Assembly (NCBI RefSeq): GCF_015841355.1
Contig: NZ_CP064908.1
Span: 3,038,001-3,102,000 of the forward strand
DNA: 64,000 bases
Source: Synechococcus sp. CBW1107
Lineage (GTDB): Bacteria > Cyanobacteriota > Cyanobacteriia > PCC-6307 > Cyanobiaceae
Reading direction: 5' to 3'
Part shown: in pieces, positions 1 through 64,000 of the stretch
Position numbering within the stretch: the first letter of the stretch is position 1
Layout: every line of letters begins with the position of its first letter
Notes under the pieces: model-generated
What the model was told of the DNA's origin: nothing
What the model saw: the letters and a program-made list of their open reading frames with translations, nothing else
The model's database searches: none
Program-made: the position numbers and the translations under genes

Positions 1-385
1 GGCATCTTCCCCAATGATCCAGCGATCGTGCGCCTGGTGGGCAGCCAGCTGCTGGAGCAGCAGGAGGAATGGCAGCTGGAGCGTCGCCGCTTCTTCTCTG
101 AGGCCACCATGGCCAAGATCCCAGAGCCAGAAGAGCCCTTGGAGCTCACCGATGCAGATCCGAACGCCCAGCCGGCTGCAACCATCAGCTGAAGCGCACC
201 AGCTTCTACCTCGATCTACACAGAACACATCGATCGCTGAGTTGCCAATTCAGCGATCAGGGTTCATAATGGATCAATGGAGCTGCGCAATCAGCTTCCA
301 AGCAGTCATCCCCTGACTGCTCCTGTTCACCCTCCGGAGAGGGTCACAGGACCTCCTGAGTTACACCACTCGGAGGGGCGCTACC
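1..385 (+). mobile_element. IS256-family element, copy A (right-end fragment)
   Basis: The window opens inside an IS256-type transposase read on the plus strand. Bases 1-192 encode its last 63 residues, identical to the C-terminus of the intact copy at 2832-4088, ending at TGA 190-192. The non-coding tail and the right terminal repeat run to about 385; the repeat contains the block CTCCTGAGTTACACCACT. Directly after it the sequence jumps into the interior of another copy (B). Copy A therefore appears inserted in, or recombined with, copy B. The rest of A lies outside the window. Confidence 0.85.
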
Positions 386-1323
386 TTGCGCAGGAAGTGC
401 ACCCGGCACCTCTGCCAGCTACTGCCCTGGAACATCCGCTTGATCGCTGCCGTCAGGCCCAGGTGGGCATCCGAGATCACCAGGCGGGTGCCGTCGAGGC
501 CACGCTCCTTGAGTGAGCCCAGGAACTGACGCCAGAAGCCCTCCGCCTCGCTGTCGCCCACGGCAATGCCGAGAACTTCGCGGTAGCCGAGGGCATTGAT
601 GCCGATCGCCACCACCACCGCCCGCGACACCACCTGCATATTTCGGCCCAGGCGGCCGTGGAGGTAGGTGGCGTCGAGGTAGACGTAGGGAAAGCGGGCA
701 TGGTCAAGCGGCCGGCCCAGAAAGGCTTTCACCTGCTCATCGAGCCCCTGGCAGATGCGGCTCACCTCCGATTTGGAGATGCCGCTGGCCCCGCCCAGCG
801 CCTCCACCAGGGCGTCGACCTTGCGGGTGGAGATCCCGCCGGTGTAGGCCTCCATCACCACGGCGTAGAGCGCCTTGTCCACCCGGCGGCGTGGCTCCAG
901 CCAGCTGGGAAAGAAGCTGCCCTGCCGCAACCTGGGAATGGCCAGGCTGAGGTCGCCCACCTGGGTGGTGAGCAGCCGCTCCCGGTAGCCGTTGCGATGG
1001 GTGGAGCGCTGATCGGGGCAGCGCTCATGGAGTTGAGCGCCCGTGAGGGCAGAAACCTCGGCTTCCAGCAGGTCCTGGAAACCCCGGCGCACGATCTCTG
1101 GGATCAGGGCGCCAGCGGTGGTGCCCTCCATGAGCTGGCTCAGCTCGGAGGCGCCACTATGGGTGAGGGTCATGGTCTGTGTTCGGTTTGGTGGTAGTTC
1201 TCCGAACAGGGTCACAGACCGGCCCACCCATTGCCACAGCTGAAATCTGAGGGAGGTGAGCCGTCAGCCCCGGCTACGCCGGGGCTGATCCTCCTGAGTT
1301 ACACCACTTGCTGGGACGCCGCT
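386..1323 (-). mobile_element. IS256-family element, copy B (truncated)
   Basis: Minus-strand copy of the same element. It keeps the left terminal repeat (ending at 1323) and the transposase start (ATG at 1173) but loses the C-terminal third, because copy A abuts it at 385/386. The open frame runs on into copy A's terminal repeat and stops at 361. The two early catalytic aspartates (DATY and SDAH) are retained. The conserved glutamate block NPLERLNKE is gone, so the product should be inactive. Confidence 0.85.
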
Positions 1324-1473
1324 GTCGATTTGAAGATGCTGCTGCTCACAGGTCCATTCAGCCGGCCACCCTGTTCGATTCCTGAAACACTATGCAAGCG
1401 ATCATGGCTTGAATAATTTATGTAATATTTACTACATATGTGAAGAGGTGTATCAACCTGTCCATCTGATGAC

Positions 1474-1770
1474 TTGACCTTTAAGATGACGACAGGCCAA
1501 GGCCTTATGTTAATTGACTTATTATCCATGTCCTCAGATCAGCACACTTTTCAATCTGCTACTGAACCTGTTAAGTTTCCAGCTTGCCTCTCTCTTGTGG
1601 ACGGCTATTTTGCCAACTGTCAGCTGGTTTACCAACACAACAAGGAAATTGGCGCCTCTCAAGAAGAGGTATTGAGCGTTCCCAGTGAGCTCTCTAAAGA
1701 GTTTCAAAAACTTTCACCGACTATTAAAAACCTTGGCAGGGCTTTCGAGCTTGGCTTGTTGCACGATTGA
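1474..1770 (+). CDS. hypothetical protein in AT-rich spacer
   Basis: A 98-residue frame opening with TTG; an internal ATG at 1486 would give 94 residues. It lies in a clearly AT-richer stretch (about 1324-2190) between IS debris. I recognise no domain. The product is mostly polar with a leucine/serine-rich start and no membrane segment. It could be a chance frame or the remnant of an imported gene, and no RBS is convincing. Confidence 0.25.
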   Translation: MTFKMTTGQGLMLIDLLSMSSDQHTFQSATEPVKFPACLSLVDGYFANCQLVYQHNKEIGASQEEVLSVPSELSKEFQKLSPTIKNLGRAFELGLLHD

Positions 1771-2240
1771 ACTTCATTTGATTTGTATTATCTGCTCTTT
1801 TGCTTGACCCCATTCCTGAATGCGTATTGAAGTCGTAAGCCAAGGTTATACGACCTATTGACGCTGACGAGTCTCCCTTGAAGGGCCCGATTCTATGTAT
1901 ATAATCTTATACTTTATTCTAACTTCATGATAATAAAATATTATAATTTATTGGCTACTGAGAAATAAGGCAGTCTCTGCTGTCTTTCATAATCATCTTT
2001 GGTTGTTAAGTCACCTGGCTCTCAGACTCTTTCTGGGATTCCTAATCGCCTAATTCAGTCATTTTGAGCTGAGCCAAGCGTATTGAAAATTCCTGTCCTA
2101 TCTGATGTTGGCATGGATTGACTTAGGGCCTCCTGAGAAAGGGCAGAGCAGCTGCACTGCAATGGATCTGAACAGTCTTCGACTGTAGAATGTACGCAAT
2201 TCGGCTCGATATCGCCGAAAAGCAGCCCAGAGTTTTCCAC
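1771..2240. other. AT-rich intergenic stretch, no gene seen
   Basis: About 470 bases of low-GC sequence with A/T runs (for example 1895-1960). No frame is credible. It contrasts with the GC-rich surroundings and probably came in with, or between, mobile elements. The only thing recognised is the upstream part of the DUF772-type transposase frame, which could start as early as 2190. Confidence 0.4.
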
Positions 2241-2638
2241 ATGTATCGACGCGAGCATCGTCATCAGCTCTCGTTTGAGGATTTCTTCTTGCCGTTCGGT
2301 GGCCAGCTCTCTGGGGAAAATCGCTGGATCAAGCTCGCGGAGCTCATTCCCTGGAATGAGTTGGAGGACGACTACGCGTCGCAGTTCTGCAAAGGCTTTG
2401 GGGCGCCTGCCAAGCCATTTCGAATGGCACTGGGTGCACTGATCATCAAGGCTCGCCTGGTGATCACAGACGAAGAGCTGGTCGAGCAGATCAAGGAGAA
2501 TCCGTACCTTCAATTCTTCATTGGATTGGAAGCATTCCAGTTCTGCGCACCGTTCGATCCATCGATGATGGTCTATTTCCGGAAGCGCCTGCCAGAGTCA
2601 GTGATCAACGACTGCAACGAACGGATCGTTCGCCATGG
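2241..2638 (+). pseudogene. IS5/IS1182-like (DUF772) transposase, 3' truncated
   Basis: The N-terminal 130 or so residues of a DUF772-type transposase, with the usual order: a MYRREHRHQLSFEDF start, LIPW, a long helix, FFIGLEAFQ and MMVYFRKRLPE. I chose ATG 2241 because family members begin with this block; an upstream ATG at 2190 is also open. The frame is cut at about 2638 by the right end of IS256 copy C. The missing C-terminal catalytic part does not reappear on the other side of copy C, so sequence was lost by deletion or recombination between IS copies. Confidence 0.7.
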
Positions 2639-4238
2639 GGTAGCGCCCCTCCGAGTGGTGTAACTCAGGAGGTCCTGTGACCCTCTCCGGAGGGTGAACA
2701 GGAGCAGTCAGGGGATGACTGCTTGGAAGCTGATTGCGCAGCTCCATTGATCCATTATGAACCCTGATCGCTGAATTGGCAACTCAGCGATCGATGTGTT
2801 CTGTGTAGATCGAGGTAGAAGCTGGTGCGCTTCAGCTGATGGTTGCAGCCGGCTGGGCGTTCGGATCTGCATCGGTGAGCTCCAAGGGCTCTTCTGGCTC
2901 TGGGATCTTGGCCATGGTGGCCTCAGAGAAGAAGCGGCGACGCTCCAGCTGCCATTCCTCCTGCTGCTCCAGCAGCTGGCTGCCCACCAGGCGCACGATC
3001 GCTGGATCATTGGGGAAGATGCCGACCACGTTGGTGCGGCGTTTGATCTCCTTGTTGAGGCGCTCGAGCGGGTTGGTGCTCCAGACCTTGCGCCAGTGCT
3101 CCTGGGGGAAGTGCAGGAAGGCCAGCACGTCGTCCCGGGCGGCTTCCATCACGGGCACGGCGCCGGGGAACTGCTTGCGCAGCATCTCGGTGACCCGCTG
3201 CCAGTGGGCGCGCACCTGATCTGGAGCCTGGATCACGAACACCGCTTTCATGGCAGCGGCCACCATGTCCTGGCCGGCCTTGGGCACATGGCTCAGCAGG
3301 TTGCGCAGGAAGTGCACCCGGCACCTCTGCCAGCTACTGCCCTGGAACATCCGCTTGATCGCTGCCGTCAGGCCCAGGTGGGCATCCGAGATCACCAGGC
3401 GGGTGCCGTCGAGGCCACGCTCCTTGAGTGAGCCCAGGAACTGACGCCAGAAGCCCTCCGCCTCGCTGTCGCCCACGGCAATGCCGAGAACTTCGCGGTA
3501 GCCGAGGGCATTGATGCCGATCGCCACCACCACCGCCCGCGACACCACCTGCATATTTCGGCCCAGGCGGCCGTGGAGGTAGGTGGCGTCGAGGTAGACG
3601 TAGGGAAAGCGGGCATGGTCAAGCGGCCGGCCCAGAAAGGCTTTCACCTGCTCATCGAGCCCCTGGCAGATGCGGCTCACCTCCGATTTGGAGATGCCGC
3701 TGGCCCCGCCCAGCGCCTCCACCAGGGCGTCGACCTTGCGGGTGGAGATCCCGCCGGTGTAGGCCTCCATCACCACGGCGTAGAGCGCCTTGTCCACCCG
3801 GCGGCGTGGCTCCAGCCAGCTGGGAAAGAAGCTGCCCTGCCGCAACCTGGGAATGGCCAGGCTGAGGTCGCCCACCTGGGTGGTGAGCAGCCGCTCCCGG
3901 TAGCCGTTGCGATGGGTGGAGCGCTGATCGGGGCAGCGCTCATGGAGTTGAGCGCCCGTGAGGGCAGAAACCTCGGCTTCCAGCAGGTCCTGGAAACCCC
4001 GGCGCACGATCTCTGGGATCAGGGCGCCAGCGGTGGTGCCCTCCATGAGCTGGCTCAGCTCGGAGGCGCCACTATGGGTGAGGGTCATGGTCTGTGTTCG
4101 GTTTGGTGGTAGTTCTCCGAACAGGGTCACAGACCGGCCCACCCATTGCCACAGCTGAAATCTGAGGGAGGTGAGCCGTCAGCCCCGGCTACGCCGGGGC
4201 TGATCCTCCTGAGTTACACCACTTGCTGGGACGCCGCT
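2639..4238 (-). mobile_element. IS256-family element, copy C (complete)
   Basis: A 1,600-bp unit bounded by imperfect terminal inverted repeats of about 33 bp. Both contain AGTGGTGTAACTCAGGAGG, preceded by exactly 15 bases at each end, and this equal spacing fixes the boundaries. It carries one transposase gene. The flanks (CGCCATGG on the left, CCAGGCGG on the right) do not match as a target duplication, so the flanks were rearranged after insertion. The right side opens straight into copy D. Confidence 0.9.
2832..4088 (-). CDS. IS256-family transposase (intact copy)
   Basis: A mutator-type DDE transposase of 418 residues from ATG 4088, a normal length for IS256. An in-frame ATG at 4142 would add 18 residues not typical of the family. 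Visible catalytic residues are the aspartate in YLDATYLHG, the aspartate in VISDAHLGL and the glutamate in NPLERLNKEIKRR. A basic, Trp/Arg-rich tail follows. The gene fills copy C and is the only full-length transposase among the four copies, so it is the likely source of any activity. Confidence 0.93.
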   Translation of the reverse strand: MTLTHSGASELSQLMEGTTAGALIPEIVRRGFQDLLEAEVSALTGAQLHERCPDQRSTHRNGYRERLLTTQVGDLSLAIPRLRQGSFFPSWLEPRRRVDKALYAVVMEAYTGGISTRKVDALVEALGGASGISKSEVSRICQGLDEQVKAFLGRPLDHARFPYVYLDATYLHGRLGRNMQVVSRAVVVAIGINALGYREVLGIAVGDSEAEGFWRQFLGSLKERGLDGTRLVISDAHLGLTAAIKRMFQGSSWQRCRVHFLRNLLSHVPKAGQDMVAAAMKAVFVIQAPDQVRAHWQRVTEMLRKQFPGAVPVMEAARDDVLAFLHFPQEHWRKVWSTNPLERLNKEIKRRTNVVGIFPNDPAIVRLVGSQLLEQQEEWQLERRRFFSEATMAKIPEPEEPLELTDADPNAQPAATIS

Positions 4239-5082
4239 CCAGGCGGGTGCCGTCGAGGCCACGCTCCTTGAGTGAGCCCAGGAACTGACGCCAGAAGCCC
4301 TCCGCCTCGCTGTCGCCCACGGCAATGCCGAGAACTTCGCGGTAGCCGAGGGCATTGATGCCGATCGCCACCACCACCGCCCGCGACACCACCTGCATAT
4401 TTCGGCCCAGGCGGCCGTGGAGGTAGGTGGCGTCGAGGTAGACGTAGGGAAAGCGGGCATGGTCAAGCGGCCGGCCCAGAAAGGCTTTCACCTGCTCATC
4501 GAGCCCCTGGCAGATGCGGCTCACCTCCGATTTGGAGATGCCGCTGGCCCCGCCCAGCGCCTCCACCAGGGCGTCGACCTTGCGGGTGGAGATCCCGCCG
4601 GTGTAGGCCTCCATCACCACGGCGTAGAGCGCCTTGTCCACCCGGCGGCGTGGCTCCAGCCAGCTGGGAAAGAAGCTGCCCTGCCGCAACCTGGGAATGG
4701 CCAGGCTGAGGTCGCCCACCTGGGTGGTGAGCAGCCGCTCCCGGTAGCCGTTGCGATGGGTGGAGCGCTGATCGGGGCAGCGCTCATGGAGTTGAGCGCC
4801 CGTGAGGGCAGAAACCTCGGCTTCCAGCAGGTCCTGGAAACCCCGGCGCACGATCTCTGGGATCAGGGCGCCAGCGGTGGTGCCCTCCATGAGCTGGCTC
4901 AGCTCGGAGGCGCCACTATGGGTGAGGGTCATGGTCTGTGTTCGGTTTGGTGGTAGTTCTCCGAACAGGGTCACAGACCGGCCCACCCATTGCCACAGCT
5001 GAAATCTGAGGGAGGTGAGCCGTCAGCCCCGGCTACGCCGGGGCTGATCCTCCTGAGTTACACCACTTGCTGGGACGCCGCT
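4239..5082 (-). mobile_element. IS256-family element, copy D (truncated)
   Basis: Left-end portion of a fourth copy on the minus strand, with transposase start ATG 4932 and left terminal repeat ending at 5082. Its interior begins abruptly at 4239, next to copy C, so it was interrupted by C within the codons around the second catalytic aspartate. The frame stops inside C's terminal repeat at 4189. On the right it breaks an ISAs1-type transposase gene. Confidence 0.85.
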
Positions 5083-5960
5083 CCGGAAGGTCTTGCCGTC
5101 GCGGGTCCCGACGGCGGCCATCTCCACAATCCAACTGGTGCCGCTCCAGGCCTCACGGATGTGCTCCGGTGCCGCTTTGGCGCGGAGCGTCCAGGTGATG
5201 TCGCGGCCGTGGCTGATCTCATGATCCGTTGCCACCAAAGGGATGTGGCGTTTCCCCTGAAACTGGCATCGGATCTGGCGATGCAGTGTCTTCTGGTTGG
5301 CTTTCACCGTCAGGAGGAAGTCGGCCCCCTGCTCGGTGAGCTGTTGAAAAAAGGTTTCTGGGTGTGGAGCGCATCCGCCTGGATCAGTACCCCCTCCAGG
5401 TCGAGCTCGCCCAGCAGCTGTTTCAGCACTGCCCGCTCGTGGTTCGCGCCAGTGGCGTAGCAGGCCTGAGAGATCGCCACACCCAAGGCAGCTGAGTACA
5501 GCGTCACCTGGGCAATGAACGCCGAACCACCGGCGGGTGTGGTCTCGATCGAGCCCCTCAGGGTCTTGCCGTCACACACCAGCTGATCGAGATCCGCTGC
5601 ACCACCTGGGATCTGGGCGATCGTCCAATCACGGATGGCCGCGCACAGGGCCGCCACATCCACCTGCAGGAAGAAGTAGCGGAACGCTGAATCCGATGGG
5701 GGCCGCCGCAGCTCCAGGCCCAGCGCCTCGGTGAGTACGCCGTGGTGCCGACGGGCAAAGCGTTCCAGATCCCGCAGGCTTTCGCAGCCGCTCAGGATGC
5801 CCAGCACCGCCACCAGCAGCAGGTACCAGGCCGGAATGCGCACCCCACGCCGCATGCGCGCATCCGGTATCGCCTTGAGGAAGCTGATCAGATCAAGATC
5901 AGTTGCGGCAGAGGCGGTTTCGGGCACAAGGAAGGGGCGATACCACCCAACAAACCCCAT
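5083..5960 (-). pseudogene. ISAs1-family transposase, frameshifted and truncated
   Basis: An H-repeat/ISAs1-type transposase reading leftward from about 5960. Family landmarks appear in order: FLKAIPDARMRRG, GCESLRDLERFAR, PPSDSAFRYFF, CDGKTLRGS, IQADALHTQKPFF, KANQKTLHRQ and a SHGRDITW block. A one-base change in the A/T homopolymer near 5345-5351 breaks the frame: the first part ends at 5310, the second resumes through KANQKT. IS256 copy D then removes the C-terminus after DGKTF at about 5083. It is doubly inactivated. Confidence 0.85.
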
Positions 5961-6267
5961 GCCGGCGGCTCAGGCCAGAGCACCTGTGACACACTTTGAA
6001 TCAGCCCTGGGGCCTGACCGGTGCCGGCTTCTGTGGGCCGACCATGCCGACCTCCTCTGAGCCGCGGGGATCGAGGCCACCGGCTGGAGCTGGCGGCTGG
6101 GGTGGCTGCTCACTGAAGGTGACTGCCCAGGGCGCCTGCTCATCGAGGATCGCGCTGCCCTGGTCGCTGCTGCTGATGGCGGCATACAGCTGCTGCACGC
6201 CGCCCCCTGCGTCAGGAAAGTTGTCCGCTCGGTCTGACCCATCCACCAGGGGGCCAAACCGACGACC

Positions 6268-6777
6268 ATGAAACCGACCTATGACACCGCTGTGCGGGAC
6301 CAAGTCCGCCAGCGCATGAGCCCGCCAAACCGGGAGAGCGTGGCCGAGATCGCCCGCTCCACCGGGATCACGACCCAGACCCTCTACAACTGGCGCAGCC
6401 AGTGGCAGAAGCAGGGTCAGCTCGTGCCAGCCACCACCAAGCCGCCGGAGCAGTGGAGCGCTCTCGACAAGCTGGCCGCTGTGATCCAGGCGGCCGGCCT
6501 GAGTGGCCCTGATCTCGGGGCCTTCTGCCGTGAGCGGGGCCTCTACCCCAAACAGCTTGCCCGCTGGCGGCAGGCCGCCGAGGATGCCAATGGCCCCAGC
6601 GCTCCGAGCATGGCTGATCAGCGAGAACTTCAGCGTAAGAATCAGGAGCTGATTCGCCAGAATCGCCGCTTACAACGCGAATTGGAGAAGAAGGAGAAGG
6701 CTCTCTCGGAGGCGGCAACACTGCTGATGCTCTCAAAAAAGCTCGATCAGCTGTGGCCACGGGACGAGGAACAATGA
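6268..6777 (+). CDS. IS3-family OrfA (DNA-binding protein)
   Basis: A 169-residue protein with an N-terminal helix-turn-helix (SVAEIARSTGITTQTLYNWR, about residues 23-42), a second HTH-like segment (GAFCRERGLYPKQLARWR) and a C-terminal coiled coil (QRKNQELIRQNRRLQRELEKK, about 115-140). It would bind the terminal repeats and dimerise through the coiled coil. Its TGA overlaps the OrfB ATG (ATGA at 6774-6777), which implies translational coupling rather than an obligatory frameshift. Confidence 0.88.
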   Translation: MKPTYDTAVRDQVRQRMSPPNRESVAEIARSTGITTQTLYNWRSQWQKQGQLVPATTKPPEQWSALDKLAAVIQAAGLSGPDLGAFCRERGLYPKQLARWRQAAEDANGPSAPSMADQRELQRKNQELIRQNRRLQRELEKKEKALSEAATLLMLSKKLDQLWPRDEEQ

Positions 6778-7832
6778 TCCCGCCAGAGGATAGAAGCCAG
6801 CTGATGGAATTGTTCCGAGAAGGTCTCAAAGAAGGGGCTTCTGCCACGGCGATTGCAGATCTGATCGGTATCTGCTCACGCACGCTACGGCGCTGGGGCA
6901 TTGCGTTCCAGACACATGGATTCAGCCAGGATCGCCGCAAAGGATCTCCACGGAATGTGGCGCACCGATTCACACCAGAAGAGCGGCAGCGCTTAATTCA
7001 CATCGTCAATGATCCGCGATTCGCGGACCTCACTCCCGCCCAGATCGTGGCCATCCTTGCCGAGGAGCGAATCTATGTGGGTTCAGAGTCCACGATTTAC
7101 CGCATCATGCGGCAAGAGGGTCTGCTGAACCACCGTGGCAGAACCCGCCTGCCGCGTGAGCCCAGGGAGGTTCCGGTGTTGGAAGCAACGGGCATCCATC
7201 AAGTACTGGCCTGGGATATCACCCTCCTCCCCGGCCCCGTGAAGGGGCAGTTCTATTACCTCTACATGGTGATGGATGTATGGAGCCGGCGCATCCTCGG
7301 CGCAGAGGTGCATGAGCATGAATGTAGCGAGTTGGCCAGCGCATTCTTTGATCGTGTCTGCCGCGATGAAGGGATCAGCAAGGAGACTGCTGCGGTCCTG
7401 CACTCGGACAATGGCGCCCCCATGCGCTCATTCACTCTGGCGGCCAAGATGGCGGAGCTGGGGGTGTCGCTTTCGTTCTCGAGGCCACGCGTCAGCAATG
7501 ACAACGCCTATGCCGAGTCGTGGTTCCGCACGATGAAATACCACCAGAGTTATCCGCTCAGGCGATTCCGGGATCTGCTTTCGGTGAAAGCCTGGGTGGA
7601 TGGCTTTGTCGAGTGGTACAACGCTGAGCACCGGCACAGCGGCATCAAGTACGTGACGCCCAATCAGCGCCATTACGGCCAGGCTGACGCGATCTGCGCC
7701 ATCCGCCAACAGACCTATGAGGAAGCTCGGCAGAGGCATCCTCAGCGCTGGAGCCGGCCACCCCGCAACTGGTTACAGCCACAGGTTGTGAGCATCAACC
7801 ATCCCCGACCGCAGAAACCTGTGGCTGCTTGA
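6774..7832 (+). CDS. IS3-family OrfB transposase (rve/DDE)
   Basis: A 352-residue integrase-core transposase. The N-terminal HTH part contains SATAIADLIGICSRTLRRWG. The catalytic core has aspartate in LAWDITLLPGPV, aspartate in LHSDNGAPM and glutamate in NAYAESWFRTMKYH, the D,D-35-E pattern of IS3. FVEWYNAEHRHSGIKYVTP is the usual C-terminal signature. The start at 6774 is chosen for the 4-nt overlap with OrfA; a longer in-frame opening at 6753 exists. Both frames look intact, so the element may be active. Confidence 0.9.
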   Translation: MIPPEDRSQLMELFREGLKEGASATAIADLIGICSRTLRRWGIAFQTHGFSQDRRKGSPRNVAHRFTPEERQRLIHIVNDPRFADLTPAQIVAILAEERIYVGSESTIYRIMRQEGLLNHRGRTRLPREPREVPVLEATGIHQVLAWDITLLPGPVKGQFYYLYMVMDVWSRRILGAEVHEHECSELASAFFDRVCRDEGISKETAAVLHSDNGAPMRSFTLAAKMAELGVSLSFSRPRVSNDNAYAESWFRTMKYHQSYPLRRFRDLLSVKAWVDGFVEWYNAEHRHSGIKYVTPNQRHYGQADAICAIRQQTYEEARQRHPQRWSRPPRNWLQPQVVSINHPRPQKPVAA

Positions 7833-8352
7833 CCCTCAACAATCCAGGCCCCCGTGGCTGTCCGATGGCGCCCCTCCAAGGGCGCGATCGGCAACAGCCG
7901 CGATCAGGGGCCGGACGCCCCAACCCCGACCGAAGACAGCCATCGATGACAACAACACCCCGGCCGTGCGGCCCCTGAACCTCAACTCGCAGTACAGTCC
8001 ATCTCGGTGCTCAGCTCAGCACCCCGAGCGGACAACTTCCCTGATAGGTCCCGCCGCGTTGTTGCTGCGGCTGGTCGCGGTAGAAGCGGAAGCGATCGGC
8101 AAACCGCTCGGCGCTCATCGTGGTGGTCATCGGTCGTGGTGCTGACCACTGCCCTTGCCAGCCTCGTTACAGCACCGGCTGACCGGCGCTGATCACCTGT
8201 TCCACGATCTCTACTGCGCGGGACCCGCCCTCAGATGTGGTTACAACGCTCAAGATCAGCGGCGGTACGCATCTTCGAAATATAGCAATTACCCTCGCTT
8301 GCCGCCCGATGCATCTTGTTGTTGGGGGTCAAAGCCGCGTATAATTGGATGG

Positions 8353-9942
8353 CTAATCTAAAATTTCTTCTGGAAGAATAATACGCCTAATGCTTCGCTT
8401 GTCGTCCAGTGGAACTATTGGGCCGTCTGCAGACGTTTCAGCATCTTCCTCCAAAACAAGATCAAGCTGTGGCTGGCTTTTTGTTCCTATAAGATCGACA
8501 TAAGCCCCATAGTCAATACAGTATATATTGTATCTTACCCCTGGGTTGTCCTTGTCGGCATATCCACGTTGCACAAGGTGTAAAACGCGCGCGTCAAATA
8601 ATCGCTGCAACAATGGATGTTTTTGAACTGTTCGCGATGCCAGAAATGCTCTTGCTTGCCGCGTACCAATCACATCATGGATAATGCGAGTCAGCACTTC
8701 CTCCATTTTATCGTCAAGATAGGCTGACTTATCTTTTTCATACCATTCACGAGCTTCGTTCCTGATTGCAGACTTATCTATCTTTGGCCTACCGCGTTTT
8801 GCAGAATTAAAGAAAGCAAGTCTGAAGATATTAATCAAGTCACGAACTACTCCCTCGGCAGCTCTCGCGATTTCCTTAAAAGATTCTTCACTTGAAAAGC
8901 ATGCCGCGATGAAATCAGTAGAGGTGTTAATGGAGTATTGATCACTCAAGTAATCGCCCGGTAAATAAATCTGTAAATGTCTAAACAATATGCTAGCGTA
9001 GAAGGACAGGACTTGGTTCTGATTTCTATCGAGGACATAGTAATCATCAAGGTCCAGTCCCGCAGAAATGTCCGCGCCGACTTCAAGTCCGATATCATTG
9101 TCGTTTAGGCGAGTGCGAAACGAGGATCTATGTTCTAGTGACGCTATCTTTAGAGTACATCTTGTGACAGGAAGCAGCCCTCTCCTTAGAAATTCTGCCA
9201 AGAAGGGTTGTAAGTCAATAGGAATGGAGGCCCATTCATCAATTAAAACGACTAGCTCGGACTTGGTTTCATCTAGAAGGCTGGAGAGTTGCACATGCAG
9301 GTCTGGAAAGTGAATCTTTTCTTGGTGAGTAACTTGATAGGTCTCTTTTGTGGAAGTGATTCCACTTGATACTTGAGAGCCTTTGAGACCTATGTTTGGC
9401 GAGCCCGAAATACTCAGACTTGCTCCAGCCTCATTCTTCGATTCATTCTGATTTGTTATTTCAATCGAATCCCTCCTCTGTGAAGTTGAGAGTGCAACCG
9501 CGACCTGCTCAAGTTGACTTATATATTCAAGATATTGGTATGCACCTTCCTCTTCTGTAAAAGTTGAGATTATCCAGGTGTAAAGCTCGCTAAGAATAGG
9601 GTCTAGCATGTCTTTAAAGAGCATCAAGCATCTTCTTGGTAGAGCTATGCTTTCATCAGAGAACTGAGCTGTACTGCCAAGAGTTCGGCAGTCAATATAG
9701 ACTATGCATGATTTAGATTTCTTCCGAAGCAACTCTTCAAGAAACTTTAGCGCATGTGTCTTCCCCGTGCCCCTGCGCCCAAACAAGATTTGACTATTTC
9801 TATTATCAAGCTGTCCAATAATTCCAGTGTCGACAAAGCTTGCTTGAATCTTTTCAACTTCTGTCTGCTTCTCGGATCGCTCGGATATCTTGGATATGGC
9901 CTGTTTGATTAGAGGGTCTTCTAAAAGGGATTGTCCAGTCAT
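8353..9942 (-). CDS. orphan ORC/CDC6- or KAP-like AAA ATPase
   Basis: A 529-residue protein with a Walker A motif FGRRGTGKTHAL (G55-T62) and a Walker B-like LVVLIDEWAS (about 230-239). After these come a long helical region and a C-terminal part rich in basic and aromatic residues (winged-helix-like HLVQRGYADKDNPG near the end). The class fits STAND/ORC-like P-loop ATPases that bind DNA or gate an effector, but no effector domain is visible. The gene is clearly AT-richer than its neighbours and stands alone, which suggests recent transfer. Such ATPases are often found in defence islands; that role is inferred here. Confidence 0.6.
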   Translation of the reverse strand: MTGQSLLEDPLIKQAISKISERSEKQTEVEKIQASFVDTGIIGQLDNRNSQILFGRRGTGKTHALKFLEELLRKKSKSCIVYIDCRTLGSTAQFSDESIALPRRCLMLFKDMLDPILSELYTWIISTFTEEEGAYQYLEYISQLEQVAVALSTSQRRDSIEITNQNESKNEAGASLSISGSPNIGLKGSQVSSGITSTKETYQVTHQEKIHFPDLHVQLSSLLDETKSELVVLIDEWASIPIDLQPFLAEFLRRGLLPVTRCTLKIASLEHRSSFRTRLNDNDIGLEVGADISAGLDLDDYYVLDRNQNQVLSFYASILFRHLQIYLPGDYLSDQYSINTSTDFIAACFSSEESFKEIARAAEGVVRDLINIFRLAFFNSAKRGRPKIDKSAIRNEAREWYEKDKSAYLDDKMEEVLTRIIHDVIGTRQARAFLASRTVQKHPLLQRLFDARVLHLVQRGYADKDNPGVRYNIYCIDYGAYVDLIGTKSQPQLDLVLEEDAETSADGPIVPLDDKRSIRRIILPEEILD

Positions 9943-10372
9943 GGGGTTCAGCTTGTTCAGTCACTATAGGGAGAGGCCGAGGATGTCCCGCGATACGCCC
10001 AACTCTTTATTGGATGGTCCCGAGAACCAGGTGGATCGTCGTGCCTCTTTCCGTTAACCAAGGTAGGCTCCGCTTCCTTTATCTAACCAACTCCAGCTCT
10101 CACCTGACTTTTGAGTCGCTGTGAGCCAAGGCTAGCTGTGGTTCATGAGTCTGCAAGCCACCTGTCCAGCCCGATACACAAGGCGAGAGTTGGAGTAGTC
10201 AACGCCATTGCTTCCAGCTATCAACAGACTCTGCACCCACAGCAGCTGCGGTCGTTGCTCTTGGCCAAGCCTGAGCACGCCCCTCTTGGCGTATCTCACC
10301 GCTTTCGGTCACCCCCAGCGCAGTGGCCACTGAGCTGATCACGCCGCCAGGTGCTGGCATCCGGGGACCCGC
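9943..10372. other. intergenic, no gene seen
   Basis: About 430 bases upstream of the orphan ATPase. It should hold that gene's promoter. The frames are short and have atypical composition. GC content rises from left to right, marking the join between the AT-rich ATPase gene and the GC-rich prophage remnant. Confidence 0.4.
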
Positions 10373-10684
10373 ATGGCTACCAAGGAGTTGTGCTGAGCCG
10401 GAGGCCCCATCCACTACGCGGTGTTTTTCTGCACTGACGAGGGCTTTGGCATCGAGATGGTCCAGTCCCTCGACGAGGCATATGCGGTGGACATCGTTCA
10501 GGCCCTCCAGCCTGGTGCCGTCGCCCGGGCGGTGCCGGCGGCCTCGCTGGAAGGCAAGAACAAGCACCGGCTCCTGTCGGATTGGATGGACGCCCTGGAG
10601 GAGTCCATGGCCAGGGAGGGAGGGCCAGCGATCCCGAACCCGCTGACCCTGGGGGGCTTAGAGCACGAGCACCCGGGCAGCTGA
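10373..10684 (+). pseudogene. short hypothetical frame with in-frame TGA
   Basis: ATG 10373 begins MATKELC, then meets TGA (10394-10396) in the same frame. The frame continues as AGGPIHYAVFFCTDEGFGIE... for about 95 residues to a stop at 10682-10684. The downstream part looks protein-like (acidic/amphipathic, with VDIVQALQPG and DWMDALEESMA). It could be a gene with one nonsense change or a chance frame. Its 3' end overlaps the convergent gene at 10658-10870 by 27 bases. Confidence 0.3.
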
Positions 10685-10870
10685 TCCCCAGATCAGCTGC
10701 TGATTGTGCGCCAGCAGCAGGGCCTGCTCCCGCGGCAGCCAGTGGGGATCTGCGCAGATGTGCCCCTCGCCATCGAGGAACAGGCGCCGCGCCTCCGTGC
10801 TGCCCTTGGCAGACAGACGGAAGGAGACCAGGCGGATCGGGCAGGCCGGGGCAACGGGTGTGGTGGCCAT
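10658..10870 (-). CDS. 70-residue hypothetical protein, paralog 1
   Basis: ATG 10870 gives 70 residues: MATTPVAPACPIRLVSF..., RRLFLDGEGHICADPHW, LPREQALLLAHNQQ and a hydrophobic end VLVL. A second gene of the same length and plan lies at 16546-16758 (CPIRIIS..., VLFLDREGHISAQPHY, VPREQALILAANQQ), which supports both as real. The product looks like a small beta-rich domain. Function unknown. The pair flanks the capsid-like module on the opposite strand. Confidence 0.6.
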   Translation of the reverse strand: MATTPVAPACPIRLVSFRLSAKGSTEARRLFLDGEGHICADPHWLPREQALLLAHNQQLIWGSAARVLVL

Positions 10871-11018
10871 GGCGGTGATGCAGAGAGGACGCGACCACCG
10901 CGCCCCGCCATGACGGGGCATCCTGCGGAGCGCCTGCTGCCCTCGCCGCCAGCCGACACGCCATGCCCTGAACTGACCACCAGCCGCCGGTCTTTGCGCG
11001 ACATGGCAACAGATCCTG

Positions 11019-11957
11019 TTGTCACTGGGGCCAGGCCCCGGGAGCGTGCCCTTGGGCCTGACCTTGATCGAGGCGCAGAAATACGCCCGCCGCGCTGAAC
11101 AGCTGGCGGTGCTCAAGACCTTTGCGGAGGGTGAACTGTTGCGCCGCCTGCCCTTCCGCAACCTCGTGGGCGGCTCGCTGAGCTTCCCTGCTGAAACCAA
11201 GCTGCCGCGCGTCGGTTTCCGGGCAGTGAACGAGGGCTACCGCCAGAGCTACGGGGTGATCAACTCCGATTCGGAGTTCGTGCACCTGTTCGGCGGCGAC
11301 CTGGATGTGGACCGCTCGATCGTGGACCTGCAGGGCCCCGAGGCCCGCGCTGCCCAGACCGAGATGAAGGTGCGCTCGATGCGCCTCACCCTGGAAGCCG
11401 CGATCATCAATGGCGATGACACCTTTGATCCGCGGGCCTTCAACGGGCTGAGCAAGCGCCTGGTGCCTGGCGACGACCAGACGATCGACAACGGCGGCAG
11501 CACGCTCAACCTGCTGGCGCTGGAGGCGCTGACCGACAGCGTGATCGGCTACGGCGGCGACAAGGTGCTGATCGCCAGCAAGGCCGCCCGCCGCCAGATC
11601 AGCACCGCCTCCCGTCAGGCCGGCGGCGACCTCTACGAGGTGATCGACGGCCGGCACTATTTCGAGGGCGTCGAGATCCTGCTGGTGGAGGAGGACGCCG
11701 AGGGCAACGCGGTGCTCGGTTACGACGAACCGGGCGACACCACCTCCATCTACTGCTGCGTGCTCGGCGATGCGGCGGTCTGCGGCCTGCAGGGTCCGTT
11801 CGAGGGCCGCTACGGCATCTCGGTGCGGGACTTCGGGGAAGTGCACGACGCGCCGGTATTTCGCACGCGGGTGGATTGGTACGTGGGCTTTGCGGTGTGC
11901 AACCGCAAGGCAGCAGCCCGCCTGTTCAACGTCGCCCCCATGCCGCTGGTGGTCTGA
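11019..11957 (+). CDS. phage major capsid protein-like
   Basis: A 312-residue protein with the plan of tailed-phage or encapsulin-like major capsid proteins. It has an N-terminal helix (GLTLIEAQKYARRAEQLAVL), a region with RLPFRNLVGGSLSF, an acidic E-loop-like part (SDSEFVHLFGGDLDVD), then MRLTLEAAIINGDD, a spine-like segment and a C-terminal strand RVDWYVGFAVCN. Such proteins build the head shell. The start is doubtful: the frame opens with TTG 11019, while ATG 11003 is in a different frame, so the original start may have been lost. No terminase, portal or protease gene is nearby. Confidence 0.65.
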   Translation: MSLGPGPGSVPLGLTLIEAQKYARRAEQLAVLKTFAEGELLRRLPFRNLVGGSLSFPAETKLPRVGFRAVNEGYRQSYGVINSDSEFVHLFGGDLDVDRSIVDLQGPEARAAQTEMKVRSMRLTLEAAIINGDDTFDPRAFNGLSKRLVPGDDQTIDNGGSTLNLLALEALTDSVIGYGGDKVLIASKAARRQISTASRQAGGDLYEVIDGRHYFEGVEILLVEEDAEGNAVLGYDEPGDTTSIYCCVLGDAAVCGLQGPFEGRYGISVRDFGEVHDAPVFRTRVDWYVGFAVCNRKAAARLFNVAPMPLVV

Positions 11958-12015
11958 GACAGCGCCTGAACCCACGAACGATTCATCCCAACACCCCCCA
12001 TCCAGGAGAACCCTG

Positions 12016-12450
12016 ATGACCTCTCAAGCCACCCGGCTGCTCGACGCCCAGACGGTGCTCGTCGGCTGGATCAACCACTCCGCCACCGACTGCTACGAGC
12101 ACAGCCGCAGCAGCGGTGATGTGGTGAACCTCGGCACCGATCTCGATGCCACCAGCTCCTTTGTGCTGGTGGCATCCCACCCCGGCCACAGCGAGGCGGT
12201 GACCGTGACGCTGGAGCTCGCTCCACTGCTGGCCGATGGCACCACCGGCAACTGGATCACGGCTGCTGCCGTCGCCATCCCCGCTGCTGGCGGCAAGGTG
12301 GAGGCGATCATCAGCGGCGCTGCCCTGCTGATCAACCCGGCCGACAGCGAGCTGATCACGCCGCCCTGCCTGCGACTGGCGCGGGCGACGGTGAGCCCTG
12401 GCACTCCGATGGGGATGACCGTGGCGCTCACCGCCAACCAAGGGCTGTGA
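12016..12450 (+). CDS. hypothetical prophage virion-associated protein
   Basis: A 144-residue protein from ATG 12016, preceded by a good RBS (AGGAGA, 12004-12009). It follows the capsid-like gene by 58 bases. The sequence is beta-rich with repeated Thr/Val/Ala strands (FVLVASHPGHSEAVTVTLEL, GMTVALTANQGL) and no charged clusters. A head-decoration or head-tail joining role is possible from position alone; I recognise no family. Confidence 0.55.
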   Translation: MTSQATRLLDAQTVLVGWINHSATDCYEHSRSSGDVVNLGTDLDATSSFVLVASHPGHSEAVTVTLELAPLLADGTTGNWITAAAVAIPAAGGKVEAIISGAALLINPADSELITPPCLRLARATVSPGTPMGMTVALTANQGL

Positions 12451-12451
12451 G

Positions 12452-13234
12452 GTGAGCGCCATGGGCAACCCACTCGACACCCTCAACGTGGCGGCCGGAG
12501 CTGAGGCCCTGCCGCTGGAGCTGCTGCAGCCTCTCGACAGCAGCAACCCCGCATCCACGCCTGTTTGCCTATCGGGCCCGGAGCAGCGGCCACTGGTCAC
12601 CCCCGATCCCGGTGTGATGGGCGGAGACGGCGACAGTTCCGGGCTGCCGCCCAGCCAGCTGCTGATCGGCAAGGACGGTGCGACCCGCTCGATCTGGCCA
12701 GTGCACCTGGCCGGCTGGCAGGCCCTGGGCTGGCAGCTGCTCAGCCCCGCCAGCGGCGGCGATGACCCGGCACCGGTGGATGCCGAGGACAACGCGCCGG
12801 AGCCTGTGGTGGACCCCGGCCAGGCGCCGCCTGAGCAGGAGGCGCCGGTGACGGAGCCAGAGCTGGTGGATGCGCTGGGCCTCGAGCCCGAGCAACCGGA
12901 AGCGACGGAACCCGCCCCGGCAGCAGGTGAGCCCGCCCCCACCGGTGAGCCGCTGGAGTCAGCGGCAACCACCACCAGCGACGGAGAAGCCCTGCTGGCC
13001 ACTGAGGCCACCGATTTCCAGTCGATGACCAAGGCCCAGATCGTCGAGTTCTGCTCCACCGTTTACGGCGTGGAGCTCGATGGCAGCCAGACCAAGGCCG
13101 AACTGGTGGAGCAGGCCACGGCACTGGAGGCCCAGGCCAGCGGCAGCAGCACGGCCACCAGCGACGGCACGGGTGTCGCCAGCAGCGATCCTGCCGATCT
13201 GGCGGCCCTGGAGCTGGGGGATGCCCTGCTCTGA
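12452..13234 (+). CDS. hypothetical prophage protein with HeH/SAP-like C-terminus
   Basis: 260 residues from GTG 12452, or 257 from ATG 12461. The middle (about 105-185) is a Pro/Glu/Ala-rich linker. The C-terminal part contains MTKAQIVEFCSTVYG...QTKAELVEQA, a helix-extended loop-helix pattern like SAP/HeH domains in phage and termination-factor-like proteins. The Pro-rich linker plus small DNA-binding-like domain suggests a tail or scaffold accessory. A similar HeH-like segment occurs at 39494-40003. Confidence 0.5.
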   Translation: MSAMGNPLDTLNVAAGAEALPLELLQPLDSSNPASTPVCLSGPEQRPLVTPDPGVMGGDGDSSGLPPSQLLIGKDGATRSIWPVHLAGWQALGWQLLSPASGGDDPAPVDAEDNAPEPVVDPGQAPPEQEAPVTEPELVDALGLEPEQPEATEPAPAAGEPAPTGEPLESAATTTSDGEALLATEATDFQSMTKAQIVEFCSTVYGVELDGSQTKAELVEQATALEAQASGSSTATSDGTGVASSDPADLAALELGDALL

Positions 13235-13314
13235 TCCCAGCAGCCAGCGCTGCCCCGGCCAGCGCATTCCTGGCTGGGGGCTGGCAACAGCTCAGCAGCA
13301 CTGCCCTGGCGCCA

Positions 13315-13557
13315 ATGGCCACTCCCGATCCGGCTGTGCTGGCCGAGCTGACGGCCCAGTGCCGCAGCAGCAGCCGGCCGCAGGGGGTGATCTTCCTGGG
13401 CCAGGCCCAGCTGCAGGACGGCGGCACCCCTGAACCACCCCCGTCCGGGGGCGTCAGTTCGGTGCAAGCTCTGGCGCCGCTGGTGAGTGTTGCCTCAATC
13501 GACGGGGTGGTGGTGCTTGCGCTGGACCTGCGCCTGCTCAGCCCCTTGCCGCACTGA
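13315..13557 (+). CDS. small hypothetical prophage protein
   Basis: 80 residues from ATG 13315: MATPDPAVLAELTAQCRSS..., a Gly/Pro spacer, then two hydrophobic strands ending LALDLRLLSPLPH. The frame is open back to 13234, so an upstream non-ATG start is possible. It sits in line with the structural-like genes with short gaps. Function unknown. Confidence 0.4.
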   Translation: MATPDPAVLAELTAQCRSSSRPQGVIFLGQAQLQDGGTPEPPPSGGVSSVQALAPLVSVASIDGVVVLALDLRLLSPLPH

Positions 13558-13597
13558 TTTCTCCCCTCCACCTCTCTCCCCTTCTGCACTGATCGCC

Positions 13598-14275
13598 ATG
13601 GCCACCACCACCGAGAGCCGCACCTCCGGCCGTTCCCTGCCCCAGCCCACCGACCTGCTGCTGGTGCAGCGCGGCAGCACGCCCTACCGGGCCACTGCCG
13701 AGGAGGTCAAGGCGTTCATGCTCACGCCGGCCACGGCGGCGGCGATCGGGGCTATCAAGCCCGGCACCAACCTCTCGGTCGATGCCGATGGCATGCTCCA
13801 TGCCGCCATTCCCGGCGCACTGCACTACCGGGGTGCAATCGACCCCACCACCGCGGAGGCCCCGGCCGATGCCGCTGTTGGAGACGTGTATTTGGCCAGT
13901 GCCGGCGGTCCTGCCCTGGCGAGCTGGAGCGGCATCGCCGGAGCGGAGATCGCCCAAGGGGATCTCCTGCTGTTTGACGGCAGCAACTGGAGTGCCAACG
14001 CCGCCCTGGGCCCCGATGGCGCCGGCGTGATCCGCATCCAGGTGGCCGCACCGCTGGCCGTCGATGAGAGCGATCCCGCCCAGCCGCTGCTGAGCGTTGA
14101 ACCCGCAACCACCGCCGCTGCCGGAGTGGTGCAGCTGGCCGACCCGTTGGCGCTGGGGGACGGCACCCCCGGGCGGGTGGTGGATGCGGCCCAGCTGCAG
14201 GCGGCGCTGGCCACCGCCCAGCCGGCCGGCGACTACATGCCGCTGGACCTGAGCACCCTGCCGGCCCTGCCCTGA
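13598..14275 (+). CDS. tail fibre/collar-like hypothetical protein
   Basis: 225 residues from ATG 13598. The N-terminus carries LPQPTDLLLVQRGSTPYRAT, a pattern seen at the start of phage fibre and collar-like proteins that present a short anchoring motif. The rest is Ala/Gly-rich with GDVYLASAGG..., LLLFDGSNWSANAALG and ATTAAAGVVQLAD, the last a motif seen in tail-fibre repeat proteins. It lies immediately upstream of the propeller protein, so the two may form a fibre complex. Confidence 0.5.
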   Translation: MATTTESRTSGRSLPQPTDLLLVQRGSTPYRATAEEVKAFMLTPATAAAIGAIKPGTNLSVDADGMLHAAIPGALHYRGAIDPTTAEAPADAAVGDVYLASAGGPALASWSGIAGAEIAQGDLLLFDGSNWSANAALGPDGAGVIRIQVAAPLAVDESDPAQPLLSVEPATTAAAGVVQLADPLALGDGTPGRVVDAAQLQAALATAQPAGDYMPLDLSTLPALP

Positions 14276-14287
14276 CCACCGCAGCTG

Positions 14288-15337
14288 ATGACCCTCCAAC
14301 CAGGCGACCTGCTGGCGATCACCCGCCCTGCTGGGCCCCAGGTCGGCACCTACCAACTGCCGGCAGCGGCATTGGCGGAGCTACTGAACCCGCCGCCAGT
14401 GCTGGGAATCAGCGGTGTGGTTTGGTCAACCGTGCGCTCGGCGGCAGACAACAGCTGGCAGGCGATCTGCTGGTCACCGGAGCTGCAGCTCTACGCCTGC
14501 GTAGCGGGTAGCGGCAGCGGTAACCGGGTGATGACCTCAAGCGATGGCATCCGCTGGAGCCCCCAACCATCAGCGGCGGAGCACAACTGGGTGGCGCTCT
14601 GCTGGGCCGCCGAGCTGGGGCTGTTTGTCGCCGTCAGCGACAGCGGTATTGGGAATCGGGTGATGACCTCACCGAATGGCCGCAGCTGGACCCTGCGCCA
14701 GACGCCTGCCGACAACAGCTGGACCTCGATCTGCTGGGCACCTGCGCTGGGCTTGTTGGTGGCCGTGGCCAGCAGCGGCACCGGCAACCGCGTGATGACC
14801 AGCCGCGATGGCATCACCTGGACAGCCGGCCCGGCTGTCGCGGATCAGGAGTGGCGCTCCATCTGCTGGGCGCCTCAACTGGGGCAGCTGGTGGCGGTGA
14901 GCAGCACGGGCGGGAGCCAGCGGGTGATGACCTCCAGCGATGGCCGCAGCTGGACGCTGCGGACGGCCGCCGCAGCCAACAGCTGGACGGCGCTCTGCTG
15001 GGCGGCTGAGCTGGGCCTGCTGGTGGCGGTGAGCAGCAGCGGCCGGGGCAATCGGGTGCTGACCTCCCCGAATGGAATCAGCTGGACCAGCCGCAGTTCG
15101 GCAGCCGACAACGCCTGGACCTCCCTCTGCTGGGCGCCGGAGCGGGAGCTACTGGTGGCCGTGGCCAGCAGCGGCACCGGCAGCCGGATCATGACCAGCG
15201 CCTATGGCCTCAACTGGACGGTGCGCAGCTCCCCGGCTGATCTGGGCTGGCGCTCGCTGTGCTGGTCGCCCCAGCGGCGTCAGTTCGCGGCTGTGAGTAA
15301 CAGCGGCGCTGGCAACCGGGTGATGGTGAGCCCGTGA
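14288..15337 (+). CDS. seven-repeat Asp-box (BNR-like) beta-propeller protein
   Basis: 349 residues. After an N-terminal anchor resembling the upstream protein (LQPGDLLAITRPAG) come seven repeats of about 43 residues. Each has W-x-x-[IL]-C-W-[AS]-P/A-E/Q, then a LLVAVASSG strand, then GNRVMTS followed by an Asp-box-like S-x-D/N-G-x-x-W. The GNRVMTS-type motif can be counted seven times, which predicts one seven-bladed propeller. Such folds in phage tails usually bind sugars or cell-surface receptors. The paired Cys-Trp in every blade is unusual. Confidence 0.65.
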   Translation: MTLQPGDLLAITRPAGPQVGTYQLPAAALAELLNPPPVLGISGVVWSTVRSAADNSWQAICWSPELQLYACVAGSGSGNRVMTSSDGIRWSPQPSAAEHNWVALCWAAELGLFVAVSDSGIGNRVMTSPNGRSWTLRQTPADNSWTSICWAPALGLLVAVASSGTGNRVMTSRDGITWTAGPAVADQEWRSICWAPQLGQLVAVSSTGGSQRVMTSSDGRSWTLRTAAAANSWTALCWAAELGLLVAVSSSGRGNRVLTSPNGISWTSRSSAADNAWTSLCWAPERELLVAVASSGTGSRIMTSAYGLNWTVRSSPADLGWRSLCWSPQRRQFAAVSNSGAGNRVMVSP

Positions 15338-15340
15338 CCC

Positions 15341-15535
15341 ATGCCTGACACCACGACACCCCTGCCAGCGATTGGCTCGCGTTGCTGGCGCGACCTGATC
15401 AGCTCGGAGACCGGGGCCACGGTGCTCAGCCTTGCGGCTGGGACTCCCGAGGACGATCCGATGATGGAGCTGGCCTACGACGAGGGCGGCAGCGGCTGGT
15501 GGCCGCTCTCCACGCTGGTTGTCGAGCAGGCCTGA
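15341..15535 (+). CDS. small hypothetical protein
   Basis: 64 residues starting 3 bases after the propeller stop, so probably co-translated. It is a compact, acidic, Trp-containing domain (GSRCWRDLISSETGATVLSL, ELAYDEGGSGWWPL). It may be a chaperone or cap for the propeller protein, which is inferred from adjacency only. Confidence 0.45.
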   Translation: MPDTTTPLPAIGSRCWRDLISSETGATVLSLAAGTPEDDPMMELAYDEGGSGWWPLSTLVVEQA

Positions 15536-15546
15536 GCTGAGGGGCC

Positions 15547-16467
15547 TCAGCCCTCTCCCACCAGCTGCTGGCGCAGGGCAGCGAGGGCCTTTTTCTGAGC
15601 CCGCTGCACTGACATGGCGCTGATCTGGAGCCGCTCGGCTGCAGCGCGGAGCGACAGGCCCTCCAGGATCGTGAGCCGCAGGGCCGTGGCCTGGGCTGCC
15701 GGCAGCTGCTCCACCAGCTGCTCCAGCGCCAGGCCATTCATGGCCTCGCTGATGGCTGGCTCAACTTCTGGTGCTGCCAGCTGATCGAGCAGGCACGGCT
15801 CGCCATCAGCGCTGGCATCGAGGCTGATGTGGCCGAGCGGGCAGGTGCCCTTCTCGTGCTCGCGGCGGGAGATGCGCACCAGCCGCACCCGATCGCGCAG
15901 GTGGTGCTGCAGGGCCCCGGTGATGCAGCGGCGCAGATAGGGAGCTGGCGGCTCCCCTGCTCTGCAGCGGGGGGCGGAGCGAACCAGGGCCTCACGGGCC
16001 ACCTGGATCAGATCCTCCCGCTCCACCAGCGGGAACAGGCGCCGGGCGGTGGCTGAGGCAATGGCATCAGCCACCGGCAGGTGCTCCAGCACCAGGGCAT
16101 CGCGGGCCTTGAGGGCAGAACGGCTGAGGGCTTGGCCTGCCGGCTTCTGGCGGCGGGAGGAGGAAGCGGGGGAAGCCACCTGAGGGACGGCGGAGAACCC
16201 CACCCCCACCGGCCGGCCGGAGCGCCATGGCAAGGACGCCCCGAGGCAGAGCCTCCAGGGGCGCCTGGCCCGATCCTTGATGCGGCGTGAGGACTGGCCG
16301 AGGGATGCGGTGGGTGTGCGCCGGCCCAGTGGCCAACCCCTCCCCCACTGCCGGTGCTGCAGGGTGCCCAGCCCAGGGACCGCCCCGGAACCGTCAAGCC
16401 GTTGCGGTGATCCGCGTCGCTGATGAACCTGCGGCGTCACCCGCTCGCTCGTGAGGGAGGCATCCAT
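15547..16467 (-). CDS. sigma-70 family RNA polymerase sigma factor
   Basis: The credible domain is the C-terminal 190 or so residues. It has a region 2-like part (HLPVADAIASATARRLFPLVEREDLIQVAREAL), a region 3-like linker, and a region 4 helix-turn-helix (LRLTILEGLSLRAAAERLQISAMSVQRAQKKAL). It would direct RNA polymerase to a small promoter set. The N-terminal 110 residues are basic, Pro/Arg-rich and may not be translated; the only ATG is 16467 and an internal GTG start is possible. It runs convergent to the prophage-like genes, so it may control them. Confidence 0.65.
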   Translation of the reverse strand: MDASLTSERVTPQVHQRRGSPQRLDGSGAVPGLGTLQHRQWGRGWPLGRRTPTASLGQSSRRIKDRARRPWRLCLGASLPWRSGRPVGVGFSAVPQVASPASSSRRQKPAGQALSRSALKARDALVLEHLPVADAIASATARRLFPLVEREDLIQVAREALVRSAPRCRAGEPPAPYLRRCITGALQHHLRDRVRLVRISRREHEKGTCPLGHISLDASADGEPCLLDQLAAPEVEPAISEAMNGLALEQLVEQLPAAQATALRLTILEGLSLRAAAERLQISAMSVQRAQKKALAALRQQLVGEG

Positions 16468-16545
16468 GGATCCAGGAAGCCCAAGCCCACGGGCGGTGTG
16501 GCAACACCCGAAAGCCGGAGGCGGAGGGCCTCCGGCCCCGAGAGC

Positions 16546-16758
16546 TCAGAGCACCCGCACCTCGGCCTGGGGACCGAGCACCCGCTGCTGATTGGCAGCC
16601 AGGATCAGGGCCTGCTCGCGGGGCACGTAATGCGGCTGGGCGCTGATGTGCCCCTCGCGATCGAGGAAGAGCACACGCAGCAGCTGGCCGGCGGCATCAA
16701 GGATATGCACCGAGATGATGCGGATCGGGCAGGAGCGGCTGAGGGGAGTGGCGGCCAT
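16546..16758 (-). CDS. 70-residue hypothetical protein, paralog 2
   Basis: ATG 16758 gives 70 residues (MAATPLSRSCPIRIISVHIL..., LFLDREGHISAQPHYVPREQ, ...VRVL). It has the same length and order of motifs as 10658-10870. It ends about 80 bases before the sigma factor frame begins. The two paralogs mark the two sides of the prophage remnant. Function unknown. Confidence 0.6.
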   Translation of the reverse strand: MAATPLSRSCPIRIISVHILDAAGQLLRVLFLDREGHISAQPHYVPREQALILAANQQRVLGPQAEVRVL

Positions 16759-16935
16759 GGCTGGGCTGGCGAACGACACCGCCGTTGAGCCCCGGCGCCG
16801 CCAGCGCCGCGCAAGGGTCGCGGAGCGACTCGCGTCAGCCCTTGCGCGGTGCGCAAGCCGGGGCAGGCCGGGTGGCGTGATCGCCAGACCCCAGGGGCGT
16901 CGATCAGTTCCGCTAAGCCCTTTCCGGGACTGGCA

Positions 16936-17517
16936 TCAACCAGCCGGTTCCTTGCGGATAACCCCAGAGAATCCCATCACCACTGGCGGCTGATAGGGCC
17001 TGAGCTGCTGGGCCGTGGCCTCCAGGAAGGCCACCAAGATCGTGATCAGCAGGATGTAGTCCCGCAGGGCGGGCTCCAGGGGGCCGTGGGCCGAGGGTGG
17101 CTGGGCGGCCAGCACCGTTTCCAGAGGAGCCCAGAGGGGGTTGGTGCGGGCCTCTGCATAGATCTCGGCCAGACGGGCGCTGTGGGCAGGATCAGCCAGC
17201 GATGCCGATTCAGTGGAATGCGCGAAGGCGTTGCGCAGCTTGCGCAGAGCAGAGAAAGCCCGCTCCACCGGGGCGTCGATCAGGCCCAGACGGCGAGCGA
17301 GAGCGACCTTGGCACCGAGGGAGCCCAAAGGCCGATCCGGCAGGAAGAGGCCATCACCGCGGTTGGGTGCCGGGGCCATCACCGCCTGTAGCAGGTGCTC
17401 AAGGGCGGCATCGACCCGGGCCACGCCCACCAGCACCGCGCCTCGGCCGCGCTCCTCGAGCATCTGCAGGGCGATGCGGCGAGCACCGTCGGTTGCCGAA
17501 ACGTCAATCGTGGCCAT
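16936..17517 (-). CDS. MltR/HEPN-like helical protein
   Basis: 193 residues, almost all helical. It resembles the MtlR/DUF4145-like group: an N-terminal VARVDAALEHLLQAVM helix, then LRKLRNAFAHS, an R-N-x3-H motif as in HEPN domains, and a C-terminal hydrophobic helix DYILLITILVAFLEATAQQL (about 150-170). HEPN proteins often act as RNases or as partners of nucleotidyltransferase antitoxins, but no such partner is adjacent. A regulatory role as in MltR is an alternative. Confidence 0.5.
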   Translation of the reverse strand: MATIDVSATDGARRIALQMLEERGRGAVLVGVARVDAALEHLLQAVMAPAPNRGDGLFLPDRPLGSLGAKVALARRLGLIDAPVERAFSALRKLRNAFAHSTESASLADPAHSARLAEIYAEARTNPLWAPLETVLAAQPPSAHGPLEPALRDYILLITILVAFLEATAQQLRPYQPPVVMGFSGVIRKEPAG

Positions 17518-17588
17518 GGCAGGTGATGCGCACGCCGAAGTTTTGTGCAGACCATGCCAGCCTTGCAGGGGCGCTGAGCTGGAGAGCC

Positions 17589-17810
17589 ATGGCCTACCCC
17601 AACATTGAAGCCATCCTTGATGACGGCGGAGACATCACGGTGGGCCGGGTAGCTGGCGAGTGTGTGGCAGCCGCCAGCACCAGCTACGACTGTCCGGTGA
17701 TGCTGGTGCGGCGAGAAGGCGAGAGCTTCGTGGCGCTACTGAGACGGCTGGATCGCTCGATCGGCAAAGCCTGGGACAGCGAAACGATTATTGATGAAGT
17801 CAATGGTTGA
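17589..17810 (+). CDS. small hypothetical protein (MAYPNIEAIL family)
   Basis: 73 residues from ATG 17589, with a purine-rich RBS (GGAGAG) just upstream. The sequence has MAYPNIEAILDDGGDITVGR, then CPVMLVRREGESFVALLRRL and an acidic end. A broken paralog at 38067-38229 keeps both conserved blocks, which supports the gene. It ends overlapping the 3' end of the convergent RNA ligase gene by 11 bases. Function unknown. Confidence 0.55.
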   Translation: MAYPNIEAILDDGGDITVGRVAGECVAAASTSYDCPVMLVRREGESFVALLRRLDRSIGKAWDSETIIDEVNG

Positions 17811-18519
17811 GAGCCAGGCTGTAATCGATTCCGTTCCATTCGATCGGCCGAGATCTCCAATGTTTTTCGATGGCCTGGTTGAAATCAGGCCGGACGAGCT
17901 TGGCCCGACCCTTGCACCATTGCAGATTGTCCTGGCGGAGGATCACTCCCTCCGGGGGGCCTGGGTGAAAGCGGCTGTGAAAATGATTAATCTCGCTGCG
18001 CAGTCCGTTGACGGTGTGGCGACTGTTGTCCTGGAGGAGGGGAACGGTGACCAAACCCAGCTTCTTTGCAGCGACATCTCGCCTCTGGCGGCTCCAGAAG
18101 CATTGTCGCGCTGAATCGGCAACATCGAACAGCAAGAAAGGATCAGGCAAGTGGGTGTAAGCCACCGAATGGCGGGCGGCACACCACTCGCCGAAAAGGA
18201 TCAGGTCGCGGTGCTCAGTTTCTCGAAGGAACGCTTCAAGATCGGGTCCATGCAGGGCGAGCCAGGTCTTCAGACCTGAGAACTGACCGTTGTAAGGGGC
18301 CTGAAGATAGTCGCCGCGCTGCTGGATGCGCAGATTGCCTTCTGCGCTGAGTGAGAAGCCGATGTTGGCGCCATCAATCTTTTCTTCGATCACTACGGGT
18401 TGAGCGAGGAAAGCTTTGGCTTCATGGGTGGTGAAGATCTTGTCATCGCGAACGGGGCCGCTACCCAGCCAGGCGAGGTGTGGGGTGTGTGGGAAGCGGT
18501 AGAAGGAGGCAACCATCAA
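17800..18519 (-). CDS. RNA ligase-family nucleotidyltransferase
   Basis: A 239-residue protein with the motifs of the covalent nucleotidyltransferase superfamily. Motif I is EEKIDGAN with K47 as predicted AMP-accepting lysine; motif III/IIIa is LILFGEW (about 106-112); motif IV is EGVILR (190-195); motif V is AKLVRPDF with K207. The length and the KxDG context fit Rnl2-like RNA ligases, which seal nicks in RNA. No DNA-ligase OB fold or BRCT follows. Its start overlaps the stop of the PIN gene by 4 nt, so it is the last gene of the operon. With a PIN nuclease upstream, a break-and-seal RNA role is suggested but unproven. Confidence 0.75.
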   Translation of the reverse strand: MMVASFYRFPHTPHLAWLGSGPVRDDKIFTTHEAKAFLAQPVVIEEKIDGANIGFSLSAEGNLRIQQRGDYLQAPYNGQFSGLKTWLALHGPDLEAFLRETEHRDLILFGEWCAARHSVAYTHLPDPFLLFDVADSARQCFWSRQRRDVAAKKLGLVTVPLLQDNSRHTVNGLRSEINHFHSRFHPGPPEGVILRQDNLQWCKGRAKLVRPDFNQAIEKHWRSRPIEWNGIDYSLALNH

Positions 18520-19055
18520 GTATCAGTCCGCGACTTATACCACTCCTCGGGCAGGAGACGCAGAAAACAGAGCCCTATGGCAATTAATTCCTCCTCGGCT
18601 ACATACCAATCCGTTTCGGCGCCGTAAACGATTGGCGGTACGACATCGCAATGTTTCCTAGCGGAGAGCGCACTTGCAACCCATTTGCGATCTGCCCTGT
18701 CTTTGACAAGCCCTTCATGCTCAGGTTCGAGAACTGCTATGTGCTCGCCGTTCGCGTCAAGAGATTTGATTGGCAGATGGATCACCTGATTGCGATCAAG
18801 CTTGTATTGTAGAACCTGCATGCCATATTCCTGCCCGTGCGCATTAAAGGGAAGGTTGCGGTCGTACTCGTCATAAATCAGCCCCTCTTCATCAAGGGCA
18901 ATCCAATTGTCTGACTGGTCAAACGAAGCCAGCCACTCATAGACAAGCTCTCTGAGCTCAATCTCCTCAGGCATCGCATCTGGAAACCTCCTTGACAGCT
19001 CGTTCACTGCGCTAGCAGCGATCATCACATTGGTATCAACAAGAAAAAGGTTCAT
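18516..19055 (-). CDS. PIN-like ribonuclease
   Basis: 179 residues. The N-terminus FLVDTNVMI (D7) is the classic first acidic motif of PIN domains. Later acidic positions fit the active site: DRADRKWVASAL (D119, D122) and AETDWYVAEEE (D149). PIN proteins are Mg-dependent RNases, often toxins. It overlaps the upstream ATPase stop and the downstream RNA ligase start by 4 nt each. An ATPase partner rather than a small antitoxin suggests an ATP-gated effector, as in ABC-ATPase/nuclease defence pairs. The central acidic insertion (about 50-70) is unusual for VapC-type toxins. Confidence 0.65.
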   Translation of the reverse strand: MNLFLVDTNVMIAASAVNELSRRFPDAMPEEIELRELVYEWLASFDQSDNWIALDEEGLIYDEYDRNLPFNAHGQEYGMQVLQYKLDRNQVIHLPIKSLDANGEHIAVLEPEHEGLVKDRADRKWVASALSARKHCDVVPPIVYGAETDWYVAEEELIAIGLCFLRLLPEEWYKSRTDT

Positions 19056-20356
19056 GATTGGCTCTTTGCTCTTTGCCCTTTCAATCGATGGATCGTGAGA
19101 CGGGTTTGCTCGCGTGTCTCAGCAAGTGCATCACCAAAGAAGCGCTCTGGCCAGTTGGTAACACGGCCGTAGGCATCCAGCTCGAGTCGTCGCAACTGGG
19201 CTTGCCCCTGTTCTTTCTCAACAAAATAGAGTTCACAGTCCTCCGTACTGAGCTCCTCTCTGGCCACTAAAGTCTGCATCCGGCGGAAGAGATGCTCTGA
19301 GTGTGTTTCGATCACGAACTGAATCTGACGCTCACGGCTTACCTCAGCAAAAAACTCTGCGAGCACTGACTGAGCCAAAGGATGGAGATGAATCTCAGGC
19401 TCTTCGAGAATCACAGTGGATCCAGGTGGCGCGAAAAAGGCCACGGTGAGAACTGGCAGTACTTGGGAAATACCGATCCCCACATCACGAAGGTTTGCCG
19501 CAACGGACTGGGAGTCAATGACAACTTCGTAGCGGGTTGAACGGCCCACCTGACGAACCTGAAGTTGATCGGCCAGATCCATGCGCTTGAGCCAATGCGA
19601 AACCTTTTCGATGATTCGATTCCGATCGGGCCCCTGCAGAAGGGCACTGGCGAGTAAGACATCGATCGCTTGCTTGCCATCAGGCTCGATGATGCCTGGC
19701 TGGCCCTTGTTCCAGGGATAATCACGCTGAGGCTTCTTGCGCAGGGGGCCCAAATAAACCAATCCTTCCAGTTCGCGACGGATCGCCAGGCTGATGTCTT
19801 GGACTACTGAGCCATCCTCACCCAACAACGTGACGGCCTTACTGGCAAAGGCAATCGATCGTTCAGGGGCGTAGTCGCGGCTCTTGCCACGTGTTGTTGC
19901 CTCCGAGTCCACGTAGATAGCAAAAGCCCCCTTGTCACGGCGCTGCACGCGGAAGACTCGACCATCTGATTTTTCGCTGAGCCGCAGCAGTTGATTAACA
20001 ACGGCCCCATTAGCCGTTTGCCCATAAACGGCATCGAATGCTCCGGCGGTAATCCTCTCATCAGTGCTGCTGCGTGAAAATGTGAAATGGATCTCGAACT
20101 GGCGATCTGTGGATCCTTGGGTCAGGATGCTGGAAAAATCACCAAAATTGAAAACATCATTGCGATCATCGCCACCCAGATTGAGATGAATGGTGCGGTC
20201 GGGCGACTCCACGGTCTGCTTCAGCAGCAGCAAGCTCTGAATCAGGGACGACTTCCCAGACGAGTTAGTCCCCAACAGCAATGTGATGGGCTTGAGGGCG
20301 ATCGACCCCGTATCAGCCCATGCCTTGAACTGTTTGAGGTGGAGTGAGGTCAGCAT
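19052..20356 (-). CDS. OLD/AAA_15-like ATPase (DUF3696 type)
   Basis: 434 residues, an ABC/SMC-type ATPase without long coiled coils. Walker A is LLGTNSSGKSSLIQS (29-43). The signature-like region precedes Walker B TVILEEPEIHLHP (about 310-325), and the H-loop ETHSEHLFRRMQ follows. The C-terminus matches DUF3696-type proteins. Such ATPases sense phage or DNA damage signals and license a partner nuclease (PARIS, OLD, PrrC/RloC are known analogues). Here the partner would be the PIN protein, whose ATG lies within the last 4 nt of this gene. It begins 190 bases after the DISARM-like accessory gene, on the same strand. Confidence 0.75.
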   Translation of the reverse strand: MLTSLHLKQFKAWADTGSIALKPITLLLGTNSSGKSSLIQSLLLLKQTVESPDRTIHLNLGGDDRNDVFNFGDFSSILTQGSTDRQFEIHFTFSRSSTDERITAGAFDAVYGQTANGAVVNQLLRLSEKSDGRVFRVQRRDKGAFAIYVDSEATTRGKSRDYAPERSIAFASKAVTLLGEDGSVVQDISLAIRRELEGLVYLGPLRKKPQRDYPWNKGQPGIIEPDGKQAIDVLLASALLQGPDRNRIIEKVSHWLKRMDLADQLQVRQVGRSTRYEVVIDSQSVAANLRDVGIGISQVLPVLTVAFFAPPGSTVILEEPEIHLHPLAQSVLAEFFAEVSRERQIQFVIETHSEHLFRRMQTLVAREELSTEDCELYFVEKEQGQAQLRRLELDAYGRVTNWPERFFGDALAETREQTRLTIHRLKGQRAKSQS

Positions 20357-20387
20357 GGTCTGATTTTAATCCGCGTCAGGCCACAAC

Positions 20388-20460
20388 ACCCAAACAACCG
20401 ATCCCAGGCCTCAAGCCGCAGGGTGCGGTAGTCACCGAACTGGCGGAATTCGGTTATCCG
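20388..20460. repeat. imperfect direct repeat (partner at about 21476-21545)
   Basis: Bases around 20389-20452 (CCCAAACAACCGATCCCA ... GGTGCGGTAGTC ... CCGAACTGGCGGA) recur at 21476-21540 with few changes. On the minus strand both encode the tail QFG[ED]YRT..LEAWDRLFG. The right copy is the true C-terminus of the 126-residue gene (21467-21847); the left copy is a detached remnant. The repeats bracket gene 20547-21470, so that gene may have been inserted by duplication. Confidence 0.6.
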
Positions 20461-20546
20461 GCGCAGGCGCAAGCTGCCGATTGGGAAGATTCCAATTACT
20501 CGAGCGTTTCCGGTGTAAGCAGGAAGGGAGACGAGGGGCATGACGA

Positions 20547-21470
20547 TCAGCGCTTCAAACCAGGCGATCCACCCTGAAGCGCCACATCCATCATGTCCCT
20601 GGGAGCTTGACGCGCTTCATAGCCATGCCGTCGAAGCCAGCTCAGGCGCCGGAGTTCCCTGCGCTGACGCGTAAGCATCTGCTTGCGTTTCTTTGCATCA
20701 TTGGCCGGTTGCCTGGACGATTGGCGTCGCCATGCTGTTGTTGAAGGTTGGCCGTCGCTTGGTCTGATCACCAAAACTTCGTGACGAGCAGCCTCTGCGG
20801 CAGCTGAGCGGGGCTGCCCTGTGTCCTGATTGGGATGCGAACTCCGGCGAGAACGGCTTTGCATCTGCTGAGATAAAAGCGGTTTGGGTCGAGAAGGGGG
20901 CACAGTGGTTCCTTGTCTTGGCTTAAGCACTTTTCCTGTCGCGATGATGAGATCGAGGATCTCAGCAACAGGAATTTGCGAATCAGTGATGTTCAGCTTG
21001 GTCCCAATTGGGCTAAGCTTTTTTAGCAACTGCTGATAGGCGGTTTCAGCCGAACATTCTCGCCATCCATCGACCTTCTTCGCTCCTATTCTCCCCCAGG
21101 CAAGGTAACGACGGGCATCTTTTCTCCACTCAACAACAACCCGGGAAGACCTAGCAGAGCCATCAAGGCCACCAGGTAAAGATGGCCGGGGAGCTCTTCC
21201 GACCTCCACTCTGACGGGGGTATTTTGCCTTGATCGTTCAGGCTTGGCCTTCTTTTTCTTCTTTTTCGTTGCTGTCTGCTTCTGAGCATCTATGTTTGTG
21301 AGCTGGCTGGCTTTGCTGGTTGAAGATTGAGCCGTGGGGGTTTGCTTTGTCTTTTTCCGTTTGCGTTGGCTGCGGATGAGATCTCGCAATGGCCCAACTT
21401 CTCCCAGCTTCGGCTGAGGGGGTTTTGGTCTTGGCCCCTTGGGCAGTGGGCGCCCGTATCGGATGCTCAT
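20547..21470 (-). CDS. basic, low-complexity accessory protein of DISARM-like operon
   Basis: 307 residues from ATG 21470, which overlaps the upstream stop by 4 nt. The protein is extremely Lys/Arg/Ser/Gln-rich with a poly-Lys run (about 70-77). One more ordered part (about 105-190) contains VVEWRKDARRYLAWGRIG and TAYQQLLKKLSPIG. It probably binds nucleic acid. I do not recognise a family. Its place within the operon suggests an accessory role, and the flanking direct repeats suggest a later addition. Confidence 0.5.
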   Translation of the reverse strand: MSIRYGRPLPKGPRPKPPQPKLGEVGPLRDLIRSQRKRKKTKQTPTAQSSTSKASQLTNIDAQKQTATKKKKKKAKPERSRQNTPVRVEVGRAPRPSLPGGLDGSARSSRVVVEWRKDARRYLAWGRIGAKKVDGWRECSAETAYQQLLKKLSPIGTKLNITDSQIPVAEILDLIIATGKVLKPRQGTTVPPSRPKPLLSQQMQSRSRRSSHPNQDTGQPRSAAAEAARHEVLVIRPSDGQPSTTAWRRQSSRQPANDAKKRKQMLTRQRRELRRLSWLRRHGYEARQAPRDMMDVALQGGSPGLKR

Positions 21471-21847
21471 GGGGCCCCAAACAACCGATCCCACGCCTCC
21501 AGCACCAGCCGCTGGGTGCGGTACTCGCCGAACTGGCGGAGATCGTTGGTCTTGAGCACGCGGAAGGTTTCGCTGGGGTAATCGGGGCCCATCACATCGG
21601 ATGGATCGAGGATATAGCGCAGCTCATCACGACTGAGGCCGTAGAGGTGGGCGTAGAAGGCATCGAGTTCAGCCCGCAGCAGGGATCGGCGTTCGGGATC
21701 GAAGATGAAGAGTGGGCCGTCGTAGCCGAGGTCTTCGGCCCAGGGATTCAGGCCGTGGGCAGTGAATTGAATAACGTAAGGCTGAATAGTCCAATAAGCG
21801 ATTTGCTTATCAACAAATGGTTGGGGCGAGAATGCTGGTATGTTCAT
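21467..21847 (-). CDS. small accessory protein following the methylase
   Basis: 126 residues from ATG 21847, overlapping the methylase stop by 4 nt. Features are SPQPFVDKQIAYWTIQP, a FIFDPERRSLLRAELDAFYAHLYGLSRDELRYIL stretch typical of the C-terminal region of Eco57I/PglX-like methylases, and the end LRQFGEYRT..LEAWDRLF. It looks like a C-terminal methylase segment encoded separately, so it probably works with the methylase, perhaps in target recognition. Confidence 0.6.
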   Translation of the reverse strand: MNIPAFSPQPFVDKQIAYWTIQPYVIQFTAHGLNPWAEDLGYDGPLFIFDPERRSLLRAELDAFYAHLYGLSRDELRYILDPSDVMGPDYPSETFRVLKTNDLRQFGEYRTQRLVLEAWDRLFGAP

Positions 21848-24800
21848 TGAAGGATCTCGGCAAGCATTGCGTCGTTGAATTGATAAGCGGCAAGTGCCTT
21901 GGCTTGTATTTCCATTTCTAGTTCATTTGCCGATTCTTCCATGCCTTTTGATTTGGCATCTATTACCTGTCTGACCAGCTCAGCCAATGTTTCAACTTGC
22001 TGGCTGCTTAGCTGCGGGATAGGAAGCTTCATAAGGTGCGTAATCTTGGTTTCAATGAATGCCTGCCCTATCCGAGGTGCGGCAATTCGCCGAATAAAGT
22101 ACTGGGCGAATGGTGAGATAATAAATGGGAGCGTTCCGAGGAGCAGAGTGTCTTCGCCGACCGAGCCTGATCTGATTAGCTTAATCGAAAAGAAGTTATT
22201 GGACGCGTAAGAACAGTTATCATAGAAAGCTTTAAACGGATTACCCGTGCGAGTGACGTAGATCTTTGCCCCGGCAAAAATGGCTTCATCCCTTAATGAA
22301 GCGTACAGTCCTTCTGATTTATCAATAATCTCTTTTCGATAATCAACCCACCACCCAGCCCTTTGTGAGCAGTAGTTGTTGATCTTGTCACCGCCACCGG
22401 CTCCATAGAATAGAGGCTTGCAGTGATCATTCACGCATGCTTCATGGAAAAGGAGATCTCTGCAGTTACCGGTATGGATCCCTTCGTTGCAACTAAAGCG
22501 GTCCGATAGCGTTGAAAGAGACGATACGTGAATCGCGATTTGCTGAGCACTATCAGTCATCGATATGTTATAGATAAAATCAAATTCCTTCTTGATAAAG
22601 AAGCTTTTTTGAAGCTGCCTCTCGGTCACGACAAAGCTGCCATCGGGGCCTATCTGTGAAACATTGACATCGGCAGAAAGACTTGGACTCCCTGACCATG
22701 CGAGAATGCAAAAATCGTGGTCGACTTCAGGAAACAGCCTGAGCTTGCTTGGGGCTCCCGAGTTCTGAAACCAAAGAATGCGAGAAACTAGCGTAGAAAG
22801 ACCACTTCTGAGTTGCGAGTAGTCCTTGAATAAAATGCTGTCCGGCACCACCATTCCGCATCGGCCGCTAATCTTTTGAAGGCCCAGGGTCAGGCCACAG
22901 AAGTATGCAAATGCATTTGGGGTCGAGGAGTCTACAAATGACTGAAGCGATTTCAGATAGTTTTTTGTTCTGAAATCAAGTTCTGATCCCCACGGTGGAT
23001 TTCCCAGCACACAATCAAAGCCCCCTCTCTCCATCACCTCGCCAAAGCGCAGGTGCCAATGGAAGAAGCGGAAGTCTCTGGTGGCCTGTTCCACCGCCAG
23101 CTCCAAATCACCCTGGATCTCCTGGCCGCTCTGTAGCAGCAGCAGATGCTGAGTGGTGGGCACCTTGGCTCGGCTGTCTTTGGTCTTGGGCAGGAAGAAG
23201 GCCGCGGTGTAGAGATCGGCGGCGAGGGCCTGGGGATCGCTGGATCTCTCCTGCTCCCAGGCTTCATAGGCCGCCTGTTTGGCTGATCCTTCCGCGAGGG
23301 TTGTTTCGGGCATCGCCTCGATCTCCTTGAGCCGTTGCTGGCTGCGGCTGATCGTTGGGCTGCTCTGGAGATTGAGTGTGCCCTGCAGGGTGCCCTTCTG
23401 GCCTGCCTTGCGGAAGCTGGCGTTCTCCCTCTTCAGGCTGGTGCAGGTGGGCTTGTCGTCGCCGGTGAGCGGTTTGTAGGCCTCATCGGGGATCCCCTGC
23501 TCCAGCACCTTCGGGTCGAACACCCCCACCAGCGAATCACCGCACTGAATGTGGGCATCGAGGAAGCTGAGCGGCTTGCCGGGATCCACCGCTTCGATCC
23601 AGAGGGCCACCTTGCACAGTTCCACCGCCATCGGGTTCTTGTCGACCCCGTAGATGCAGTGGGCCACCACCTCGCGCAGGCATTCCTGGCGCAGCTCCTC
23701 GCTGGGTTCCTCATCACCGGCGCGGATGCGGGCCAGCTCCAGGGCCAGGCGCCGGGCCGCCGCCAGCAGGAAGTGGCCGCTGCCGCAGGCCGGATCGAGC
23801 ACCCGAATCTCCAGCAGCGCTGCCTCTTTCTCCTGCTCCGTGGTGGCCTTGCTGAGCCGATCGGCAATCACAGGCAGCAAGGCCGACACGATCAACAGCT
23901 GCACCAGCTGATCCGGCGTGTAGTAGCTGCCGGTGGTCTTGCGGTCGCTGCCGGCGCCGCCGCCGTAGCTCAGCTGCCAGCTGCCGCCAGCGCGCTCCAG
24001 CTGGGGATGGAGCTCCAGCAGCCCCTCATACACACTGCCCAGCTCCTCGGTGTTGAGGTCGCGGTAGTTGACGCGGGTGAGCGTGTCGCCAGCCTGGAAC
24101 CAGCCGATCGCTCGGATCGCCCGCAGCAGGAAGCGGTTGGCCAGTTCGCACGGCTCCAGTGCCTGGCATTGCGGCTCGGCGAACAGGCCCCCTAGGCCGG
24201 GCAGGCCCAGCGGTGAGCTGCTCTGGCGCAGCTGGAGGAACACCAGCTTCTGTGTCTGCCACAGATCGCCGTAAGGCCCCTCCGAGGCGCTGCGGCGGAT
24301 CGCCAGCTCCCGCAGCCGCCCCACGCTGTAGCCCTCGCGGTAGATGCGGCGGCGCGGATCCTCCTGGCCCAGGGTTCGGGGGAACAGCAGATCGCGGTCT
24401 TCCGCGGTGAACAGAAACAGGAAGCGATACACCAACCGCAGCAGCTGGCGGTGCAGCTCCTGGCCACTGAGGGCGCCACTGGCCAGCTGGGAGCGCAGGG
24501 CCTCGTTCTCGGGATGCTGCAGCAGGCCATTGCCCAGGGCTTCGAGGGCCTGCTGCACGCCGTTGCGCAGCTGCCCCAGCACCCGCTCACCCGCCTCCTG
24601 CGCCTGCTCCTTCCAGGCATCGAGCACGCAGCTGCCCGTCTGCGGATGGCGAAAGCGGCTGGCGTGCAGCAGCAGCCAGAGCACCGCGAATTCATCAAAC
24701 AGCTCGCCTTCCACCAGCAGCTCCAGATCCACCGCCAGGTAGGCCGGCTTCACCAGCGAGGGGTTGTCGTGCAGCAGCCGCAGCCGATCGCCTGTGAGCA

Positions 24801-25302
24801 GAAGCCCCCAGTTGGCGTTGTCGTCGGCATTGAGGCATTCCTGCAGGCAGCTGTGGGGGGAGCGCCGGCGCCCTTCCTGACCGAACTGGCTGCTGCCCTT
24901 GTCGAGCTGATCGGCCGCGATGCCCCGCACGATCAGGGGCACGGCGCCCTCAAACGCCCGTTGGGTGATCGGGAAGTGGGCGTCGCCGTGTTGCCAGCCA
25001 ATGCAGGGCTGCAGGTCCGGCCAGCCCAGCACCTCGCGCAGGATGCGCACGGAGGTATGCAGGCCGCTAGCGCCTTGTGCCGCCCGCTCCCGCAGATCTC
25101 GGTATTCCTCCCAGATTTCCTTGAGCCGCACCCAGGCCGTGTCGATCCGTTCCCGCAGCCGCTCGCCTTTGGCCAGTCCGTAGTCGGCCTCCTTCTGCAG
25201 GGTGGCCTGCAGGCGGGCCACCTGCTCCAGCAGCGACCCCGGCAGCAGGCTGCCCTTGAGCTCGATCGCCTGGAAGCTGACGGTGGCGGTGGTGCGGGCC
25301 AT
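21844..25302 (-). CDS. drmMI: Eco57I/PglX-like N6-adenine DNA methyltransferase (DrmMI-like)
   Basis: 1,152 residues. SAM-binding motif I is VLDPACGSGHFLLAAARRL (about residue 500). Catalytic motif IV is FDCVLGNPPWGSEL (about 765), the N-P-P-W/Y signature of N6-adenine methylases. The long N-terminal helical part and a TaqI-like C-terminal recognition region match the large single-chain methylases of BREX (PglX) and class 1 DISARM (DrmMI). It would mark host DNA so that the system spares it. It starts 3 bases after the SNF2-like gene stop. The last 450 residues are somewhat AT-richer than the rest, which fits a swapped recognition domain. Confidence 0.75.
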   Translation of the reverse strand: MARTTATVSFQAIELKGSLLPGSLLEQVARLQATLQKEADYGLAKGERLRERIDTAWVRLKEIWEEYRDLRERAAQGASGLHTSVRILREVLGWPDLQPCIGWQHGDAHFPITQRAFEGAVPLIVRGIAADQLDKGSSQFGQEGRRRSPHSCLQECLNADDNANWGLLLTGDRLRLLHDNPSLVKPAYLAVDLELLVEGELFDEFAVLWLLLHASRFRHPQTGSCVLDAWKEQAQEAGERVLGQLRNGVQQALEALGNGLLQHPENEALRSQLASGALSGQELHRQLLRLVYRFLFLFTAEDRDLLFPRTLGQEDPRRRIYREGYSVGRLRELAIRRSASEGPYGDLWQTQKLVFLQLRQSSSPLGLPGLGGLFAEPQCQALEPCELANRFLLRAIRAIGWFQAGDTLTRVNYRDLNTEELGSVYEGLLELHPQLERAGGSWQLSYGGGAGSDRKTTGSYYTPDQLVQLLIVSALLPVIADRLSKATTEQEKEAALLEIRVLDPACGSGHFLLAAARRLALELARIRAGDEEPSEELRQECLREVVAHCIYGVDKNPMAVELCKVALWIEAVDPGKPLSFLDAHIQCGDSLVGVFDPKVLEQGIPDEAYKPLTGDDKPTCTSLKRENASFRKAGQKGTLQGTLNLQSSPTISRSQQRLKEIEAMPETTLAEGSAKQAAYEAWEQERSSDPQALAADLYTAAFFLPKTKDSRAKVPTTQHLLLLQSGQEIQGDLELAVEQATRDFRFFHWHLRFGEVMERGGFDCVLGNPPWGSELDFRTKNYLKSLQSFVDSSTPNAFAYFCGLTLGLQKISGRCGMVVPDSILFKDYSQLRSGLSTLVSRILWFQNSGAPSKLRLFPEVDHDFCILAWSGSPSLSADVNVSQIGPDGSFVVTERQLQKSFFIKKEFDFIYNISMTDSAQQIAIHVSSLSTLSDRFSCNEGIHTGNCRDLLFHEACVNDHCKPLFYGAGGGDKINNYCSQRAGWWVDYRKEIIDKSEGLYASLRDEAIFAGAKIYVTRTGNPFKAFYDNCSYASNNFFSIKLIRSGSVGEDTLLLGTLPFIISPFAQYFIRRIAAPRIGQAFIETKITHLMKLPIPQLSSQQVETLAELVRQVIDAKSKGMEESANELEMEIQAKALAAYQFNDAMLAEILQ

Positions 25303-25305
25303 GGC

Positions 25306-28305
25306 TCAAAGGGTGGGGGCAGGGAGGAGAACAATCAGGCCGATCACGTCTACCGGCAGGCTCGGCTCACAGCGGAAGCGCATCCGCAGCGACTCACCCG
25401 AGCGCAGCGAGGCCTCCCGCACCCGCCGGTGGTCTTCCTCCGCCAGATCGGCACGCCGCTCGGCCAAGGCTGCCAGCGCGGGCTGCTGCCCATCCAGTTC
25501 GGAGATCGCCTCCTGGAGCCACTGCTGGCGCTGTCCCGGATCCACGTTGCCGCTGGCAGGCGCCTCCAGCAGGTCCAGCGCTGCGGCCCCATCCAGGGGT
25601 TCCAGGCCATCAGCGCTCACCCTGACGGTGAGGCATTCCTCCACCAGCAGATCGGGCAGGGCCTCGTACTGATTGCCCGTCCAGCGCGACTGGTGAAGCT
25701 GGTGCCGCAGCCGCAGGACCAGCACCTGGGTGCGCTTGGTCACGGCCTTGGTGCGGATCACGGAGGCGCGAGCCGCCAGCTCAGGCTCCAGGCCGCTGAG
25801 GGCCCGCTCGGCCACGAAATCCGCCAGCTCCACCACCAGGGGATGGGAGCGGCTGAGCAGCTGGCAGCCCTGCTGCTGGCTGCCGTCACGGGCCGGTGGG
25901 CGGAAACTCAGCCGCAGCTTGCCGCCGAGGTCGTGGCTGCGGAGGCGCTCGTTCAGGGCCTGGCGGTTGTCCTCCAGGCGGGTGAGATCGAGCTCCCAGC
26001 TGCCGCTGGCGCCCCCCAGCGGCCCGATGGGGAGTTTGAGGCGACTGCAGGCGTTGAGCACCAGGCGTTCGACCGCATCGGCGCTGCCGAGGGATTCGCG
26101 GGTGCGGTCCCATTCCCGCAGCGCTTCTTCTGGCTTGAGGCTGCGCTGGGCAAAGATCGTGCGGGTGGCTTTTGCGTTCTCCTTGGCGCTTTGCCATTCG
26201 GCGTCAAGCACGGCATCCAGGTTTGAACCGGAACCGCTGAAGCCAGGCAAGCCGAGGTTGAGGAACCCCTGAATTGCCTTGGCGGCCTTGCTAAAAATCC
26301 CGCCGAGAACCGCCTGAGTGATCGTGTTGGCATTACCTGGGATCGGCACGCTCACCCCCAGCTCCTTGCGGATCGTCTTTTCCTTCTCGAGGATCACCGT
26401 CCGCACCCGTTCATCCACCGGGTTGGAGTCGCCGCCGTGCAGCATCAATGCCCGCACCGCGCTGCGGGCCTGACCGAAGCGATCCACCCGCCCCTCCCGC
26501 TGTTCATGGCGGGTGGGGTTCCAGCAAAGGTCGTAGTGGATCACCGCATCGAAGATGTGCTGCAGGTCGATGCCTTCTGAGAGGCAGTCGGTGGCCACCA
26601 GCACCGGCACCTTGCCGTTGGCGAGTTCGTTCTGCAGCTCGCGGATGCGCTCCACCCGCTCCTCCGGCGGCAGATCCCCGGTGACCGCCATCACCACGTG
26701 AGCGCGCTTGGGCAATTCCTGCTCCAGCTGCTCTGCCAGGTAGTGGGCGGTGGGCCGGAAACGGCAGAAGATCACCGGCCGGAAGCCTTCCGCCAGCAGC
26801 GCCTTGAGCTCTTTCAGCAGCTGCTTGAGCTTGGGATCGTGGGCCTTGCCGCGTAGGCGATCCGAGCGCTCGATCAGGTCCCTCAGCAGCTCGGCATCTA
26901 CTACGTCAGCAAGATCGGCCCCTGGGGCGGCTTCTTCTGCGCTGAACTCCTCTTCGGCGCCATCGAGAACGGCGAGCGTGGCCATCGCTTCCAGGTCATC
27001 GGCCAGCTCGTCTTCGCTGGGGGCTGATGCTGGATCAGCGCCGTTCTGGAGATTGAACAGCTTGGTGCGCAGGGATGCGGAGGCTGCGGCGGGGCTGCTG
27101 CTCACGCAGCGCAGCAACGCCAGGGCCGCCCACCAGCTCATGCGCTGGCGCAACTTGCTTTCGCCAACGCTCCGCTCCACGAGTTCACGGGCATAGGCCA
27201 GCACGTCATCGAACAGCTTTCCCCAATCGCCGCTGAGGGTGTACGTGGCTTCACGGGTTTCACGATCGGGGAAATCGGCGCCCTCGGTGCCCCACTCCTC
27301 CTTGAGATCAAGGCGGCGGCGCTGCACGAAATAGTTGCCCAGCTCATCGCGCAGATCCTTGCGGCGCTGCCCTTCGGGCATCTCGCTGAGACCTTCAAAC
27401 TTCGGGTCGAGCAGGCCGAGCAGGTTGTCGAATGCCTCCTGGTCTCCGCTGTGTGGTGTGGCGGTGAGCAGCACCAGGTGGCGTTGCGGATCGGCCGCCA
27501 GACCCCGCAGCAGCTCATAGCGCTGCTGGCGCCCTCCACCCTTGCGGGCCGCGCAGGTGTGGGCCTCATCGACGATCACGAACTCGCCGCAGCTGCGCAG
27601 GAAGCCCTCGCGGTTGCGGTCGCTCTTGATCCAGTCGAGGCTCACCACCGTGAACGGAACCACGTCAAAGATCGACTTCCCGGCCGGCAGTCCCCGCTCC
27701 AGCTTCTGAGCCGTACCGGGTCGCACCACCTCGGCAGCGAGGTTGAACTGGCGGATCATGTCGCTCTTCCACTTCTCGCAGAGATGCGGCGGGCAGATCA
27801 CGGTGACCTTGCGAATCTCGCCGCGATCGAGCAGTTCCCGGGCGATCAGCAGCGCCTCCACCGTCTTGCCGAGGCCCACCTCGTCGGCGATCAGCACCCG
27901 GCTCACCTCCTGCTTGAGCGCCATCAACAGCGGCACCAGCTGGTACGGCCTGGGCTCCAGGGCCACGTTGCCGAGGCAGCGGAATGGCCCCGCACCGGCG
28001 CGGAGCTTGAGCAGCAGGGCATCGCGCAGCAGCAGCGCCGAGCTCTGGGAGCCGCTCAAGGCCGGATCCGGCAGGGCAAAGCTGGCCGGCTTCACCTGCT
28101 CGCCCTCCAGCGGCCAGAACAGGGTGGCGATCGTCTGATCACCGCCGCCCAGGGGCCGCAGCCGCAGCACCTGGTCCTGCTTTTCCATGCGGCTCTGGGG
28201 CAACGTCACCCACTCCCGTCCCCGCACCTTCACGATCGAGCCGGGGCTGGGGATGTCAGGCAGCTCTGTGGCCTGGGGGGCCGTCGGGGGTGTTGTGGAG
28301 GTCAT
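25306..28305 (-). CDS. drmD: SNF2-like superfamily II helicase (DrmD-like)
   Basis: 999 residues. Motif I is LIADEVGLGKTVEALL (about 140). Motif II is VIVDEAHTCAARKGG (about 248) and motif III is LTATPHSGDQEAF. The C-terminal helicase lobe has LVATDCLSEGIDLQ and QREGRVDRFGQ (about 605). The arrangement fits SNF2-related translocases such as DrmD of class 1 DISARM or HepA/RapA relatives. It overlaps the upstream giant helicase gene by 4 nt (ATGA) and precedes the methylase, the order expected of a DISARM-like operon. It would translocate on dsDNA to detect or remodel unmodified DNA. Confidence 0.75.
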   Translation of the reverse strand: MTSTTPPTAPQATELPDIPSPGSIVKVRGREWVTLPQSRMEKQDQVLRLRPLGGGDQTIATLFWPLEGEQVKPASFALPDPALSGSQSSALLLRDALLLKLRAGAGPFRCLGNVALEPRPYQLVPLLMALKQEVSRVLIADEVGLGKTVEALLIARELLDRGEIRKVTVICPPHLCEKWKSDMIRQFNLAAEVVRPGTAQKLERGLPAGKSIFDVVPFTVVSLDWIKSDRNREGFLRSCGEFVIVDEAHTCAARKGGGRQQRYELLRGLAADPQRHLVLLTATPHSGDQEAFDNLLGLLDPKFEGLSEMPEGQRRKDLRDELGNYFVQRRRLDLKEEWGTEGADFPDRETREATYTLSGDWGKLFDDVLAYARELVERSVGESKLRQRMSWWAALALLRCVSSSPAAASASLRTKLFNLQNGADPASAPSEDELADDLEAMATLAVLDGAEEEFSAEEAAPGADLADVVDAELLRDLIERSDRLRGKAHDPKLKQLLKELKALLAEGFRPVIFCRFRPTAHYLAEQLEQELPKRAHVVMAVTGDLPPEERVERIRELQNELANGKVPVLVATDCLSEGIDLQHIFDAVIHYDLCWNPTRHEQREGRVDRFGQARSAVRALMLHGGDSNPVDERVRTVILEKEKTIRKELGVSVPIPGNANTITQAVLGGIFSKAAKAIQGFLNLGLPGFSGSGSNLDAVLDAEWQSAKENAKATRTIFAQRSLKPEEALREWDRTRESLGSADAVERLVLNACSRLKLPIGPLGGASGSWELDLTRLEDNRQALNERLRSHDLGGKLRLSFRPPARDGSQQQGCQLLSRSHPLVVELADFVAERALSGLEPELAARASVIRTKAVTKRTQVLVLRLRHQLHQSRWTGNQYEALPDLLVEECLTVRVSADGLEPLDGAAALDLLEAPASGNVDPGQRQQWLQEAISELDGQQPALAALAERRADLAEEDHRRVREASLRSGESLRMRFRCEPSLPVDVIGLIVLLPAPTL

Positions 28306-31300
28306 GGTTGTGCCTCCTTACCGAACAGCTGCTGGTGTTGGGCAAAGACGGCATCAAGGGCCTCCCCCAGATCCGTTCCCGAGGCTTTCGGATCAGGGGC
28401 GGGTTCTCCTGATCGTTGTGGCGCCGATGCAGGCGGGCTGCTGCCGGCAGAGCCGTTGCTACTAGCTCCCTTCCCTTCTCCAAACAACCAGGCGTGCTCC
28501 CGGAACACCGCTGGCCATTCTTCGCTGTGTTGGTCGAACACCACCACGCGGATGCCGGCATCCTTGAGGGCCTGGCGCTTCTGCTGATCCAGCCGCTGTT
28601 GCAGAGGCTTGTTGTGGTGCGGACCATCGATGAACACCAGCGCCGCCGCCTCCCGGTAGGTGAAATCGGGGGTGACAAAATGGCCGTTCACCTCCTTCTG
28701 AGCGTCATCTGGCAGGTGATGGCCGAGGCGGAAGGCGGTTTCGAGCCAGAGGCGCTCCAGACCGCTCTGGCAGAAGCCGTGAAGGCGCTCCAGCCGTTCG
28801 CTGCGGCTGTCGCTGCCGCCCTGACCCTCCAGCTCAGCGCTGGCCAGATCCAGCAGGAACTGCTTGAGCGCCGGGATGCGGCGATCGATCCGGTCGTGTT
28901 CGCGCTGGTTGTGATAACCGAGCAGGCAGCGGTAGCAACCGGCCTCGCATTCCGGATCGGCATCCTTCAGGGCAGCCTCTGTGGATGGAAGTGGATCGCT
29001 CAGGTTCCAGTGGCACACCTCCAGGGCGGTGCGCCCCAGCTGCCGCAGCGCGGAGGGGCTTTCCACCAATCGGCTCAGCACCCCAGCCCCACCCTCAGCG
29101 CTCTCGTAGAGCAACAGGGCGCTGGCCTCTTCCTCGTTCGGCATCAATTCGGCGGCGATCTCGCTGCCATCCAGCTGGAAGGCCACCTCAATGCCGCGCT
29201 TGAGTGCGTTCTTGAGACTGAGCAGGTGCAGGGGCTCCCAGTTGTTGGCGAATTGGAGCAGCAAGGCGTTCTTGCGGTCCTGCACGAAGGGCGTGATCTT
29301 CATGTAGCCCACTTCAGCGCTGTCGTCCTCACCAGCGCCCTTGGCGCCATCGCCGGCCGCGAGCTGTTTCTCGCCGCCCCAGCGGCCACTGATCGGGTGG
29401 ATCGGGAAGCCCATGTCGCTGCGGTTCTCCCGCCGCCGCCAGCCGAGGTTGATGCGGCTGATGGTGGTGGCCGGCGCATAGCTGAGCTCGAGCAGCGGTT
29501 GGCCGCCCCTGCTCACCCGCGCCCGCGACACCTTCACCACGCCGTTCTCCTGCGGGAACTCGTAGGTGGTGAGCAGCTCGTATCCCAGCCGCTGGCGTTC
29601 CTCGTCGTCGGAGGTGATGCGCTGAGCCCGCTGGGTGTTCACCTGCTCGATCTGATAGAGCTGCTTTACGCGGACTGCCTTGCCAACCGGTTCCTCCTTG
29701 AGCGGCACGCCGCAATGGCGGCAGAGCTCCAGTTCCGTGGATGGGCCCACATGGGCGTGGCCGCAGCTGCCGCAGAGCAGGGCGTCCTGGGTAGCCAGGG
29801 TGGCGGTGCCGGTGGCTACGGCGTTGTCCTGCAGGCCCAGGATCGCGCCCCGCACCTTGTAGGTGTTGCCCTCGTGATAGATCAGTGAATGGGGCCCGAA
29901 CTCGCTGATGCCCACGAAGCGGGGCCGGGTGATGAAGGTGCCGCCGCCCACCTGCTCGCGCGTGCCGGGGATGTAGGCCATCAGCGGCAGGCGGGGGAAG
30001 TTGTAGCCCGGCATGAAGCCCTGGCTGGCCAAGTAGCGATAGGTGCTGAAGTCGTTGTTGTTGCTGCTCCCCGGCTTGTCAGCCAACAGCAGCTGCTGCT
30101 GCAATCGGGCCGCCCGCTGGCGTTGATCGGCCGCCTGCCGTTCCCGCTCTGAGAGGGCGTGGTTGGCCAGATCCTTCTGGGCCTGGGCGAACTGGCTGTC
30201 GACCGCCTCCAGCAGCTCACGCCAGCGCCGCAGGGCCGCGTCGAAATCGATGGCTGCCCCTCGGATCAGGGCGTCCAACCAGCTGCCGGTGAGCCAGGGC
30301 GGCGGCGTGCTGCCCAGCCAGTGGTTCTCGAGCAGGTCGTCGACGATCGCCTGGCCATCAGCCTGGGCGCTGACGCAGGCGTCATGGCTGGCCAGGGCCT
30401 CGTGCAGCTCCGCCAGCAGGGGCCGGTTTTCTGCGGCGAGATCCACCAGTTCCTTCACCTTGCCCGGAAGTCGCTGGCGGGTGGCGGCCAGCCACAGCGC
30501 CCGGAAGTGGGCCTTGAGCAGTTCCTCGTTGGCCAGCTCCAGCGTCGGTGCGATCACCGCACCGGCCACCATGCGGGTGGGATCGGAGAAGAAGTACTGG
30601 TCGTGCGGTGAGGTGGCGCCGCAGTAACTGAGCACCAGCGCCGGTTGACCGCTGCGCCCCGCCCGGCCGCTGCGCTGGGCGTAGTTCGCCGGCGTCGGCG
30701 GCACATTGCGCATGTAGACGGTGTTCAGCGCGGAGATGTCCACGCCCAGCTCCATTGTTGGCGAGCAGTACAGGAGCCGCAGCCGGGCATCGCGGAACTG
30801 CTTCTCGCGTTGCTCGCGCACGCCGGCATCCACCTGGGCGGTGTGCTCCCGCGCTTCCAGGGTCTGCACAAAGGGCCTGCCCTCGGCCTGGCCCGGGTCG
30901 GCAATCAGCGCAGCAAGGTCTTCGTAGAGGTTGCGGAAGTAGGCATTCACAGGCCCGCGCCGGCCACTGGATTCCAGTTGCTGGCGCAGCCGCTCGGCAT
31001 AGCCGTCCTGCGCAGGAGCATCAGGATCCACCAGCGTCCAGCGCAGGGCTGAGCTGTTCAACCGCCAGCCCTGGAGCACCTCGCTCTTGCGCTTGCCGAC
31101 CTTCACCTCCTTGGGCTTGACCAGGCCCCAGGCCGTGAGCATCGCCAGCAGGTGGCCGGTGATCTCCTGATACAGGTCGTCCTTCCACTTCAGACCGCGG
31201 TGCAGCTCCTCCACCGACAGCCAGCGCTCGCGGGCCTTGAGCCAGCGTCCAAACGCTCCCCGCAGCGATAGACCCTCCAGCCGTTGCAGGCGCTGCTCGG

Positions 31301-33851
31301 CCGTGACTGGGCTCATCAGCACGGTGCGGGCCAGCTCGGGCTGTTCTTCTGCCCGGATGCCCCACACCTCCTCCAGGTCGAAGCAGGCCTTGCGGCGGCG
31401 CTCGAACTCCTCCAGCCCCAAGGCATCGCAGTCGATGGCGAGCCGCTCGCGCAGCTCCTCCAGCAATCGATGCAGGATCAGGAACCGTTCCTCACTGCTG
31501 GCTTGGGCCAGCAGGGGATGGCGCTGTTGCCAGTCGGTCTGATCCTCAGCGCAGTTGACCAGCTCGGCGTAGTCGATCTCCAGCAACCGCAGCTGCTCCA
31601 GGTTGGGGTTGGTGAGCCGCCACCCCTTGCGCAGATCCACCAGCAGCCGGTACTCCAATACCCCGCGCAGGGCGCGGCGGCGCTCCTGCTCCACGTTGGG
31701 TTTGACGCCTTTGGTGGCGATGAAGTCGTCAGCTCTCAGGCGCAGCGCCTTCTCGGTGTCGAGCGCCAGGATCTCCAGGCTCAGCTCCTGATCCGGCCGG
31801 GCCCGCAGGGCCGCCACCAGGCCCGCCCGTAACTGCAGCACCCGCACGAAATCGTTGAAGTGACCCGCCTGCAGGGAGGCGTCCTGGCGGTTGTCGCTGA
31901 AGGCCAGCAGTTTGCGGGCGTTATCTGGGATCTCGTCCTCCGGGAAGCTGAGCAGCTGGCGCAGCACAGCCAGGCTCAAGGTGGTGGTGGCGGAGCTGCG
32001 GCCTTCTGAGTTGAGGCCGCAGAGCTTGCGGAACTCACTGCCGCGCACGTTGTGCTCCACCCCGCAGCTGGGGCAGAAGCGGAATGAGCCCTTGAGGAAC
32101 CAGCCCGGAGTGCCGTCGTGGTCTGCTGTGCCATCGGAGCGGACGCGGCAGGGCACTGGGGCGAACTCGCGGTAGGTGCGCTTGAGCACCAGCTCGCCGT
32201 CGCGATTCGTCTCCAGCCAGCCGTCCGGGAAGCGGGCCTGCTCAGGATCCTCCACCTCATAGGCACCGTCGGCATCCGGCATCAGGTAGCCGTTGACCAC
32301 ATCCCGCTCCCGCAGGCTGGATTCATCCGAAAACTCACGCGGCTCGAAACGCTCCGGCCGGCGGTTGTGCAGATGGGCCCAGATCGGGTGGAAGTCCTGG
32401 CCGCAGCTGCGGCAGAACACCACCGGGTACAGCAAGGCTTGGCGGCCGGCGTTGGGCTGATATTTCTGGCCCTTCAGCGTCAGGTAGCGGCGCCCCGGCG
32501 CTTCCAGGCTGGCGTGCACATCGCCACCGGCAGAGACGAACTGGTGCAGTCGGAAGGCGAAGAAGCGCCGGTTCGGACCCACCTCGACCCGGTAGGCCGC
32601 CAGCAGGAACTGCCGCAAGCTGGGCAGCACCGCATCCCTGGCCTGCCGGGCTGCCTCGGAAGCAGGGTCGGCACCCTTATTCAGGCGCCCACTGGTGACC
32701 GCGAGCTCCAGGGCCGCTTTCTGCAGCGTGCGGGGCCGGCAGCGCACCCACTTGCCGTCGGCGCGGCCATCCTCCCGCTCCAAGCCGAGCCGCAGCTCCA
32801 CCCAGCGGGCCAGGGGGTGCTGCCGGAGATCGTCTGACGTCCAGGAGGCGGTGGCATCGGGCGAGTAGTCGCCATCCAGGGCTGCGCTGAGTTCCGCTGC
32901 CGAGGGGAGATCACCCACCGTGAGGCGTTCAAGCGTCTCGGTGACGATGTTCTCCACCGGGATACTGGTGCCGAACAACTTGCTCGCCACCTGCGCCACC
33001 GTGCCGTTGCGCTCAGCCGCCGTGCCCTCCGAGGCCATCGTGGCTGACGTCCCAATGCAGATCAGATCGGCATTCAGCCGCTGCCGCACCCGGCGCACCA
33101 ACAAGGCCACATCAGCGCCCTGGCGCCCCCGGTAGGTGTGCAGTTCATCCAGCACCAGGAACTCCAGACCCTGGGCATCGCTGATCACCTTCTGATCGAG
33201 CGGATCCTGCCGGGTGAGAATGTACTCCAGCATCACATAGTTCGTGAGCAGGATGTCGGGAGGATCGTTCTTGATCTTCTCCCTCTCCTCCTCACTCTCC
33301 TGGCCTGTGTAACGCGCAAAGGTGACCCGGGGGCCATCGGGATAACCCCAGCCCAGATATTTCTGGAGTTCCTCGACCTGGCTGTTGCAGAGGGCATTCA
33401 TCGGGTAGATGACAATCGCCCGGATCCGCTTGCTCTGATCTCCCCGCTCGCGTTCTTCCAGCACCCGATTGATGATCGGGATCATGTAACCAAGCGACTT
33501 TCCCGAACCCGTTCCCGAGATCACCACCAGGCTGCCGCCGGCGCGCGCGATCACGATCGCTTCCCGTTGGTGGCGGTGCAGCAGCAACTCCACCCCGTCG
33601 CCCCTGTCCTTGCCCCAGCGGAAGATGCGGCTGCATTCCTGGTGCAGCAGGCCTTCCTCCACCAGTGACCCGATGCTGCCTCCCCCCACGAAGCTGGGGT
33701 TGAGCTGGATCAGGGGTGAGGGCCAGTACTCACCCGCCCCATAGCGGCCATCCACAAAGTCCCGCAGATCAGGCGCCTTGATCTGCGTGAAGCTGCGGCT
33801 GAACTGGCCGTAGTCCGAAACGACCCGGTCGCGGAAGGAGAAAACGTCCAT
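28302..33851 (-). CDS. giant DEAD/DUF1998 helicase with C-terminal nuclease-like domain
   Basis: 1,849 residues. The N-terminal helicase core has LVVISGTGSGKSLGYMIP (about 113), YPMNALCNSQVEELQKYLG, LVLDELHTYRGRQGAD (about 235) and TSATMASEG, followed by a C-terminal helicase lobe with YAQRSGRAGR. A cysteine-containing DUF1998 region ends in CEAGCYRCLLGYHNQ (about 1637). The last 120 residues (DFTYREAAALVFIDGPHHN ... IRVVVFDQ) resemble DUF559/Vsr-like nuclease folds. It reads like DrmA plus DrmB in one chain, or a DruE-type protein of Druantia, with a nuclease tail. It is first in the operon; the DrmC phospholipase-type nuclease of classical DISARM is absent, and this tail may replace it. Confidence 0.75.
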   Translation of the reverse strand: MDVFSFRDRVVSDYGQFSRSFTQIKAPDLRDFVDGRYGAGEYWPSPLIQLNPSFVGGGSIGSLVEEGLLHQECSRIFRWGKDRGDGVELLLHRHQREAIVIARAGGSLVVISGTGSGKSLGYMIPIINRVLEERERGDQSKRIRAIVIYPMNALCNSQVEELQKYLGWGYPDGPRVTFARYTGQESEEEREKIKNDPPDILLTNYVMLEYILTRQDPLDQKVISDAQGLEFLVLDELHTYRGRQGADVALLVRRVRQRLNADLICIGTSATMASEGTAAERNGTVAQVASKLFGTSIPVENIVTETLERLTVGDLPSAAELSAALDGDYSPDATASWTSDDLRQHPLARWVELRLGLEREDGRADGKWVRCRPRTLQKAALELAVTSGRLNKGADPASEAARQARDAVLPSLRQFLLAAYRVEVGPNRRFFAFRLHQFVSAGGDVHASLEAPGRRYLTLKGQKYQPNAGRQALLYPVVFCRSCGQDFHPIWAHLHNRRPERFEPREFSDESSLRERDVVNGYLMPDADGAYEVEDPEQARFPDGWLETNRDGELVLKRTYREFAPVPCRVRSDGTADHDGTPGWFLKGSFRFCPSCGVEHNVRGSEFRKLCGLNSEGRSSATTTLSLAVLRQLLSFPEDEIPDNARKLLAFSDNRQDASLQAGHFNDFVRVLQLRAGLVAALRARPDQELSLEILALDTEKALRLRADDFIATKGVKPNVEQERRRALRGVLEYRLLVDLRKGWRLTNPNLEQLRLLEIDYAELVNCAEDQTDWQQRHPLLAQASSEERFLILHRLLEELRERLAIDCDALGLEEFERRRKACFDLEEVWGIRAEEQPELARTVLMSPVTAEQRLQRLEGLSLRGAFGRWLKARERWLSVEELHRGLKWKDDLYQEITGHLLAMLTAWGLVKPKEVKVGKRKSEVLQGWRLNSSALRWTLVDPDAPAQDGYAERLRQQLESSGRRGPVNAYFRNLYEDLAALIADPGQAEGRPFVQTLEAREHTAQVDAGVREQREKQFRDARLRLLYCSPTMELGVDISALNTVYMRNVPPTPANYAQRSGRAGRSGQPALVLSYCGATSPHDQYFFSDPTRMVAGAVIAPTLELANEELLKAHFRALWLAATRQRLPGKVKELVDLAAENRPLLAELHEALASHDACVSAQADGQAIVDDLLENHWLGSTPPPWLTGSWLDALIRGAAIDFDAALRRWRELLEAVDSQFAQAQKDLANHALSERERQAADQRQRAARLQQQLLLADKPGSSNNNDFSTYRYLASQGFMPGYNFPRLPLMAYIPGTREQVGGGTFITRPRFVGISEFGPHSLIYHEGNTYKVRGAILGLQDNAVATGTATLATQDALLCGSCGHAHVGPSTELELCRHCGVPLKEEPVGKAVRVKQLYQIEQVNTQRAQRITSDDEERQRLGYELLTTYEFPQENGVVKVSRARVSRGGQPLLELSYAPATTISRINLGWRRRENRSDMGFPIHPISGRWGGEKQLAAGDGAKGAGEDDSAEVGYMKITPFVQDRKNALLLQFANNWEPLHLLSLKNALKRGIEVAFQLDGSEIAAELMPNEEEASALLLYESAEGGAGVLSRLVESPSALRQLGRTALEVCHWNLSDPLPSTEAALKDADPECEAGCYRCLLGYHNQREHDRIDRRIPALKQFLLDLASAELEGQGGSDSRSERLERLHGFCQSGLERLWLETAFRLGHHLPDDAQKEVNGHFVTPDFTYREAAALVFIDGPHHNKPLQQRLDQQKRQALKDAGIRVVVFDQHSEEWPAVFREHAWLFGEGKGASSNGSAGSSPPASAPQRSGEPAPDPKASGTDLGEALDAVFAQHQQLFGKEAQP

Positions 33852-34013
33852 CAGCGGGCAGCCTCAAGAAGGTGGTGGTCCGCCTGGAGCGGCGGGACTG
33901 TCATGGGGGTGAGGGGACGCTGCGGCCAGTCTGCACCTAGCGGAAGCGATGCGGCAGCACAACAGAAGCACTTGGAGCCGCGAGTCTTGGATCTATGCAC
34001 GGAGCGCATAATT

Positions 34014-34934
34014 TCAGCCCTCCAGCTGTTGCGCGGCGCCGATCCGGCCCAGTTCCTGGGCGGTGTGCCGCAACACCGGGTGCTCCTGCCAGTCGGCCGG
34101 CAACGCCAGCCAAACCGGACAGTGCGGGCGGGAAGCCCGTGGCCCCTGGCCCAGGGGCCAGCGCTGCAGGCAGGCCCAGGTGTCGGCCTCCCGATCGGCC
34201 ACCACCAGAGCCAGGGCGCTGCCCTGGATCCGGCCGATCCAGTCGTCTGGGGTCTGCAGGCTGTTGCCCCCGCTGCGTAGGGGCAGCCCCAGCTCCCGCA
34301 GGAGCCGCCGCAGGCCGGGCGCCACACCGCGATCGGGCACCAGCACCTCCGCCACACGCCCGCCGGGGGCAGGCCTGCCGGGGGGAGCGCCCACCAGCAC
34401 CGGCGCCTCGGGGCAGAACGCCAGGGCCAGGGGCAGCTCCCCCAGCGGCAGTAGCTCCAGCTCCTGGTGGTTCAGTCCTTCTGCTTCCTCCAGCTCCAGG
34501 CCTGAGATCAGGGCGCCATCGAGTACGCCCTGGCGTACCAGCTCCAGCCAGTTGGCCGCCGCCCGGAACCGCTGGGGGGTGGGCAGCAGCCAGGGGCAGC
34601 CCGCCAGCAGGGGGTGATGGAGAAGGTCGCTGCCGATCCGGGCCACCCCAGAGGCCAGGCGATGGGCGCGGCAACCCAGGCGCAGCAGGCGCATCGCGGC
34701 GGAGGTGCCGTAGCCGCAGCCCCAGAGCTGGCGGCGATCGCGCACCAACCCGAAATCCTCCGAGAGGATCCGGTAGCGGCGGCTGATGGTGGGCTGGCTC
34801 AGCTGCAGGTGACGGCTGGTCTGCACCGTGGTGCCGCAGAGCTCCAGCAGATCGAGCAGGCGGATGTCGTGCAGCAGCTCCGGCAGGCGGTAGTGATGGG
34901 CCTGGGCCAGCGACGGGGGGCGCGGGGAAGCCAT
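34014..34934 (-). CDS. LysR-like transcriptional regulator
   Basis: 306 residues. The N-terminal winged HTH is DLLELCGTTVQTSRHLQLSQ followed by PTISRRYRIL (about 28-57). The C-terminal part has an effector-domain-like pattern with repeated Leu/Gly/Pro strands (LLPLGELPLALAFCPEAPV, WPLGQGPRAS). It is divergent from the P-loop/WYL gene at 35105 with 170 bases between, a typical LysR arrangement, so it may control that gene and itself. The DISARM-like operon begins 162 bases downstream on the same strand. The effector is unknown. Confidence 0.65.
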   Translation of the reverse strand: MASPRPPSLAQAHHYRLPELLHDIRLLDLLELCGTTVQTSRHLQLSQPTISRRYRILSEDFGLVRDRRQLWGCGYGTSAAMRLLRLGCRAHRLASGVARIGSDLLHHPLLAGCPWLLPTPQRFRAAANWLELVRQGVLDGALISGLELEEAEGLNHQELELLPLGELPLALAFCPEAPVLVGAPPGRPAPGGRVAEVLVPDRGVAPGLRRLLRELGLPLRSGGNSLQTPDDWIGRIQGSALALVVADREADTWACLQRWPLGQGPRASRPHCPVWLALPADWQEHPVLRHTAQELGRIGAAQQLEG

Positions 34935-35104
34935 GGGATGGATGAGGCGCTGGGAGCAGCCTCAGCAGCGCGGGCGGTTTTCCTGCAGTTCTCCCTGCGA
35001 AATAGCAAAGCCGCTCGACAGAACCCAGTCGTGGCTTGGTCCTAAATCTGCTCTTTCGCTTGTAGGGCCTTGCGGTGGCACGCCCCAGCGGCCACGCTGT
35101 GGCC

Positions 35105-37243
35105 ATGACCAGCCCACCAGTTGCGCCCACGCCTGCGCCCCTGCGCTGCCACCTGCTGATTGGCCCGCCCGCCAGCGGCAAGACCACCCTGGCTGGCGTG
35201 CTGGCCCAGCTCACCGGTGCCGTGGTGCTCTCCACCGACGTGGTGCGCGGCGAGCTGTTCGGCGATGCGGCCGTGCAGGGCCCCTGGCGCGACATCGAAG
35301 CCCTGCTGCACCAGCGCCTCCGCGAGGCCGTGGCCGCCGGTACGCCGGTGATCCTCGATGCCACCCATGCCCGCCGGCCCTGGCGCCTGGCGATCACCCA
35401 GGCCCTGAGCCTGCCGGTGCCGGTGGAGTGGATCGGCTGGTGGCTCTACACCCCGCTCGCCACCTGCCTGCATTGGAACCAGACCCGCAAGCGCCTGGTG
35501 CCCGAGCCGGTGATCCGCGAGATGGCCGCCGCCCTGGCTGATCCGGCGTTCGGGCCATCTCGCGCCGAGGGCTTTGCGGCGGTGGTGGCGGTGGTGCCCA
35601 CCCACGGCCGCGAGCTGGAGGCCCTGCTGCGCGATGAGCTGGCCCGCATGGATCACCGCATCCGCTCGGCCCGCAACCGCGAGAAGCGCTTCCAGCTGCA
35701 CGGGTACTCGCGGCTGCTGGATCTGGAGCGGCTGCTCCATCTGCTGCGGCTGCTCACCACCTTCCCCGAGCTCTCCGCCGCCGACCCCGCCACCCGCGCG
35801 GAGCTGGAGGCGATCGTGTCGCCCCTGCCCGAGGGCGACCTGGCGGATCAGGCGGCGGCCTACCTGCGGCGGCTACACGGCGATTGCTACGGCGATGCCA
35901 CCGCGATCCGGGGGGATCTGGCCTGGTTGGAGGCCAATGGCTTCTGCAGCGCCGAGCCCGCCCTGGCGCCGATCCAGCTGGCGCCGCCCCAGCCTGAGCT
36001 ACCCGCCACAGGACCCTGGCCTGGTGGGGTTAACGGTGGCTTCCCGCCCATGGGCGATGGGCCGGTGTTCCTGCGGGTGTTCACCCTGCTGCGCCACCTG
36101 TTGCAGCAACCCTTTGATCAGGCAGGCGGCGTGCCCCTGCCCGAGCACCTGATCGAGCGCACTGAGGCCATCCCCGGCGCCTACCTGCCTTCCGAGGCCG
36201 CCACCCTGCGCAAAGACCTGGAAAAGCTGCTCACCCCCTATGGCTTCCGCCACCGCAACGACAATGTGCGCCACGGCTATGCCATCGGCACCGCCCTGCT
36301 CTCGGCCCACCGGTTGCGGGAGATCCATGGGGTGGTGAGCCAGGCCGCCGGCCGGCTGGCCGATCCCACCGCCCAGGATCTGCTGCGGGAGCTGGAGCAG
36401 CGCCTCGCCTGGGGAGGCATCGCCGTGGACGGCGCCACCCCGGTGCGGGCCTTCGCCAACCGCTCGATTGTGAGCACCGCCCTGGTGCGGCCCGATTCCC
36501 TGGCCGCCGAGCGGCAGGCCGAGGCGCTGGAGACGGCGATCGTGGAGCGGCGCCGCATCGAGCTGGAGCGCTATGTCTCGGTGGGCTCTTTTCCCGGCAG
36601 TCCTCTCGGCACGTTTCGGGTGTGGCCGCTGCAGCTGCTCTTCCACACCATCGGCTGGTATCTGGTGTTTGAGGAGGACAGCCCCGGCCAGGAGGAGGGG
36701 TTGATCCGCTGCGAGCGGCTGGATCGCCTCGCCCTTCGCCGCAGCGAACGGGGCACCCGCCGCAGCGATGACAGCCACCAGCAGGCCCTCGCTCGCCTGC
36801 AGACCCTGCTGCACCACAGCGGCGGCATCTATTTCGGTGAGGATCTGGCGGCCCAGCTACGCCTCTGCCACCCCCGCGGCCGCAGCCGCGAGCGGGAACT
36901 GCGCACCTTGCGCTTCTGCAGCCAGGGCTGGTGCTTCGCCTTCATCCGCGAGGGGCTGCAGCGGTACCCGATCGAGCACACTCGCCTGTCGCGGCCCCTG
37001 CCGGGCGATACGTGGTGGTTTCACCCCAAGGCGCCGCACGTGCTGGAGCCTGGTTCGCCAGCCGACAGCCATCCCTATCCGGTGGAGCTGGATCTACCCA
37101 GCTGGACCGTTATGGCCGACATCGACCTGCGCACCTGGCTGTTTGCCTTCGGCGCCGGCATCCGCATTGAAGCCCCGCCGGAGCTGCGCCAGGAGCATCA
37201 GGAGCGGCTGCAGGCCGCCCTGGCGGTGTACCAACCGGTCTAA
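35105..37243 (+). CDS. P-loop kinase fused to a WYL-domain protein
   Basis: 712 residues from ATG 35105; the frame is open to 35075, but the first 10 residues there look like leader noise. The N-terminal AAA_33-type kinase domain has LLIGPPASGKTTLAG (G20-T27) and VVLSTDVVRGEL, as in polynucleotide kinase-like proteins. The C-terminal half has an alpha-helical segment and then a WYL-like domain around residue 505-590 (FRVWPLQLLFHTIGWYLVFEED). WYL domains bind ligands or ssDNA in defence regulators. A sensor that phosphorylates nucleic acid ends is one reading; an ATP-dependent regulator is another. Confidence 0.65.
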   Translation: MTSPPVAPTPAPLRCHLLIGPPASGKTTLAGVLAQLTGAVVLSTDVVRGELFGDAAVQGPWRDIEALLHQRLREAVAAGTPVILDATHARRPWRLAITQALSLPVPVEWIGWWLYTPLATCLHWNQTRKRLVPEPVIREMAAALADPAFGPSRAEGFAAVVAVVPTHGRELEALLRDELARMDHRIRSARNREKRFQLHGYSRLLDLERLLHLLRLLTTFPELSAADPATRAELEAIVSPLPEGDLADQAAAYLRRLHGDCYGDATAIRGDLAWLEANGFCSAEPALAPIQLAPPQPELPATGPWPGGVNGGFPPMGDGPVFLRVFTLLRHLLQQPFDQAGGVPLPEHLIERTEAIPGAYLPSEAATLRKDLEKLLTPYGFRHRNDNVRHGYAIGTALLSAHRLREIHGVVSQAAGRLADPTAQDLLRELEQRLAWGGIAVDGATPVRAFANRSIVSTALVRPDSLAAERQAEALETAIVERRRIELERYVSVGSFPGSPLGTFRVWPLQLLFHTIGWYLVFEEDSPGQEEGLIRCERLDRLALRRSERGTRRSDDSHQQALARLQTLLHHSGGIYFGEDLAAQLRLCHPRGRSRERELRTLRFCSQGWCFAFIREGLQRYPIEHTRLSRPLPGDTWWFHPKAPHVLEPGSPADSHPYPVELDLPSWTVMADIDLRTWLFAFGAGIRIEAPPELRQEHQERLQAALAVYQPV

Positions 37244-37258
37244 AAGAGCGCACTACAA

Positions 37259-37268
37259 TGTCATGACA
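37259..37268. promoter_or_regulatory. palindrome TGTCATGACA in TacAT promoter
   Basis: A perfect 10-bp palindrome starting at the last base of a -10-like TACAAT (37254-37259) and 14 bases ahead of the antitoxin ATG at 37283. TacA-type antitoxins repress their own promoter through short palindromes, so this is a plausible operator. No clear -35 box is seen. Confidence 0.45.
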
Positions 37269-37282
37269 ACGAGAGTGGGGTG

Positions 37283-37564
37283 ATGGCGCGCGATCAGGTG
37301 CTGCAGCTGCGGGCCTCGGCTGAGCAGCGCCAGCTGATTGATCAGGCCGCAGCGGCAGAAGGGATCAGCCGCACCGAATTCATCCTGCGCAGCTGCCAGG
37401 AGCGAGCACGGGATGTGCTGCTCGATCGCACGCTGTTTTCTCTGACGCCGGAGCAGACCACGGCCCTGCTGGTGGATCTGGAGGATTCCGGCGCTGCCGC
37501 CCAGGATCAGGCCAGCATCGACCGTCTGCTCGAGCTGCCGCTGCCCTGGCATGCGCCCGCCTGA
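37283..37564 (+). CDS. tacA: DUF1778-family antitoxin (TacA-like)
   Basis: 93 residues from ATG 37283. The N-terminal ribbon-helix-helix part has DQVLQLRASAEQRQLIDQAA followed by AAEGISRTEFILRSC, and the C-terminal toxin-binding tail ends LPLPWHAPA. DUF1778 proteins neutralise GNAT toxins and repress their operon. The toxin gene overlaps the 3' end by 14 bases, the usual TacAT layout. A palindrome lies just upstream. Confidence 0.85.
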   Translation: MARDQVLQLRASAEQRQLIDQAAAAEGISRTEFILRSCQERARDVLLDRTLFSLTPEQTTALLVDLEDSGAAAQDQASIDRLLELPLPWHAPA

Positions 37565-38036
37565 GCCCCTTGGCCCGCAGCATCAGCTGGAAGGCTTCGA
37601 CTGCGGTAACGCCGCCTTGAACCGCTGGCTGCAGCAGCGGGCCCTGGCCAATGAGCGCCAAGGGGTGTCGCGCACCGTGGTGCTCTGCCCAGATGAGGGC
37701 AACGCCGTGATCGCCTATGCCTGCCTGTCGGCTGGGGCGATCGTGCTGGCGGAGGTGCCCGGTGCCTTGCGACGCAACATGCCCGACCCCCTTCCCGTTG
37801 TGGTGTTGGGCCGGCTGGCGGTGGATCGTCGCCATCAGGGCCAGGGCCTGGGCCGCGCCCTGGTGGCCGATGCGCTGCGGCGCAGCCTTGCCGCCAGGCG
37901 TCTGATCGGCGCCAGAGCCCTGCTGGTGCACGCGATCGACGAGCAGGCGGCTGCCTTCTACCGCTCGCTTGGATTTCGCCCCTCGCCGCTCAGTGCCTCG
38001 ACGTTGATGCTGCAGCTCTCAGAACCAGCCGACTGA
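37551..38036 (+). CDS. tacT: GNAT-family toxin (TacT-like)
   Basis: 161 residues. It opens PEPLGPQHQLEGFDCGNAALNRWLQQ, the hallmark start of TacT toxins. The acetyl-CoA binding motif is RRHQGQGLGRALV and the C-terminus AAAFYRSLGFRPSP. TacT enzymes acetylate the amino group of charged tRNAs and block translation. It is paired with the overlapping antitoxin gene. Confidence 0.85.
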   Translation: MRPPEPLGPQHQLEGFDCGNAALNRWLQQRALANERQGVSRTVVLCPDEGNAVIAYACLSAGAIVLAEVPGALRRNMPDPLPVVVLGRLAVDRRHQGQGLGRALVADALRRSLAARRLIGARALLVHAIDEQAAAFYRSLGFRPSPLSASTLMLQLSEPAD

Positions 38037-38066
38037 CAGCCCCAAGATCACCTCGCCACCCATCCC

Positions 38067-38229
38067 ATGGCTTACCCCAACATCGAAGCGATCCTGGAAG
38101 AAGGCGGCGACATCACGGTGGGGCGTGTCGGCCTGTCCGGTGATGCTGATGCGGCGCGAGGGGGAGAGCTTCGTGGCGTTGCTGCGGCAGCAGGTGTCTC
38201 AGCAGCGCATTCGTTCATCGAGTTCCTGA
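38067..38229 (+). pseudogene. frameshifted paralog of the MAYPNIEAIL-family gene
   Basis: Begins MAYPNIEAILEEGGDITVGR, matching 17589-17810. A deletion of about 37 bases then shifts the frame; the second conserved block CPVMLMRREGESFVALLR continues in another frame and ends at TGA 38227-38229. The first frame instead reads on as unlikely Ala/Gly-rich sequence. It lies 30 bases after the TacT gene. Confidence 0.6.
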
Positions 38230-38250
38230 GAAGCGCTATCGCTGCTGCCC

Positions 38251-38451
38251 TCAGCGCAGAGGAGCCAGGCCTGTGGTCCGGCGGCTCTCCAGCCGCAGGA
38301 TGCGTTGGGCATGCAGGTCGGTCTCGGCAGCCCACTGCACGGGCGGCTCTGGCTCCGCTACCCCCGCCCGCGGGGAGTTTGCATCCATGGTGGCGACGAG
38401 CAGCAGCACCACCAAAAGCTCAGCAGCAAGGAGCAGGTCGATCTGGGGCAT
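38251..38451 (-). CDS. small membrane-anchored hypothetical protein
   Basis: 66 residues from ATG 38451. It has one N-terminal membrane segment (IDLLLAAELLVVLLLVAT) followed by a polar tail with TDLHAQRILRLES. This looks like a small single-pass inner-membrane protein, cytoplasmic or periplasmic tail unknown. The frame also opens at 38481. No family was recognised and the annotation is tentative. Confidence 0.3.
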   Translation of the reverse strand: MPQIDLLLAAELLVVLLLVATMDANSPRAGVAEPEPPVQWAAETDLHAQRILRLESRRTTGLAPLR

Positions 38452-38796
38452 GGCGAGAGTGGAGCAGGCGTCAGTGAGCACAGCCTCAGCCCACTCTCCC
38501 GGTTTGGGACCATTTCTCCTGCGAATGACCAGCAGAAGCAGGCTTGGCTGACGGTGCAGACCCCGGCTGAGCTGAAACAGGGGAGAGCGTGGCAGCGAGC
38601 GAGCCTGCGGTCTTGTGCGGACTGATTCCGCTTTGCTCGGACGATTCCAGCGACATTGTGAAGATTGCTGCGCATCTGCAGCTCCTTCCGCACTCCTCTT
38701 GCCTCAGTCGTCACGCGGGGTGATGCCAGAACTATTCACCCCACGCATAGATCCAGCCTCCTGTGAATCGCCGCACCTTGCAGCTGCATTCGGAAG
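38452..38796. other. intergenic, no gene seen
   Basis: 345 bases with only short, poorly coding frames. It should hold promoters for the small membrane gene on the left and for the operon that starts at 38797. I saw no clear terminator hairpin or promoter. Confidence 0.35.
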
Positions 38797-39507
38797 ATGG
38801 ACGCCGATGTGCTGCCTGGCATGGTCTTCCTGCCCCCAACCTCTGATTTCCCACCAGATCCGGAACCGCTTGAACGCGAGGTGCTCAATAGCACCTATCT
38901 GGAGCTGAGAAATTGCTACTCCAGCTTGATGCGCAGCCGCGCCCAGCACCGGCGCCTGGCCAACAAGGCCAAGGATGAAACCGCTCTCCTCAAGGAACGG
39001 ATCACGGCCCTGGCCAGCCGTGACCTGCCCCAACGCAAGGAACTCTATGAGCTCCTGGAGATCGTGACGGCCATCGCGGGAGACATTGAAGATGCCGGCG
39101 ATGATCTGGTGAATGGCTTCAGCAGGTACAAGAAAGGCCGCCATACCTTTCAAGGCGGCGGCTATCTCGGTGATCTGATGCGGGCCGTGATTCATTTCAT
39201 CAATCGCTGGGGCCGCACCAAGGACCGCCTCGGCGATCTCAAGCAGAAGCAGCAGGAGCTGATCAATAAGTCCCAGGATCTGCTGACGCCGCCGCCACCC
39301 CCACCAGGTGGCAACGGCCACGGATCCGCAGTTGCGACAACCCCACCCCCTGGCGACGGTGTGCCTGGGCCCATCGACGTCAGCCTGAACGGGAGCCAGC
39401 CCCCAAAGCCGGCTGAGCCCACAACCCCCCAGCTGCAGCCACCCAACCAGTCGCAGCCCCAGCCGCAGCCCCAGGATCAAGCCAAAGGAGCCGATGACCA
39501 TGGGTGA
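38797..39507 (+). CDS. hypothetical protein with Pro-rich tail
   Basis: 236 residues. The first 165 are helical with charged heptads (LRNCYSSLMRSRAQHRRLAN, then DETALLKERITAL; DLKQKQQELINKSQDLL), suggesting coiled coils. The last 70 are Pro/Gln/Gly-rich (PPPPPPGG..., QSQPQPQPQDQ). Its stop lies 14 bases past the start of the next gene. It may be a scaffold or structural protein of a phage-related cluster; no family recognised. Confidence 0.55.
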   Translation: MDADVLPGMVFLPPTSDFPPDPEPLEREVLNSTYLELRNCYSSLMRSRAQHRRLANKAKDETALLKERITALASRDLPQRKELYELLEIVTAIAGDIEDAGDDLVNGFSRYKKGRHTFQGGGYLGDLMRAVIHFINRWGRTKDRLGDLKQKQQELINKSQDLLTPPPPPPGGNGHGSAVATTPPPGDGVPGPIDVSLNGSQPPKPAEPTTPQLQPPNQSQPQPQPQDQAKGADDHG

Positions 39508-40003
39508 GATCGCCGACACCATGCGCTCCGCCCTGCGTGAGCTGGCCCAGGCCGATGCCCGGCTCTATCGCGGTCTGGCGGAGGAGCTGGGCGATGGCGC
39601 CACCGCGGTCGAGGAACCCCGCGCCCTGATCCAGCCCGAGGGCGGCGCGCCCGCCACGGAAGCGGAGCTGCGGGCCTTGAAAAACGACACCCTGCAGGAG
39701 CTCTGCGCGCAGAGGGGCATCAAGGTGGCCAAGCGCGCCAATAAGGACGTGATGGTGGGCCTGCTGCTGGCCGATCCCAACGGCCCGCCACCCCAGTCCC
39801 TGCTGCCCCCTCCCAAGCCCAAACCTCACTCAGGTGGGAAGGGCACGGGTGGCACGAGCAGCAAGGCCGGCACTGCTGAGCTCCAGGCCCTGGAGCAACG
39901 CCTCGTTCGTTTGGAGCAACTGGTGCTGCTGATTGCTCAGCAGGTGGGCGTGGCCCCGGAAGCGATCGAGCGGTTGCTGCCGCCGGCTGCTTCGCCAACC
40001 TGA
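39494..40003 (+). CDS. hypothetical protein with HeH/SAP-like motif
   Basis: 169 residues overlapping the previous gene by 14 bases. The N-terminal helix is MGEIADTMRSALRELAQADA. A SAP/HeH-like motif LKNDTLQELCAQRGIKVAKR (about 55-75) suggests DNA binding. A Pro/Lys-rich linker and a C-terminal coiled coil (ALEQRLVRLEQLVLLIAQQV) follow. A related motif occurs at 12452-13234, linking this cluster to the prophage remnant. Confidence 0.55.
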   Translation: MTMGEIADTMRSALRELAQADARLYRGLAEELGDGATAVEEPRALIQPEGGAPATEAELRALKNDTLQELCAQRGIKVAKRANKDVMVGLLLADPNGPPPQSLLPPPKPKPHSGGKGTGGTSSKAGTAELQALEQRLVRLEQLVLLIAQQVGVAPEAIERLLPPAASPT

Positions 40004-40028
40004 AACTCCTCTGCGCTGGTCCCAGCTG

Positions 40029-40226
40029 ATGACGGTGAACCGGGAGTCGCTGGAGAAGCTGGGGCGCTTTCTGCTGCGCGGCCTGCGCATCGGCGCCAGC
40101 ACGGTGTCGATCGTGGAGCTGCTGCGCAACGACTGGACCGGCGGCATCAGCGCCGGAGTGGCCTGGCTGGTGTTTCTGCAGGTGGAACGGCGGCTGCCGC
40201 CCCTCAGCTCCGAGCCTGAGGAGTGA
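40029..40226 (+). CDS. small hypothetical, possibly membrane-associated, protein
   Basis: 65 residues from ATG 40029, 25 bases after the previous stop. A hydrophobic, Gly/Trp-containing segment WTGGISAGVAWLVFLQV (about 36-52) could be membrane-associated. Its 3' end overlaps the convergent PPC gene end by 23 bases. Function unknown. Confidence 0.45.
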   Translation: MTVNRESLEKLGRFLLRGLRIGASTVSIVELLRNDWTGGISAGVAWLVFLQVERRLPPLSSEPEE

Positions 40227-40608
40227 TCCGCAGCTCGGGGTAGCCGGTGGCTGGATCCAGTTCGCGGCTGAACTGCCAGTCCGGCAGCAGGCCAATCACC
40301 AGCTCGGCGGTGGTGCGCACCAGCGAGCCGGCGCAGAGGTGGCCGCCGATCACTGTGCCCCTGCGGTCGGCCACGGCGATGTGCAGGTGGGCACCATCGG
40401 GCGAGAGGGTGCCGGAGAGGCTGAGGATCTCCAGCTCGCCGTTGATCACCGTGGCCTCGGCTGCTCCCGCCAGGCGCAGCTGGGCCACCGACAGGCTCCC
40501 CACGGCGCTGATCAGACAGCCGGCCTGCTCCTGTTGTTCGCCCATCCAGGTCTCCAGCGCCTGGCGCAGATCGTCGCCCGGTGTCAGCCGCAGTGGCAGC
40601 ACCTTCAT
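40204..40608 (-). CDS. PPC/DUF296 domain protein
   Basis: 134 residues, the usual length of prokaryotic plants-and-prokaryotes-conserved (PPC, DUF296) proteins. Visible signatures are LRLTPGDDLRQALETW, SAVGSLSVAQLRLA, LEILSLSGTLSPDGAHLHIAVADRRG and GGHLCAGSLVRTTAELVI. PPC proteins form trimers; the bacterial role is unclear (related to AT-hook protein domains in plants). Its ATG overlaps the stop of the acetyltransferase gene that IS21 interrupted, so the two were an operon. Confidence 0.8.
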   Translation of the reverse strand: MKVLPLRLTPGDDLRQALETWMGEQQEQAGCLISAVGSLSVAQLRLAGAAEATVINGELEILSLSGTLSPDGAHLHIAVADRRGTVIGGHLCAGSLVRTTAELVIGLLPDWQFSRELDPATGYPELRITPQARS

Positions 40609-40833
40609 GGGGTTGGGCCCTCCACCAGTCCCTGGAACATCACCAGGGCGTCCACGTAACCCAGCTGCCGGTGGCGAAAAGCCCCAGGCAGGGTGCCCAC
40701 CACCTGAAAGCCATTGCGCTGCCAGCAGCGGATGCCGGCGGTGTGTCAGGCGACAGCGAAAACTGGCCCAGATGCGACACGAAATCTGGCCCCCCTCCGC
40801 GAGCCACTGATCAGGGCCAGTGCGCAGCCTGCG

Positions 40834-42201
40834 GTGCTGTCACCTCTGGAGCAGAGCTCCCGGGATGCGGCGTTGGAAACCCCAGAGGATGTCCAGGCGA
40901 TCCTTGGCCTCACCGCAGCTGGCTGGGGCCGGCGGCGGATCGCCAGGGAACTGGGCTGCTCGCCTGAGACCGTCCGCAAGTACCGGCGGCAGGGCGGCTG
41001 GGAGGCCTACGGCAAACCCCGACGGATCGGCGTTCTCGATGGTCAGTACGACTGGCTCAAGGAGCGGTTCCTGGCCCACAACGGCAATGCCGATGTGGTG
41101 CGCCAGGAGCTGGCCAGCGAGAAAGGCATCGCCGTGTCACTGCGCACCGTGGAGCGGGCGGTGGAGCCCTGGCGGCAGGAGCTGCGGGCCGCTGCCCTGG
41201 CAACGGTGCGGTTTGAGACGCCGCCGGGCAAGCAACTGCAGGCCGATTTCGGTGAGACCTACGCCCGCATCGCCGGCGAGAGGGCCAAGGTGCACCTGTG
41301 CGTGCTGACCCTGGGGTACTCGCGGCGGCTGGTGGTGCGGGCCTACCGGCACGAGCGCCAGGTCAACTGGCTGTTGGCGATGGAGGAGGCCTTCCGCCAC
41401 TGGCGGGGGGTGCCGGCCGAGGTGCTGTTCGATAACGCCCGTGCCCTGGTCAAGGAGCACGATCCGGCTCGCCAGGTGCTGGTGTTCAACGAACGGCTCG
41501 ATGCCTTTGCCCGCTACTGGGGGTTCCTCCCCAAAGCCTGCCGGCCCTACCGGGCCAGGACCAAGGGAAAGGACGAGCGCGGCGTCGGTTACGTCAAGAC
41601 CAATGCGGTGGCCGGCCGTGAGTTCGCCAGCTGGGAGGCGCTGGAAGCGCACCTGGAGCGCTGGAGCCGGGAGGTGGCCGATGTTCGCATCCACGGAACG
41701 ACCGGCGAACAACCGCTCCTGCGATTCCAGCGGGAGGAGGCCGCTGCCCTGCAGCCGTTACCCCATAAGCCGTCGTTCCTGGCGGAACGGGAGCTGGTGC
41801 GGGTGGTCCACAACGACGCCTGCGTCGAGGTGGAGGGCAACTGGTACAGCGTGCCCTGGGCGCTGCTCAAGCAGCGGGTGAGCGTGCTGGTGGGGGATCA
41901 GCAGGTGCAGATCCGCCATGGCGGCCGGGTTGTTGCCCGGCATGGGCGCGTGGCGGCCAATCGTCGTCATCGCTCCGTGCTGCGGGGGCATTGGGACGGG
42001 CTGGTTCCAGCGCCGCAGCAGGACTTGGCCGAACGGTCACTGCCGTCAGCCGATGGCGCGCTCTGCGTTGGGCCCGCCTCCACCACGTCCCCGCCCTGTG
42101 GGGGCGGAACGCGGCGGCGGGCACCGGTGGTGCGCAGCTCAGAACTGGCCCGCTCCCTGGCGGTCTATGCCGCCGAGGTGGGCGAGGAGGTGGCGGCATG
42201 A
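40834..42201 (+). CDS. istA: IS21-family transposase IstA
   Basis: 455 residues from GTG 40834; the frame is open upstream to 40714, but that lies outside the IS, so an internal start is required. It has an N-terminal HTH (GLTAAGWGRRRIARELGCSP followed by ETVRKYRR), the integrase core with QLQADFGETYARI, VLFDNARALV and a KGKDERGVGYVKTN region, and a C-terminal domain. The core supplies DDE strand-transfer activity. Its stop overlaps istB by 4 nt. Confidence 0.9.
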   Translation: MLSPLEQSSRDAALETPEDVQAILGLTAAGWGRRRIARELGCSPETVRKYRRQGGWEAYGKPRRIGVLDGQYDWLKERFLAHNGNADVVRQELASEKGIAVSLRTVERAVEPWRQELRAAALATVRFETPPGKQLQADFGETYARIAGERAKVHLCVLTLGYSRRLVVRAYRHERQVNWLLAMEEAFRHWRGVPAEVLFDNARALVKEHDPARQVLVFNERLDAFARYWGFLPKACRPYRARTKGKDERGVGYVKTNAVAGREFASWEALEAHLERWSREVADVRIHGTTGEQPLLRFQREEAAALQPLPHKPSFLAERELVRVVHNDACVEVEGNWYSVPWALLKQRVSVLVGDQQVQIRHGGRVVARHGRVAANRRHRSVLRGHWDGLVPAPQQDLAERSLPSADGALCVGPASTTSPPCGGGTRRRAPVVRSSELARSLAVYAAEVGEEVAA

Positions 42202-43061
42202 GTCCCGCCAAAACCGGTCAACCAGATCGTCGTCAGGAGCTGATGGTCACGACACCGCCGGTCTCCGCCCTGGAGCTCGATGACATGCTCACCCGCCTGC
42301 GATTGACCGCGATCCGGGACCAGCTCGACAACCTGCTCGAGGAGGCGGCCCGCAAGGAGCTGAACCTGCGCGAGGCGTTGGCCTGGCTGTGCGCGGCGGA
42401 GATCGCCCGCAAGGACCAGCGGCGAATCGCGATGGCGATGAGCATTGCCAAATTCCCGTTCGTGCGGACGCTGGAGGGGTTTGAGTACGAGGCCCAGCCC
42501 TCGCTCGATCCAGGCCAGATCCGGGAACTCGCCACCTGCCGCTGGGTCGCCAACGGCGACACCCTGCTGCTGCTGGGTCCGCCGGGGGTGGGCAAGACCC
42601 ACCTGGCCGTCGCCCTGGGGCGTGAGGCGGTGAGCAAGGGCTACACCGTGCAGTACGTCTCGGCGATGGAGCTGATCTCCACCCTGGCCCGGGCCCACAA
42701 CCAGACGGCGCTGAAGAGCCGGCTGAGCCAGTACGGCAAGAGCAAGCTGCTGATCATTGACGAGCTGGGCTACCTGCCGCTGGAGCCCGATGCGGCCCAC
42801 CTGTTCTTCCAGCTGATCTCCCGTCGCTACGAGCGCGGCAGCGTGCTGATCACCTCCAACCGCCCCGTCATGGAGTGGGGCGAGGTGTTCGGTGATCAGG
42901 TCGTCGCCACCGCGATCCTCGATCGGCTGCTGCACCACAGCCATGTGCTGACCGTGCGGGGCGACAGCTACCGCCTGCGTGAGAAACGCCGCTCCGGTCT
43001 GATCAAGAGCAGCAGTGCGGTGAGGACCATCCCCGCCACCGGGGAGGAAGGGAGCCCATGA
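42198..43061 (+). CDS. istB: IS21-family helper ATPase IstB
   Basis: 287 residues. A DnaC/DnaA-like AAA+ ATPase: Walker A LLGPPGVGKTHLAVAL, Walker B LLIIDELGYLPLE, sensor-like VLITSNRPVMEWGEVF. It controls target choice and strand transfer by IstA. The start overlaps the istA stop (ATGA). The C-terminal tail GLIKSSSAVRTIPA is longer than in some homologs. Confidence 0.93.
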   Translation: MSPAKTGQPDRRQELMVTTPPVSALELDDMLTRLRLTAIRDQLDNLLEEAARKELNLREALAWLCAAEIARKDQRRIAMAMSIAKFPFVRTLEGFEYEAQPSLDPGQIRELATCRWVANGDTLLLLGPPGVGKTHLAVALGREAVSKGYTVQYVSAMELISTLARAHNQTALKSRLSQYGKSKLLIIDELGYLPLEPDAAHLFFQLISRRYERGSVLITSNRPVMEWGEVFGDQVVATAILDRLLHHSHVLTVRGDSYRLREKRRSGLIKSSSAVRTIPATGEEGSP

Positions 43062-43692
43062 GCATCCCGCCCCTCCCCCTCCACCCCCATTCCCAACGAC
43101 TGATGAGCAAGACCAACCGACGCCGGCCACGGCGTCAACAAGCCGGTGCTACAGCCTCACAGAGTGGGCCAGATTTCGTGTCGCCGGAGGACCAATTCCG
43201 GATGTCGCTTGACACGGTGTTGGTGCTCACCACCAGGTTGAACTGCATCGCCCGGAACCCCAGCCGCCGCGCCGCCTGCAGCGAGTGCTGGCACAACCGG
43301 CTGCCGATTCCCTGGCGCCGGCAGTTCTCGGCCACCACGTAGCCGGCATTGGCCACATGGGCGCCGAGGGCGAGGGAGTTGGGCCTCAGGTAGTAGGTGC
43401 CCACCACAGCACCGGCGGGATCCACGGCCACCATCACCGCCTGGCTCTGCTCCACCCAGGCCAGCTGGGCCTCGGCCTCGCTTATGGCCGGGTCGTGGGG
43501 GAAGGTTTCACCAGCTCGGAACACCGGTTCCAGCAGTGCCCACACCGCCGGCCAGTCGCCTGCCTCGTAGGGCCGGATCTGCAGGGGCGTAGTGGGCGCG
43601 GCCAGGGACAAGCAGCGAGAGGAGTTGATTGTCTCGTTCAGCTGCCCGGAGGGGGCCATGCACCGCAGGCGCCCTGCGCAGCAAGCTGTCGT

Positions 43693-44061
43693 TCACTCCT
43701 CTTCTGCAGCGCCAAGAGGGATGAGCTTGATCTGCTTGCGGCCCAGCTTGATCTCGAACTCATCGCCGGGCTCCAGGCCCAGCTGGGCGGTATAGGCCTT
43801 GCCGACCAGCAGATTGCCGTTGAACTGCACCTTGGTGACGTAGCTGAGCTGCCGGCCCGGTCGGCCCCTGCCGCCACGGCCACCGCCGGCACCAAGGTTC
43901 ATGCCCTTTCCCTCCAGCAGGGCCTCATAGAAGGCAGTGAAATTCAGGCGCTCCGTGCCGTCCTTCTTGGTGGAGACGTAGCCACAGCCGCGCACCAGGT
44001 CGGACTTGGAGGCATCGCCCAGCTCCTTGACTTTGGCGAGCAGATCAGCACCGGTCAGCAT
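43693..44061 (-). CDS. cyanobacterial AbrB-like transcriptional regulator
   Basis: 122 residues. The N-terminal part is MLTGADLLAKVKELGDASKS followed by DLVRGCGYVS. A Gly/Arg-rich linker (GAGGGRGGRGRPGRQ) follows. The C-terminal swapped-hairpin AbrB domain is VQFNGNLLVGKAYTAQLGLE and GDEFEIKLGRK. This domain order is peculiar to cyanobacterial AbrB proteins, which act as global regulators of carbon and nitrogen genes. It is the best sign that the host is a cyanobacterium. Confidence 0.85.
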   Translation of the reverse strand: MLTGADLLAKVKELGDASKSDLVRGCGYVSTKKDGTERLNFTAFYEALLEGKGMNLGAGGGRGGRGRPGRQLSYVTKVQFNGNLLVGKAYTAQLGLEPGDEFEIKLGRKQIKLIPLGAAEEE

Positions 44062-44115
44062 GATGAGGGAGTTGGCTGGATCGACAGCTTCTTATTGCCA
44101 GACCTGCCGGCCTTG

Positions 44116-46449
44116 TCAACTGCCGTGGTTGCGATCCATGTCCGTTGAACGCTGTCCCGGTGCCAACCACTCCGCCAGCTTGGTGTAACGCCTGCGGCCC
44201 AGGTGGTTCTTCACGGCCATGGCCAGGGCCTTCTTCTGGCCCACCAGCACCACCAGCTGCTTGCCGCGGGTGAGGCCCGTGTACACAAGATTGCGCTGCA
44301 GCATCGCGTAGTGCTGGGTGAGCAGCGGGATCACCACGGCGGGGTATTCGCTGCCTTGGCTCTTGTGGATGGTGCAGGCATAGGCGGGCACCAGGTGATC
44401 GAGCTCTCCCCAGCCGTAGACCACTGCACGGCTGCCCGCAGTACCCGCCTCGCTGGTGGGAAAGAGCACGCTCAGCTCACTGTTGTCGGAGTCGATGGCG
44501 TCGATGGTGCCGACATCGCCGTTGAACACCTCCTTCTCGTAGTCGTTGGCGATCTGCATCACCTTGTCGCCGGGCGCAAACCGCCACCCGAAACGCTCCA
44601 CCTGCTCGGTGGGATCGGGGTTGAGCAGCTGCTGCAGCTCGATGTTCAGCGAGCGGGAGCCGCAGCCGCCGCGGGCCATCGGGCAGAGCACCTGCACCTC
44701 GCCCACCGGATCAAAGCCAAAGCGGGCGGGGATGCGCTCGCCCACTACCTTGAGGATCAGGCTCACCGCCTGCTCAGGTGTTTCGGCCGGCAGGAAGTAG
44801 AAGTCGCTGCTCGTGCCCTCGGGTGGGGAGCGCAGGTCGGGGATCGTGCCGGCGTTGATGGCATGGGCGGTGGTGATGATCCGGCTGCTGGCCGCCTGGC
44901 GGAACACCTCCGTCAGGCGCGCCACCGCCAGGGCGCCGCTGGCGATTGCATCAGCCAGCACCTGGCCGGGCCCCACCGAGGGCAGCTGGTCGACATCGCC
45001 CACCAGCAACAGTGCCGCCTCTGGCGGAACCGCCGCCAGCAGCGCGGCCATCAGCGGCACATCCACCATCGAGGTTTCGTCGACCACCAGCAGGTCGCAC
45101 TCCAGCGGCAGTTCGGCATTGCGCCGGAAGCCATAGCTGGCCGGGTCGAACTCCAGCAGCCGGTGGATGGTTTTGGCCTCCAGGCCGGTGGCTTCGCTCA
45201 TGCGCTTGGCGGCCCGGCCGGTGGGGGCGCAGAGCTGGATGCGCAGCTTCTTGGCCGCCAGGATCTGCAGGATGGCGTTGATCAGGGTGGTCTTGCCCAC
45301 CCCCGGCCCGCCGGTGATCACCAGCAGCTTGCAGGCCAGGGCCAGCTCCACCGCCTGCTTCTGGCTGGCGGCGAGCTGCAGGCCCAGGCGCTGCTCCACC
45401 CAGCCGATCGCCTTGGCCGCATCGATGGCGCCCCAGGGCGGTGTTCCCAACGCCAGCTCCTGCAGGGATTCAGCGATGCGGCGTTCGTCGCGGTGCAGGT
45501 GGGCCAGGAAGATGGCGGGCTCGCCCGCCAGGGTGTCGGCCACCACCGAGCCCTCGCTGAGTTCCAGGTCGAGGGCGGTTTGGATCAGGGCGGGTTCGAG
45601 GGGTTCGCGGCGGCTGGCGGCGGAGGTATCGGTTGGATCCGCCCCTGGTCGCTCCACCGCCAGCAGCTCGCCCGCCAGCTTGAGCAGCTCCGCCGTTGGC
45701 AGGCCGCAGTGCCCCTCGCCGCTGGCCTCCAGCAGTGCGTAGTTGATGCCCGCCCGCAGACGGATCGTGGCGGTGGGCTCGATGCCCAGCCGGGCGGCGA
45801 TGGCATCGGCGGTGCGGAAGCCGATGCCGCGGATGTCGCGCGCCAGGCGGTAGGGGTTCTCCGCCATCACCTGCACGGCGTCATTGCCATACGTCTTGAA
45901 GATCCGCACCGCTCGGGCGGTGCCAACGCCATGGCTGTGCAGGAACACCATGATTTCGCGCACCACCTTCTGATCAGCCCAGGCCTGAGCGATGCGGCTG
46001 GCCCGCACCTGGCCGATGCCCGGCACCTCCCGCAGGCGTTCGGGGGCCTGCTCGATCACCTCGAACACCTCCGCCCCAAAGGCGGCCACCAGCTTGCTGG
46101 CGTAGATCGGCCCGATGCCGCGGATCATTCCAGAGCCCAGGTACTTCTCGATCCCCTCGGCGGTGGTAGGGGGTGAGGAGCGCAGGAAGGCCGCCCTGAA
46201 CTGCTGGCCGTGCTCCCTGCTGTTCACCCAGGTACCACTGACGGTGACCCACTCGCCGGCGCTGATCTCAGCGGCGTGGCCCACCACCGTCACCAGGTCG
46301 CGGTGGCCACGCGCCTTGATGCGCAGGACGCAGAAGCCGTTCTCGGCGTTGTGGAAGGTGACCCGCTCGATCGAGCCGGCCAGCACCTCGGTGGGTTGGG
46401 CGGCGTTATCCGGCATTCCGGAGGACTGGCCAGCGATCGGCTTGTTCAT
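44116..46449 (-). CDS. recD2: RecD2-like SF1B DNA helicase
   Basis: 777 residues from ATG 46449 (frame open to 46467). The N-terminal OB-like domain (GSIERVTFHNAENGFCVLRI) and helix-hairpin-helix region (GIGPIYASKLVAAFG, VPGIGQVRASRIAQAW) precede the motor. The motor has Walker A VITGGPGVGKTTLINAIL (about 381), DETSMVDVPLMAALL, and the motif VI region VPAYACTIHKSQGSEYPAVV. RecD2 proteins are 5'-3' helicases that work without RecBC. A free-standing gene, convergent to nothing and divergent to 46527. Confidence 0.88.
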   Translation of the reverse strand: MNKPIAGQSSGMPDNAAQPTEVLAGSIERVTFHNAENGFCVLRIKARGHRDLVTVVGHAAEISAGEWVTVSGTWVNSREHGQQFRAAFLRSSPPTTAEGIEKYLGSGMIRGIGPIYASKLVAAFGAEVFEVIEQAPERLREVPGIGQVRASRIAQAWADQKVVREIMVFLHSHGVGTARAVRIFKTYGNDAVQVMAENPYRLARDIRGIGFRTADAIAARLGIEPTATIRLRAGINYALLEASGEGHCGLPTAELLKLAGELLAVERPGADPTDTSAASRREPLEPALIQTALDLELSEGSVVADTLAGEPAIFLAHLHRDERRIAESLQELALGTPPWGAIDAAKAIGWVEQRLGLQLAASQKQAVELALACKLLVITGGPGVGKTTLINAILQILAAKKLRIQLCAPTGRAAKRMSEATGLEAKTIHRLLEFDPASYGFRRNAELPLECDLLVVDETSMVDVPLMAALLAAVPPEAALLLVGDVDQLPSVGPGQVLADAIASGALAVARLTEVFRQAASSRIITTAHAINAGTIPDLRSPPEGTSSDFYFLPAETPEQAVSLILKVVGERIPARFGFDPVGEVQVLCPMARGGCGSRSLNIELQQLLNPDPTEQVERFGWRFAPGDKVMQIANDYEKEVFNGDVGTIDAIDSDNSELSVLFPTSEAGTAGSRAVVYGWGELDHLVPAYACTIHKSQGSEYPAVVIPLLTQHYAMLQRNLVYTGLTRGKQLVVLVGQKKALAMAVKNHLGRRRYTKLAEWLAPGQRSTDMDRNHGS

Positions 46450-46526
46450 GCCTCCCCGCGGTGCCACCGGGCCATGGTTGCAGGCAGCATGAGTGGAACA
46501 CCAGGGCCGATGCGACCGGCATCGGC

Positions 46527-47006
46527 ATGGCCAGCACCGGTGAGCGACCTCTCATGCTCGACGATGAATCGGATTACGACAGCCGGTGTCAACAGCTCCG
46601 CCAGGAGAATGCTGCTCTGCTCGGTGACTTCAGGCGTTGGCTCAAAAAGGCTGGCCTTGGCGAGACAACAATCAGAAGCCATTTCAGCAACCTCGACTTT
46701 TACCTGAATCACTTCCTTCTCTACGCAGATACGCTGACGGCTGCTGATGGGATTTGCTACGTCGGAGAGTTTCTTGGCGACTGGTTTATCCACAAGGCGA
46801 TGTGGTCCAACAAGACAACCGTCAAGGCCAATGCCGCCAGCCTCAAGAAGTTCTATGCCTTCATGGCTGAACGAGGGTTGGTCAAGCCTGAGGAGCTTGC
46901 CACGCTGAAACAGCAGATCAAGGACGAGCTGCCGGACTGGCTTGGCGCCGTCGAGAGATACAACGACCCGGATGTTGACCTCCTTGAGGATGGCTGGCCG
47001 ATCTGA
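46527..47006 (+). CDS. hypothetical protein resembling recombinase N-terminal domain
   Basis: 159 residues from ATG 46527 (alternative ATG 46554; frame open to 46461). It resembles the SAM-like N-terminal core-binding domain of tyrosine recombinases (LLGDFRRWLKKAGLGETTIR, SHFSNLDFYLNHFLL, VKANAASLKKFYAFMAERGL) but ends before any catalytic domain. It may be a DNA-binding protein or a truncated relic. The acidic C-terminus VERYNDPDVDLLEDGWPI is unusual. Confidence 0.65.
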   Translation: MASTGERPLMLDDESDYDSRCQQLRQENAALLGDFRRWLKKAGLGETTIRSHFSNLDFYLNHFLLYADTLTAADGICYVGEFLGDWFIHKAMWSNKTTVKANAASLKKFYAFMAERGLVKPEELATLKQQIKDELPDWLGAVERYNDPDVDLLEDGWPI

Positions 47007-47074
47007 AATGGAATGCGTCCCGCAGCCACAGACGATGTCGTGATGCAGCTGCGGGCTGGTTGCGACCGACGACC

Positions 47075-48073
47075 TCAACCGGGCTGATGACCAGCCTGGT
47101 GCTGCACTAAAAACGCCTCGATCCAGTCGTGGTGTCGCTTCTGCAGGATCCGATCAGCGATCGTCGTGGCCTCCTCAGGGATGGAGAAGCGCTTGCGGAA
47201 GCCCTGGGTGAGGGCCTCCAGCAGGGGGCGAGGGAGCTGGCGGATGGCGCCGTGCAGCGTGCGGATCGTGGCCGCATCGAGGGGGAGCAGCCCCGGATCC
47301 TGCTGGGCTGCAGGGACAGCAGCCTGAGCCGGGGGCTCTGCCGGTGTCGATGCCCTTGCCTGGTGCTGGGGAGCTGGCTGGCCCTGCCGCGGGTGAGCCA
47401 TTGGGCGTTCTGGTGCCGCTGAGCTGGTCACCTCCCGCTGGCGCTTGTCGTAGAGCGCCAGTCCAAACGGGTTCCCGAAGGTCATCAATGCCCGCTTCAT
47501 GGCATCGGTCTCGGCTTCCTTGAGGGCGGATTCATGGGCCTGGCCCAGGTCAACGTCGATGCCGTGGCCGGCGCCGCTGCCCTCCCGAACCAGGGGTGCC
47601 AGGCCTCCAGCGGTGACGGTGACGCGCACACGGGCGGTGTAGGTGACGCCCCAGCCCGACTTCTGATCTCGGCTCGTGCCTCTGGCACCGATCAAGCGTT
47701 CGGCCTGGGCGACGCAGCGGACGGCGATGGTCTGGCGCTGCCAGCCATCGAAACCAAAGATGCGGTTCGCTTCCGCGATCACCTGCCAGCCTTCGAGGTA
47801 GTGGACCTTCGATCGGCCCTGCTCCCGCTGGCGGACGTTGGCCCGATCGAGGGGGGCGGAAAGAGCGGCGAGCTGTTCGGGGGAGAAGCCGGCAGGCGGA
47901 GCCTGGGGGGCTTCCGGTGCCGAGGCTGTTGCAGGCTCTGGCGCTGGAGTCTCCACGGCGCGATCGACGGAGCGGATCAGCTCCAGGGCTGAGGGAGGCC
48001 TCTGGACAGGACGAGGAGCAGCGGGCCGGCTGGTGGTGCTGGCCCCGTTGGTGGAAGGAGCGGCGACGGTCAT
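47075..48073 (-). CDS. Rad52/22-like ssDNA-annealing protein
   Basis: 332 residues from ATG 48073. A low-complexity N-terminus (Pro/Ala/Ser, about 1-80) precedes a Rad52-like core: YLEGWQVIAEANRIFGFDGW, SGWGVTYTARVRVTVTAGG, GSGAGHGIDVDLGQAHESAL and KEAETDAMKRALMTFGNPFG. It would anneal single strands during phage recombination. A C-terminal helical module (GAIRQLPRPLLEALTQGFRK, then IADRILQKRH) is shared with the protein at 60598-61323. It belongs to the Gp157/SLOG gene set on the same strand. Confidence 0.8.
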   Translation of the reverse strand: MTVAAPSTNGASTTSRPAAPRPVQRPPSALELIRSVDRAVETPAPEPATASAPEAPQAPPAGFSPEQLAALSAPLDRANVRQREQGRSKVHYLEGWQVIAEANRIFGFDGWQRQTIAVRCVAQAERLIGARGTSRDQKSGWGVTYTARVRVTVTAGGLAPLVREGSGAGHGIDVDLGQAHESALKEAETDAMKRALMTFGNPFGLALYDKRQREVTSSAAPERPMAHPRQGQPAPQHQARASTPAEPPAQAAVPAAQQDPGLLPLDAATIRTLHGAIRQLPRPLLEALTQGFRKRFSIPEEATTIADRILQKRHHDWIEAFLVQHQAGHQPG

Positions 48074-48173
48074 GACGGTGGACGCAATGGTGTGAGGAGG
48101 AAGGAGAAGGGGCCCGGCTGCACCACCGGAACCCCACATGCCGGGGGCCTATGGCCCCTACGGCCTATGGCCG

Positions 48174-48794
48174 TCAGTGGATGCGCCAGGAGCGGCGGGA
48201 GATCAGCTGGGCGCCGGTGATCTGCTGGCCTGCCTTGAGAGCCGCCTTGATGGCGGTCTTGTCGGCCGAGAAGGTGGTTTTGACGCAGAGCCACTCGGGA
48301 TCGAGCAGGGCCTCGCTTTCGATCTCGACCGCCTGCGACTTGCGGCTGCTGAGCTCGTGGTTGGGGAACGAGAAGCGGGTGGCCGTGGGCTGCAGCCGCG
48401 TGAGGACCAGGACCAGGGAGTCCTCCAGGGCATCGGCCCGGCCGGCGTCGGAGCGGGCCAGCTCGGTGAGCCGCTTGGCCTGCTGCTGGCGGTAGGCGGC
48501 CTGGCCGCGCAGGTGCTCGATCACCCAGCAGGTGGCATCGGCCTTGGCCGCAAGGGCGGCCTTGTTGCCCTCTTCTGCAAGCAGGGCAGCCTCGAGCTCG
48601 CCGAGGGCCTGGGCGCGACTGTCGTCGTCATCGGTTTCCAGCTGCTCGGCGAGCTGGCCGATGGCGGTGGTGAGCTCCTGGGCCTCGATGCCCAGCTGCC
48701 AGAGCGAGCCGGAACGCTGCAGGGAGCAGGAAGGCCCGGCGGCCTGAGGGATAGCCGGGGTGAGAGGCGCGATGGGGGTGGTGAGAACGGACAT
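48174..48794 (-). CDS. siphovirus Gp157-like protein
   Basis: 206 residues from ATG 48794. The N-terminal helical coiled-coil region (AQELTTAIGQLAEQLETDDD..., CWVIEHLRGQAAYRQQQAKR) and the C-terminal block FSADKTAIKAALKAGQQITG are those of Gp157 proteins. They are associated with phage recombination proteins and linked to resistance in streptococcal phages. Its position between the SLOG and Rad52-like genes is consistent. Confidence 0.75.
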   Translation of the reverse strand: MSVLTTPIAPLTPAIPQAAGPSCSLQRSGSLWQLGIEAQELTTAIGQLAEQLETDDDDSRAQALGELEAALLAEEGNKAALAAKADATCWVIEHLRGQAAYRQQQAKRLTELARSDAGRADALEDSLVLVLTRLQPTATRFSFPNHELSSRKSQAVEIESEALLDPEWLCVKTTFSADKTAIKAALKAGQQITGAQLISRRSWRIH

Positions 48795-48847
48795 GGCTTG
48801 AACGTGCGAGAAGGAGGAGGACGAGAAGAACGGGGCAGCGGTGCGCC

Positions 48848-49369
48848 TCAGGCGCCGAGGGGCTCCGGCGAGAAGGGCGGCGGCACTTCCATCACCACCA
48901 CCGGCACCGGCGAACGGGAGGAGCAGCGGCGGGCCTGCTGCACCAGCGAGGCCGTGCCTGCCCCACCGGGAAAGGCGATCACCAGCACCGAGGCGCTGAA
49001 CGCCGGGCAGGTGTGGGCCTGGGCCTCCACCAGGGCCTGCTCCAGCAGGAGGCGATTGCGGATCGGCCCGGCAGCACGGCCATGACGGCGCCAATCAGCG
49101 GCGAGGGCTTGGACCCGCCAGCCGAGCTGCTGGGCGGCACGGCCGATGGAGCGATCTGCGCCACGGGCCCCGCCATGCAGCAGCAGATGGACAGGCCGGC
49201 CACCGCTGCGCTGGAGCAGGGCGGAGGCGATGCGCTCCTGGGGCCAGACGAGATCACGGCCACCAGCGGCGACGATGACGACCGAGCGATGCGCCAGCAC
49301 CGGCGGCGGCAGGAGATCAGGGAGAGGCAATGCAGCGGCCTGGGCCACTGCAGCAGAGGACAAGCTCAT
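48848..49369 (-). CDS. SLOG-family (YspA/DUF2493-like) protein
   Basis: 173 residues. A Rossmann-like SLOG fold: VVIVAAGGRDLVWPQERIAS, PVHLLLHGGARGADRSIGRA, a middle ADWRRHGRAAGPIRNRLLLE, and a C-terminal FPGGAGTASLVQQARR. The GxxGAD and PGGxGT motifs bind nucleotide-derived ligands. It occurs with phage recombination genes. Confidence 0.75.
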   Translation of the reverse strand: MSLSSAAVAQAAALPLPDLLPPPVLAHRSVVIVAAGGRDLVWPQERIASALLQRSGGRPVHLLLHGGARGADRSIGRAAQQLGWRVQALAADWRRHGRAAGPIRNRLLLEQALVEAQAHTCPAFSASVLVIAFPGGAGTASLVQQARRCSSRSPVPVVVMEVPPPFSPEPLGA

Positions 49370-49804
49370 GAGCTACAGAGCAAACGAACGGGGCAAGTTG
49401 TCCGAGGATTTTGTTGCCGCAGGCGATGGGCTCGTGGCCTTTGGCGCAGCTCTTATTCTACCAGTACAAACGCACTGAGCAGCGGGCAGAGCGGCTGCGG
49501 GGCAATGGATCTACGCAAAGCAAAGCCATGCGCTGATGGATCGGAAAGCTGATAAGCAGACCCGCCAGATTCAGACCTGGATGCCCAACCGGCCGCGCAG
49601 CCGCGCGAGGAAACTTGGGGCCTCGCCCCAACCCCTACCGGCTGGAAGCGGCTCCGCTACCGCAGCCGCGGGAGGACAGCCATGCCCGCCACCCCCACAC
49701 CGGCCCCGGAGCGGAGGGCGGCGGCGGCTGGCCGATGCACGCCACGGCGTAGCCGTGGCACGCTGAAGGACGGCCGCTGCCGACCGGCGCCCTGCGGCGG
49801 TTGC
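49370..49804. other. intergenic, no gene seen
   Basis: 435 bases. A 36-codon frame (ATG near 49369, MSYRANERGKLSEDF...) has no support. The sequence 49600-49750 is GC-rich with poor coding signal. Confidence 0.3.
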
Positions 49805-50224
49805 TCAGCCCCAGGGAACGTCCAGGAACTCCACCAGCAGCACGCCCCGGTGGGTGCCATGGATCCTCACCAGGCCCGCCTTGGCAGCACGCTCCATGCC
49901 AGGACGCTCCTTGCGCACCTGCTCGGCGGTGGCCAGCACCCGAACCCAGCCGCCGGTCATGAAGTTCTCGCTGCCTGTCTCGAAAGCCTGCAGCCGCCGA
50001 TGCTGATTGGTGTTGCGTTCGTAGCACAGGCCCCCGCCGGTGGGATCCGCGCCCTCTGCCCAGACCTGATCAACCATCAGCTTCCCGATCGCCGGTGGGT
50101 CCTGTGCCGCTGCGTCAATGGCCTCACCATCGAGCACCAGCGGGTTGCCCGGGTCCTCGCGGTTGTCGGAAATGATCAGTCGGCTGGACACGACCTCAGA
50201 GCCCTTGGAGGATCGGCACTTCAA
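49805..50224 (-). CDS. hypothetical protein of phage-type gene set
   Basis: 139 residues from ATG 50224. The N-terminal part is polar (VVSSRLIISDNREDPGNPLV), the middle contains VWAEGADPTGGGLCYERNTN, and the end is GTHRGVLLVEFLDVPWG with hydrophobic strands. It fits the minus-strand recombination-gene set. I recognise no family. Confidence 0.5.
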   Translation of the reverse strand: MKCRSSKGSEVVSSRLIISDNREDPGNPLVLDGEAIDAAAQDPPAIGKLMVDQVWAEGADPTGGGLCYERNTNQHRRLQAFETGSENFMTGGWVRVLATAEQVRKERPGMERAAKAGLVRIHGTHRGVLLVEFLDVPWG

Positions 50225-50390
50225 TCCTGAAGGCCGTGAGTCGATGGGGCTGCAGCTGAGCTTTCAGTCTGATGGCGAATGGGAGAGAGCCTCTCCCACC
50301 TCGGACAGGGAAGGCCATGCGGAGCGGACGAGAGAGGGAATCTCTCCCCAAATCTCTCCCATCCCCCTTGCTCGATCCTTAAAAAGTCAG
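50225..50390. terminator. T-run after the tRNA-like fragment (minus strand)
   Basis: On the minus strand the tRNA-like fragment (3' end at 50391) is followed within 10 bases by GACTTTTTAAGG (50376-50387), a tract of the kind found just after tRNA genes. The rest of the stretch is gene-free. Confidence 0.35.
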
Positions 50391-50434
50391 TCGGGGCGAC
50401 AGGATTCGAACCTGCGACCTAGTGCTCCCAAAGC
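50391..50434 (-). other. tRNA-Pro(TGG) 3' fragment, putative attachment site
   Basis: On the minus strand this reads from GCTTTGGGAGC (anticodon loop with TGG) through the variable region to a canonical T arm GCAGGTTCGAATCCTGT and acceptor end CGCCCCGA. The 5' half (D arm, 5' acceptor) is absent: upstream sequence has no tRNA character. A 3' tRNA segment beside an integrase gene is the usual trace left when an element integrates into a tRNA gene. The complete tRNA should lie at the other end of the element, outside this window. Confidence 0.75.
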
Positions 50435-50617
50435 CCTTGAAATCGGGTCCCTCAGACCGGCTGCAATGACTGGGTTTGATGCTCAAAACCATTGCTGTTA
50501 CTGGCTTTTGTCCTGCCAGTCGATGGCGGGCTATGGCGGCGCGTGCCAAGCTTGGAAGGCGATTCTCTTGCACATTCTCTTGCAAGGGGTGTCGTGCGTG
50601 CCTGATTTCCTGGAGCC

Positions 50618-51889
50618 GTGCCGAAGCCCACCACCGCCCCTCGACCAGCCCGACAAGCCAAGGACCGTGGCTGGGTCGCAGCCCTGCGCTTGTCGCTCAC
50701 GTCAGATCTGGGGCCTCGCAGTGGCTGGACGGTTTCGGAGATGCGTGGGCGGGTTTTGCTGAACGTTTCCGCGTCTGCCGCCGGTGGTGCTCGCCAGCAG
50801 CGGGTTTTGCCATTGGCCTGGGCTGCTTCGGAGCGGCAGACCATCCATGCAGCAGTTCTTGCCATCCATGCCGATTTCAGCGATGGCGTGCCCCTTGATT
50901 TAGCCATTGAAACGCACGCGCGAATCCCTTCAGAGGAGACAAGTCTCGTGGGGACTACGGTCAGCGAGGCTATTAATTGGCCGCAGCTGATACAAGCATT
51001 CAAGGAGCACAAGCTCAGTAGTGGAGCGATCAAGCAGAGCACTTGGGATGAAATCTACTGGCGGCGTATGGTCGTGATTCTGGATGCGGTTGGAGGCAAG
51101 CGACGACCCATCTCATCAAAGCAACTGCTGGAGAGCGTGATTGACTCTTGGAAGGACAGGTCTGGATCGCGTGGTCGTCAGCTACAGGTTCAATTCACAG
51201 CTGCTCTTTTGCGCTGGTGCGTCGATTCGGAACGTCTGCCGACATCCTGGGCACCGCCTCTTGATCTCTCTGTTTATGTTGGCCGCAAGCGTGATGAACG
51301 AGGGATTACAACACCCATTGATGTTAGCCATGTGCTCGGTTTGGTGGAGGCCATTCCTGATCCGCGTTGGCGATTGGCGTTTCAGCTGATTGCTGCCTAC
51401 GGCCTCCGGCCAGAGGAACTGCAGCACTTGGAGAGTCGGAAGGGGCAGCTCTGGACGACCTACCAGAAGGTTTCCAGTCGGGGCCGAACCCGATCCAGGA
51501 TGCTGCGACTGTTGCCCTGCGACGACTGGGCGCAGGCCTGGCAGCTCGAGAAAGCATTTCGACCCGAGCTCATGCCACCGATGCGGCCGGGCCATGGAGC
51601 TGAAGACCTTGGCACCTACATGCGTCGCCGGATTCTCTGGCAACAGCTCCGGCGGGAGTATGAGGAGCAAGGCGAGAAACTCGTGCTCTATTCCTGTAGG
51701 CACGGCTATGCCCACCGCGCTCACATCATCTGTGAATTGCCGCCCAAGGTGGTAGCTGCTGCCATGGGTCATTCCGTCGAGACCCACTTAGCGGCCTACA
51801 GCCGCTGGTGTGGGGACGAAGTGGTGGATGACGCGTTCGCCAAGGCAGCGCGCAGGCTGGAGACTGCGTCAGCCGTGAAGGTGGCCTAA
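50618..51889 (+). CDS. tyrosine-type site-specific recombinase (integrase)
   Basis: 423 residues from GTG 50618. The C-terminal catalytic domain shows the tetrad: Arg in AAYGLRPEELQHLE (about 263), His/Arg in YSCRHGYAHRAH (about 360), and GH plus the nucleophile Tyr in AAAMGHSVETHLAAYSRW (about 393). The N-terminal 200 residues are a DNA-binding domain without recognised markers. It begins about 180 bases from the tRNA-Pro fragment and points into the element. It would integrate and excise the element between att sites. Confidence 0.88.
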   Translation: MPKPTTAPRPARQAKDRGWVAALRLSLTSDLGPRSGWTVSEMRGRVLLNVSASAAGGARQQRVLPLAWAASERQTIHAAVLAIHADFSDGVPLDLAIETHARIPSEETSLVGTTVSEAINWPQLIQAFKEHKLSSGAIKQSTWDEIYWRRMVVILDAVGGKRRPISSKQLLESVIDSWKDRSGSRGRQLQVQFTAALLRWCVDSERLPTSWAPPLDLSVYVGRKRDERGITTPIDVSHVLGLVEAIPDPRWRLAFQLIAAYGLRPEELQHLESRKGQLWTTYQKVSSRGRTRSRMLRLLPCDDWAQAWQLEKAFRPELMPPMRPGHGAEDLGTYMRRRILWQQLRREYEEQGEKLVLYSCRHGYAHRAHIICELPPKVVAAAMGHSVETHLAAYSRWCGDEVVDDAFAKAARRLETASAVKVA

Positions 51890-52715
51890 TCTCCACCCCA
51901 GGGTCCGACCTGTCTCCTACCCATCGGCGGCAGCCTTGGCCGTCCTGATCCGTTATGGAAGAAATGGATGGGACCGAACTGTTCCGCGAGATGTTATTAG
52001 ACGGTTTTAGGTCTCATTTTGGTCTGACCCGCTGTTGGCGCACCGTTTACTGACCGAGACCGACGTGGGCATTCCTGAACACAAGAAGAAACCCACGGCC
52101 ACCGTGATGCCGGTGAAGGGATGGCGGTCTCAGTTCGCAACCGTAACGAAATGGCCCTCAACTACGTACCGTCAGGCGACTAGGAGGCGCTGATGAATCT
52201 CATGGAAGACCTGGAGTTGGGCCGCGTCGCCGATTCCCGGCTTGCGGATGGGCAGGAGCTGCTGCGGGTCAACATTTTAGCCCTCTGTGTTCGGCTTCCC
52301 TTTGCAGACCCTGGAGGGAGTAGTGAAAGCTGATCGCATAGATTCTATTATGAGGGTCAAATCATGGCCATGCCTGCATCGGATTGTTGGTCTCTCCCAG
52401 TGCTGACCTCATCCAGAAGGCAGCCGCAGCTTGCATCATCCGCCCATCGCAGCTGGCAAGTTGGCTGCAGTTCAGATAGATGGTGTTGCACCGGTCAAAG
52501 TGCAGTCTCACAGGATGCAGTTCACCGCCGCGGGCGAGGCCTTTGAGAGGACCAGGCATGCGAGGTGGCTCCTTCACGCCACACATTTTTGTCGGTGCTT
52601 TCCAACAGAATGGAGTCTGGGATGGCCATCCATGCCTCGGCGTAGTGTGTTCCTAACGACGGAACAACCGAGAGAACGTTCAAACCCAGCATCATGGCCA
52701 GCCTGCTCGTGCAAC
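51890..52715. other. intergenic with decayed sequence
   Basis: 826 bases between the integrase and the first RiPP-cluster gene. One 46-codon frame (52193-52333) has a strong RBS (AGGAGG, 52182-52187) but no recognisable product. Two short minus-strand frames at 52362-52719 look like pieces of a degraded gene. I see no complete gene. Confidence 0.4.
52193..52333 (+). CDS. short hypothetical frame with good RBS
   Basis: 46 residues beginning MNLMEDLELGRVADSRLADG, with AGGAGG six bases ahead of the ATG. It is too short to place in a family. It may be a small gene of the mobile element or chance. Confidence 0.25.
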   Translation: MNLMEDLELGRVADSRLADGQELLRVNILALCVRLPFADPGGSSES

Positions 52716-53303
52716 TCAAAGAGCAGCATCTGGATAGGCTTCAACGAACCATGTGATCACATACTTCGGGCCCGAGATTGGAGGGCACCCTCGGTGCACA
52801 TGAGTCCAGAACGGCGGGAATAGCAGGACGCGACCTTCGACAGCAGCAACGGCGTCAGCTCCCCTGAACTGGGTCTCGCCCCCCACCTCCACCGAGTTCA
52901 GATAGGCAATGCCAGCCAGCACCCGATTGTCCGGCGGTGTGCTGTCGACATGCCAATCAAAGCCGTGCGAGGCGTCCGTGTAGCACTGCAGGACGAACGC
53001 CGTGCGCTTGAGCAAGTAGTGCGATGTGAGCAAATTTAGGGGGAAGTGTCGATCGTCCAAGGCGATCTCATATGCGCGCTCTAGGCACGACTCAAGCGAC
53101 TGCACCGGTCCCATGACCGAGGCATTCTTGGAGGCCTCGATGTCCCAGTCAATTGAGCGCTTTATCGGGTGGACCCCAAACTCAGTCCTCCCAGAAATAC
53201 CCTCGCCAGAAACCAGAAATAAAGCAATGAGGCGCCGACACAGCTCCTGTGGCAGAGCCTCGTCGACGATGGCAATGCTACCCGGGAGGCGTTTGAGCTT
53301 CAT
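52716..53303 (-). CDS. 2-oxoglutarate/Fe(II) oxygenase of prolyl-4-hydroxylase type
   Basis: 195 residues. The facial triad is visible as H118-x-D120 (GFDWHVDST) and a distal His at 168 or 170 (FWTHVHRG); a basic residue K180 (GPKYVITWF) would hold 2-oxoglutarate. GGETQFRG between them is typical of P4H-like enzymes. Such enzymes hydroxylate peptides or small molecules. It is divergent from the precursor gene across only 51 bases that hold a -10-like TATAAT and a palindrome, so the two are probably co-regulated. It is a likely tailoring enzyme of the cluster. Confidence 0.75.
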   Translation of the reverse strand: MKLKRLPGSIAIVDEALPQELCRRLIALFLVSGEGISGRTEFGVHPIKRSIDWDIEASKNASVMGPVQSLESCLERAYEIALDDRHFPLNLLTSHYLLKRTAFVLQCYTDASHGFDWHVDSTPPDNRVLAGIAYLNSVEVGGETQFRGADAVAAVEGRVLLFPPFWTHVHRGCPPISGPKYVITWFVEAYPDAAL

Positions 53304-53318
53304 GGGCGGAAACTGTAA

Positions 53319-53324
53319 TATAAT
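53319..53324 (+). promoter_or_regulatory. -10-like TATAAT upstream of precursor gene
   Basis: A perfect consensus hexamer 30 bases ahead of the precursor ATG (53355). Read on the other strand the same AT block gives TATATT (complement of 53317-53322), suitable for the divergent oxygenase. No good -35 hexamer is spaced correctly, so activator help is possible. Confidence 0.5.
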
Positions 53325-53329
53325 GCCTG

Positions 53330-53339
53330 TGTCCGGACA
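53330..53339. promoter_or_regulatory. palindrome TGTCCGGACA in divergent promoter
   Basis: A perfect 10-bp palindrome just downstream of the -10-like box and upstream of the RBS GGAAG (53345-53349). It lies between the two divergent genes and could be a repressor operator for both. No regulator gene lies in the cluster. Confidence 0.4.
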
Positions 53340-53354
53340 ACGCTGGAAGCTTTT

Positions 53355-54014
53355 ATGAAGCCTGATGAAGTTGCCAACCTGTTAAACCGCCTGGCAATGA
53401 GCTTGGCCCAAGGAGAGCTCGATCAGAATGCCCTCGATTCACTCGCCGATGTCGCCAGAATCGACGAGCTCATATGCACCATGTCCGAAGCAGATCGGCT
53501 TCGCTGGATGGTCTTCCGCTCGTTGGCAGCCGGGTCCTCCGATGGGGACAGACTAGGCGGCAACATCGCTGTCATCTTGAAGAACTGGGGGCGCCAGCAC
53601 CTGGCGGAGGCCGAGGAGGACCCTGGCGTGGCCGTCGTGATGAAGAACTGGGGGCGCCAGCTGCCCGCGGGACCCGACAAGGACCCTGACGCGGCCGTCG
53701 TGATGAAGAACTGGGGGCGCCAGCTGCCCGCGGGACCCGACAAGGAGCCTGACGTGGCCGTCGTGATGAAGAACTGGGGGCGCCAGCTGCCCGTGGGACC
53801 CGACGAGGACCTGGCGGACATCGACACCCAGGTGGTGATGAAGAACTGGGGCAGGCAAGACCTGGCCGAGCCTGGCTCGTCGTCTGTGGTGGTCATGAAG
53901 AACTGGGGGCGCCAGCATCTCGCCGATGACGATGGAGAGCCCTCTGATATGACCGTTGTTATGAAAAACTGGGGCAGGCAAGATCTCGCTTCTTCAGACG
54001 AAGGAGAGACCTGA
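53355..54014 (+). CDS. RiPP precursor with seven KNWGRQ core repeats
   Basis: 219 residues. Residues 1-70 form a helical leader (VANLLNRLAMSLAQGELDQN, then SLADVARIDELI) with no cysteine-rich or glycine-rich part. Then come seven copies of [VI][VIL][ML]KNWGRQ, with the lysine at residues 76, 97, 118, 139, 163, 182 and 204. Acidic, Pro/Gly/Asp-rich spacers of 13-18 residues separate them, as expected of cleavable linkers. Copies 5 and 7 use different codons from 2-4 for the same peptide, so the motif is under selection. Its stop overlaps the radical SAM start by one base (TGATG) and AAGGAGAG lies just ahead. The core W-G-R fits the aromatic-x-x pattern used for radical cyclophane formation. 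Modification is inferred. Confidence 0.85.
   Translation: MKPDEVANLLNRLAMSLAQGELDQNALDSLADVARIDELICTMSEADRLRWMVFRSLAAGSSDGDRLGGNIAVILKNWGRQHLAEAEEDPGVAVVMKNWGRQLPAGPDKDPDAAVVMKNWGRQLPAGPDKEPDVAVVMKNWGRQLPVGPDEDLADIDTQVVMKNWGRQDLAEPGSSSVVVMKNWGRQHLADDDGEPSDMTVVMKNWGRQDLASSDEGET
53580..53981 (+). repeat. in-frame peptide repeats of the precursor
   Basis: Seven coding repeats with unit spacing 63, 63, 63, 72, 57 and 66 bases. Units 2-4 are nearly identical in DNA (GAAGAACTGGGGGCGCCAG); units 5 and 7 share a variant (AACTGGGGCAGGCAAG). The array is coding, not a CRISPR. Confidence 0.9.
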
Positions 54015-55108
54015 TGCTCTCGCTCACCGCTCCGATATCCATCGATATAAACCTGACAAATATCTGCAATCTCAAATGCTCCTTTTGTTCAGCAACGCCC
54101 TTCAGTCACTCCAAGCAGACTAGCGAACTCACTCTCGATGAGCTCTCTCAACTCTTCGACCAGATCGACGAGATGGGTGTGTTCTTGGTACGTCTAGCTG
54201 GTGGTGAGCCGCTCGCCCGTCCCGATTTCCGTCAGATTCTGCATATGGTCTCACTACACGACTTTGAGTCGATCATTCTCACAAATGGGGTGCTCCTTAC
54301 ACCCCACTTATCCCACGAGATCAAGGCAAGCGGGGTGAACTCCGTCGCTATCAGCGTCGACGGCCCTAATGCCGACATACACGACAAGAGTCGGGGGGTG
54401 CCTGGTTCATGGGCCAAGTTGATGACCAACCTCGAAGGGCTGCGCGCCGCGGGTCTTCCCTACACCGCCATGTTGACGGTGACGGCAACCACGTGCCCCC
54501 ATGTGGTGGAGACAGTCCGGATCCTGGACACGCTGGGGTTCAACAGCGTGAACCTCATCCTCCTCAACTTCTCAGGACGTGCCCGGGAAGGTGGCGAATT
54601 CCCAAGCTGGGAAGCATGGGAACACGCATTTCTCGAGCTCACCTCTTACATCGAAGCGGGCAAGATCGGGCTGAAGGTATCGGTACTGCCGCCTCACGAA
54701 GACCCCGCTCCCTACGAGATGGTCGCCCCCCTCACTGCCGCCGGCCGACTGGATGCGCTCCATTCCGTCTGGGGTATCCCACCCCAGGCTCTGCAAGGCG
54801 ATGGAGATCTCGGCTGCGCGGCCGGCCGCACCCAGATGACCGTGTTCGAGAACGGCGACGTCTTTGGTTGCGAGCTGATGCGAGATTTTGCGCTCCTGCG
54901 TGCGGGAAGCGTTCGCCAGTCCAGCCTTGCCGAGATATGGGAGAGCAGTCAGGTCTTTCAAGAGCTAAGAGGTCTCCGAAAGGTCGATCTCGAAGGCAGC
55001 TGCAGCAGCTGTCCCATCACCGTATGCGGTGGTGGCTGCCGCGCATCAGCAGCAAATCGAACACGATCCATACGCGGATCCGACACCAACTGCCACCTTC
55101 ACCGATGA
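54014..55108 (+). CDS. radical SAM/SPASM peptide-modifying enzyme
   Basis: 364 residues. The radical SAM cluster is C18-x3-C22-x2-C25 (NICNLKCSFC), followed by GGEPLARPDF and SIILTNGVLL. The C-terminal SPASM domain carries the auxiliary clusters: C in GDLGCAAGR, C in DVFGCELM, then the block SCSSCPITVCGGGC and a last Cys near TNCHLHR. SPASM enzymes install carbon-carbon or thioether bonds in precursor peptides (for example streptide, triceptide, sactipeptide maturases). With no cysteine in the repeats, a Trp- or Lys-centred carbon-carbon link is the likely product. It is translationally coupled to the precursor upstream and the 76-residue gene downstream. Confidence 0.9.
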   Translation: MLSLTAPISIDINLTNICNLKCSFCSATPFSHSKQTSELTLDELSQLFDQIDEMGVFLVRLAGGEPLARPDFRQILHMVSLHDFESIILTNGVLLTPHLSHEIKASGVNSVAISVDGPNADIHDKSRGVPGSWAKLMTNLEGLRAAGLPYTAMLTVTATTCPHVVETVRILDTLGFNSVNLILLNFSGRAREGGEFPSWEAWEHAFLELTSYIEAGKIGLKVSVLPPHEDPAPYEMVAPLTAAGRLDALHSVWGIPPQALQGDGDLGCAAGRTQMTVFENGDVFGCELMRDFALLRAGSVRQSSLAEIWESSQVFQELRGLRKVDLEGSCSSCPITVCGGGCRASAANRTRSIRGSDTNCHLHR

Positions 55109-55335
55109 GCCGATTCATCAAGCTGCGTTTGGGCAAAGAAACCTTGTATCTGCGACCCGAAGGACCTAATCGCTACCTGGCCTACCGGGGGCTGAATGGC
55201 ACTGCAGTGATCGCCGATGGCCGGCTTTTGCTCGCACTCGCCTCCAAGATTGAGGCTGAGCAGGATCCATCCTCAGAAGTCATCTACTGGCCGTACGCTC
55301 AGGAACGGCTACGGGCACTCGGACTGAAGATGTGA
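55105..55335 (+). CDS. 76-residue coupled protein of unknown function
   Basis: ATG 55105 overlaps the radical SAM stop (ATGA) and its own stop (55333-55335) overlaps the GTG start of the GNAT gene. 76 residues: a beta-rich N-terminus (RFIKLRLGKETLYLRPEG and YLAYRGLNGTAVIADG) and a C-terminal helix with YAQERLRALGLKM. I see no peptide-recognition (RRE) signature, but the size and position suggest a partner of the radical SAM enzyme. It is easily missed because a longer frame shadows it. Confidence 0.6.
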   Translation: MSRFIKLRLGKETLYLRPEGPNRYLAYRGLNGTAVIADGRLLLALASKIEAEQDPSSEVIYWPYAQERLRALGLKM

Positions 55336-56057
55336 TTAGCCGCTGCACTATCACTGAGGTATCCTCACTAATTGGCCGCACTCCGGCAGAAGTGTTCCCA
55401 AGATACCTGCTAGAACAACAACCGACGGGTTTGGTGGACGTCGTAATGCAGGGCGACAAGGCCATCGCAGTCAGGCTGTCTCCTCGGGAACTGAGAGTGG
55501 AGTTCGTACCGGACTGCTGGATCGTCGGCACCGACCAAGCTGCCATGAGAGACCTCCACGCCTTCGGCTTGGGCGAGCCCACTTCGTTTCCTGAGTCCTT
55601 TGAGCACTCCAGAAGCGACGGAGGAGGCTGGTCTTGGGACCTCCACCTGTCACGCGCTGGTGATCGCGGGACCATCAACAGAGAGGTGGAGCCTCTCGAC
55701 ATAACCCGCATAGCCCAGCTTGAGGTGCCGGAAGACGTCGCTGTGACCATTGGTCCAGCGTCCGAGCTCCCCCCACGCCTCTTCGGGCTGGTTCGCAACG
55801 GGGAGCTCCTCGGAGTAGTCGACGCCATAGTGCAGCTCCCCGATGTTTGCGCCCTTCAGCAGCTGTTCGTCACGGAGTTCGCTCGAGGTAAGGGGCTCGC
55901 TGTCATGTTGGTCCGGGCTGTGGCCGACCACATGGCCCGGCAAGGTCGAGTCTCTACCTACCTCGTGGAGGCACAGAACAAGGCCTCAGCCGCGGTCGCG
56001 CGACGCGCCGGGTTCACGCTGATGGAGCGTCGGCGCTTGTGGACCCCCAGCGTTTGA
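55332..56057 (+). CDS. GNAT acetyltransferase of the RiPP cluster
   Basis: 241 residues from GTG 55332. The first 120 residues are unrecognised. The C-terminal half is a GNAT fold: GELLGVVDAIVQLPD..., LQQLFVTEFARGKGLAVMLV (acetyl-CoA loop R-G-K-G-x-A) and AAVARRAGFTLMERRRLW. It would acetylate an amine, possibly a lysine of the core or N-terminus. Its 3' end overlaps the convergent MBL-fold gene by 44 bases. Confidence 0.75.
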   Translation: MISRCTITEVSSLIGRTPAEVFPRYLLEQQPTGLVDVVMQGDKAIAVRLSPRELRVEFVPDCWIVGTDQAAMRDLHAFGLGEPTSFPESFEHSRSDGGGWSWDLHLSRAGDRGTINREVEPLDITRIAQLEVPEDVAVTIGPASELPPRLFGLVRNGELLGVVDAIVQLPDVCALQQLFVTEFARGKGLAVMLVRAVADHMARQGRVSTYLVEAQNKASAAVARRAGFTLMERRRLWTPSV

Positions 56058-57417
56058 CCTCGCGATCGACATGTCTTTGGAGCAGCGGCTCATGCGGGAA
56101 GAAGTGCCACAGCGGATCCCCTAGCACCTCGGGATTCGGCAGGGCAGCTTGGCCCTCCTCGAACGACATGACGGTCTGGAGCACTCGGTACTCGCCGCCG
56201 AGAATGACCGCGCCCCACGTAGTCTGGCCATCCACCAGCCGCTTCAGCGCGCCGGCCTCGATATCCGTCGTGTAGGTCGCGCGTGGTTCGCGGCCGCGTT
56301 CCACCGTTATCTTGGAACTTCCAAAATCGGCGTGAAAGAACATTGTGCCGCCCTGCAGGTGGATGCGGAGCTGGTAGACAACCCCCCACTCGAGCATTGG
56401 CAGCAGGGTAGAGGCGGCGCGATGTTGCAGGAACTCCTGGAAGGGCCCTTGCAACAGTTCACGGATCCAAGACTCGTCGGATTCATCATCTGGAGGATCC
56501 CCTGCTCTCAAGATGCGATCGACCTGGTTGGGCATGAAGTCCAAACGACTCCGATCGTCCACCTTCATCCGAACCCAGTTGGCCTCCTGACGCTCCACAA
56601 CATGGGTGCCGTTCGCGCCCATGGTTATGGAATCTCCCGGAAACAACGGGTGGACCTTGCCAGCAAGGTGGGGCATGAGCGTCGACACATCCGCCACAAA
56701 GCGCTCGTGGGTCACGGGGAAAACCACCCGGTTCAAGTGCTCGGCAGGTGCCAGGTATCTAAACCCACAGCTTGCGGGCACAATTGCGGAGGGATCGACC
56801 TTTCGTGCCACAGAGAGCAGCCGCGCGTACTCCTCCGCAGGAAAAGAGATGGACCGGTTCCAGAGGTACGCCGACTCCAGCATCGGCTGCCAGCCGCACA
56901 TCAACAGGTCGACGCCACCAGCCCAGGCCCGAGCCTGTTTGACTGTCTCCATGCTGACGATGGTGTCCACTTGGTTCCACAACGTCCCCTCGGGCCCGGC
57001 AACAAGGATCCCGAACTCCGGGACAGGACACTTGGACGGGGTCATCAATAGCGTCAGAGGACCGATGGGGACCGTGCTCCAATCGTGCACCGGTTCAAGA
57101 TCCTCGAAGCCCAGCTGCTCCAGCGCGGATATAATAAGAGGGTCTTCTGGGCATATTACAAGAAGATCTCTTGGCAGCACAGCCAACGAGTGCACATCGA
57201 AGTGGTCTAGGTGTCGGTGCGAGATAACGATGGCGTCAAGAGCGGGCAACGCAGAGGTATCCACCTCTCTAGAAGGGCAAATCGCGAACAAGCCCTCTTG
57301 ATGCGGATCGAACAAGACTGGATCCATCAAGATCCGCTTACCACAAGACTCCACGACAACGGTCGCGTGCCCCACCATGGTGATTTTAATGCTTCCGCCT
57401 CCACTCTCTTTATACAT
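56014..57417 (-). CDS. metallo-beta-lactamase-fold hydrolase with SCP2-like tail
   Basis: 467 residues. The N-terminal fold has IKITMVGHATVVVES and the metal motif SHRHLDHFD (H67, H69, D71, H72), with later histidines. The C-terminal 140 residues (TMFFHADFGSSKITVERG ... ATYTTDIEAGALKRLV) resemble SCP2-like domains found in alkylsulfatase-type enzymes. A start at 57417 is used because the family begins with IKI..GHA; an internal ATG at 57378 would cut that strand. It could act as peptidase, hydrolase or oxygenase in the pathway. Confidence 0.65.
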   Translation of the reverse strand: MYKESGGGSIKITMVGHATVVVESCGKRILMDPVLFDPHQEGLFAICPSREVDTSALPALDAIVISHRHLDHFDVHSLAVLPRDLLVICPEDPLIISALEQLGFEDLEPVHDWSTVPIGPLTLLMTPSKCPVPEFGILVAGPEGTLWNQVDTIVSMETVKQARAWAGGVDLLMCGWQPMLESAYLWNRSISFPAEEYARLLSVARKVDPSAIVPASCGFRYLAPAEHLNRVVFPVTHERFVADVSTLMPHLAGKVHPLFPGDSITMGANGTHVVERQEANWVRMKVDDRSRLDFMPNQVDRILRAGDPPDDESDESWIRELLQGPFQEFLQHRAASTLLPMLEWGVVYQLRIHLQGGTMFFHADFGSSKITVERGREPRATYTTDIEAGALKRLVDGQTTWGAVILGGEYRVLQTVMSFEEGQAALPNPEVLGDPLWHFFPHEPLLQRHVDREVKRWGSTSADAPSA

Positions 57418-57919
57418 TCAGCGGCCAACGGTAGACGAAAAGGTTCTGGCAAGTCTACAATCTTTTATAGCAGCCATCGAGCCCCCAGCTGGCGAACGAA
57501 TGACGCACCAGGGGTTGCACCTCGAGAATGAGGCATCACTCCAGTGGCTCAAGCGAGAGTTCGAGGACTTTGCCACCCGAGCAAGGGGCATACCTTGCGA
57601 AGTATTCCGGATGTGGGCGGTCACCAGCATGACAGCAGACCCACGCTCGCCGACATCGCCTATGTGGCACCAACATTTGTGCGCTTGCTCAGCCGTGTTC
57701 GTGGTATCGGGCCCCGACGCGCCGGTGGGAGGTGAGGGATCCTTCGGCTTTTTGGCTCCAGAGCCCGTCCGCATTCTTGCCGAACCAGGTCTGATGGTCC
57801 TGTTCGATCACAACCTTGTCCATGACGGAATTCCTCTGCAGACGTACAGCGGACGGCGCACCGTTGTCGCTGCCGACATGCGCCATCGCCCTACAGACAG
57901 GGCATCGCCACACAGCTGA
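57377..57919 (+). CDS. double-stranded beta-helix oxygenase-like protein
   Basis: 180 residues from ATG 57377. It shows a cupin/2-oxoglutarate oxygenase-like layout: MWHQHL (H98, H100), EGSFGFLAPEPVRILAEPG, FDHNLVHDGIPL (H149) and SGRRTVVAADMRHR. The H-x-H start differs from the classical H-x-D. It overlaps the divergent MBL gene 5' end by 41 bases, so one of the two starts may be shorter. A second oxygenase beside a precursor fits an oxidative tailoring pathway. Confidence 0.55.
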   Translation: MVILMLPPPLSLYIQRPTVDEKVLASLQSFIAAIEPPAGERMTHQGLHLENEASLQWLKREFEDFATRARGIPCEVFRMWAVTSMTADPRSPTSPMWHQHLCACSAVFVVSGPDAPVGGEGSFGFLAPEPVRILAEPGLMVLFDHNLVHDGIPLQTYSGRRTVVAADMRHRPTDRASPHS

Positions 57920-58214
57920 CCACGTGGGCCAGTTGGTTCTCCGGCGTGAGCCGCTCCCACACACTGAACCAAGTCACCCCCAACACATCCCCGCAAGGTG
58001 CGCGAATGAAAAGGCGGTCCCCGGCTTCGTCTATGTGGCACAACAGCTTCATGGGCGGCTCAAGATCGCTACAGCTAAGGAGAAAGGTGGTGGGGCCCTG
58101 CTGAACGATCTCCACCTTCAGAACACTTCTCTGGATCACGATGGAGTGCACCGCCGACCGCTGGTCCGCTCCTTGGAATCTGCACTGCACCTTCCTGTGC
58201 CGCTCGTTGTCCAT
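57891..58214 (-). CDS. hypothetical protein at RiPP cluster edge
   Basis: 107 residues from ATG 58214 with AAGGTG just ahead. It has a beta-rich core (SIVIQRSVLKVEIVQQGPTT, LLCHIDEAGDRLFIRAPCGD) and ends FSVWERLTPENQLAHVV. It is convergent with the previous gene, overlapping by 29 bases. No family recognised. It could belong to the cluster or to the flank. Confidence 0.45.
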   Translation of the reverse strand: MDNERHRKVQCRFQGADQRSAVHSIVIQRSVLKVEIVQQGPTTFLLSCSDLEPPMKLLCHIDEAGDRLFIRAPCGDVLGVTWFSVWERLTPENQLAHVVSCVAMPCL

Positions 58215-58467
58215 TTACACACCTTAATCAGCAACTGTAACGCTACCTACACGATGCTTCCAACGGAGTAACTTCTCGCAGGCCGGCGGGACGAAAGCAA
58301 TAGGCCGTAACCAGCACTGCCAGGGTGTTGCCCCAACGGCGAAGTGCCTACTGGAAGTGCCTGCCTGCATTCTGGAACGTTTCTAGGGTTTGGACCGTGT
58401 CAGGAACCAACCTGGACCTTACACGAAAATTTTATACACAACTCTGCCTCCATCCGACTTGAAGCAA

Positions 58468-58713
58468 TCACCTCTGCAGATGTCTCCTGCTCCAGCCGGT
58501 GATGGTAGCCTCCGCGTTCTCTAAGTGCCACTGGAGCGGCCCCCGGCCCTGGGTGCAGCCCCAGCGGCGGTAGTGCTTGCCCGGGGTGAGCACCCCCCGC
58601 AGCCGCAGCTGGCGGAGGGTCTCGCGGCTCATGCCCAGCGCTGTGCAGGCTTCTGCTGTCGTCACCCAGACCCGGTGCCGCCCAGATGGGGGTGGCGTCG
58701 TCGGGTTGTCCAT
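58468..58713 (-). CDS. small helix-turn-helix DNA-binding protein
   Basis: 81 residues from ATG 58713, overlapping the antirepressor stop (ATGA). It contains a MerR/excisionase-like HTH (VTTAEACTALGMSRETLRQ followed by LRLRGVLTPGKHY) and an aromatic wing. It may be the excisionase or a repressor of the element. Confidence 0.65.
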   Translation of the reverse strand: MDNPTTPPPSGRHRVWVTTAEACTALGMSRETLRQLRLRGVLTPGKHYRRWGCTQGRGPLQWHLENAEATITGWSRRHLQR

Positions 58714-59483
58714 CAGGCCAGCTCCCGGAGCACGCTGACCACGGCGGGATTCCAGAGGATCTGGTACCCGCTGTGGCCATGCCGGCAGTAGGGCATGGCT
58801 TCGGCCCATTCCTGCCCCCGTTGCGTCAGCTCCCACTCGTCACGGGCATTACGGCTCTGCAAACCGCATGCCGCCAGATGCTGGTTCATCACCCGGGCCG
58901 ACATGCCCACCTTCCGACCCAGCTGAGTGGCATTCAGCGAACAGATGGGCTCATCGGCAGCCGGCAAGGCACGGCGCAGGGTCTCAACTGCCAGGCCGGT
59001 GTTTTCCTGGATGCAGTTGAGGGTGGCAGCCATAGCGATCCCGGCCTTCACGCCGGGCAGCCGGGCAATGGCTTGACCGATCAGCAGAAGAGCGCCGACG
59101 CTGTCCTGCTTCTCTGAGGGCAAAGCTGCCGGAGTGGGGACGGTACCAGTCACGCTGTAGGTCCCGGCCCGACGGATTGTCGGCAGCACCTCGTGAGTGA
59201 CCCAGCGCTTGAAGCTGTGCGCCTCCTTCTTGCGGCTGCCCAGTACCAGGTTGTACATCCCTGGCTCATTCACGATCGTCATGACCTGCTCGCCACCAGG
59301 GGTGTGAATTGAACTCACACCCTTCTCGTCGTCATCAAGCCGCTCCAAGGCCTTGCGGTCGAGGGCGAGCGAGGCGAGAAGATCGGCAGCAACAAACCAA
59401 GGATCACCCAGTTCATCGCTGATGACCCGGATCTGGCGGCCCTCATACTCAAAGGGCACGAGGGAAGACGTGTTGTTGTTCAT
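58713..59483 (-). CDS. phage antirepressor (BRO-N with KilAC-like tail)
   Basis: 256 residues. The N-terminal BRO domain is VPFEYEGRQIRVISDELGDP, WFVAADLLASLAL, ...NEPGMYNLVLGSRK, HSFKRWVTHEVLPTIRRAG. The C-terminal part (RKVGMSARVMNQHLAACGL, WELTQRGQEWAEAM) is KilAC-like and binds DNA. It inactivates a phage repressor. It is in the packed minus-strand block with 4-nt overlaps on both sides. Confidence 0.85.
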   Translation of the reverse strand: MNNNTSSLVPFEYEGRQIRVISDELGDPWFVAADLLASLALDRKALERLDDDEKGVSSIHTPGGEQVMTIVNEPGMYNLVLGSRKKEAHSFKRWVTHEVLPTIRRAGTYSVTGTVPTPAALPSEKQDSVGALLLIGQAIARLPGVKAGIAMAATLNCIQENTGLAVETLRRALPAADEPICSLNATQLGRKVGMSARVMNQHLAACGLQSRNARDEWELTQRGQEWAEAMPYCRHGHSGYQILWNPAVVSVLRELA

Positions 59484-59779
59484 CGGTCTGAAATCGGTGA
59501 GGAGGTGACAGGCCCGTTGAGGGCGGAGCTGGGATCGGGGTTGGGATCGAAGCAGGAGAGGCTGGTGACGGTGGCCGGCGCCAACCGCGGTGGCACGGGC
59601 CCAGTGATCACCAGCAGCAGGGTGCTGAGCTGAAACAGCAACCCCAGCAAGACCAGCAGGCGCAAGTTGGCGATGCTGCTGGCCGTGACCATGACGACCG
59701 GCCGGCGGCTCCGGCAGAAGGCAGGCAACTTGGGACGGGGCCCGGTGGCCCCATTGCTACGAACGTGTGGCGAGGCCAT
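59480..59779 (-). CDS. small membrane protein
   Basis: 99 residues with one membrane segment (IANLRLLVLLGLLFQLSTLL, about 36-55). The start overlaps the upstream stop and its stop overlaps the antirepressor start. Charge before the segment suggests the N-terminus is in the cytoplasm. Function unknown. Confidence 0.55.
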   Translation of the reverse strand: MASPHVRSNGATGPRPKLPAFCRSRRPVVMVTASSIANLRLLVLLGLLFQLSTLLLVITGPVPPRLAPATVTSLSCFDPNPDPSSALNGPVTSSPISDR

Positions 59780-60372
59780 CAGAAGGGGGCCTCGTCGTCG
59801 TCATCAACAGCCCACCCCGTACTGCTTCCGGTCTCCGCGGCACTACCCGTCGTGTATCCATCGAGCTCATCGAAGCCGTCGGTGGGGTCGACCTGCTCGT
59901 AGGGCACGAACTCCACGACCTGAACGGCACGCGGCTGGAAGGTCATCCCGCAGCCGTTTTCCCCGTCCCAGTCGTAGATGTCGAAGGCGACGATGACCTT
60001 CGAGCCGTTGCCAATGGCGGCACCATCCCAGGGTTGCTTCCTGGCATCAACGATTCGCGGCCCCTCGGATAGAGATCCATCGCGCCGCTGGAACTGCGGA
60101 ATCTTGAAGCGCAGCACGGTGAGCTCGTTGGGCTTCTCCTTATCCGCCTTCCAGGGGAAGCCCTTCTCTGCCCGGCGCTTGCGGCTGCCGTGTAGAGCGA
60201 TGAACTGGTCCTCCATCGCCAGTAGGAAGGATTGGGCCTTCTCGTCGTTGTTGGGGAGTAGCAGATCGGCCGTCCAGGCTTTGGGTTTGCTCTTGTCGAG
60301 TTGGTGCCTGGGGGTGATCAAGTGGGCCCAGCGCACTTCGGCGAGGGGGCTGCGAAAAATGTCCTTAGCCAT
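59779..60372 (-). CDS. DUF2815-type phage ssDNA-binding protein
   Basis: 197 residues from ATG 60372. It begins MAKDIFRSPLAEVRWAHLIT and has TADLLLPNNDEKAQSFLLAM, ENGCGMTFQPRAVQVVEFVP, and an acidic C-terminal tail (DDDDEAPF), the pattern of phage ssDNA-binding proteins (Enc34-type/DUF2815). It protects and presents single-stranded DNA during replication. The acidic tail should recruit partner proteins. Confidence 0.75.
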   Translation of the reverse strand: MAKDIFRSPLAEVRWAHLITPRHQLDKSKPKAWTADLLLPNNDEKAQSFLLAMEDQFIALHGSRKRRAEKGFPWKADKEKPNELTVLRFKIPQFQRRDGSLSEGPRIVDARKQPWDGAAIGNGSKVIVAFDIYDWDGENGCGMTFQPRAVQVVEFVPYEQVDPTDGFDELDGYTTGSAAETGSSTGWAVDDDDEAPF

Positions 60373-60601
60373 GGGTTGAATCGGGGTGAACGGTGGAAAT
60401 GGGCTGTTGATCGAACGGGGGAAGGGGCGGCAAACCAAATCGCTCACGCAGCAGGTGGTGCACCGCTCCGCTGGCCGAGAGGTTGTGGCGCTCCATCACC
60501 TCGCGGACCCGGAGGTAGACGTCAGTGCGCACCTGGGTCTGGATGAAGTGGCGGCCGGCCACTGAGCGGGGCTGCTCGCCATATCGGCGCCGGCTGCTCA
60601 T
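60365..60601 (-). CDS. small putative ribbon-helix-helix protein
   Basis: 78 residues. A RHH-like part IQTQVRTDVYLRVREVMERH and LSASGAVHHLLRERFGL follows a basic N-terminus. It overlaps the ssDNA-binding gene by 8 and the next gene by 4 bases. Probably DNA-binding. Confidence 0.5.
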   Translation of the reverse strand: MSSRRRYGEQPRSVAGRHFIQTQVRTDVYLRVREVMERHNLSASGAVHHLLRERFGLPPLPPFDQQPISTVHPDSTHG

Positions 60602-61323
60602 GGCTCTGCAGGCGACTGATCGGCATCAAGCCCTTGCCCTTGGCACTCCTCGAGGAAGTGGTCGATGAAGGCGGCGTGCTGGTGCTGGGTGATGCGATCA
60701 CCGATGGAGCGAGCACTGCGCGGCACTTGGAAGTGCTCGCGGAACGCCTTGGTCAGCTCCTGGCGAGCGGCCTGAGGCAGGGCGAGGATCCGCTGGTGGG
60801 TGGCCTCGATCTCCTGGGGCGTGAGCGGCTCCAGGGCGACTTCGAGGTCAGCCGCCGGAACAGCCCCTTCCTCCTCGCTGGGCCCAGGCCCAGTCGGAGC
60901 ATCAGGATGCACGACGATTGCGAGGCTCCTTGCCCCCTCCTTCTCAGGCTCTACAGGCAAAGCCTGTCTGGTCAAAGGAATGCCCAGCAACATGGCCAGC
61001 ATCCAGCCGGAAGCCTTCAGCAAGTCGTCGACCTGGTCGGCCCACTCCTCGCTGCTGACCTCAGCACCGCCAGCGTGCATCACGGTGACGCGCAACTTGT
61101 TGCGGCCGCGGATGTCAACCAGCTGGGCACTGAAGGCGATGCCTGAAGCAAAGGCTGGTCTGGCTGCTTCGACCACGGCAGCCAAATCAAGGGATGGAAC
61201 GGCCTGCACCTGTTCCTGGAAGGAGGCCAGGGCGGCGGTGAGAGCGCGCTCGGCGCTGCCCTTTTCGTCGAGCAGCTCAAGAACGTCGGTTGGCACGCCT
61301 GCGCGCGCGGGGGGTTGAGTCAT
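60598..61323 (-). CDS. hypothetical protein with Rad52-associated C-terminal module
   Basis: 241 residues. The middle (IRGRNKLRVTVMHAGGAEVS, KASGWMLAMLLGIPL) recalls ERF-type annealing proteins weakly. The last 75 residues (ILALPQAARQELTKAFREHF, SARSIGDRITQHQHAAFIDHF) match the tail of the Rad52-like protein at 47075-48073. It likely takes part in DNA recombination. Confidence 0.55.
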   Translation of the reverse strand: MTQPPARAGVPTDVLELLDEKGSAERALTAALASFQEQVQAVPSLDLAAVVEAARPAFASGIAFSAQLVDIRGRNKLRVTVMHAGGAEVSSEEWADQVDDLLKASGWMLAMLLGIPLTRQALPVEPEKEGARSLAIVVHPDAPTGPGPSEEEGAVPAADLEVALEPLTPQEIEATHQRILALPQAARQELTKAFREHFQVPRSARSIGDRITQHQHAAFIDHFLEECQGQGLDADQSPAEP

Positions 61324-61447
61324 GGCAACTGAGAGCCGGGCTTGTGCCCGCTGGCCTGAGCTTAGCGGCTAGCTGACGCTAGGCGCAACCCTGACCTGTG
61401 CTCGGAATCGCCCGGGTCGTGGACGACCCCCTGTCTCGGCAGGCCTC

Positions 61448-62149
61448 CTAGGCGGCCAGCGCCGTCTGCTCCCAGGCGCTGATCCACTGTTCGGGCAGGA
61501 ACTCCTCGCCATCCACCCAGAGCTGAGCCAGCTCAACCGAGCTGTAGTCGTCGATGGCCAGCACCTCTGAGAAACGCTTCTGGTGCTCCTTCGGTGCACC
61601 CATGACCAGCTGCTCCAGGGCCTGGGTCACGTCGAGACCGCCTTCCTTGATGACGCGGCGCACGTGCTGGCGCCACTTCTGACAGATCTCCTCGGCGCGC
61701 TTGGGGGTCAGAGTCGGCGCGGGCGCTGCCTGATAGGACCTGGGCACCGGCGCATAGCCGATGTAGCAGCTCCAGAAATCGACGGCATCCCAGAGCTTGC
61801 CGTCATCCCCTCGCAGGGGCTCGGCGTCTCTCAACTGCTCCTTCAGGCGCTGGCTCTTCACTCCCTCAAGCTTTTTGGCCGGTTCATCAAGGCGGCGGTT
61901 GATTTCTTCCAGCTGGAAGAAGGCCTTCTGCCGCAGCTCACCGGCCTTGCCCTGCTCGATCACCGAGAGGTTCCCGTAGGAGATCACCTCAAACTCGGCT
62001 TCCGTGCCCCACTCGCAGGCGGTGTACTGGGTCCATCCGTTACGGCGCCGCCAGTTAAGCAGCATCTTCCCGAAGGATCTGCGGGACTCGTCCTGCCAGT
62101 CCAGGACGGCCTGGTAGGTGCGCTTGACGGGCTTTTTTGCTTGTGCCAT
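61448..62149 (-). CDS. hypothetical phage-type protein with XRE-like segment
   Basis: 233 residues from ATG 62149. An HTH-like stretch near the N-terminus (LLNWRRRNGWTQYTACEWG followed by ISYGNLSVIEQGKAGEL) suggests DNA binding. The remainder is helical with acidic and Trp-rich blocks. I recognise no family. Confidence 0.5.
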   Translation of the reverse strand: MAQAKKPVKRTYQAVLDWQDESRRSFGKMLLNWRRRNGWTQYTACEWGTEAEFEVISYGNLSVIEQGKAGELRQKAFFQLEEINRRLDEPAKKLEGVKSQRLKEQLRDAEPLRGDDGKLWDAVDFWSCYIGYAPVPRSYQAAPAPTLTPKRAEEICQKWRQHVRRVIKEGGLDVTQALEQLVMGAPKEHQKRFSEVLAIDDYSSVELAQLWVDGEEFLPEQWISAWEQTALAA

Positions 62150-62192
62150 AGCCCAATCCTAAGCGTTCCTTGGCACTGCAAGCCAGAGCTTG

Positions 62193-62372
62193 TTACAGCT
62201 TGGCAGGCTGCTTTCGGTGGTTCCCTGGCTCGGCTAAGAGCTGTTTGACCTGTTGGCCGGTGAGAATCCGGCCCGTCTGGGCCTGGAAGCGCAGGGCCAG
62301 CGTGTAGGGGTGGATGCCTGGATGGCGGCGGGCCAGGGCCTGCAGCTGCCTGCGGAGTTCGGGCCTGTTCAT
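62193..62372 (-). CDS. 59-residue hypothetical protein
   Basis: ATG 62372 overlaps the VRR-NUC stop (ATGA) and the frame ends at TAA 62193-62195. The product is basic and helical (MNRPELRRQLQALARRHPGI, RFQAQTGRILTGQQVKQLL). It is below a 60-residue ORF cutoff, but the coupling supports it. Function unknown. Confidence 0.5.
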   Translation of the reverse strand: MNRPELRRQLQALARRHPGIHPYTLALRFQAQTGRILTGQQVKQLLAEPGNHRKQPAKL

Positions 62373-62746
62373 TGGCCCGACCAGTCCATGGGATCCAGGG
62401 CCAGGACCGCCTGGGCCTGTGCAATCGAGCGGCAGACCGCCCCCACCCCGCCCAGCTGCTGCACCAGTCGCAGATAGGCCCGCTGCTCAGGGCTGACTGT
62501 TCCGGAGCCCGTCTTGATTTCCAGGGCAACGAACTGGGCGAGCCGCTGGCCGACCAGCTCTGGCGTGATCTCCAGCGAGCGCAGACCGATCAGGTCGCTG
62601 CTGCCCTTGCAAAGCCCAAAGCGCACGAAGCGCCCCTGCTGGTCGACCAGGGCGCCGGTGTTGTTTCGCCAGAGCCGCACCGGCCCACGGCCACAGGCCA
62701 GGCGGATGCTCTGCTGGATCTCATGTTCGCTGGGGGAGGAGGCCAT
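62369..62746 (-). CDS. VRR-NUC domain nuclease
   Basis: 125 residues. The VRR-NUC core is visible: EHEIQQSIRLACG, RLWRNNTGALVD, FGLCKGSSDLIGL, FVALEIKTGSG (the E-x-K of the active site) and EQRAYLRLVQQLGG. These PD-(D/E)xK-type nucleases resolve recombination structures in phages. Confidence 0.85.
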   Translation of the reverse strand: MASSPSEHEIQQSIRLACGRGPVRLWRNNTGALVDQQGRFVRFGLCKGSSDLIGLRSLEITPELVGQRLAQFVALEIKTGSGTVSPEQRAYLRLVQQLGGVGAVCRSIAQAQAVLALDPMDWSGQ

Positions 62747-62828
62747 GCCTCCTCTTGCCTGACGCGGCCTGAGAGGGCCTCTTCATTCAGTCCAGCGGGA
62801 CGCTGGTGATTCCCTGTTGACCAGCTCT

Positions 62829-63128
62829 TCACTCAGGCCTAAGACCTTGGCGGATCTGACGTTTAGCTTCTTCCAGCGAAATGGGCCGGTGGTGAACAAA
62901 GCTGACCAGAGCACGCCGCCCCACTTCTCGTCTGACATCGCATCCAATGGATGGATCTTCGCTTGCGGCCGAGGACCTGATTCCGTACTCACCAACCATC
63001 CATAGCAGCGCCAAGAGCTCATCAGCACTAAGGTCTGCTGCCCAGGATGTGTATTTGCCCAGCCTCAGTCGCTCACGCTCAACACTCAGAGAACCGTCAG
63101 ATTCCATTGTTGTAATTGTTTCGCCCAT
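62829..63128 (-). CDS. hypothetical protein
   Basis: 99 residues from ATG 63128 (frame open to 63152). LGKYTSWAADLSADELLALL, WMVGEYGIRSSAAS and RREVGRRALVSFVHHRPISL suggest a small helical domain. A second minus-strand frame (62783-63028) overlaps and is judged a shadow. Confidence 0.4.
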   Translation of the reverse strand: MGETITTMESDGSLSVERERLRLGKYTSWAADLSADELLALLWMVGEYGIRSSAASEDPSIGCDVRREVGRRALVSFVHHRPISLEEAKRQIRQGLRPE

Positions 63129-63188
63129 ACAGGCTAATCGTCGCCAGATCAATGGCCGTCATCCTTCGTGCGAATAACGGAGTCATGG

Positions 63189-64000
63189 CTAGCCAGCCCG
63201 TTGCCGAGCAGTCCAGACGTGCCTGGCCCAGCCCGGCTTATATCCGCGCTCCTGCTCGCGCTGCAGCAGCTGCTCGAAGGTGCGGCAGCCAGCTGCTGGG
63301 TGTCTGCGCTGGGGCCGCTGCTGCTTGGCCCTGGGCCGGTGGTGCGCCGAGCCGCTGATCTCAACCAGCTCGCCATCAAGCTGCTGGAGCCCGCGCCGCT
63401 GTTCATCGCGCTCGTCGGCCAGAAACAGATGGCCGCAGTCCGGGCAGACCTGTGCAGCGCTGGGGCAGCTGCAGAAGCAGACCGGGCAGTCTTTGATCGG
63501 GATCGAGACTCCTTCGCGGCGCCTGCGGCCGGCCAGGTTCCACTCGCGCTCATCGGTGGGCAGGCCATGGCGATGGGCATTGCCGACGTGATCAAGGATC
63601 ACCGCCTCGCTCTTCCCTGGCGCGGGACGCAAGGCCCGGCCAACCATCTGCAGATAGAGGCCCAAGGAAGCGGTGGGCCGCATCAGGATTGCGCCGCCGA
63701 CTGAGGGGATGTCAGTGCCCTCGGAAATGATCATGCAACTGGTGAGCACCTCCACCTTGCCGGTGCCGAGCCCGGTGATCAGGCGTTTGCGCTCCTCGGC
63801 CGGCGTGCCGCCGCTCACCGACGCGGCCCGGATTCCCGCAGCGCGGAAGGCATCGGCCATCTGCTCGGCGTGCTCGATGGTGCAGCAGAAGCAGATCGCC
63901 GTACCCTGGTGCAGTCGACGGCGGTAGTGGGATACCGCATCGCCGATGGAGGCACGATCGCCAAAGGCCTGGGCCGCCTGCTCCAGGTCGAACTCGCCCA
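63189..64000 (-). CDS. phage-type superfamily II helicase, C-terminal part (truncated by window)
   Basis: The frame runs from the right window edge to TGA at 63189. The C-terminal helicase lobe has VSGGTPAEERKRLITGLGTG, LTSCMIISEGTDIPSVGGAI and LYLQMVGRALRPAPGKSEAV. A zinc-finger-like CPVCFCSCPSAAQVCPDCGH follows. It is the upstream gene of the packed block. The ATP-binding lobe lies beyond the window. Confidence 0.85.
   Translation of the reverse strand, partial: GEFDLEQAAQAFGDRASIGDAVSHYRRRLHQGTAICFCCTIEHAEQMADAFRAAGIRAASVSGGTPAEERKRLITGLGTGKVEVLTSCMIISEGTDIPSVGGAILMRPTASLGLYLQMVGRALRPAPGKSEAVILDHVGNAHRHGLPTDEREWNLAGRRRREGVSIPIKDCPVCFCSCPSAAQVCPDCGHLFLADERDEQRRGLQQLDGELVEISGSAHHRPRAKQQRPQRRHPAAGCRTFEQLLQREQERGYKPGWARHVWTARQRAG

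Follow-up and report, generated by a model that had tools for sequence, protein, structure and literature searches.

Introduction

The closest described relatives of the locus reported here are the tryglysin (WGK) peptides of Streptococcus, which form one of the 16 subfamilies in a streptococcal review (PMC13361665). In S. mutans, the precursor WgkA consists of 21 residues, and the operon runs in the order wgkA-wgkB-wgkC, of which the last gene encodes an RRE (PMC8092268). The core of tryglysin B is VNCWGKH, whose Cys is replaced by Ser in S. ferus, and the reaction of WgkB is a four-electron oxidation (PMC8092268). This enzyme generates the bonds Trp C5–Lys Cα and Trp C6–Lys Cδ in its product, and a link between Arg Cδ and Tyr is made in the RRR class (PMC8326336). 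XncB joins Trp C6 to Arg Cβ, and the TvgA/TvgB cluster of Halomonas combines a TVGG repeat precursor with a radical SAM (rSAM) enzyme and an alpha-ketoglutarate enzyme to place cyclopropyl groups on Val (PMC11002830). Biosynthetic (bacteriocin) clusters were reported in up to 3% of prophages (PMC7616364, citing Dragos 2021).

Here we describe a locus of Synechococcus sp. CBW1107 located in a window of 64,000 nucleotides, which is the whole stretch of DNA that was analysed. A first-pass annotation of its letters had proposed a candidate new RiPP family. Its multi-core RiPP precursor with an own SPASM enzyme is well supported by the present analysis, but the pair is better placed next to the WGK class, as a variant with W-G-R and several cores. 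In our best reading, the RiPP candidate is real and clearly delimited, and it is kin to known peptides and not of an entirely new type. That annotation did not include the GNAT gene coupled to the operon, the oxygenase, the setting as prophage cargo, the block VVMKNWGRQ, and the Gly-Gly of the leader. All features are listed in Table 1.

Results

Precursor ORF and Its Seven Cores

The translation of the candidate precursor opens with MKPDEV, and its leader measures 75 residues where about 70 had been annotated. Exact KNWGRQ hexapeptides follow at residues 76, 97, 118, 139, 163, 182, and 204 with a core-to-core spacing of 19–24 residues, which bears out the seven cores with acidic Pro/Gly-rich linkers claimed at first. 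The degenerate 18-mer encoding KNWGRQ matched 7 times in the window, against a mean of 0 in 100 shuffles. Around each core the conserved block is VVMKNWGRQ, which reads VILKNWGRQ in copy 1. The sole Cys is residue 41 in the leader, and the repeats are free of it, again as annotated. A single Gly-Gly was located by eye in the leader (residues 68–69) shortly before core 1; it could be a putative leader cleavage site. The linkers between the cores contain no recurrent double-Gly or double-basic cleavage site.

The six core codons of the seven copies exhibited silent differences only (AAG/AAA, GGG/GGC, CGC/AGG, CAG/CAA), although 45 of the 54 possible single-base changes would be replacements. Copies 5 and 7, for example, are coded GGC AGG CAA against GGG CGC CAG for an identical peptide. 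When the nine-codon block was considered, 189 pairwise comparisons gave 59 silent and 12 replacement codon differences, counts that are not independent of one another as the copies are related by duplication, and all of the replacements came from copy 1. The silent-only variation of the core points to selection on the peptide. The codon-position G+C of the precursor (0.68/0.42/0.78) fits a plus-strand gene. This measure is indecisive on the strand, however, because one of the two minus-strand ORFs over the same DNA (142 aa) likewise looks gene-like (0.85/0.41/0.70). The plus strand is favoured because of the silent-only core variation and the overlap with the start of the rSAM gene.

No Pfam or NCBIfam family, Nif11 and NHLP included, matched the leader at E 1 or better, in agreement with the statement that it is of neither type. 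The whole precursor gave matches to AmcA (NCBIfam, E 0.007), Uma2 (Pfam, 3e-4), and DUF3105 (Pfam, 0.03) at E ≤1, which lie mainly in the repeats; they were rejected as precursor families, since all of them are below cut-off.

Table 1. Positions of the phage element, its cassette, and the seven cores in the window.
Feature	Position	Strand	Remark
Probable left att site	50389..50434	.	46-bp exact copy of tRNA-Pro(TGG) 3' part
Tyrosine integrase of element (PHROG 1)	50618..51889	+	
Cassette (6.6 kb)	51838..58473	.	missing from phage contig L090, ~450-470 bp there instead
2OG-Fe(II) oxygenase	52716..53303	-	PF13640, E 1.6e-9; divergent, 51 bp from precursor start
RiPP precursor (candidate)	53355..54014	+	219 aa; leader 1-75, then seven VVMKNWGRQ cores, acidic Pro/Gly linkers
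Core 1 KNWGRQ	53580..53597	+	degenerate 18-mer pattern match
Core 2 KNWGRQ	53643..53660	+	degenerate 18-mer pattern match
Core 3 KNWGRQ	53706..53723	+	degenerate 18-mer pattern match
Core 4 KNWGRQ	53769..53786	+	degenerate 18-mer pattern match
Core 5 KNWGRQ, differently coded	53841..53858	+	degenerate 18-mer pattern match
Core 6 KNWGRQ	53898..53915	+	degenerate 18-mer pattern match
Core 7 KNWGRQ, differently coded	53964..53981	+	degenerate 18-mer pattern match
Radical SAM/SPASM enzyme, 364 aa	54014..55108	+	WgkB = closest characterised relative
76-aa ORF	55105..55335	+	4-nt ATGA overlap with rSAM gene (55105-55108)
GNAT N-acetyltransferase, C-terminal FR47/Acetyltransf_1 domain	55332..56057	+	4-nt GTGA overlap with 76-aa ORF (55332-55335)
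Metallo-beta-lactamase-fold (MBL) hydrolase, 467 aa	56014..57417	-	convergent with GNAT gene, 44-nt tail overlap
Putative protein, 180 aa	57377..57919	+	no family match; C-terminal half 2OG-oxygenase-like by eye only
HTH_17 protein, right edge of cargo slot	58468..58836	-	
Phage anti-repressor	58713..59483	-	
Phage ssDNA-binding/annealing protein	59779..60447	-	

Radical SAM Enzyme and Its Kinship to WgkB

The rSAM protein possesses a CX3CX2C motif at residues 18–25 and seven more cysteines (268, 286, 330, 333, 338, 342, and 360) in its SPASM part, a domain recognized by Pfam at E 1.3e-10. Its best NCBIfam model is WgkB (NF050035), which scored 266.6 bits (E 3e-79) over residues 5–363 of 364, followed by AhbD with 159 bits. 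This score is well below the curated cut-off of 650 bits, so that the enzyme is a distant relative of WgkB and not an ortholog. As a yardstick, three unrelated SPASM enzymes picked by similarity were scored with the same model, which gave 143–146 bits, 120 bits less than the present protein. WgkB was likewise the top family for the Streptomyces member of the three, and its model loosely matches 12 of 14 control genomes, none of them above the cut-off; the rank as top family hence proves little by itself. The kinship argument rests on the 120-bit gap and the colinearity with WgkB. When the own genome was searched with the WgkB model, only this locus appeared at E 1e-10 or better.

Two triceptide maturase families were tested, XyeB and GrrM, and the protein falls into neither: the GrrM model (TIGR04261) gave 32.3 bits against a cut-off of 310, and the XyeB model (TIGR04496) did not match at the locus. 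Of the 107 families matched, the 25 shown include no model of a streptide enzyme. The same genome has a separate GrrM (L110, genome positions 1983015–1984103) of 584 bits against the cut-off of 310, which belongs to a triceptide-type system with Gly-rich repeats.

Operon and Neighbouring Genes

The ATG of the rSAM gene starts on the A of the precursor TGA (54012–54014), one base being common to both, just as the first-pass annotation had it; an AAGGAG-like site was seen by eye upstream of this start. The precursor, rSAM, 76-aa ORF, and GNAT genes look like one translationally coupled four-gene operon because they overlap by 1, 4, and 4 nt. A perfect TATAAT was noted by eye at 53319–53324. The promoter scan gave no site there and 2 sites in the region against 1.2 expected.

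The 76-aa ORF stands where wgkC (RRE) sits in the wgk operon. Neither Pfam nor NCBIfam gave a match for it at E ≤1, no RRE homology was detected, and it has no convincing similarity to the small ORFs of the Streptomyces and Deinococcus clusters described below. A single-sequence model of this protein was of low confidence (pLDDT 57). The two oxygenase-like ORFs (52716..53303 and 57377..57919) were compared and share no real similarity. Relatives of the 2OG oxygenase were absent from 243 other genomes at E 1e-15. A search of 243 other genomes of the phylum gave relatives of the MBL gene in five; four were fetched, and none lies beside another cassette gene, which leaves the part of the hydrolase in the pathway uncertain. 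The cassette ORFs scanned include neither a protease nor a transporter, and no Rgg regulator was seen in the scanned ORFs of the 50.6–59.5 kb stretch. PADLOC assigned six cassette proteins to no defence family beyond generic radical SAM (viperin) and 2OG similarity.

Integrated Phage Element and Its Cargo Slot

The G+C content drops from approximately 0.68–0.70 (47–50 kb) to 0.58–0.62 (50–58 kb) on entering this region. An intact tRNA-Pro(TGG) gene that contains the 46-bp att copy is located 70.5 kb further on, beyond the window. Endonuclease and helicase genes also lie right of the cassette. Ten chosen ORFs were scanned on the same contig past the window end, which gave a primase, a terminase large subunit, a portal, a scaffold, a major head protein, and a tail-fibre-like gene. 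Since an integrase, phage genes, and tRNA-Pro att copies are all present, the cassette lies approximately 1.4–8.1 kb from the edge of an integrated element that carries many core phage genes. The right half of this element contains type I R-M genes as well as another recombination module, so that the element may be composite. Two copies of a Rad52-like + Gp157 module were found, one to the left of either tRNA-Pro att copy (window 47096–49804 and genome 3151991–3154574; 71–75% DNA identity), suggesting tandem related elements.

The IMG/VR contig L090 exhibits 88–95% DNA identity on both sides of the cassette, the att copy included. We examined 15 distinct related sources in the stretches fetched, namely 13 viral contigs and 2 sister genomes. 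Eleven of them contain both the integrase and the HTH gene, and the other four lack one flank in the stretch fetched. The gap between the protein matches of these two genes was 450–3323 bp in the eleven, as compared with approximately 6.6 kb here. Matches to cassette genes were obtained in 0 of 15 at E 1e-4; the cassette is thus missing from each of the 11 relatives, phages or prophages, in which the two flanks are present, which marks it as phage cargo (a moron). The sister genomes G001 and G003 have the integrase with none of the other queried genes nearby. A further 17 contigs, found via a distant anti-repressor, contain no cassette genes. As judged from these comparisons, the RiPP operon and the adjoining oxygenase and hydrolase genes behave as one cargo unit, which is delimited by the absence of the 6.6-kb cassette from L090.

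In this phage family, the integrase-HTH gap is a cargo hotspot of differing contents, as seen in L090, L091, L113, L115, L116, L117, L118, L126, L131, L083, and L085. A similar short ORF is common to the slots of L090 and L117, and likewise to those of L116 and L131. A GDSL-like lipase (G007) and a toxin-antitoxin-like DUF5615/DUF433 pair (G002) occupy the slot elsewhere, and PIN-like or secreted-looking ORFs were seen by eye in others. The slot of L091 (IMGVR_UViG_3300044613_005025; 11164–14261) holds a low-G+C dynamin-like GTPase with a weak LeoBC match and a second GTPase, and this pair is a possible defence cargo.

Search for Homologues Elsewhere

No close relative of the rSAM enzyme was found in the viral contigs or in the genome contigs. 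The sole match in the latter, L004, was rejected as an AhbD-like heme enzyme. Among 60 genomes including its own, three matched at E 1e-20, of which the own match is full-length and the other two cover only about 150 N-terminal residues; among 386 genomes of the phylum, again including its own, only the own match appeared at E 1e-30. The search of plasmids gave 67 matching records, the best being 31.5% identical (Streptomyces), and that of phage records gave nine with identities of 24.6–31.4%. Two of the 67 plasmid matches (Streptomyces H1 and Deinococcus H14) were fetched, and inspection of their plus-strand ORF lists by eye revealed no WGR/WGK precursor. The Deinococcus radiodurans plasmid CP1 (L010:4989–11107) carries, one after another, a SPASM enzyme gene, a small ORF, another radical SAM gene, and genes for a carbamoyltransferase and a TldD/PmbA family protein; this array looks like an uncharacterised peptide pathway.

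Relatives of the precursor were found neither in plasmids nor in viral contigs. One of 59 other relatives of the genome gave a match (G017, E 3e-4), which was rejected as chance: the ORFs of that region, some of them glycosyltransferase-like, contain no WGR or KNW. A pattern of three W-G-(basic-like) motifs matched 124 of 386 genomes and is hence too loose. Ten of these genomes were re-examined; five contain WGN-rich GrrA-like repeats (by eye), and the rest are chance or simple repeats. No W-G-R multi-core precursor was found in the titles and abstract openings that literature searches listed, a scope that does not establish its absence from print.

Other Features of the Window

Three very large genes that adjoin on the minus strand (21844–33851) match defence models, as a DruE-like helicase (1849 aa), a DpdE-like helicase (999 aa, 656 bits), and a DrmMI/type IIG-like methyltransferase (1152 aa). 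Together they form a mixed Dpd/DISARM/Druantia-like defence set. An ATPase and its small partner (18516–20356, minus strand) match the candidate defence pair HEC-03B/HEC-03A of PADLOC. A second major capsid protein (GP7-like; 11019–11957, plus strand) is encoded approximately 39 kb left of the element, and another phage remnant is probably present there. Three ORFs at 361–4986 (minus strand) have identical first residues, and the two that were scanned are Mutator-family transposases; these ORFs appear to be repeated insertion elements.

Discussion

The anatomy of the precursor, the gene overlaps, the kinship of the enzyme, and the position as phage cargo are evident from the DNA sequence. We consider it fairly probable that the locus is an operon, borne as cargo by a prophage, whose product is a multi-core radical-SAM RiPP akin to the WGK (tryglysin) class, with Trp-Arg cross-links. 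A route of leader binding, cross-linking, tailoring, release, and competition is what we infer. The WgkB-like SPASM enzyme would bind the precursor via its leader, possibly with the help of the 76-aa protein, and oxidatively join Trp to Arg in every W-G-R motif, seven in all. We slightly prefer a double C–C link of the WgkB type (−4 Da per core) to a single bond. The bond type of W-G-R cannot be told from the sequence, and the mass change would differ (4 vs 2 Da per core), so that the loss of 2 Da per core predicted at first may instead be 4 Da by analogy with WgkB. A Trp-Arg analogue of the WgkB product seems chemically reasonable because Arg has the same Cα–Cδ chain and the RRR class makes an Arg Cδ–Tyr link. 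No description of such a bicycle with two C–C bonds was found in the parts of the literature on related enzymes that were consulted. Tailoring with acetyl and hydroxyl groups would probably fall to the GNAT, whose gene is translated along with the precursor, and to the divergent 2OG oxygenase; the GNAT may alternatively give self-protection. Host proteases would then cut out one and the same small cyclic peptide, up to seven times per precursor, and the lysogen could turn it on neighbours or competing phages. It is a more tentative thought that the phage thereby arms its host with a seven-for-one RiPP, in which a WgkB-like enzyme switched from Lys to Arg would form a Trp-Arg bicycle per core and yield an acetylated or hydroxylated weapon against cells or phages. 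Against the WGK-type reading, our searches gave no second cluster in which such a precursor and enzyme are again paired.

The same W-G-R could instead acquire a single C–C bond between the Trp ring and Arg Cβ (−2 Da per core), the locus then being a triceptide evolved apart from the known triceptide enzyme families. Multi-core triceptide precursors exist, the own genome encodes a GrrM elsewhere, and the five genomes with GrrA-like repeats all belong to the same family. The motif also agrees: W-x-R fits aromatic-X-X, and XncB sets the precedent for the Trp C6–Arg Cβ bond (PMC11002830), so this part of the annotated triceptide fit is retained. It is the enzyme that does not comply, as it lies outside GrrM and XyeB and is described far better by the WgkB model; we thus regard the single bond as possible although unlikely. 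A streptide-like Lys-Trp link inside K-N-W had also been suggested, and W-G-R would then serve as a mere recognition motif. K, N, and W are indeed as invariant as G and R across the seven copies, and WgkB too joins Lys and Trp. However, the spacing is K-N-W and not K-x3-W, Lys precedes Trp here whereas it follows Trp in WGK, and the streptide enzyme model is missing from the families shown for the rSAM protein, making such a link very improbable.

The remaining alternatives concern the fate of the product and its existence. The repeat protein may stay uncut and act in its entirety, with its seven cross-linked loops, as a single intracellular or surface protein, a view that accords with the lack of a protease or exporter among the scanned cassette ORFs and with linkers devoid of a recurrent cleavage site. 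Transporters or host proteases may be encoded elsewhere, however, and the Gly-Gly seen by eye precedes core 1. Identical cores are typical of released units, and we consider an uncut product rather unlikely. It is even more doubtful, to the point of being improbable, that there is no RiPP and that the repeat protein has nothing to do with the radical SAM enzyme beside it. Such a chance pairing would agree with the failure to find a homologous cluster that would confirm it, but the start and stop codons overlap, and W-G-basic repeats adjoin an enzyme akin to a W-G-K maturase.

If the WGK-related reading is true, WGK-type maturases would no longer be confined to one short streptococcal peptide but include an enzyme that iterates over seven cores with an Arg partner, which would offer a useful test of how such enzymes choose one or two bonds. 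A radical SAM RiPP would then join the cargo by which temperate phages alter host fitness, here in a probable picocyanobacterium. The silent-only core variation, together with the near-empty site in a close phage, makes the substrate and the transfer unit unusually clear-cut.

Comparison with Known Systems

The nearest system is that of the tryglysin/WGK RaS-RiPPs (wgkABCD, Streptococcus), whose class trait is a tetrahydrobenzindole double C–C link. Our locus resembles it in a SPASM enzyme of about the same length that is colinear with WgkB, in a W-G-basic core, and in the order precursor-rSAM-further ORF. It differs in having W-G-R in place of W-G-K, and a 219-aa seven-core precursor in place of the single-core WgkA, which is about ten times shorter at 21 aa. 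There is furthermore no Rgg among the scanned ORFs, the small ORF is not recognisable as an RRE, the maturase scores under the family cut-off, and the cluster is prophage cargo. The likeness to triceptides (XncB, OscB/GrrM, MscB) lies in the aromatic-X-X motif, present as W-G-R seven times, and XncB accepts Trp-x-Arg (PMC11002830), whereas the rSAM enzyme is outside the XyeB and GrrM families. Streptide (KxxxW) is set apart by its K-x3-W, for which K-N-W stands here. The TvgA/TvgB cluster likewise unites a repeat precursor with an rSAM and a 2OG-type enzyme, though with another repeat and chemistry, TVGG and cyclopropyl groups on Val (PMC11002830). Finally, the locus shares with prophage-carried bacteriocin clusters the feature that biosynthetic genes are borne as phage cargo, and it is distinguished from them by its WgkB-like, multi-core radical SAM type.
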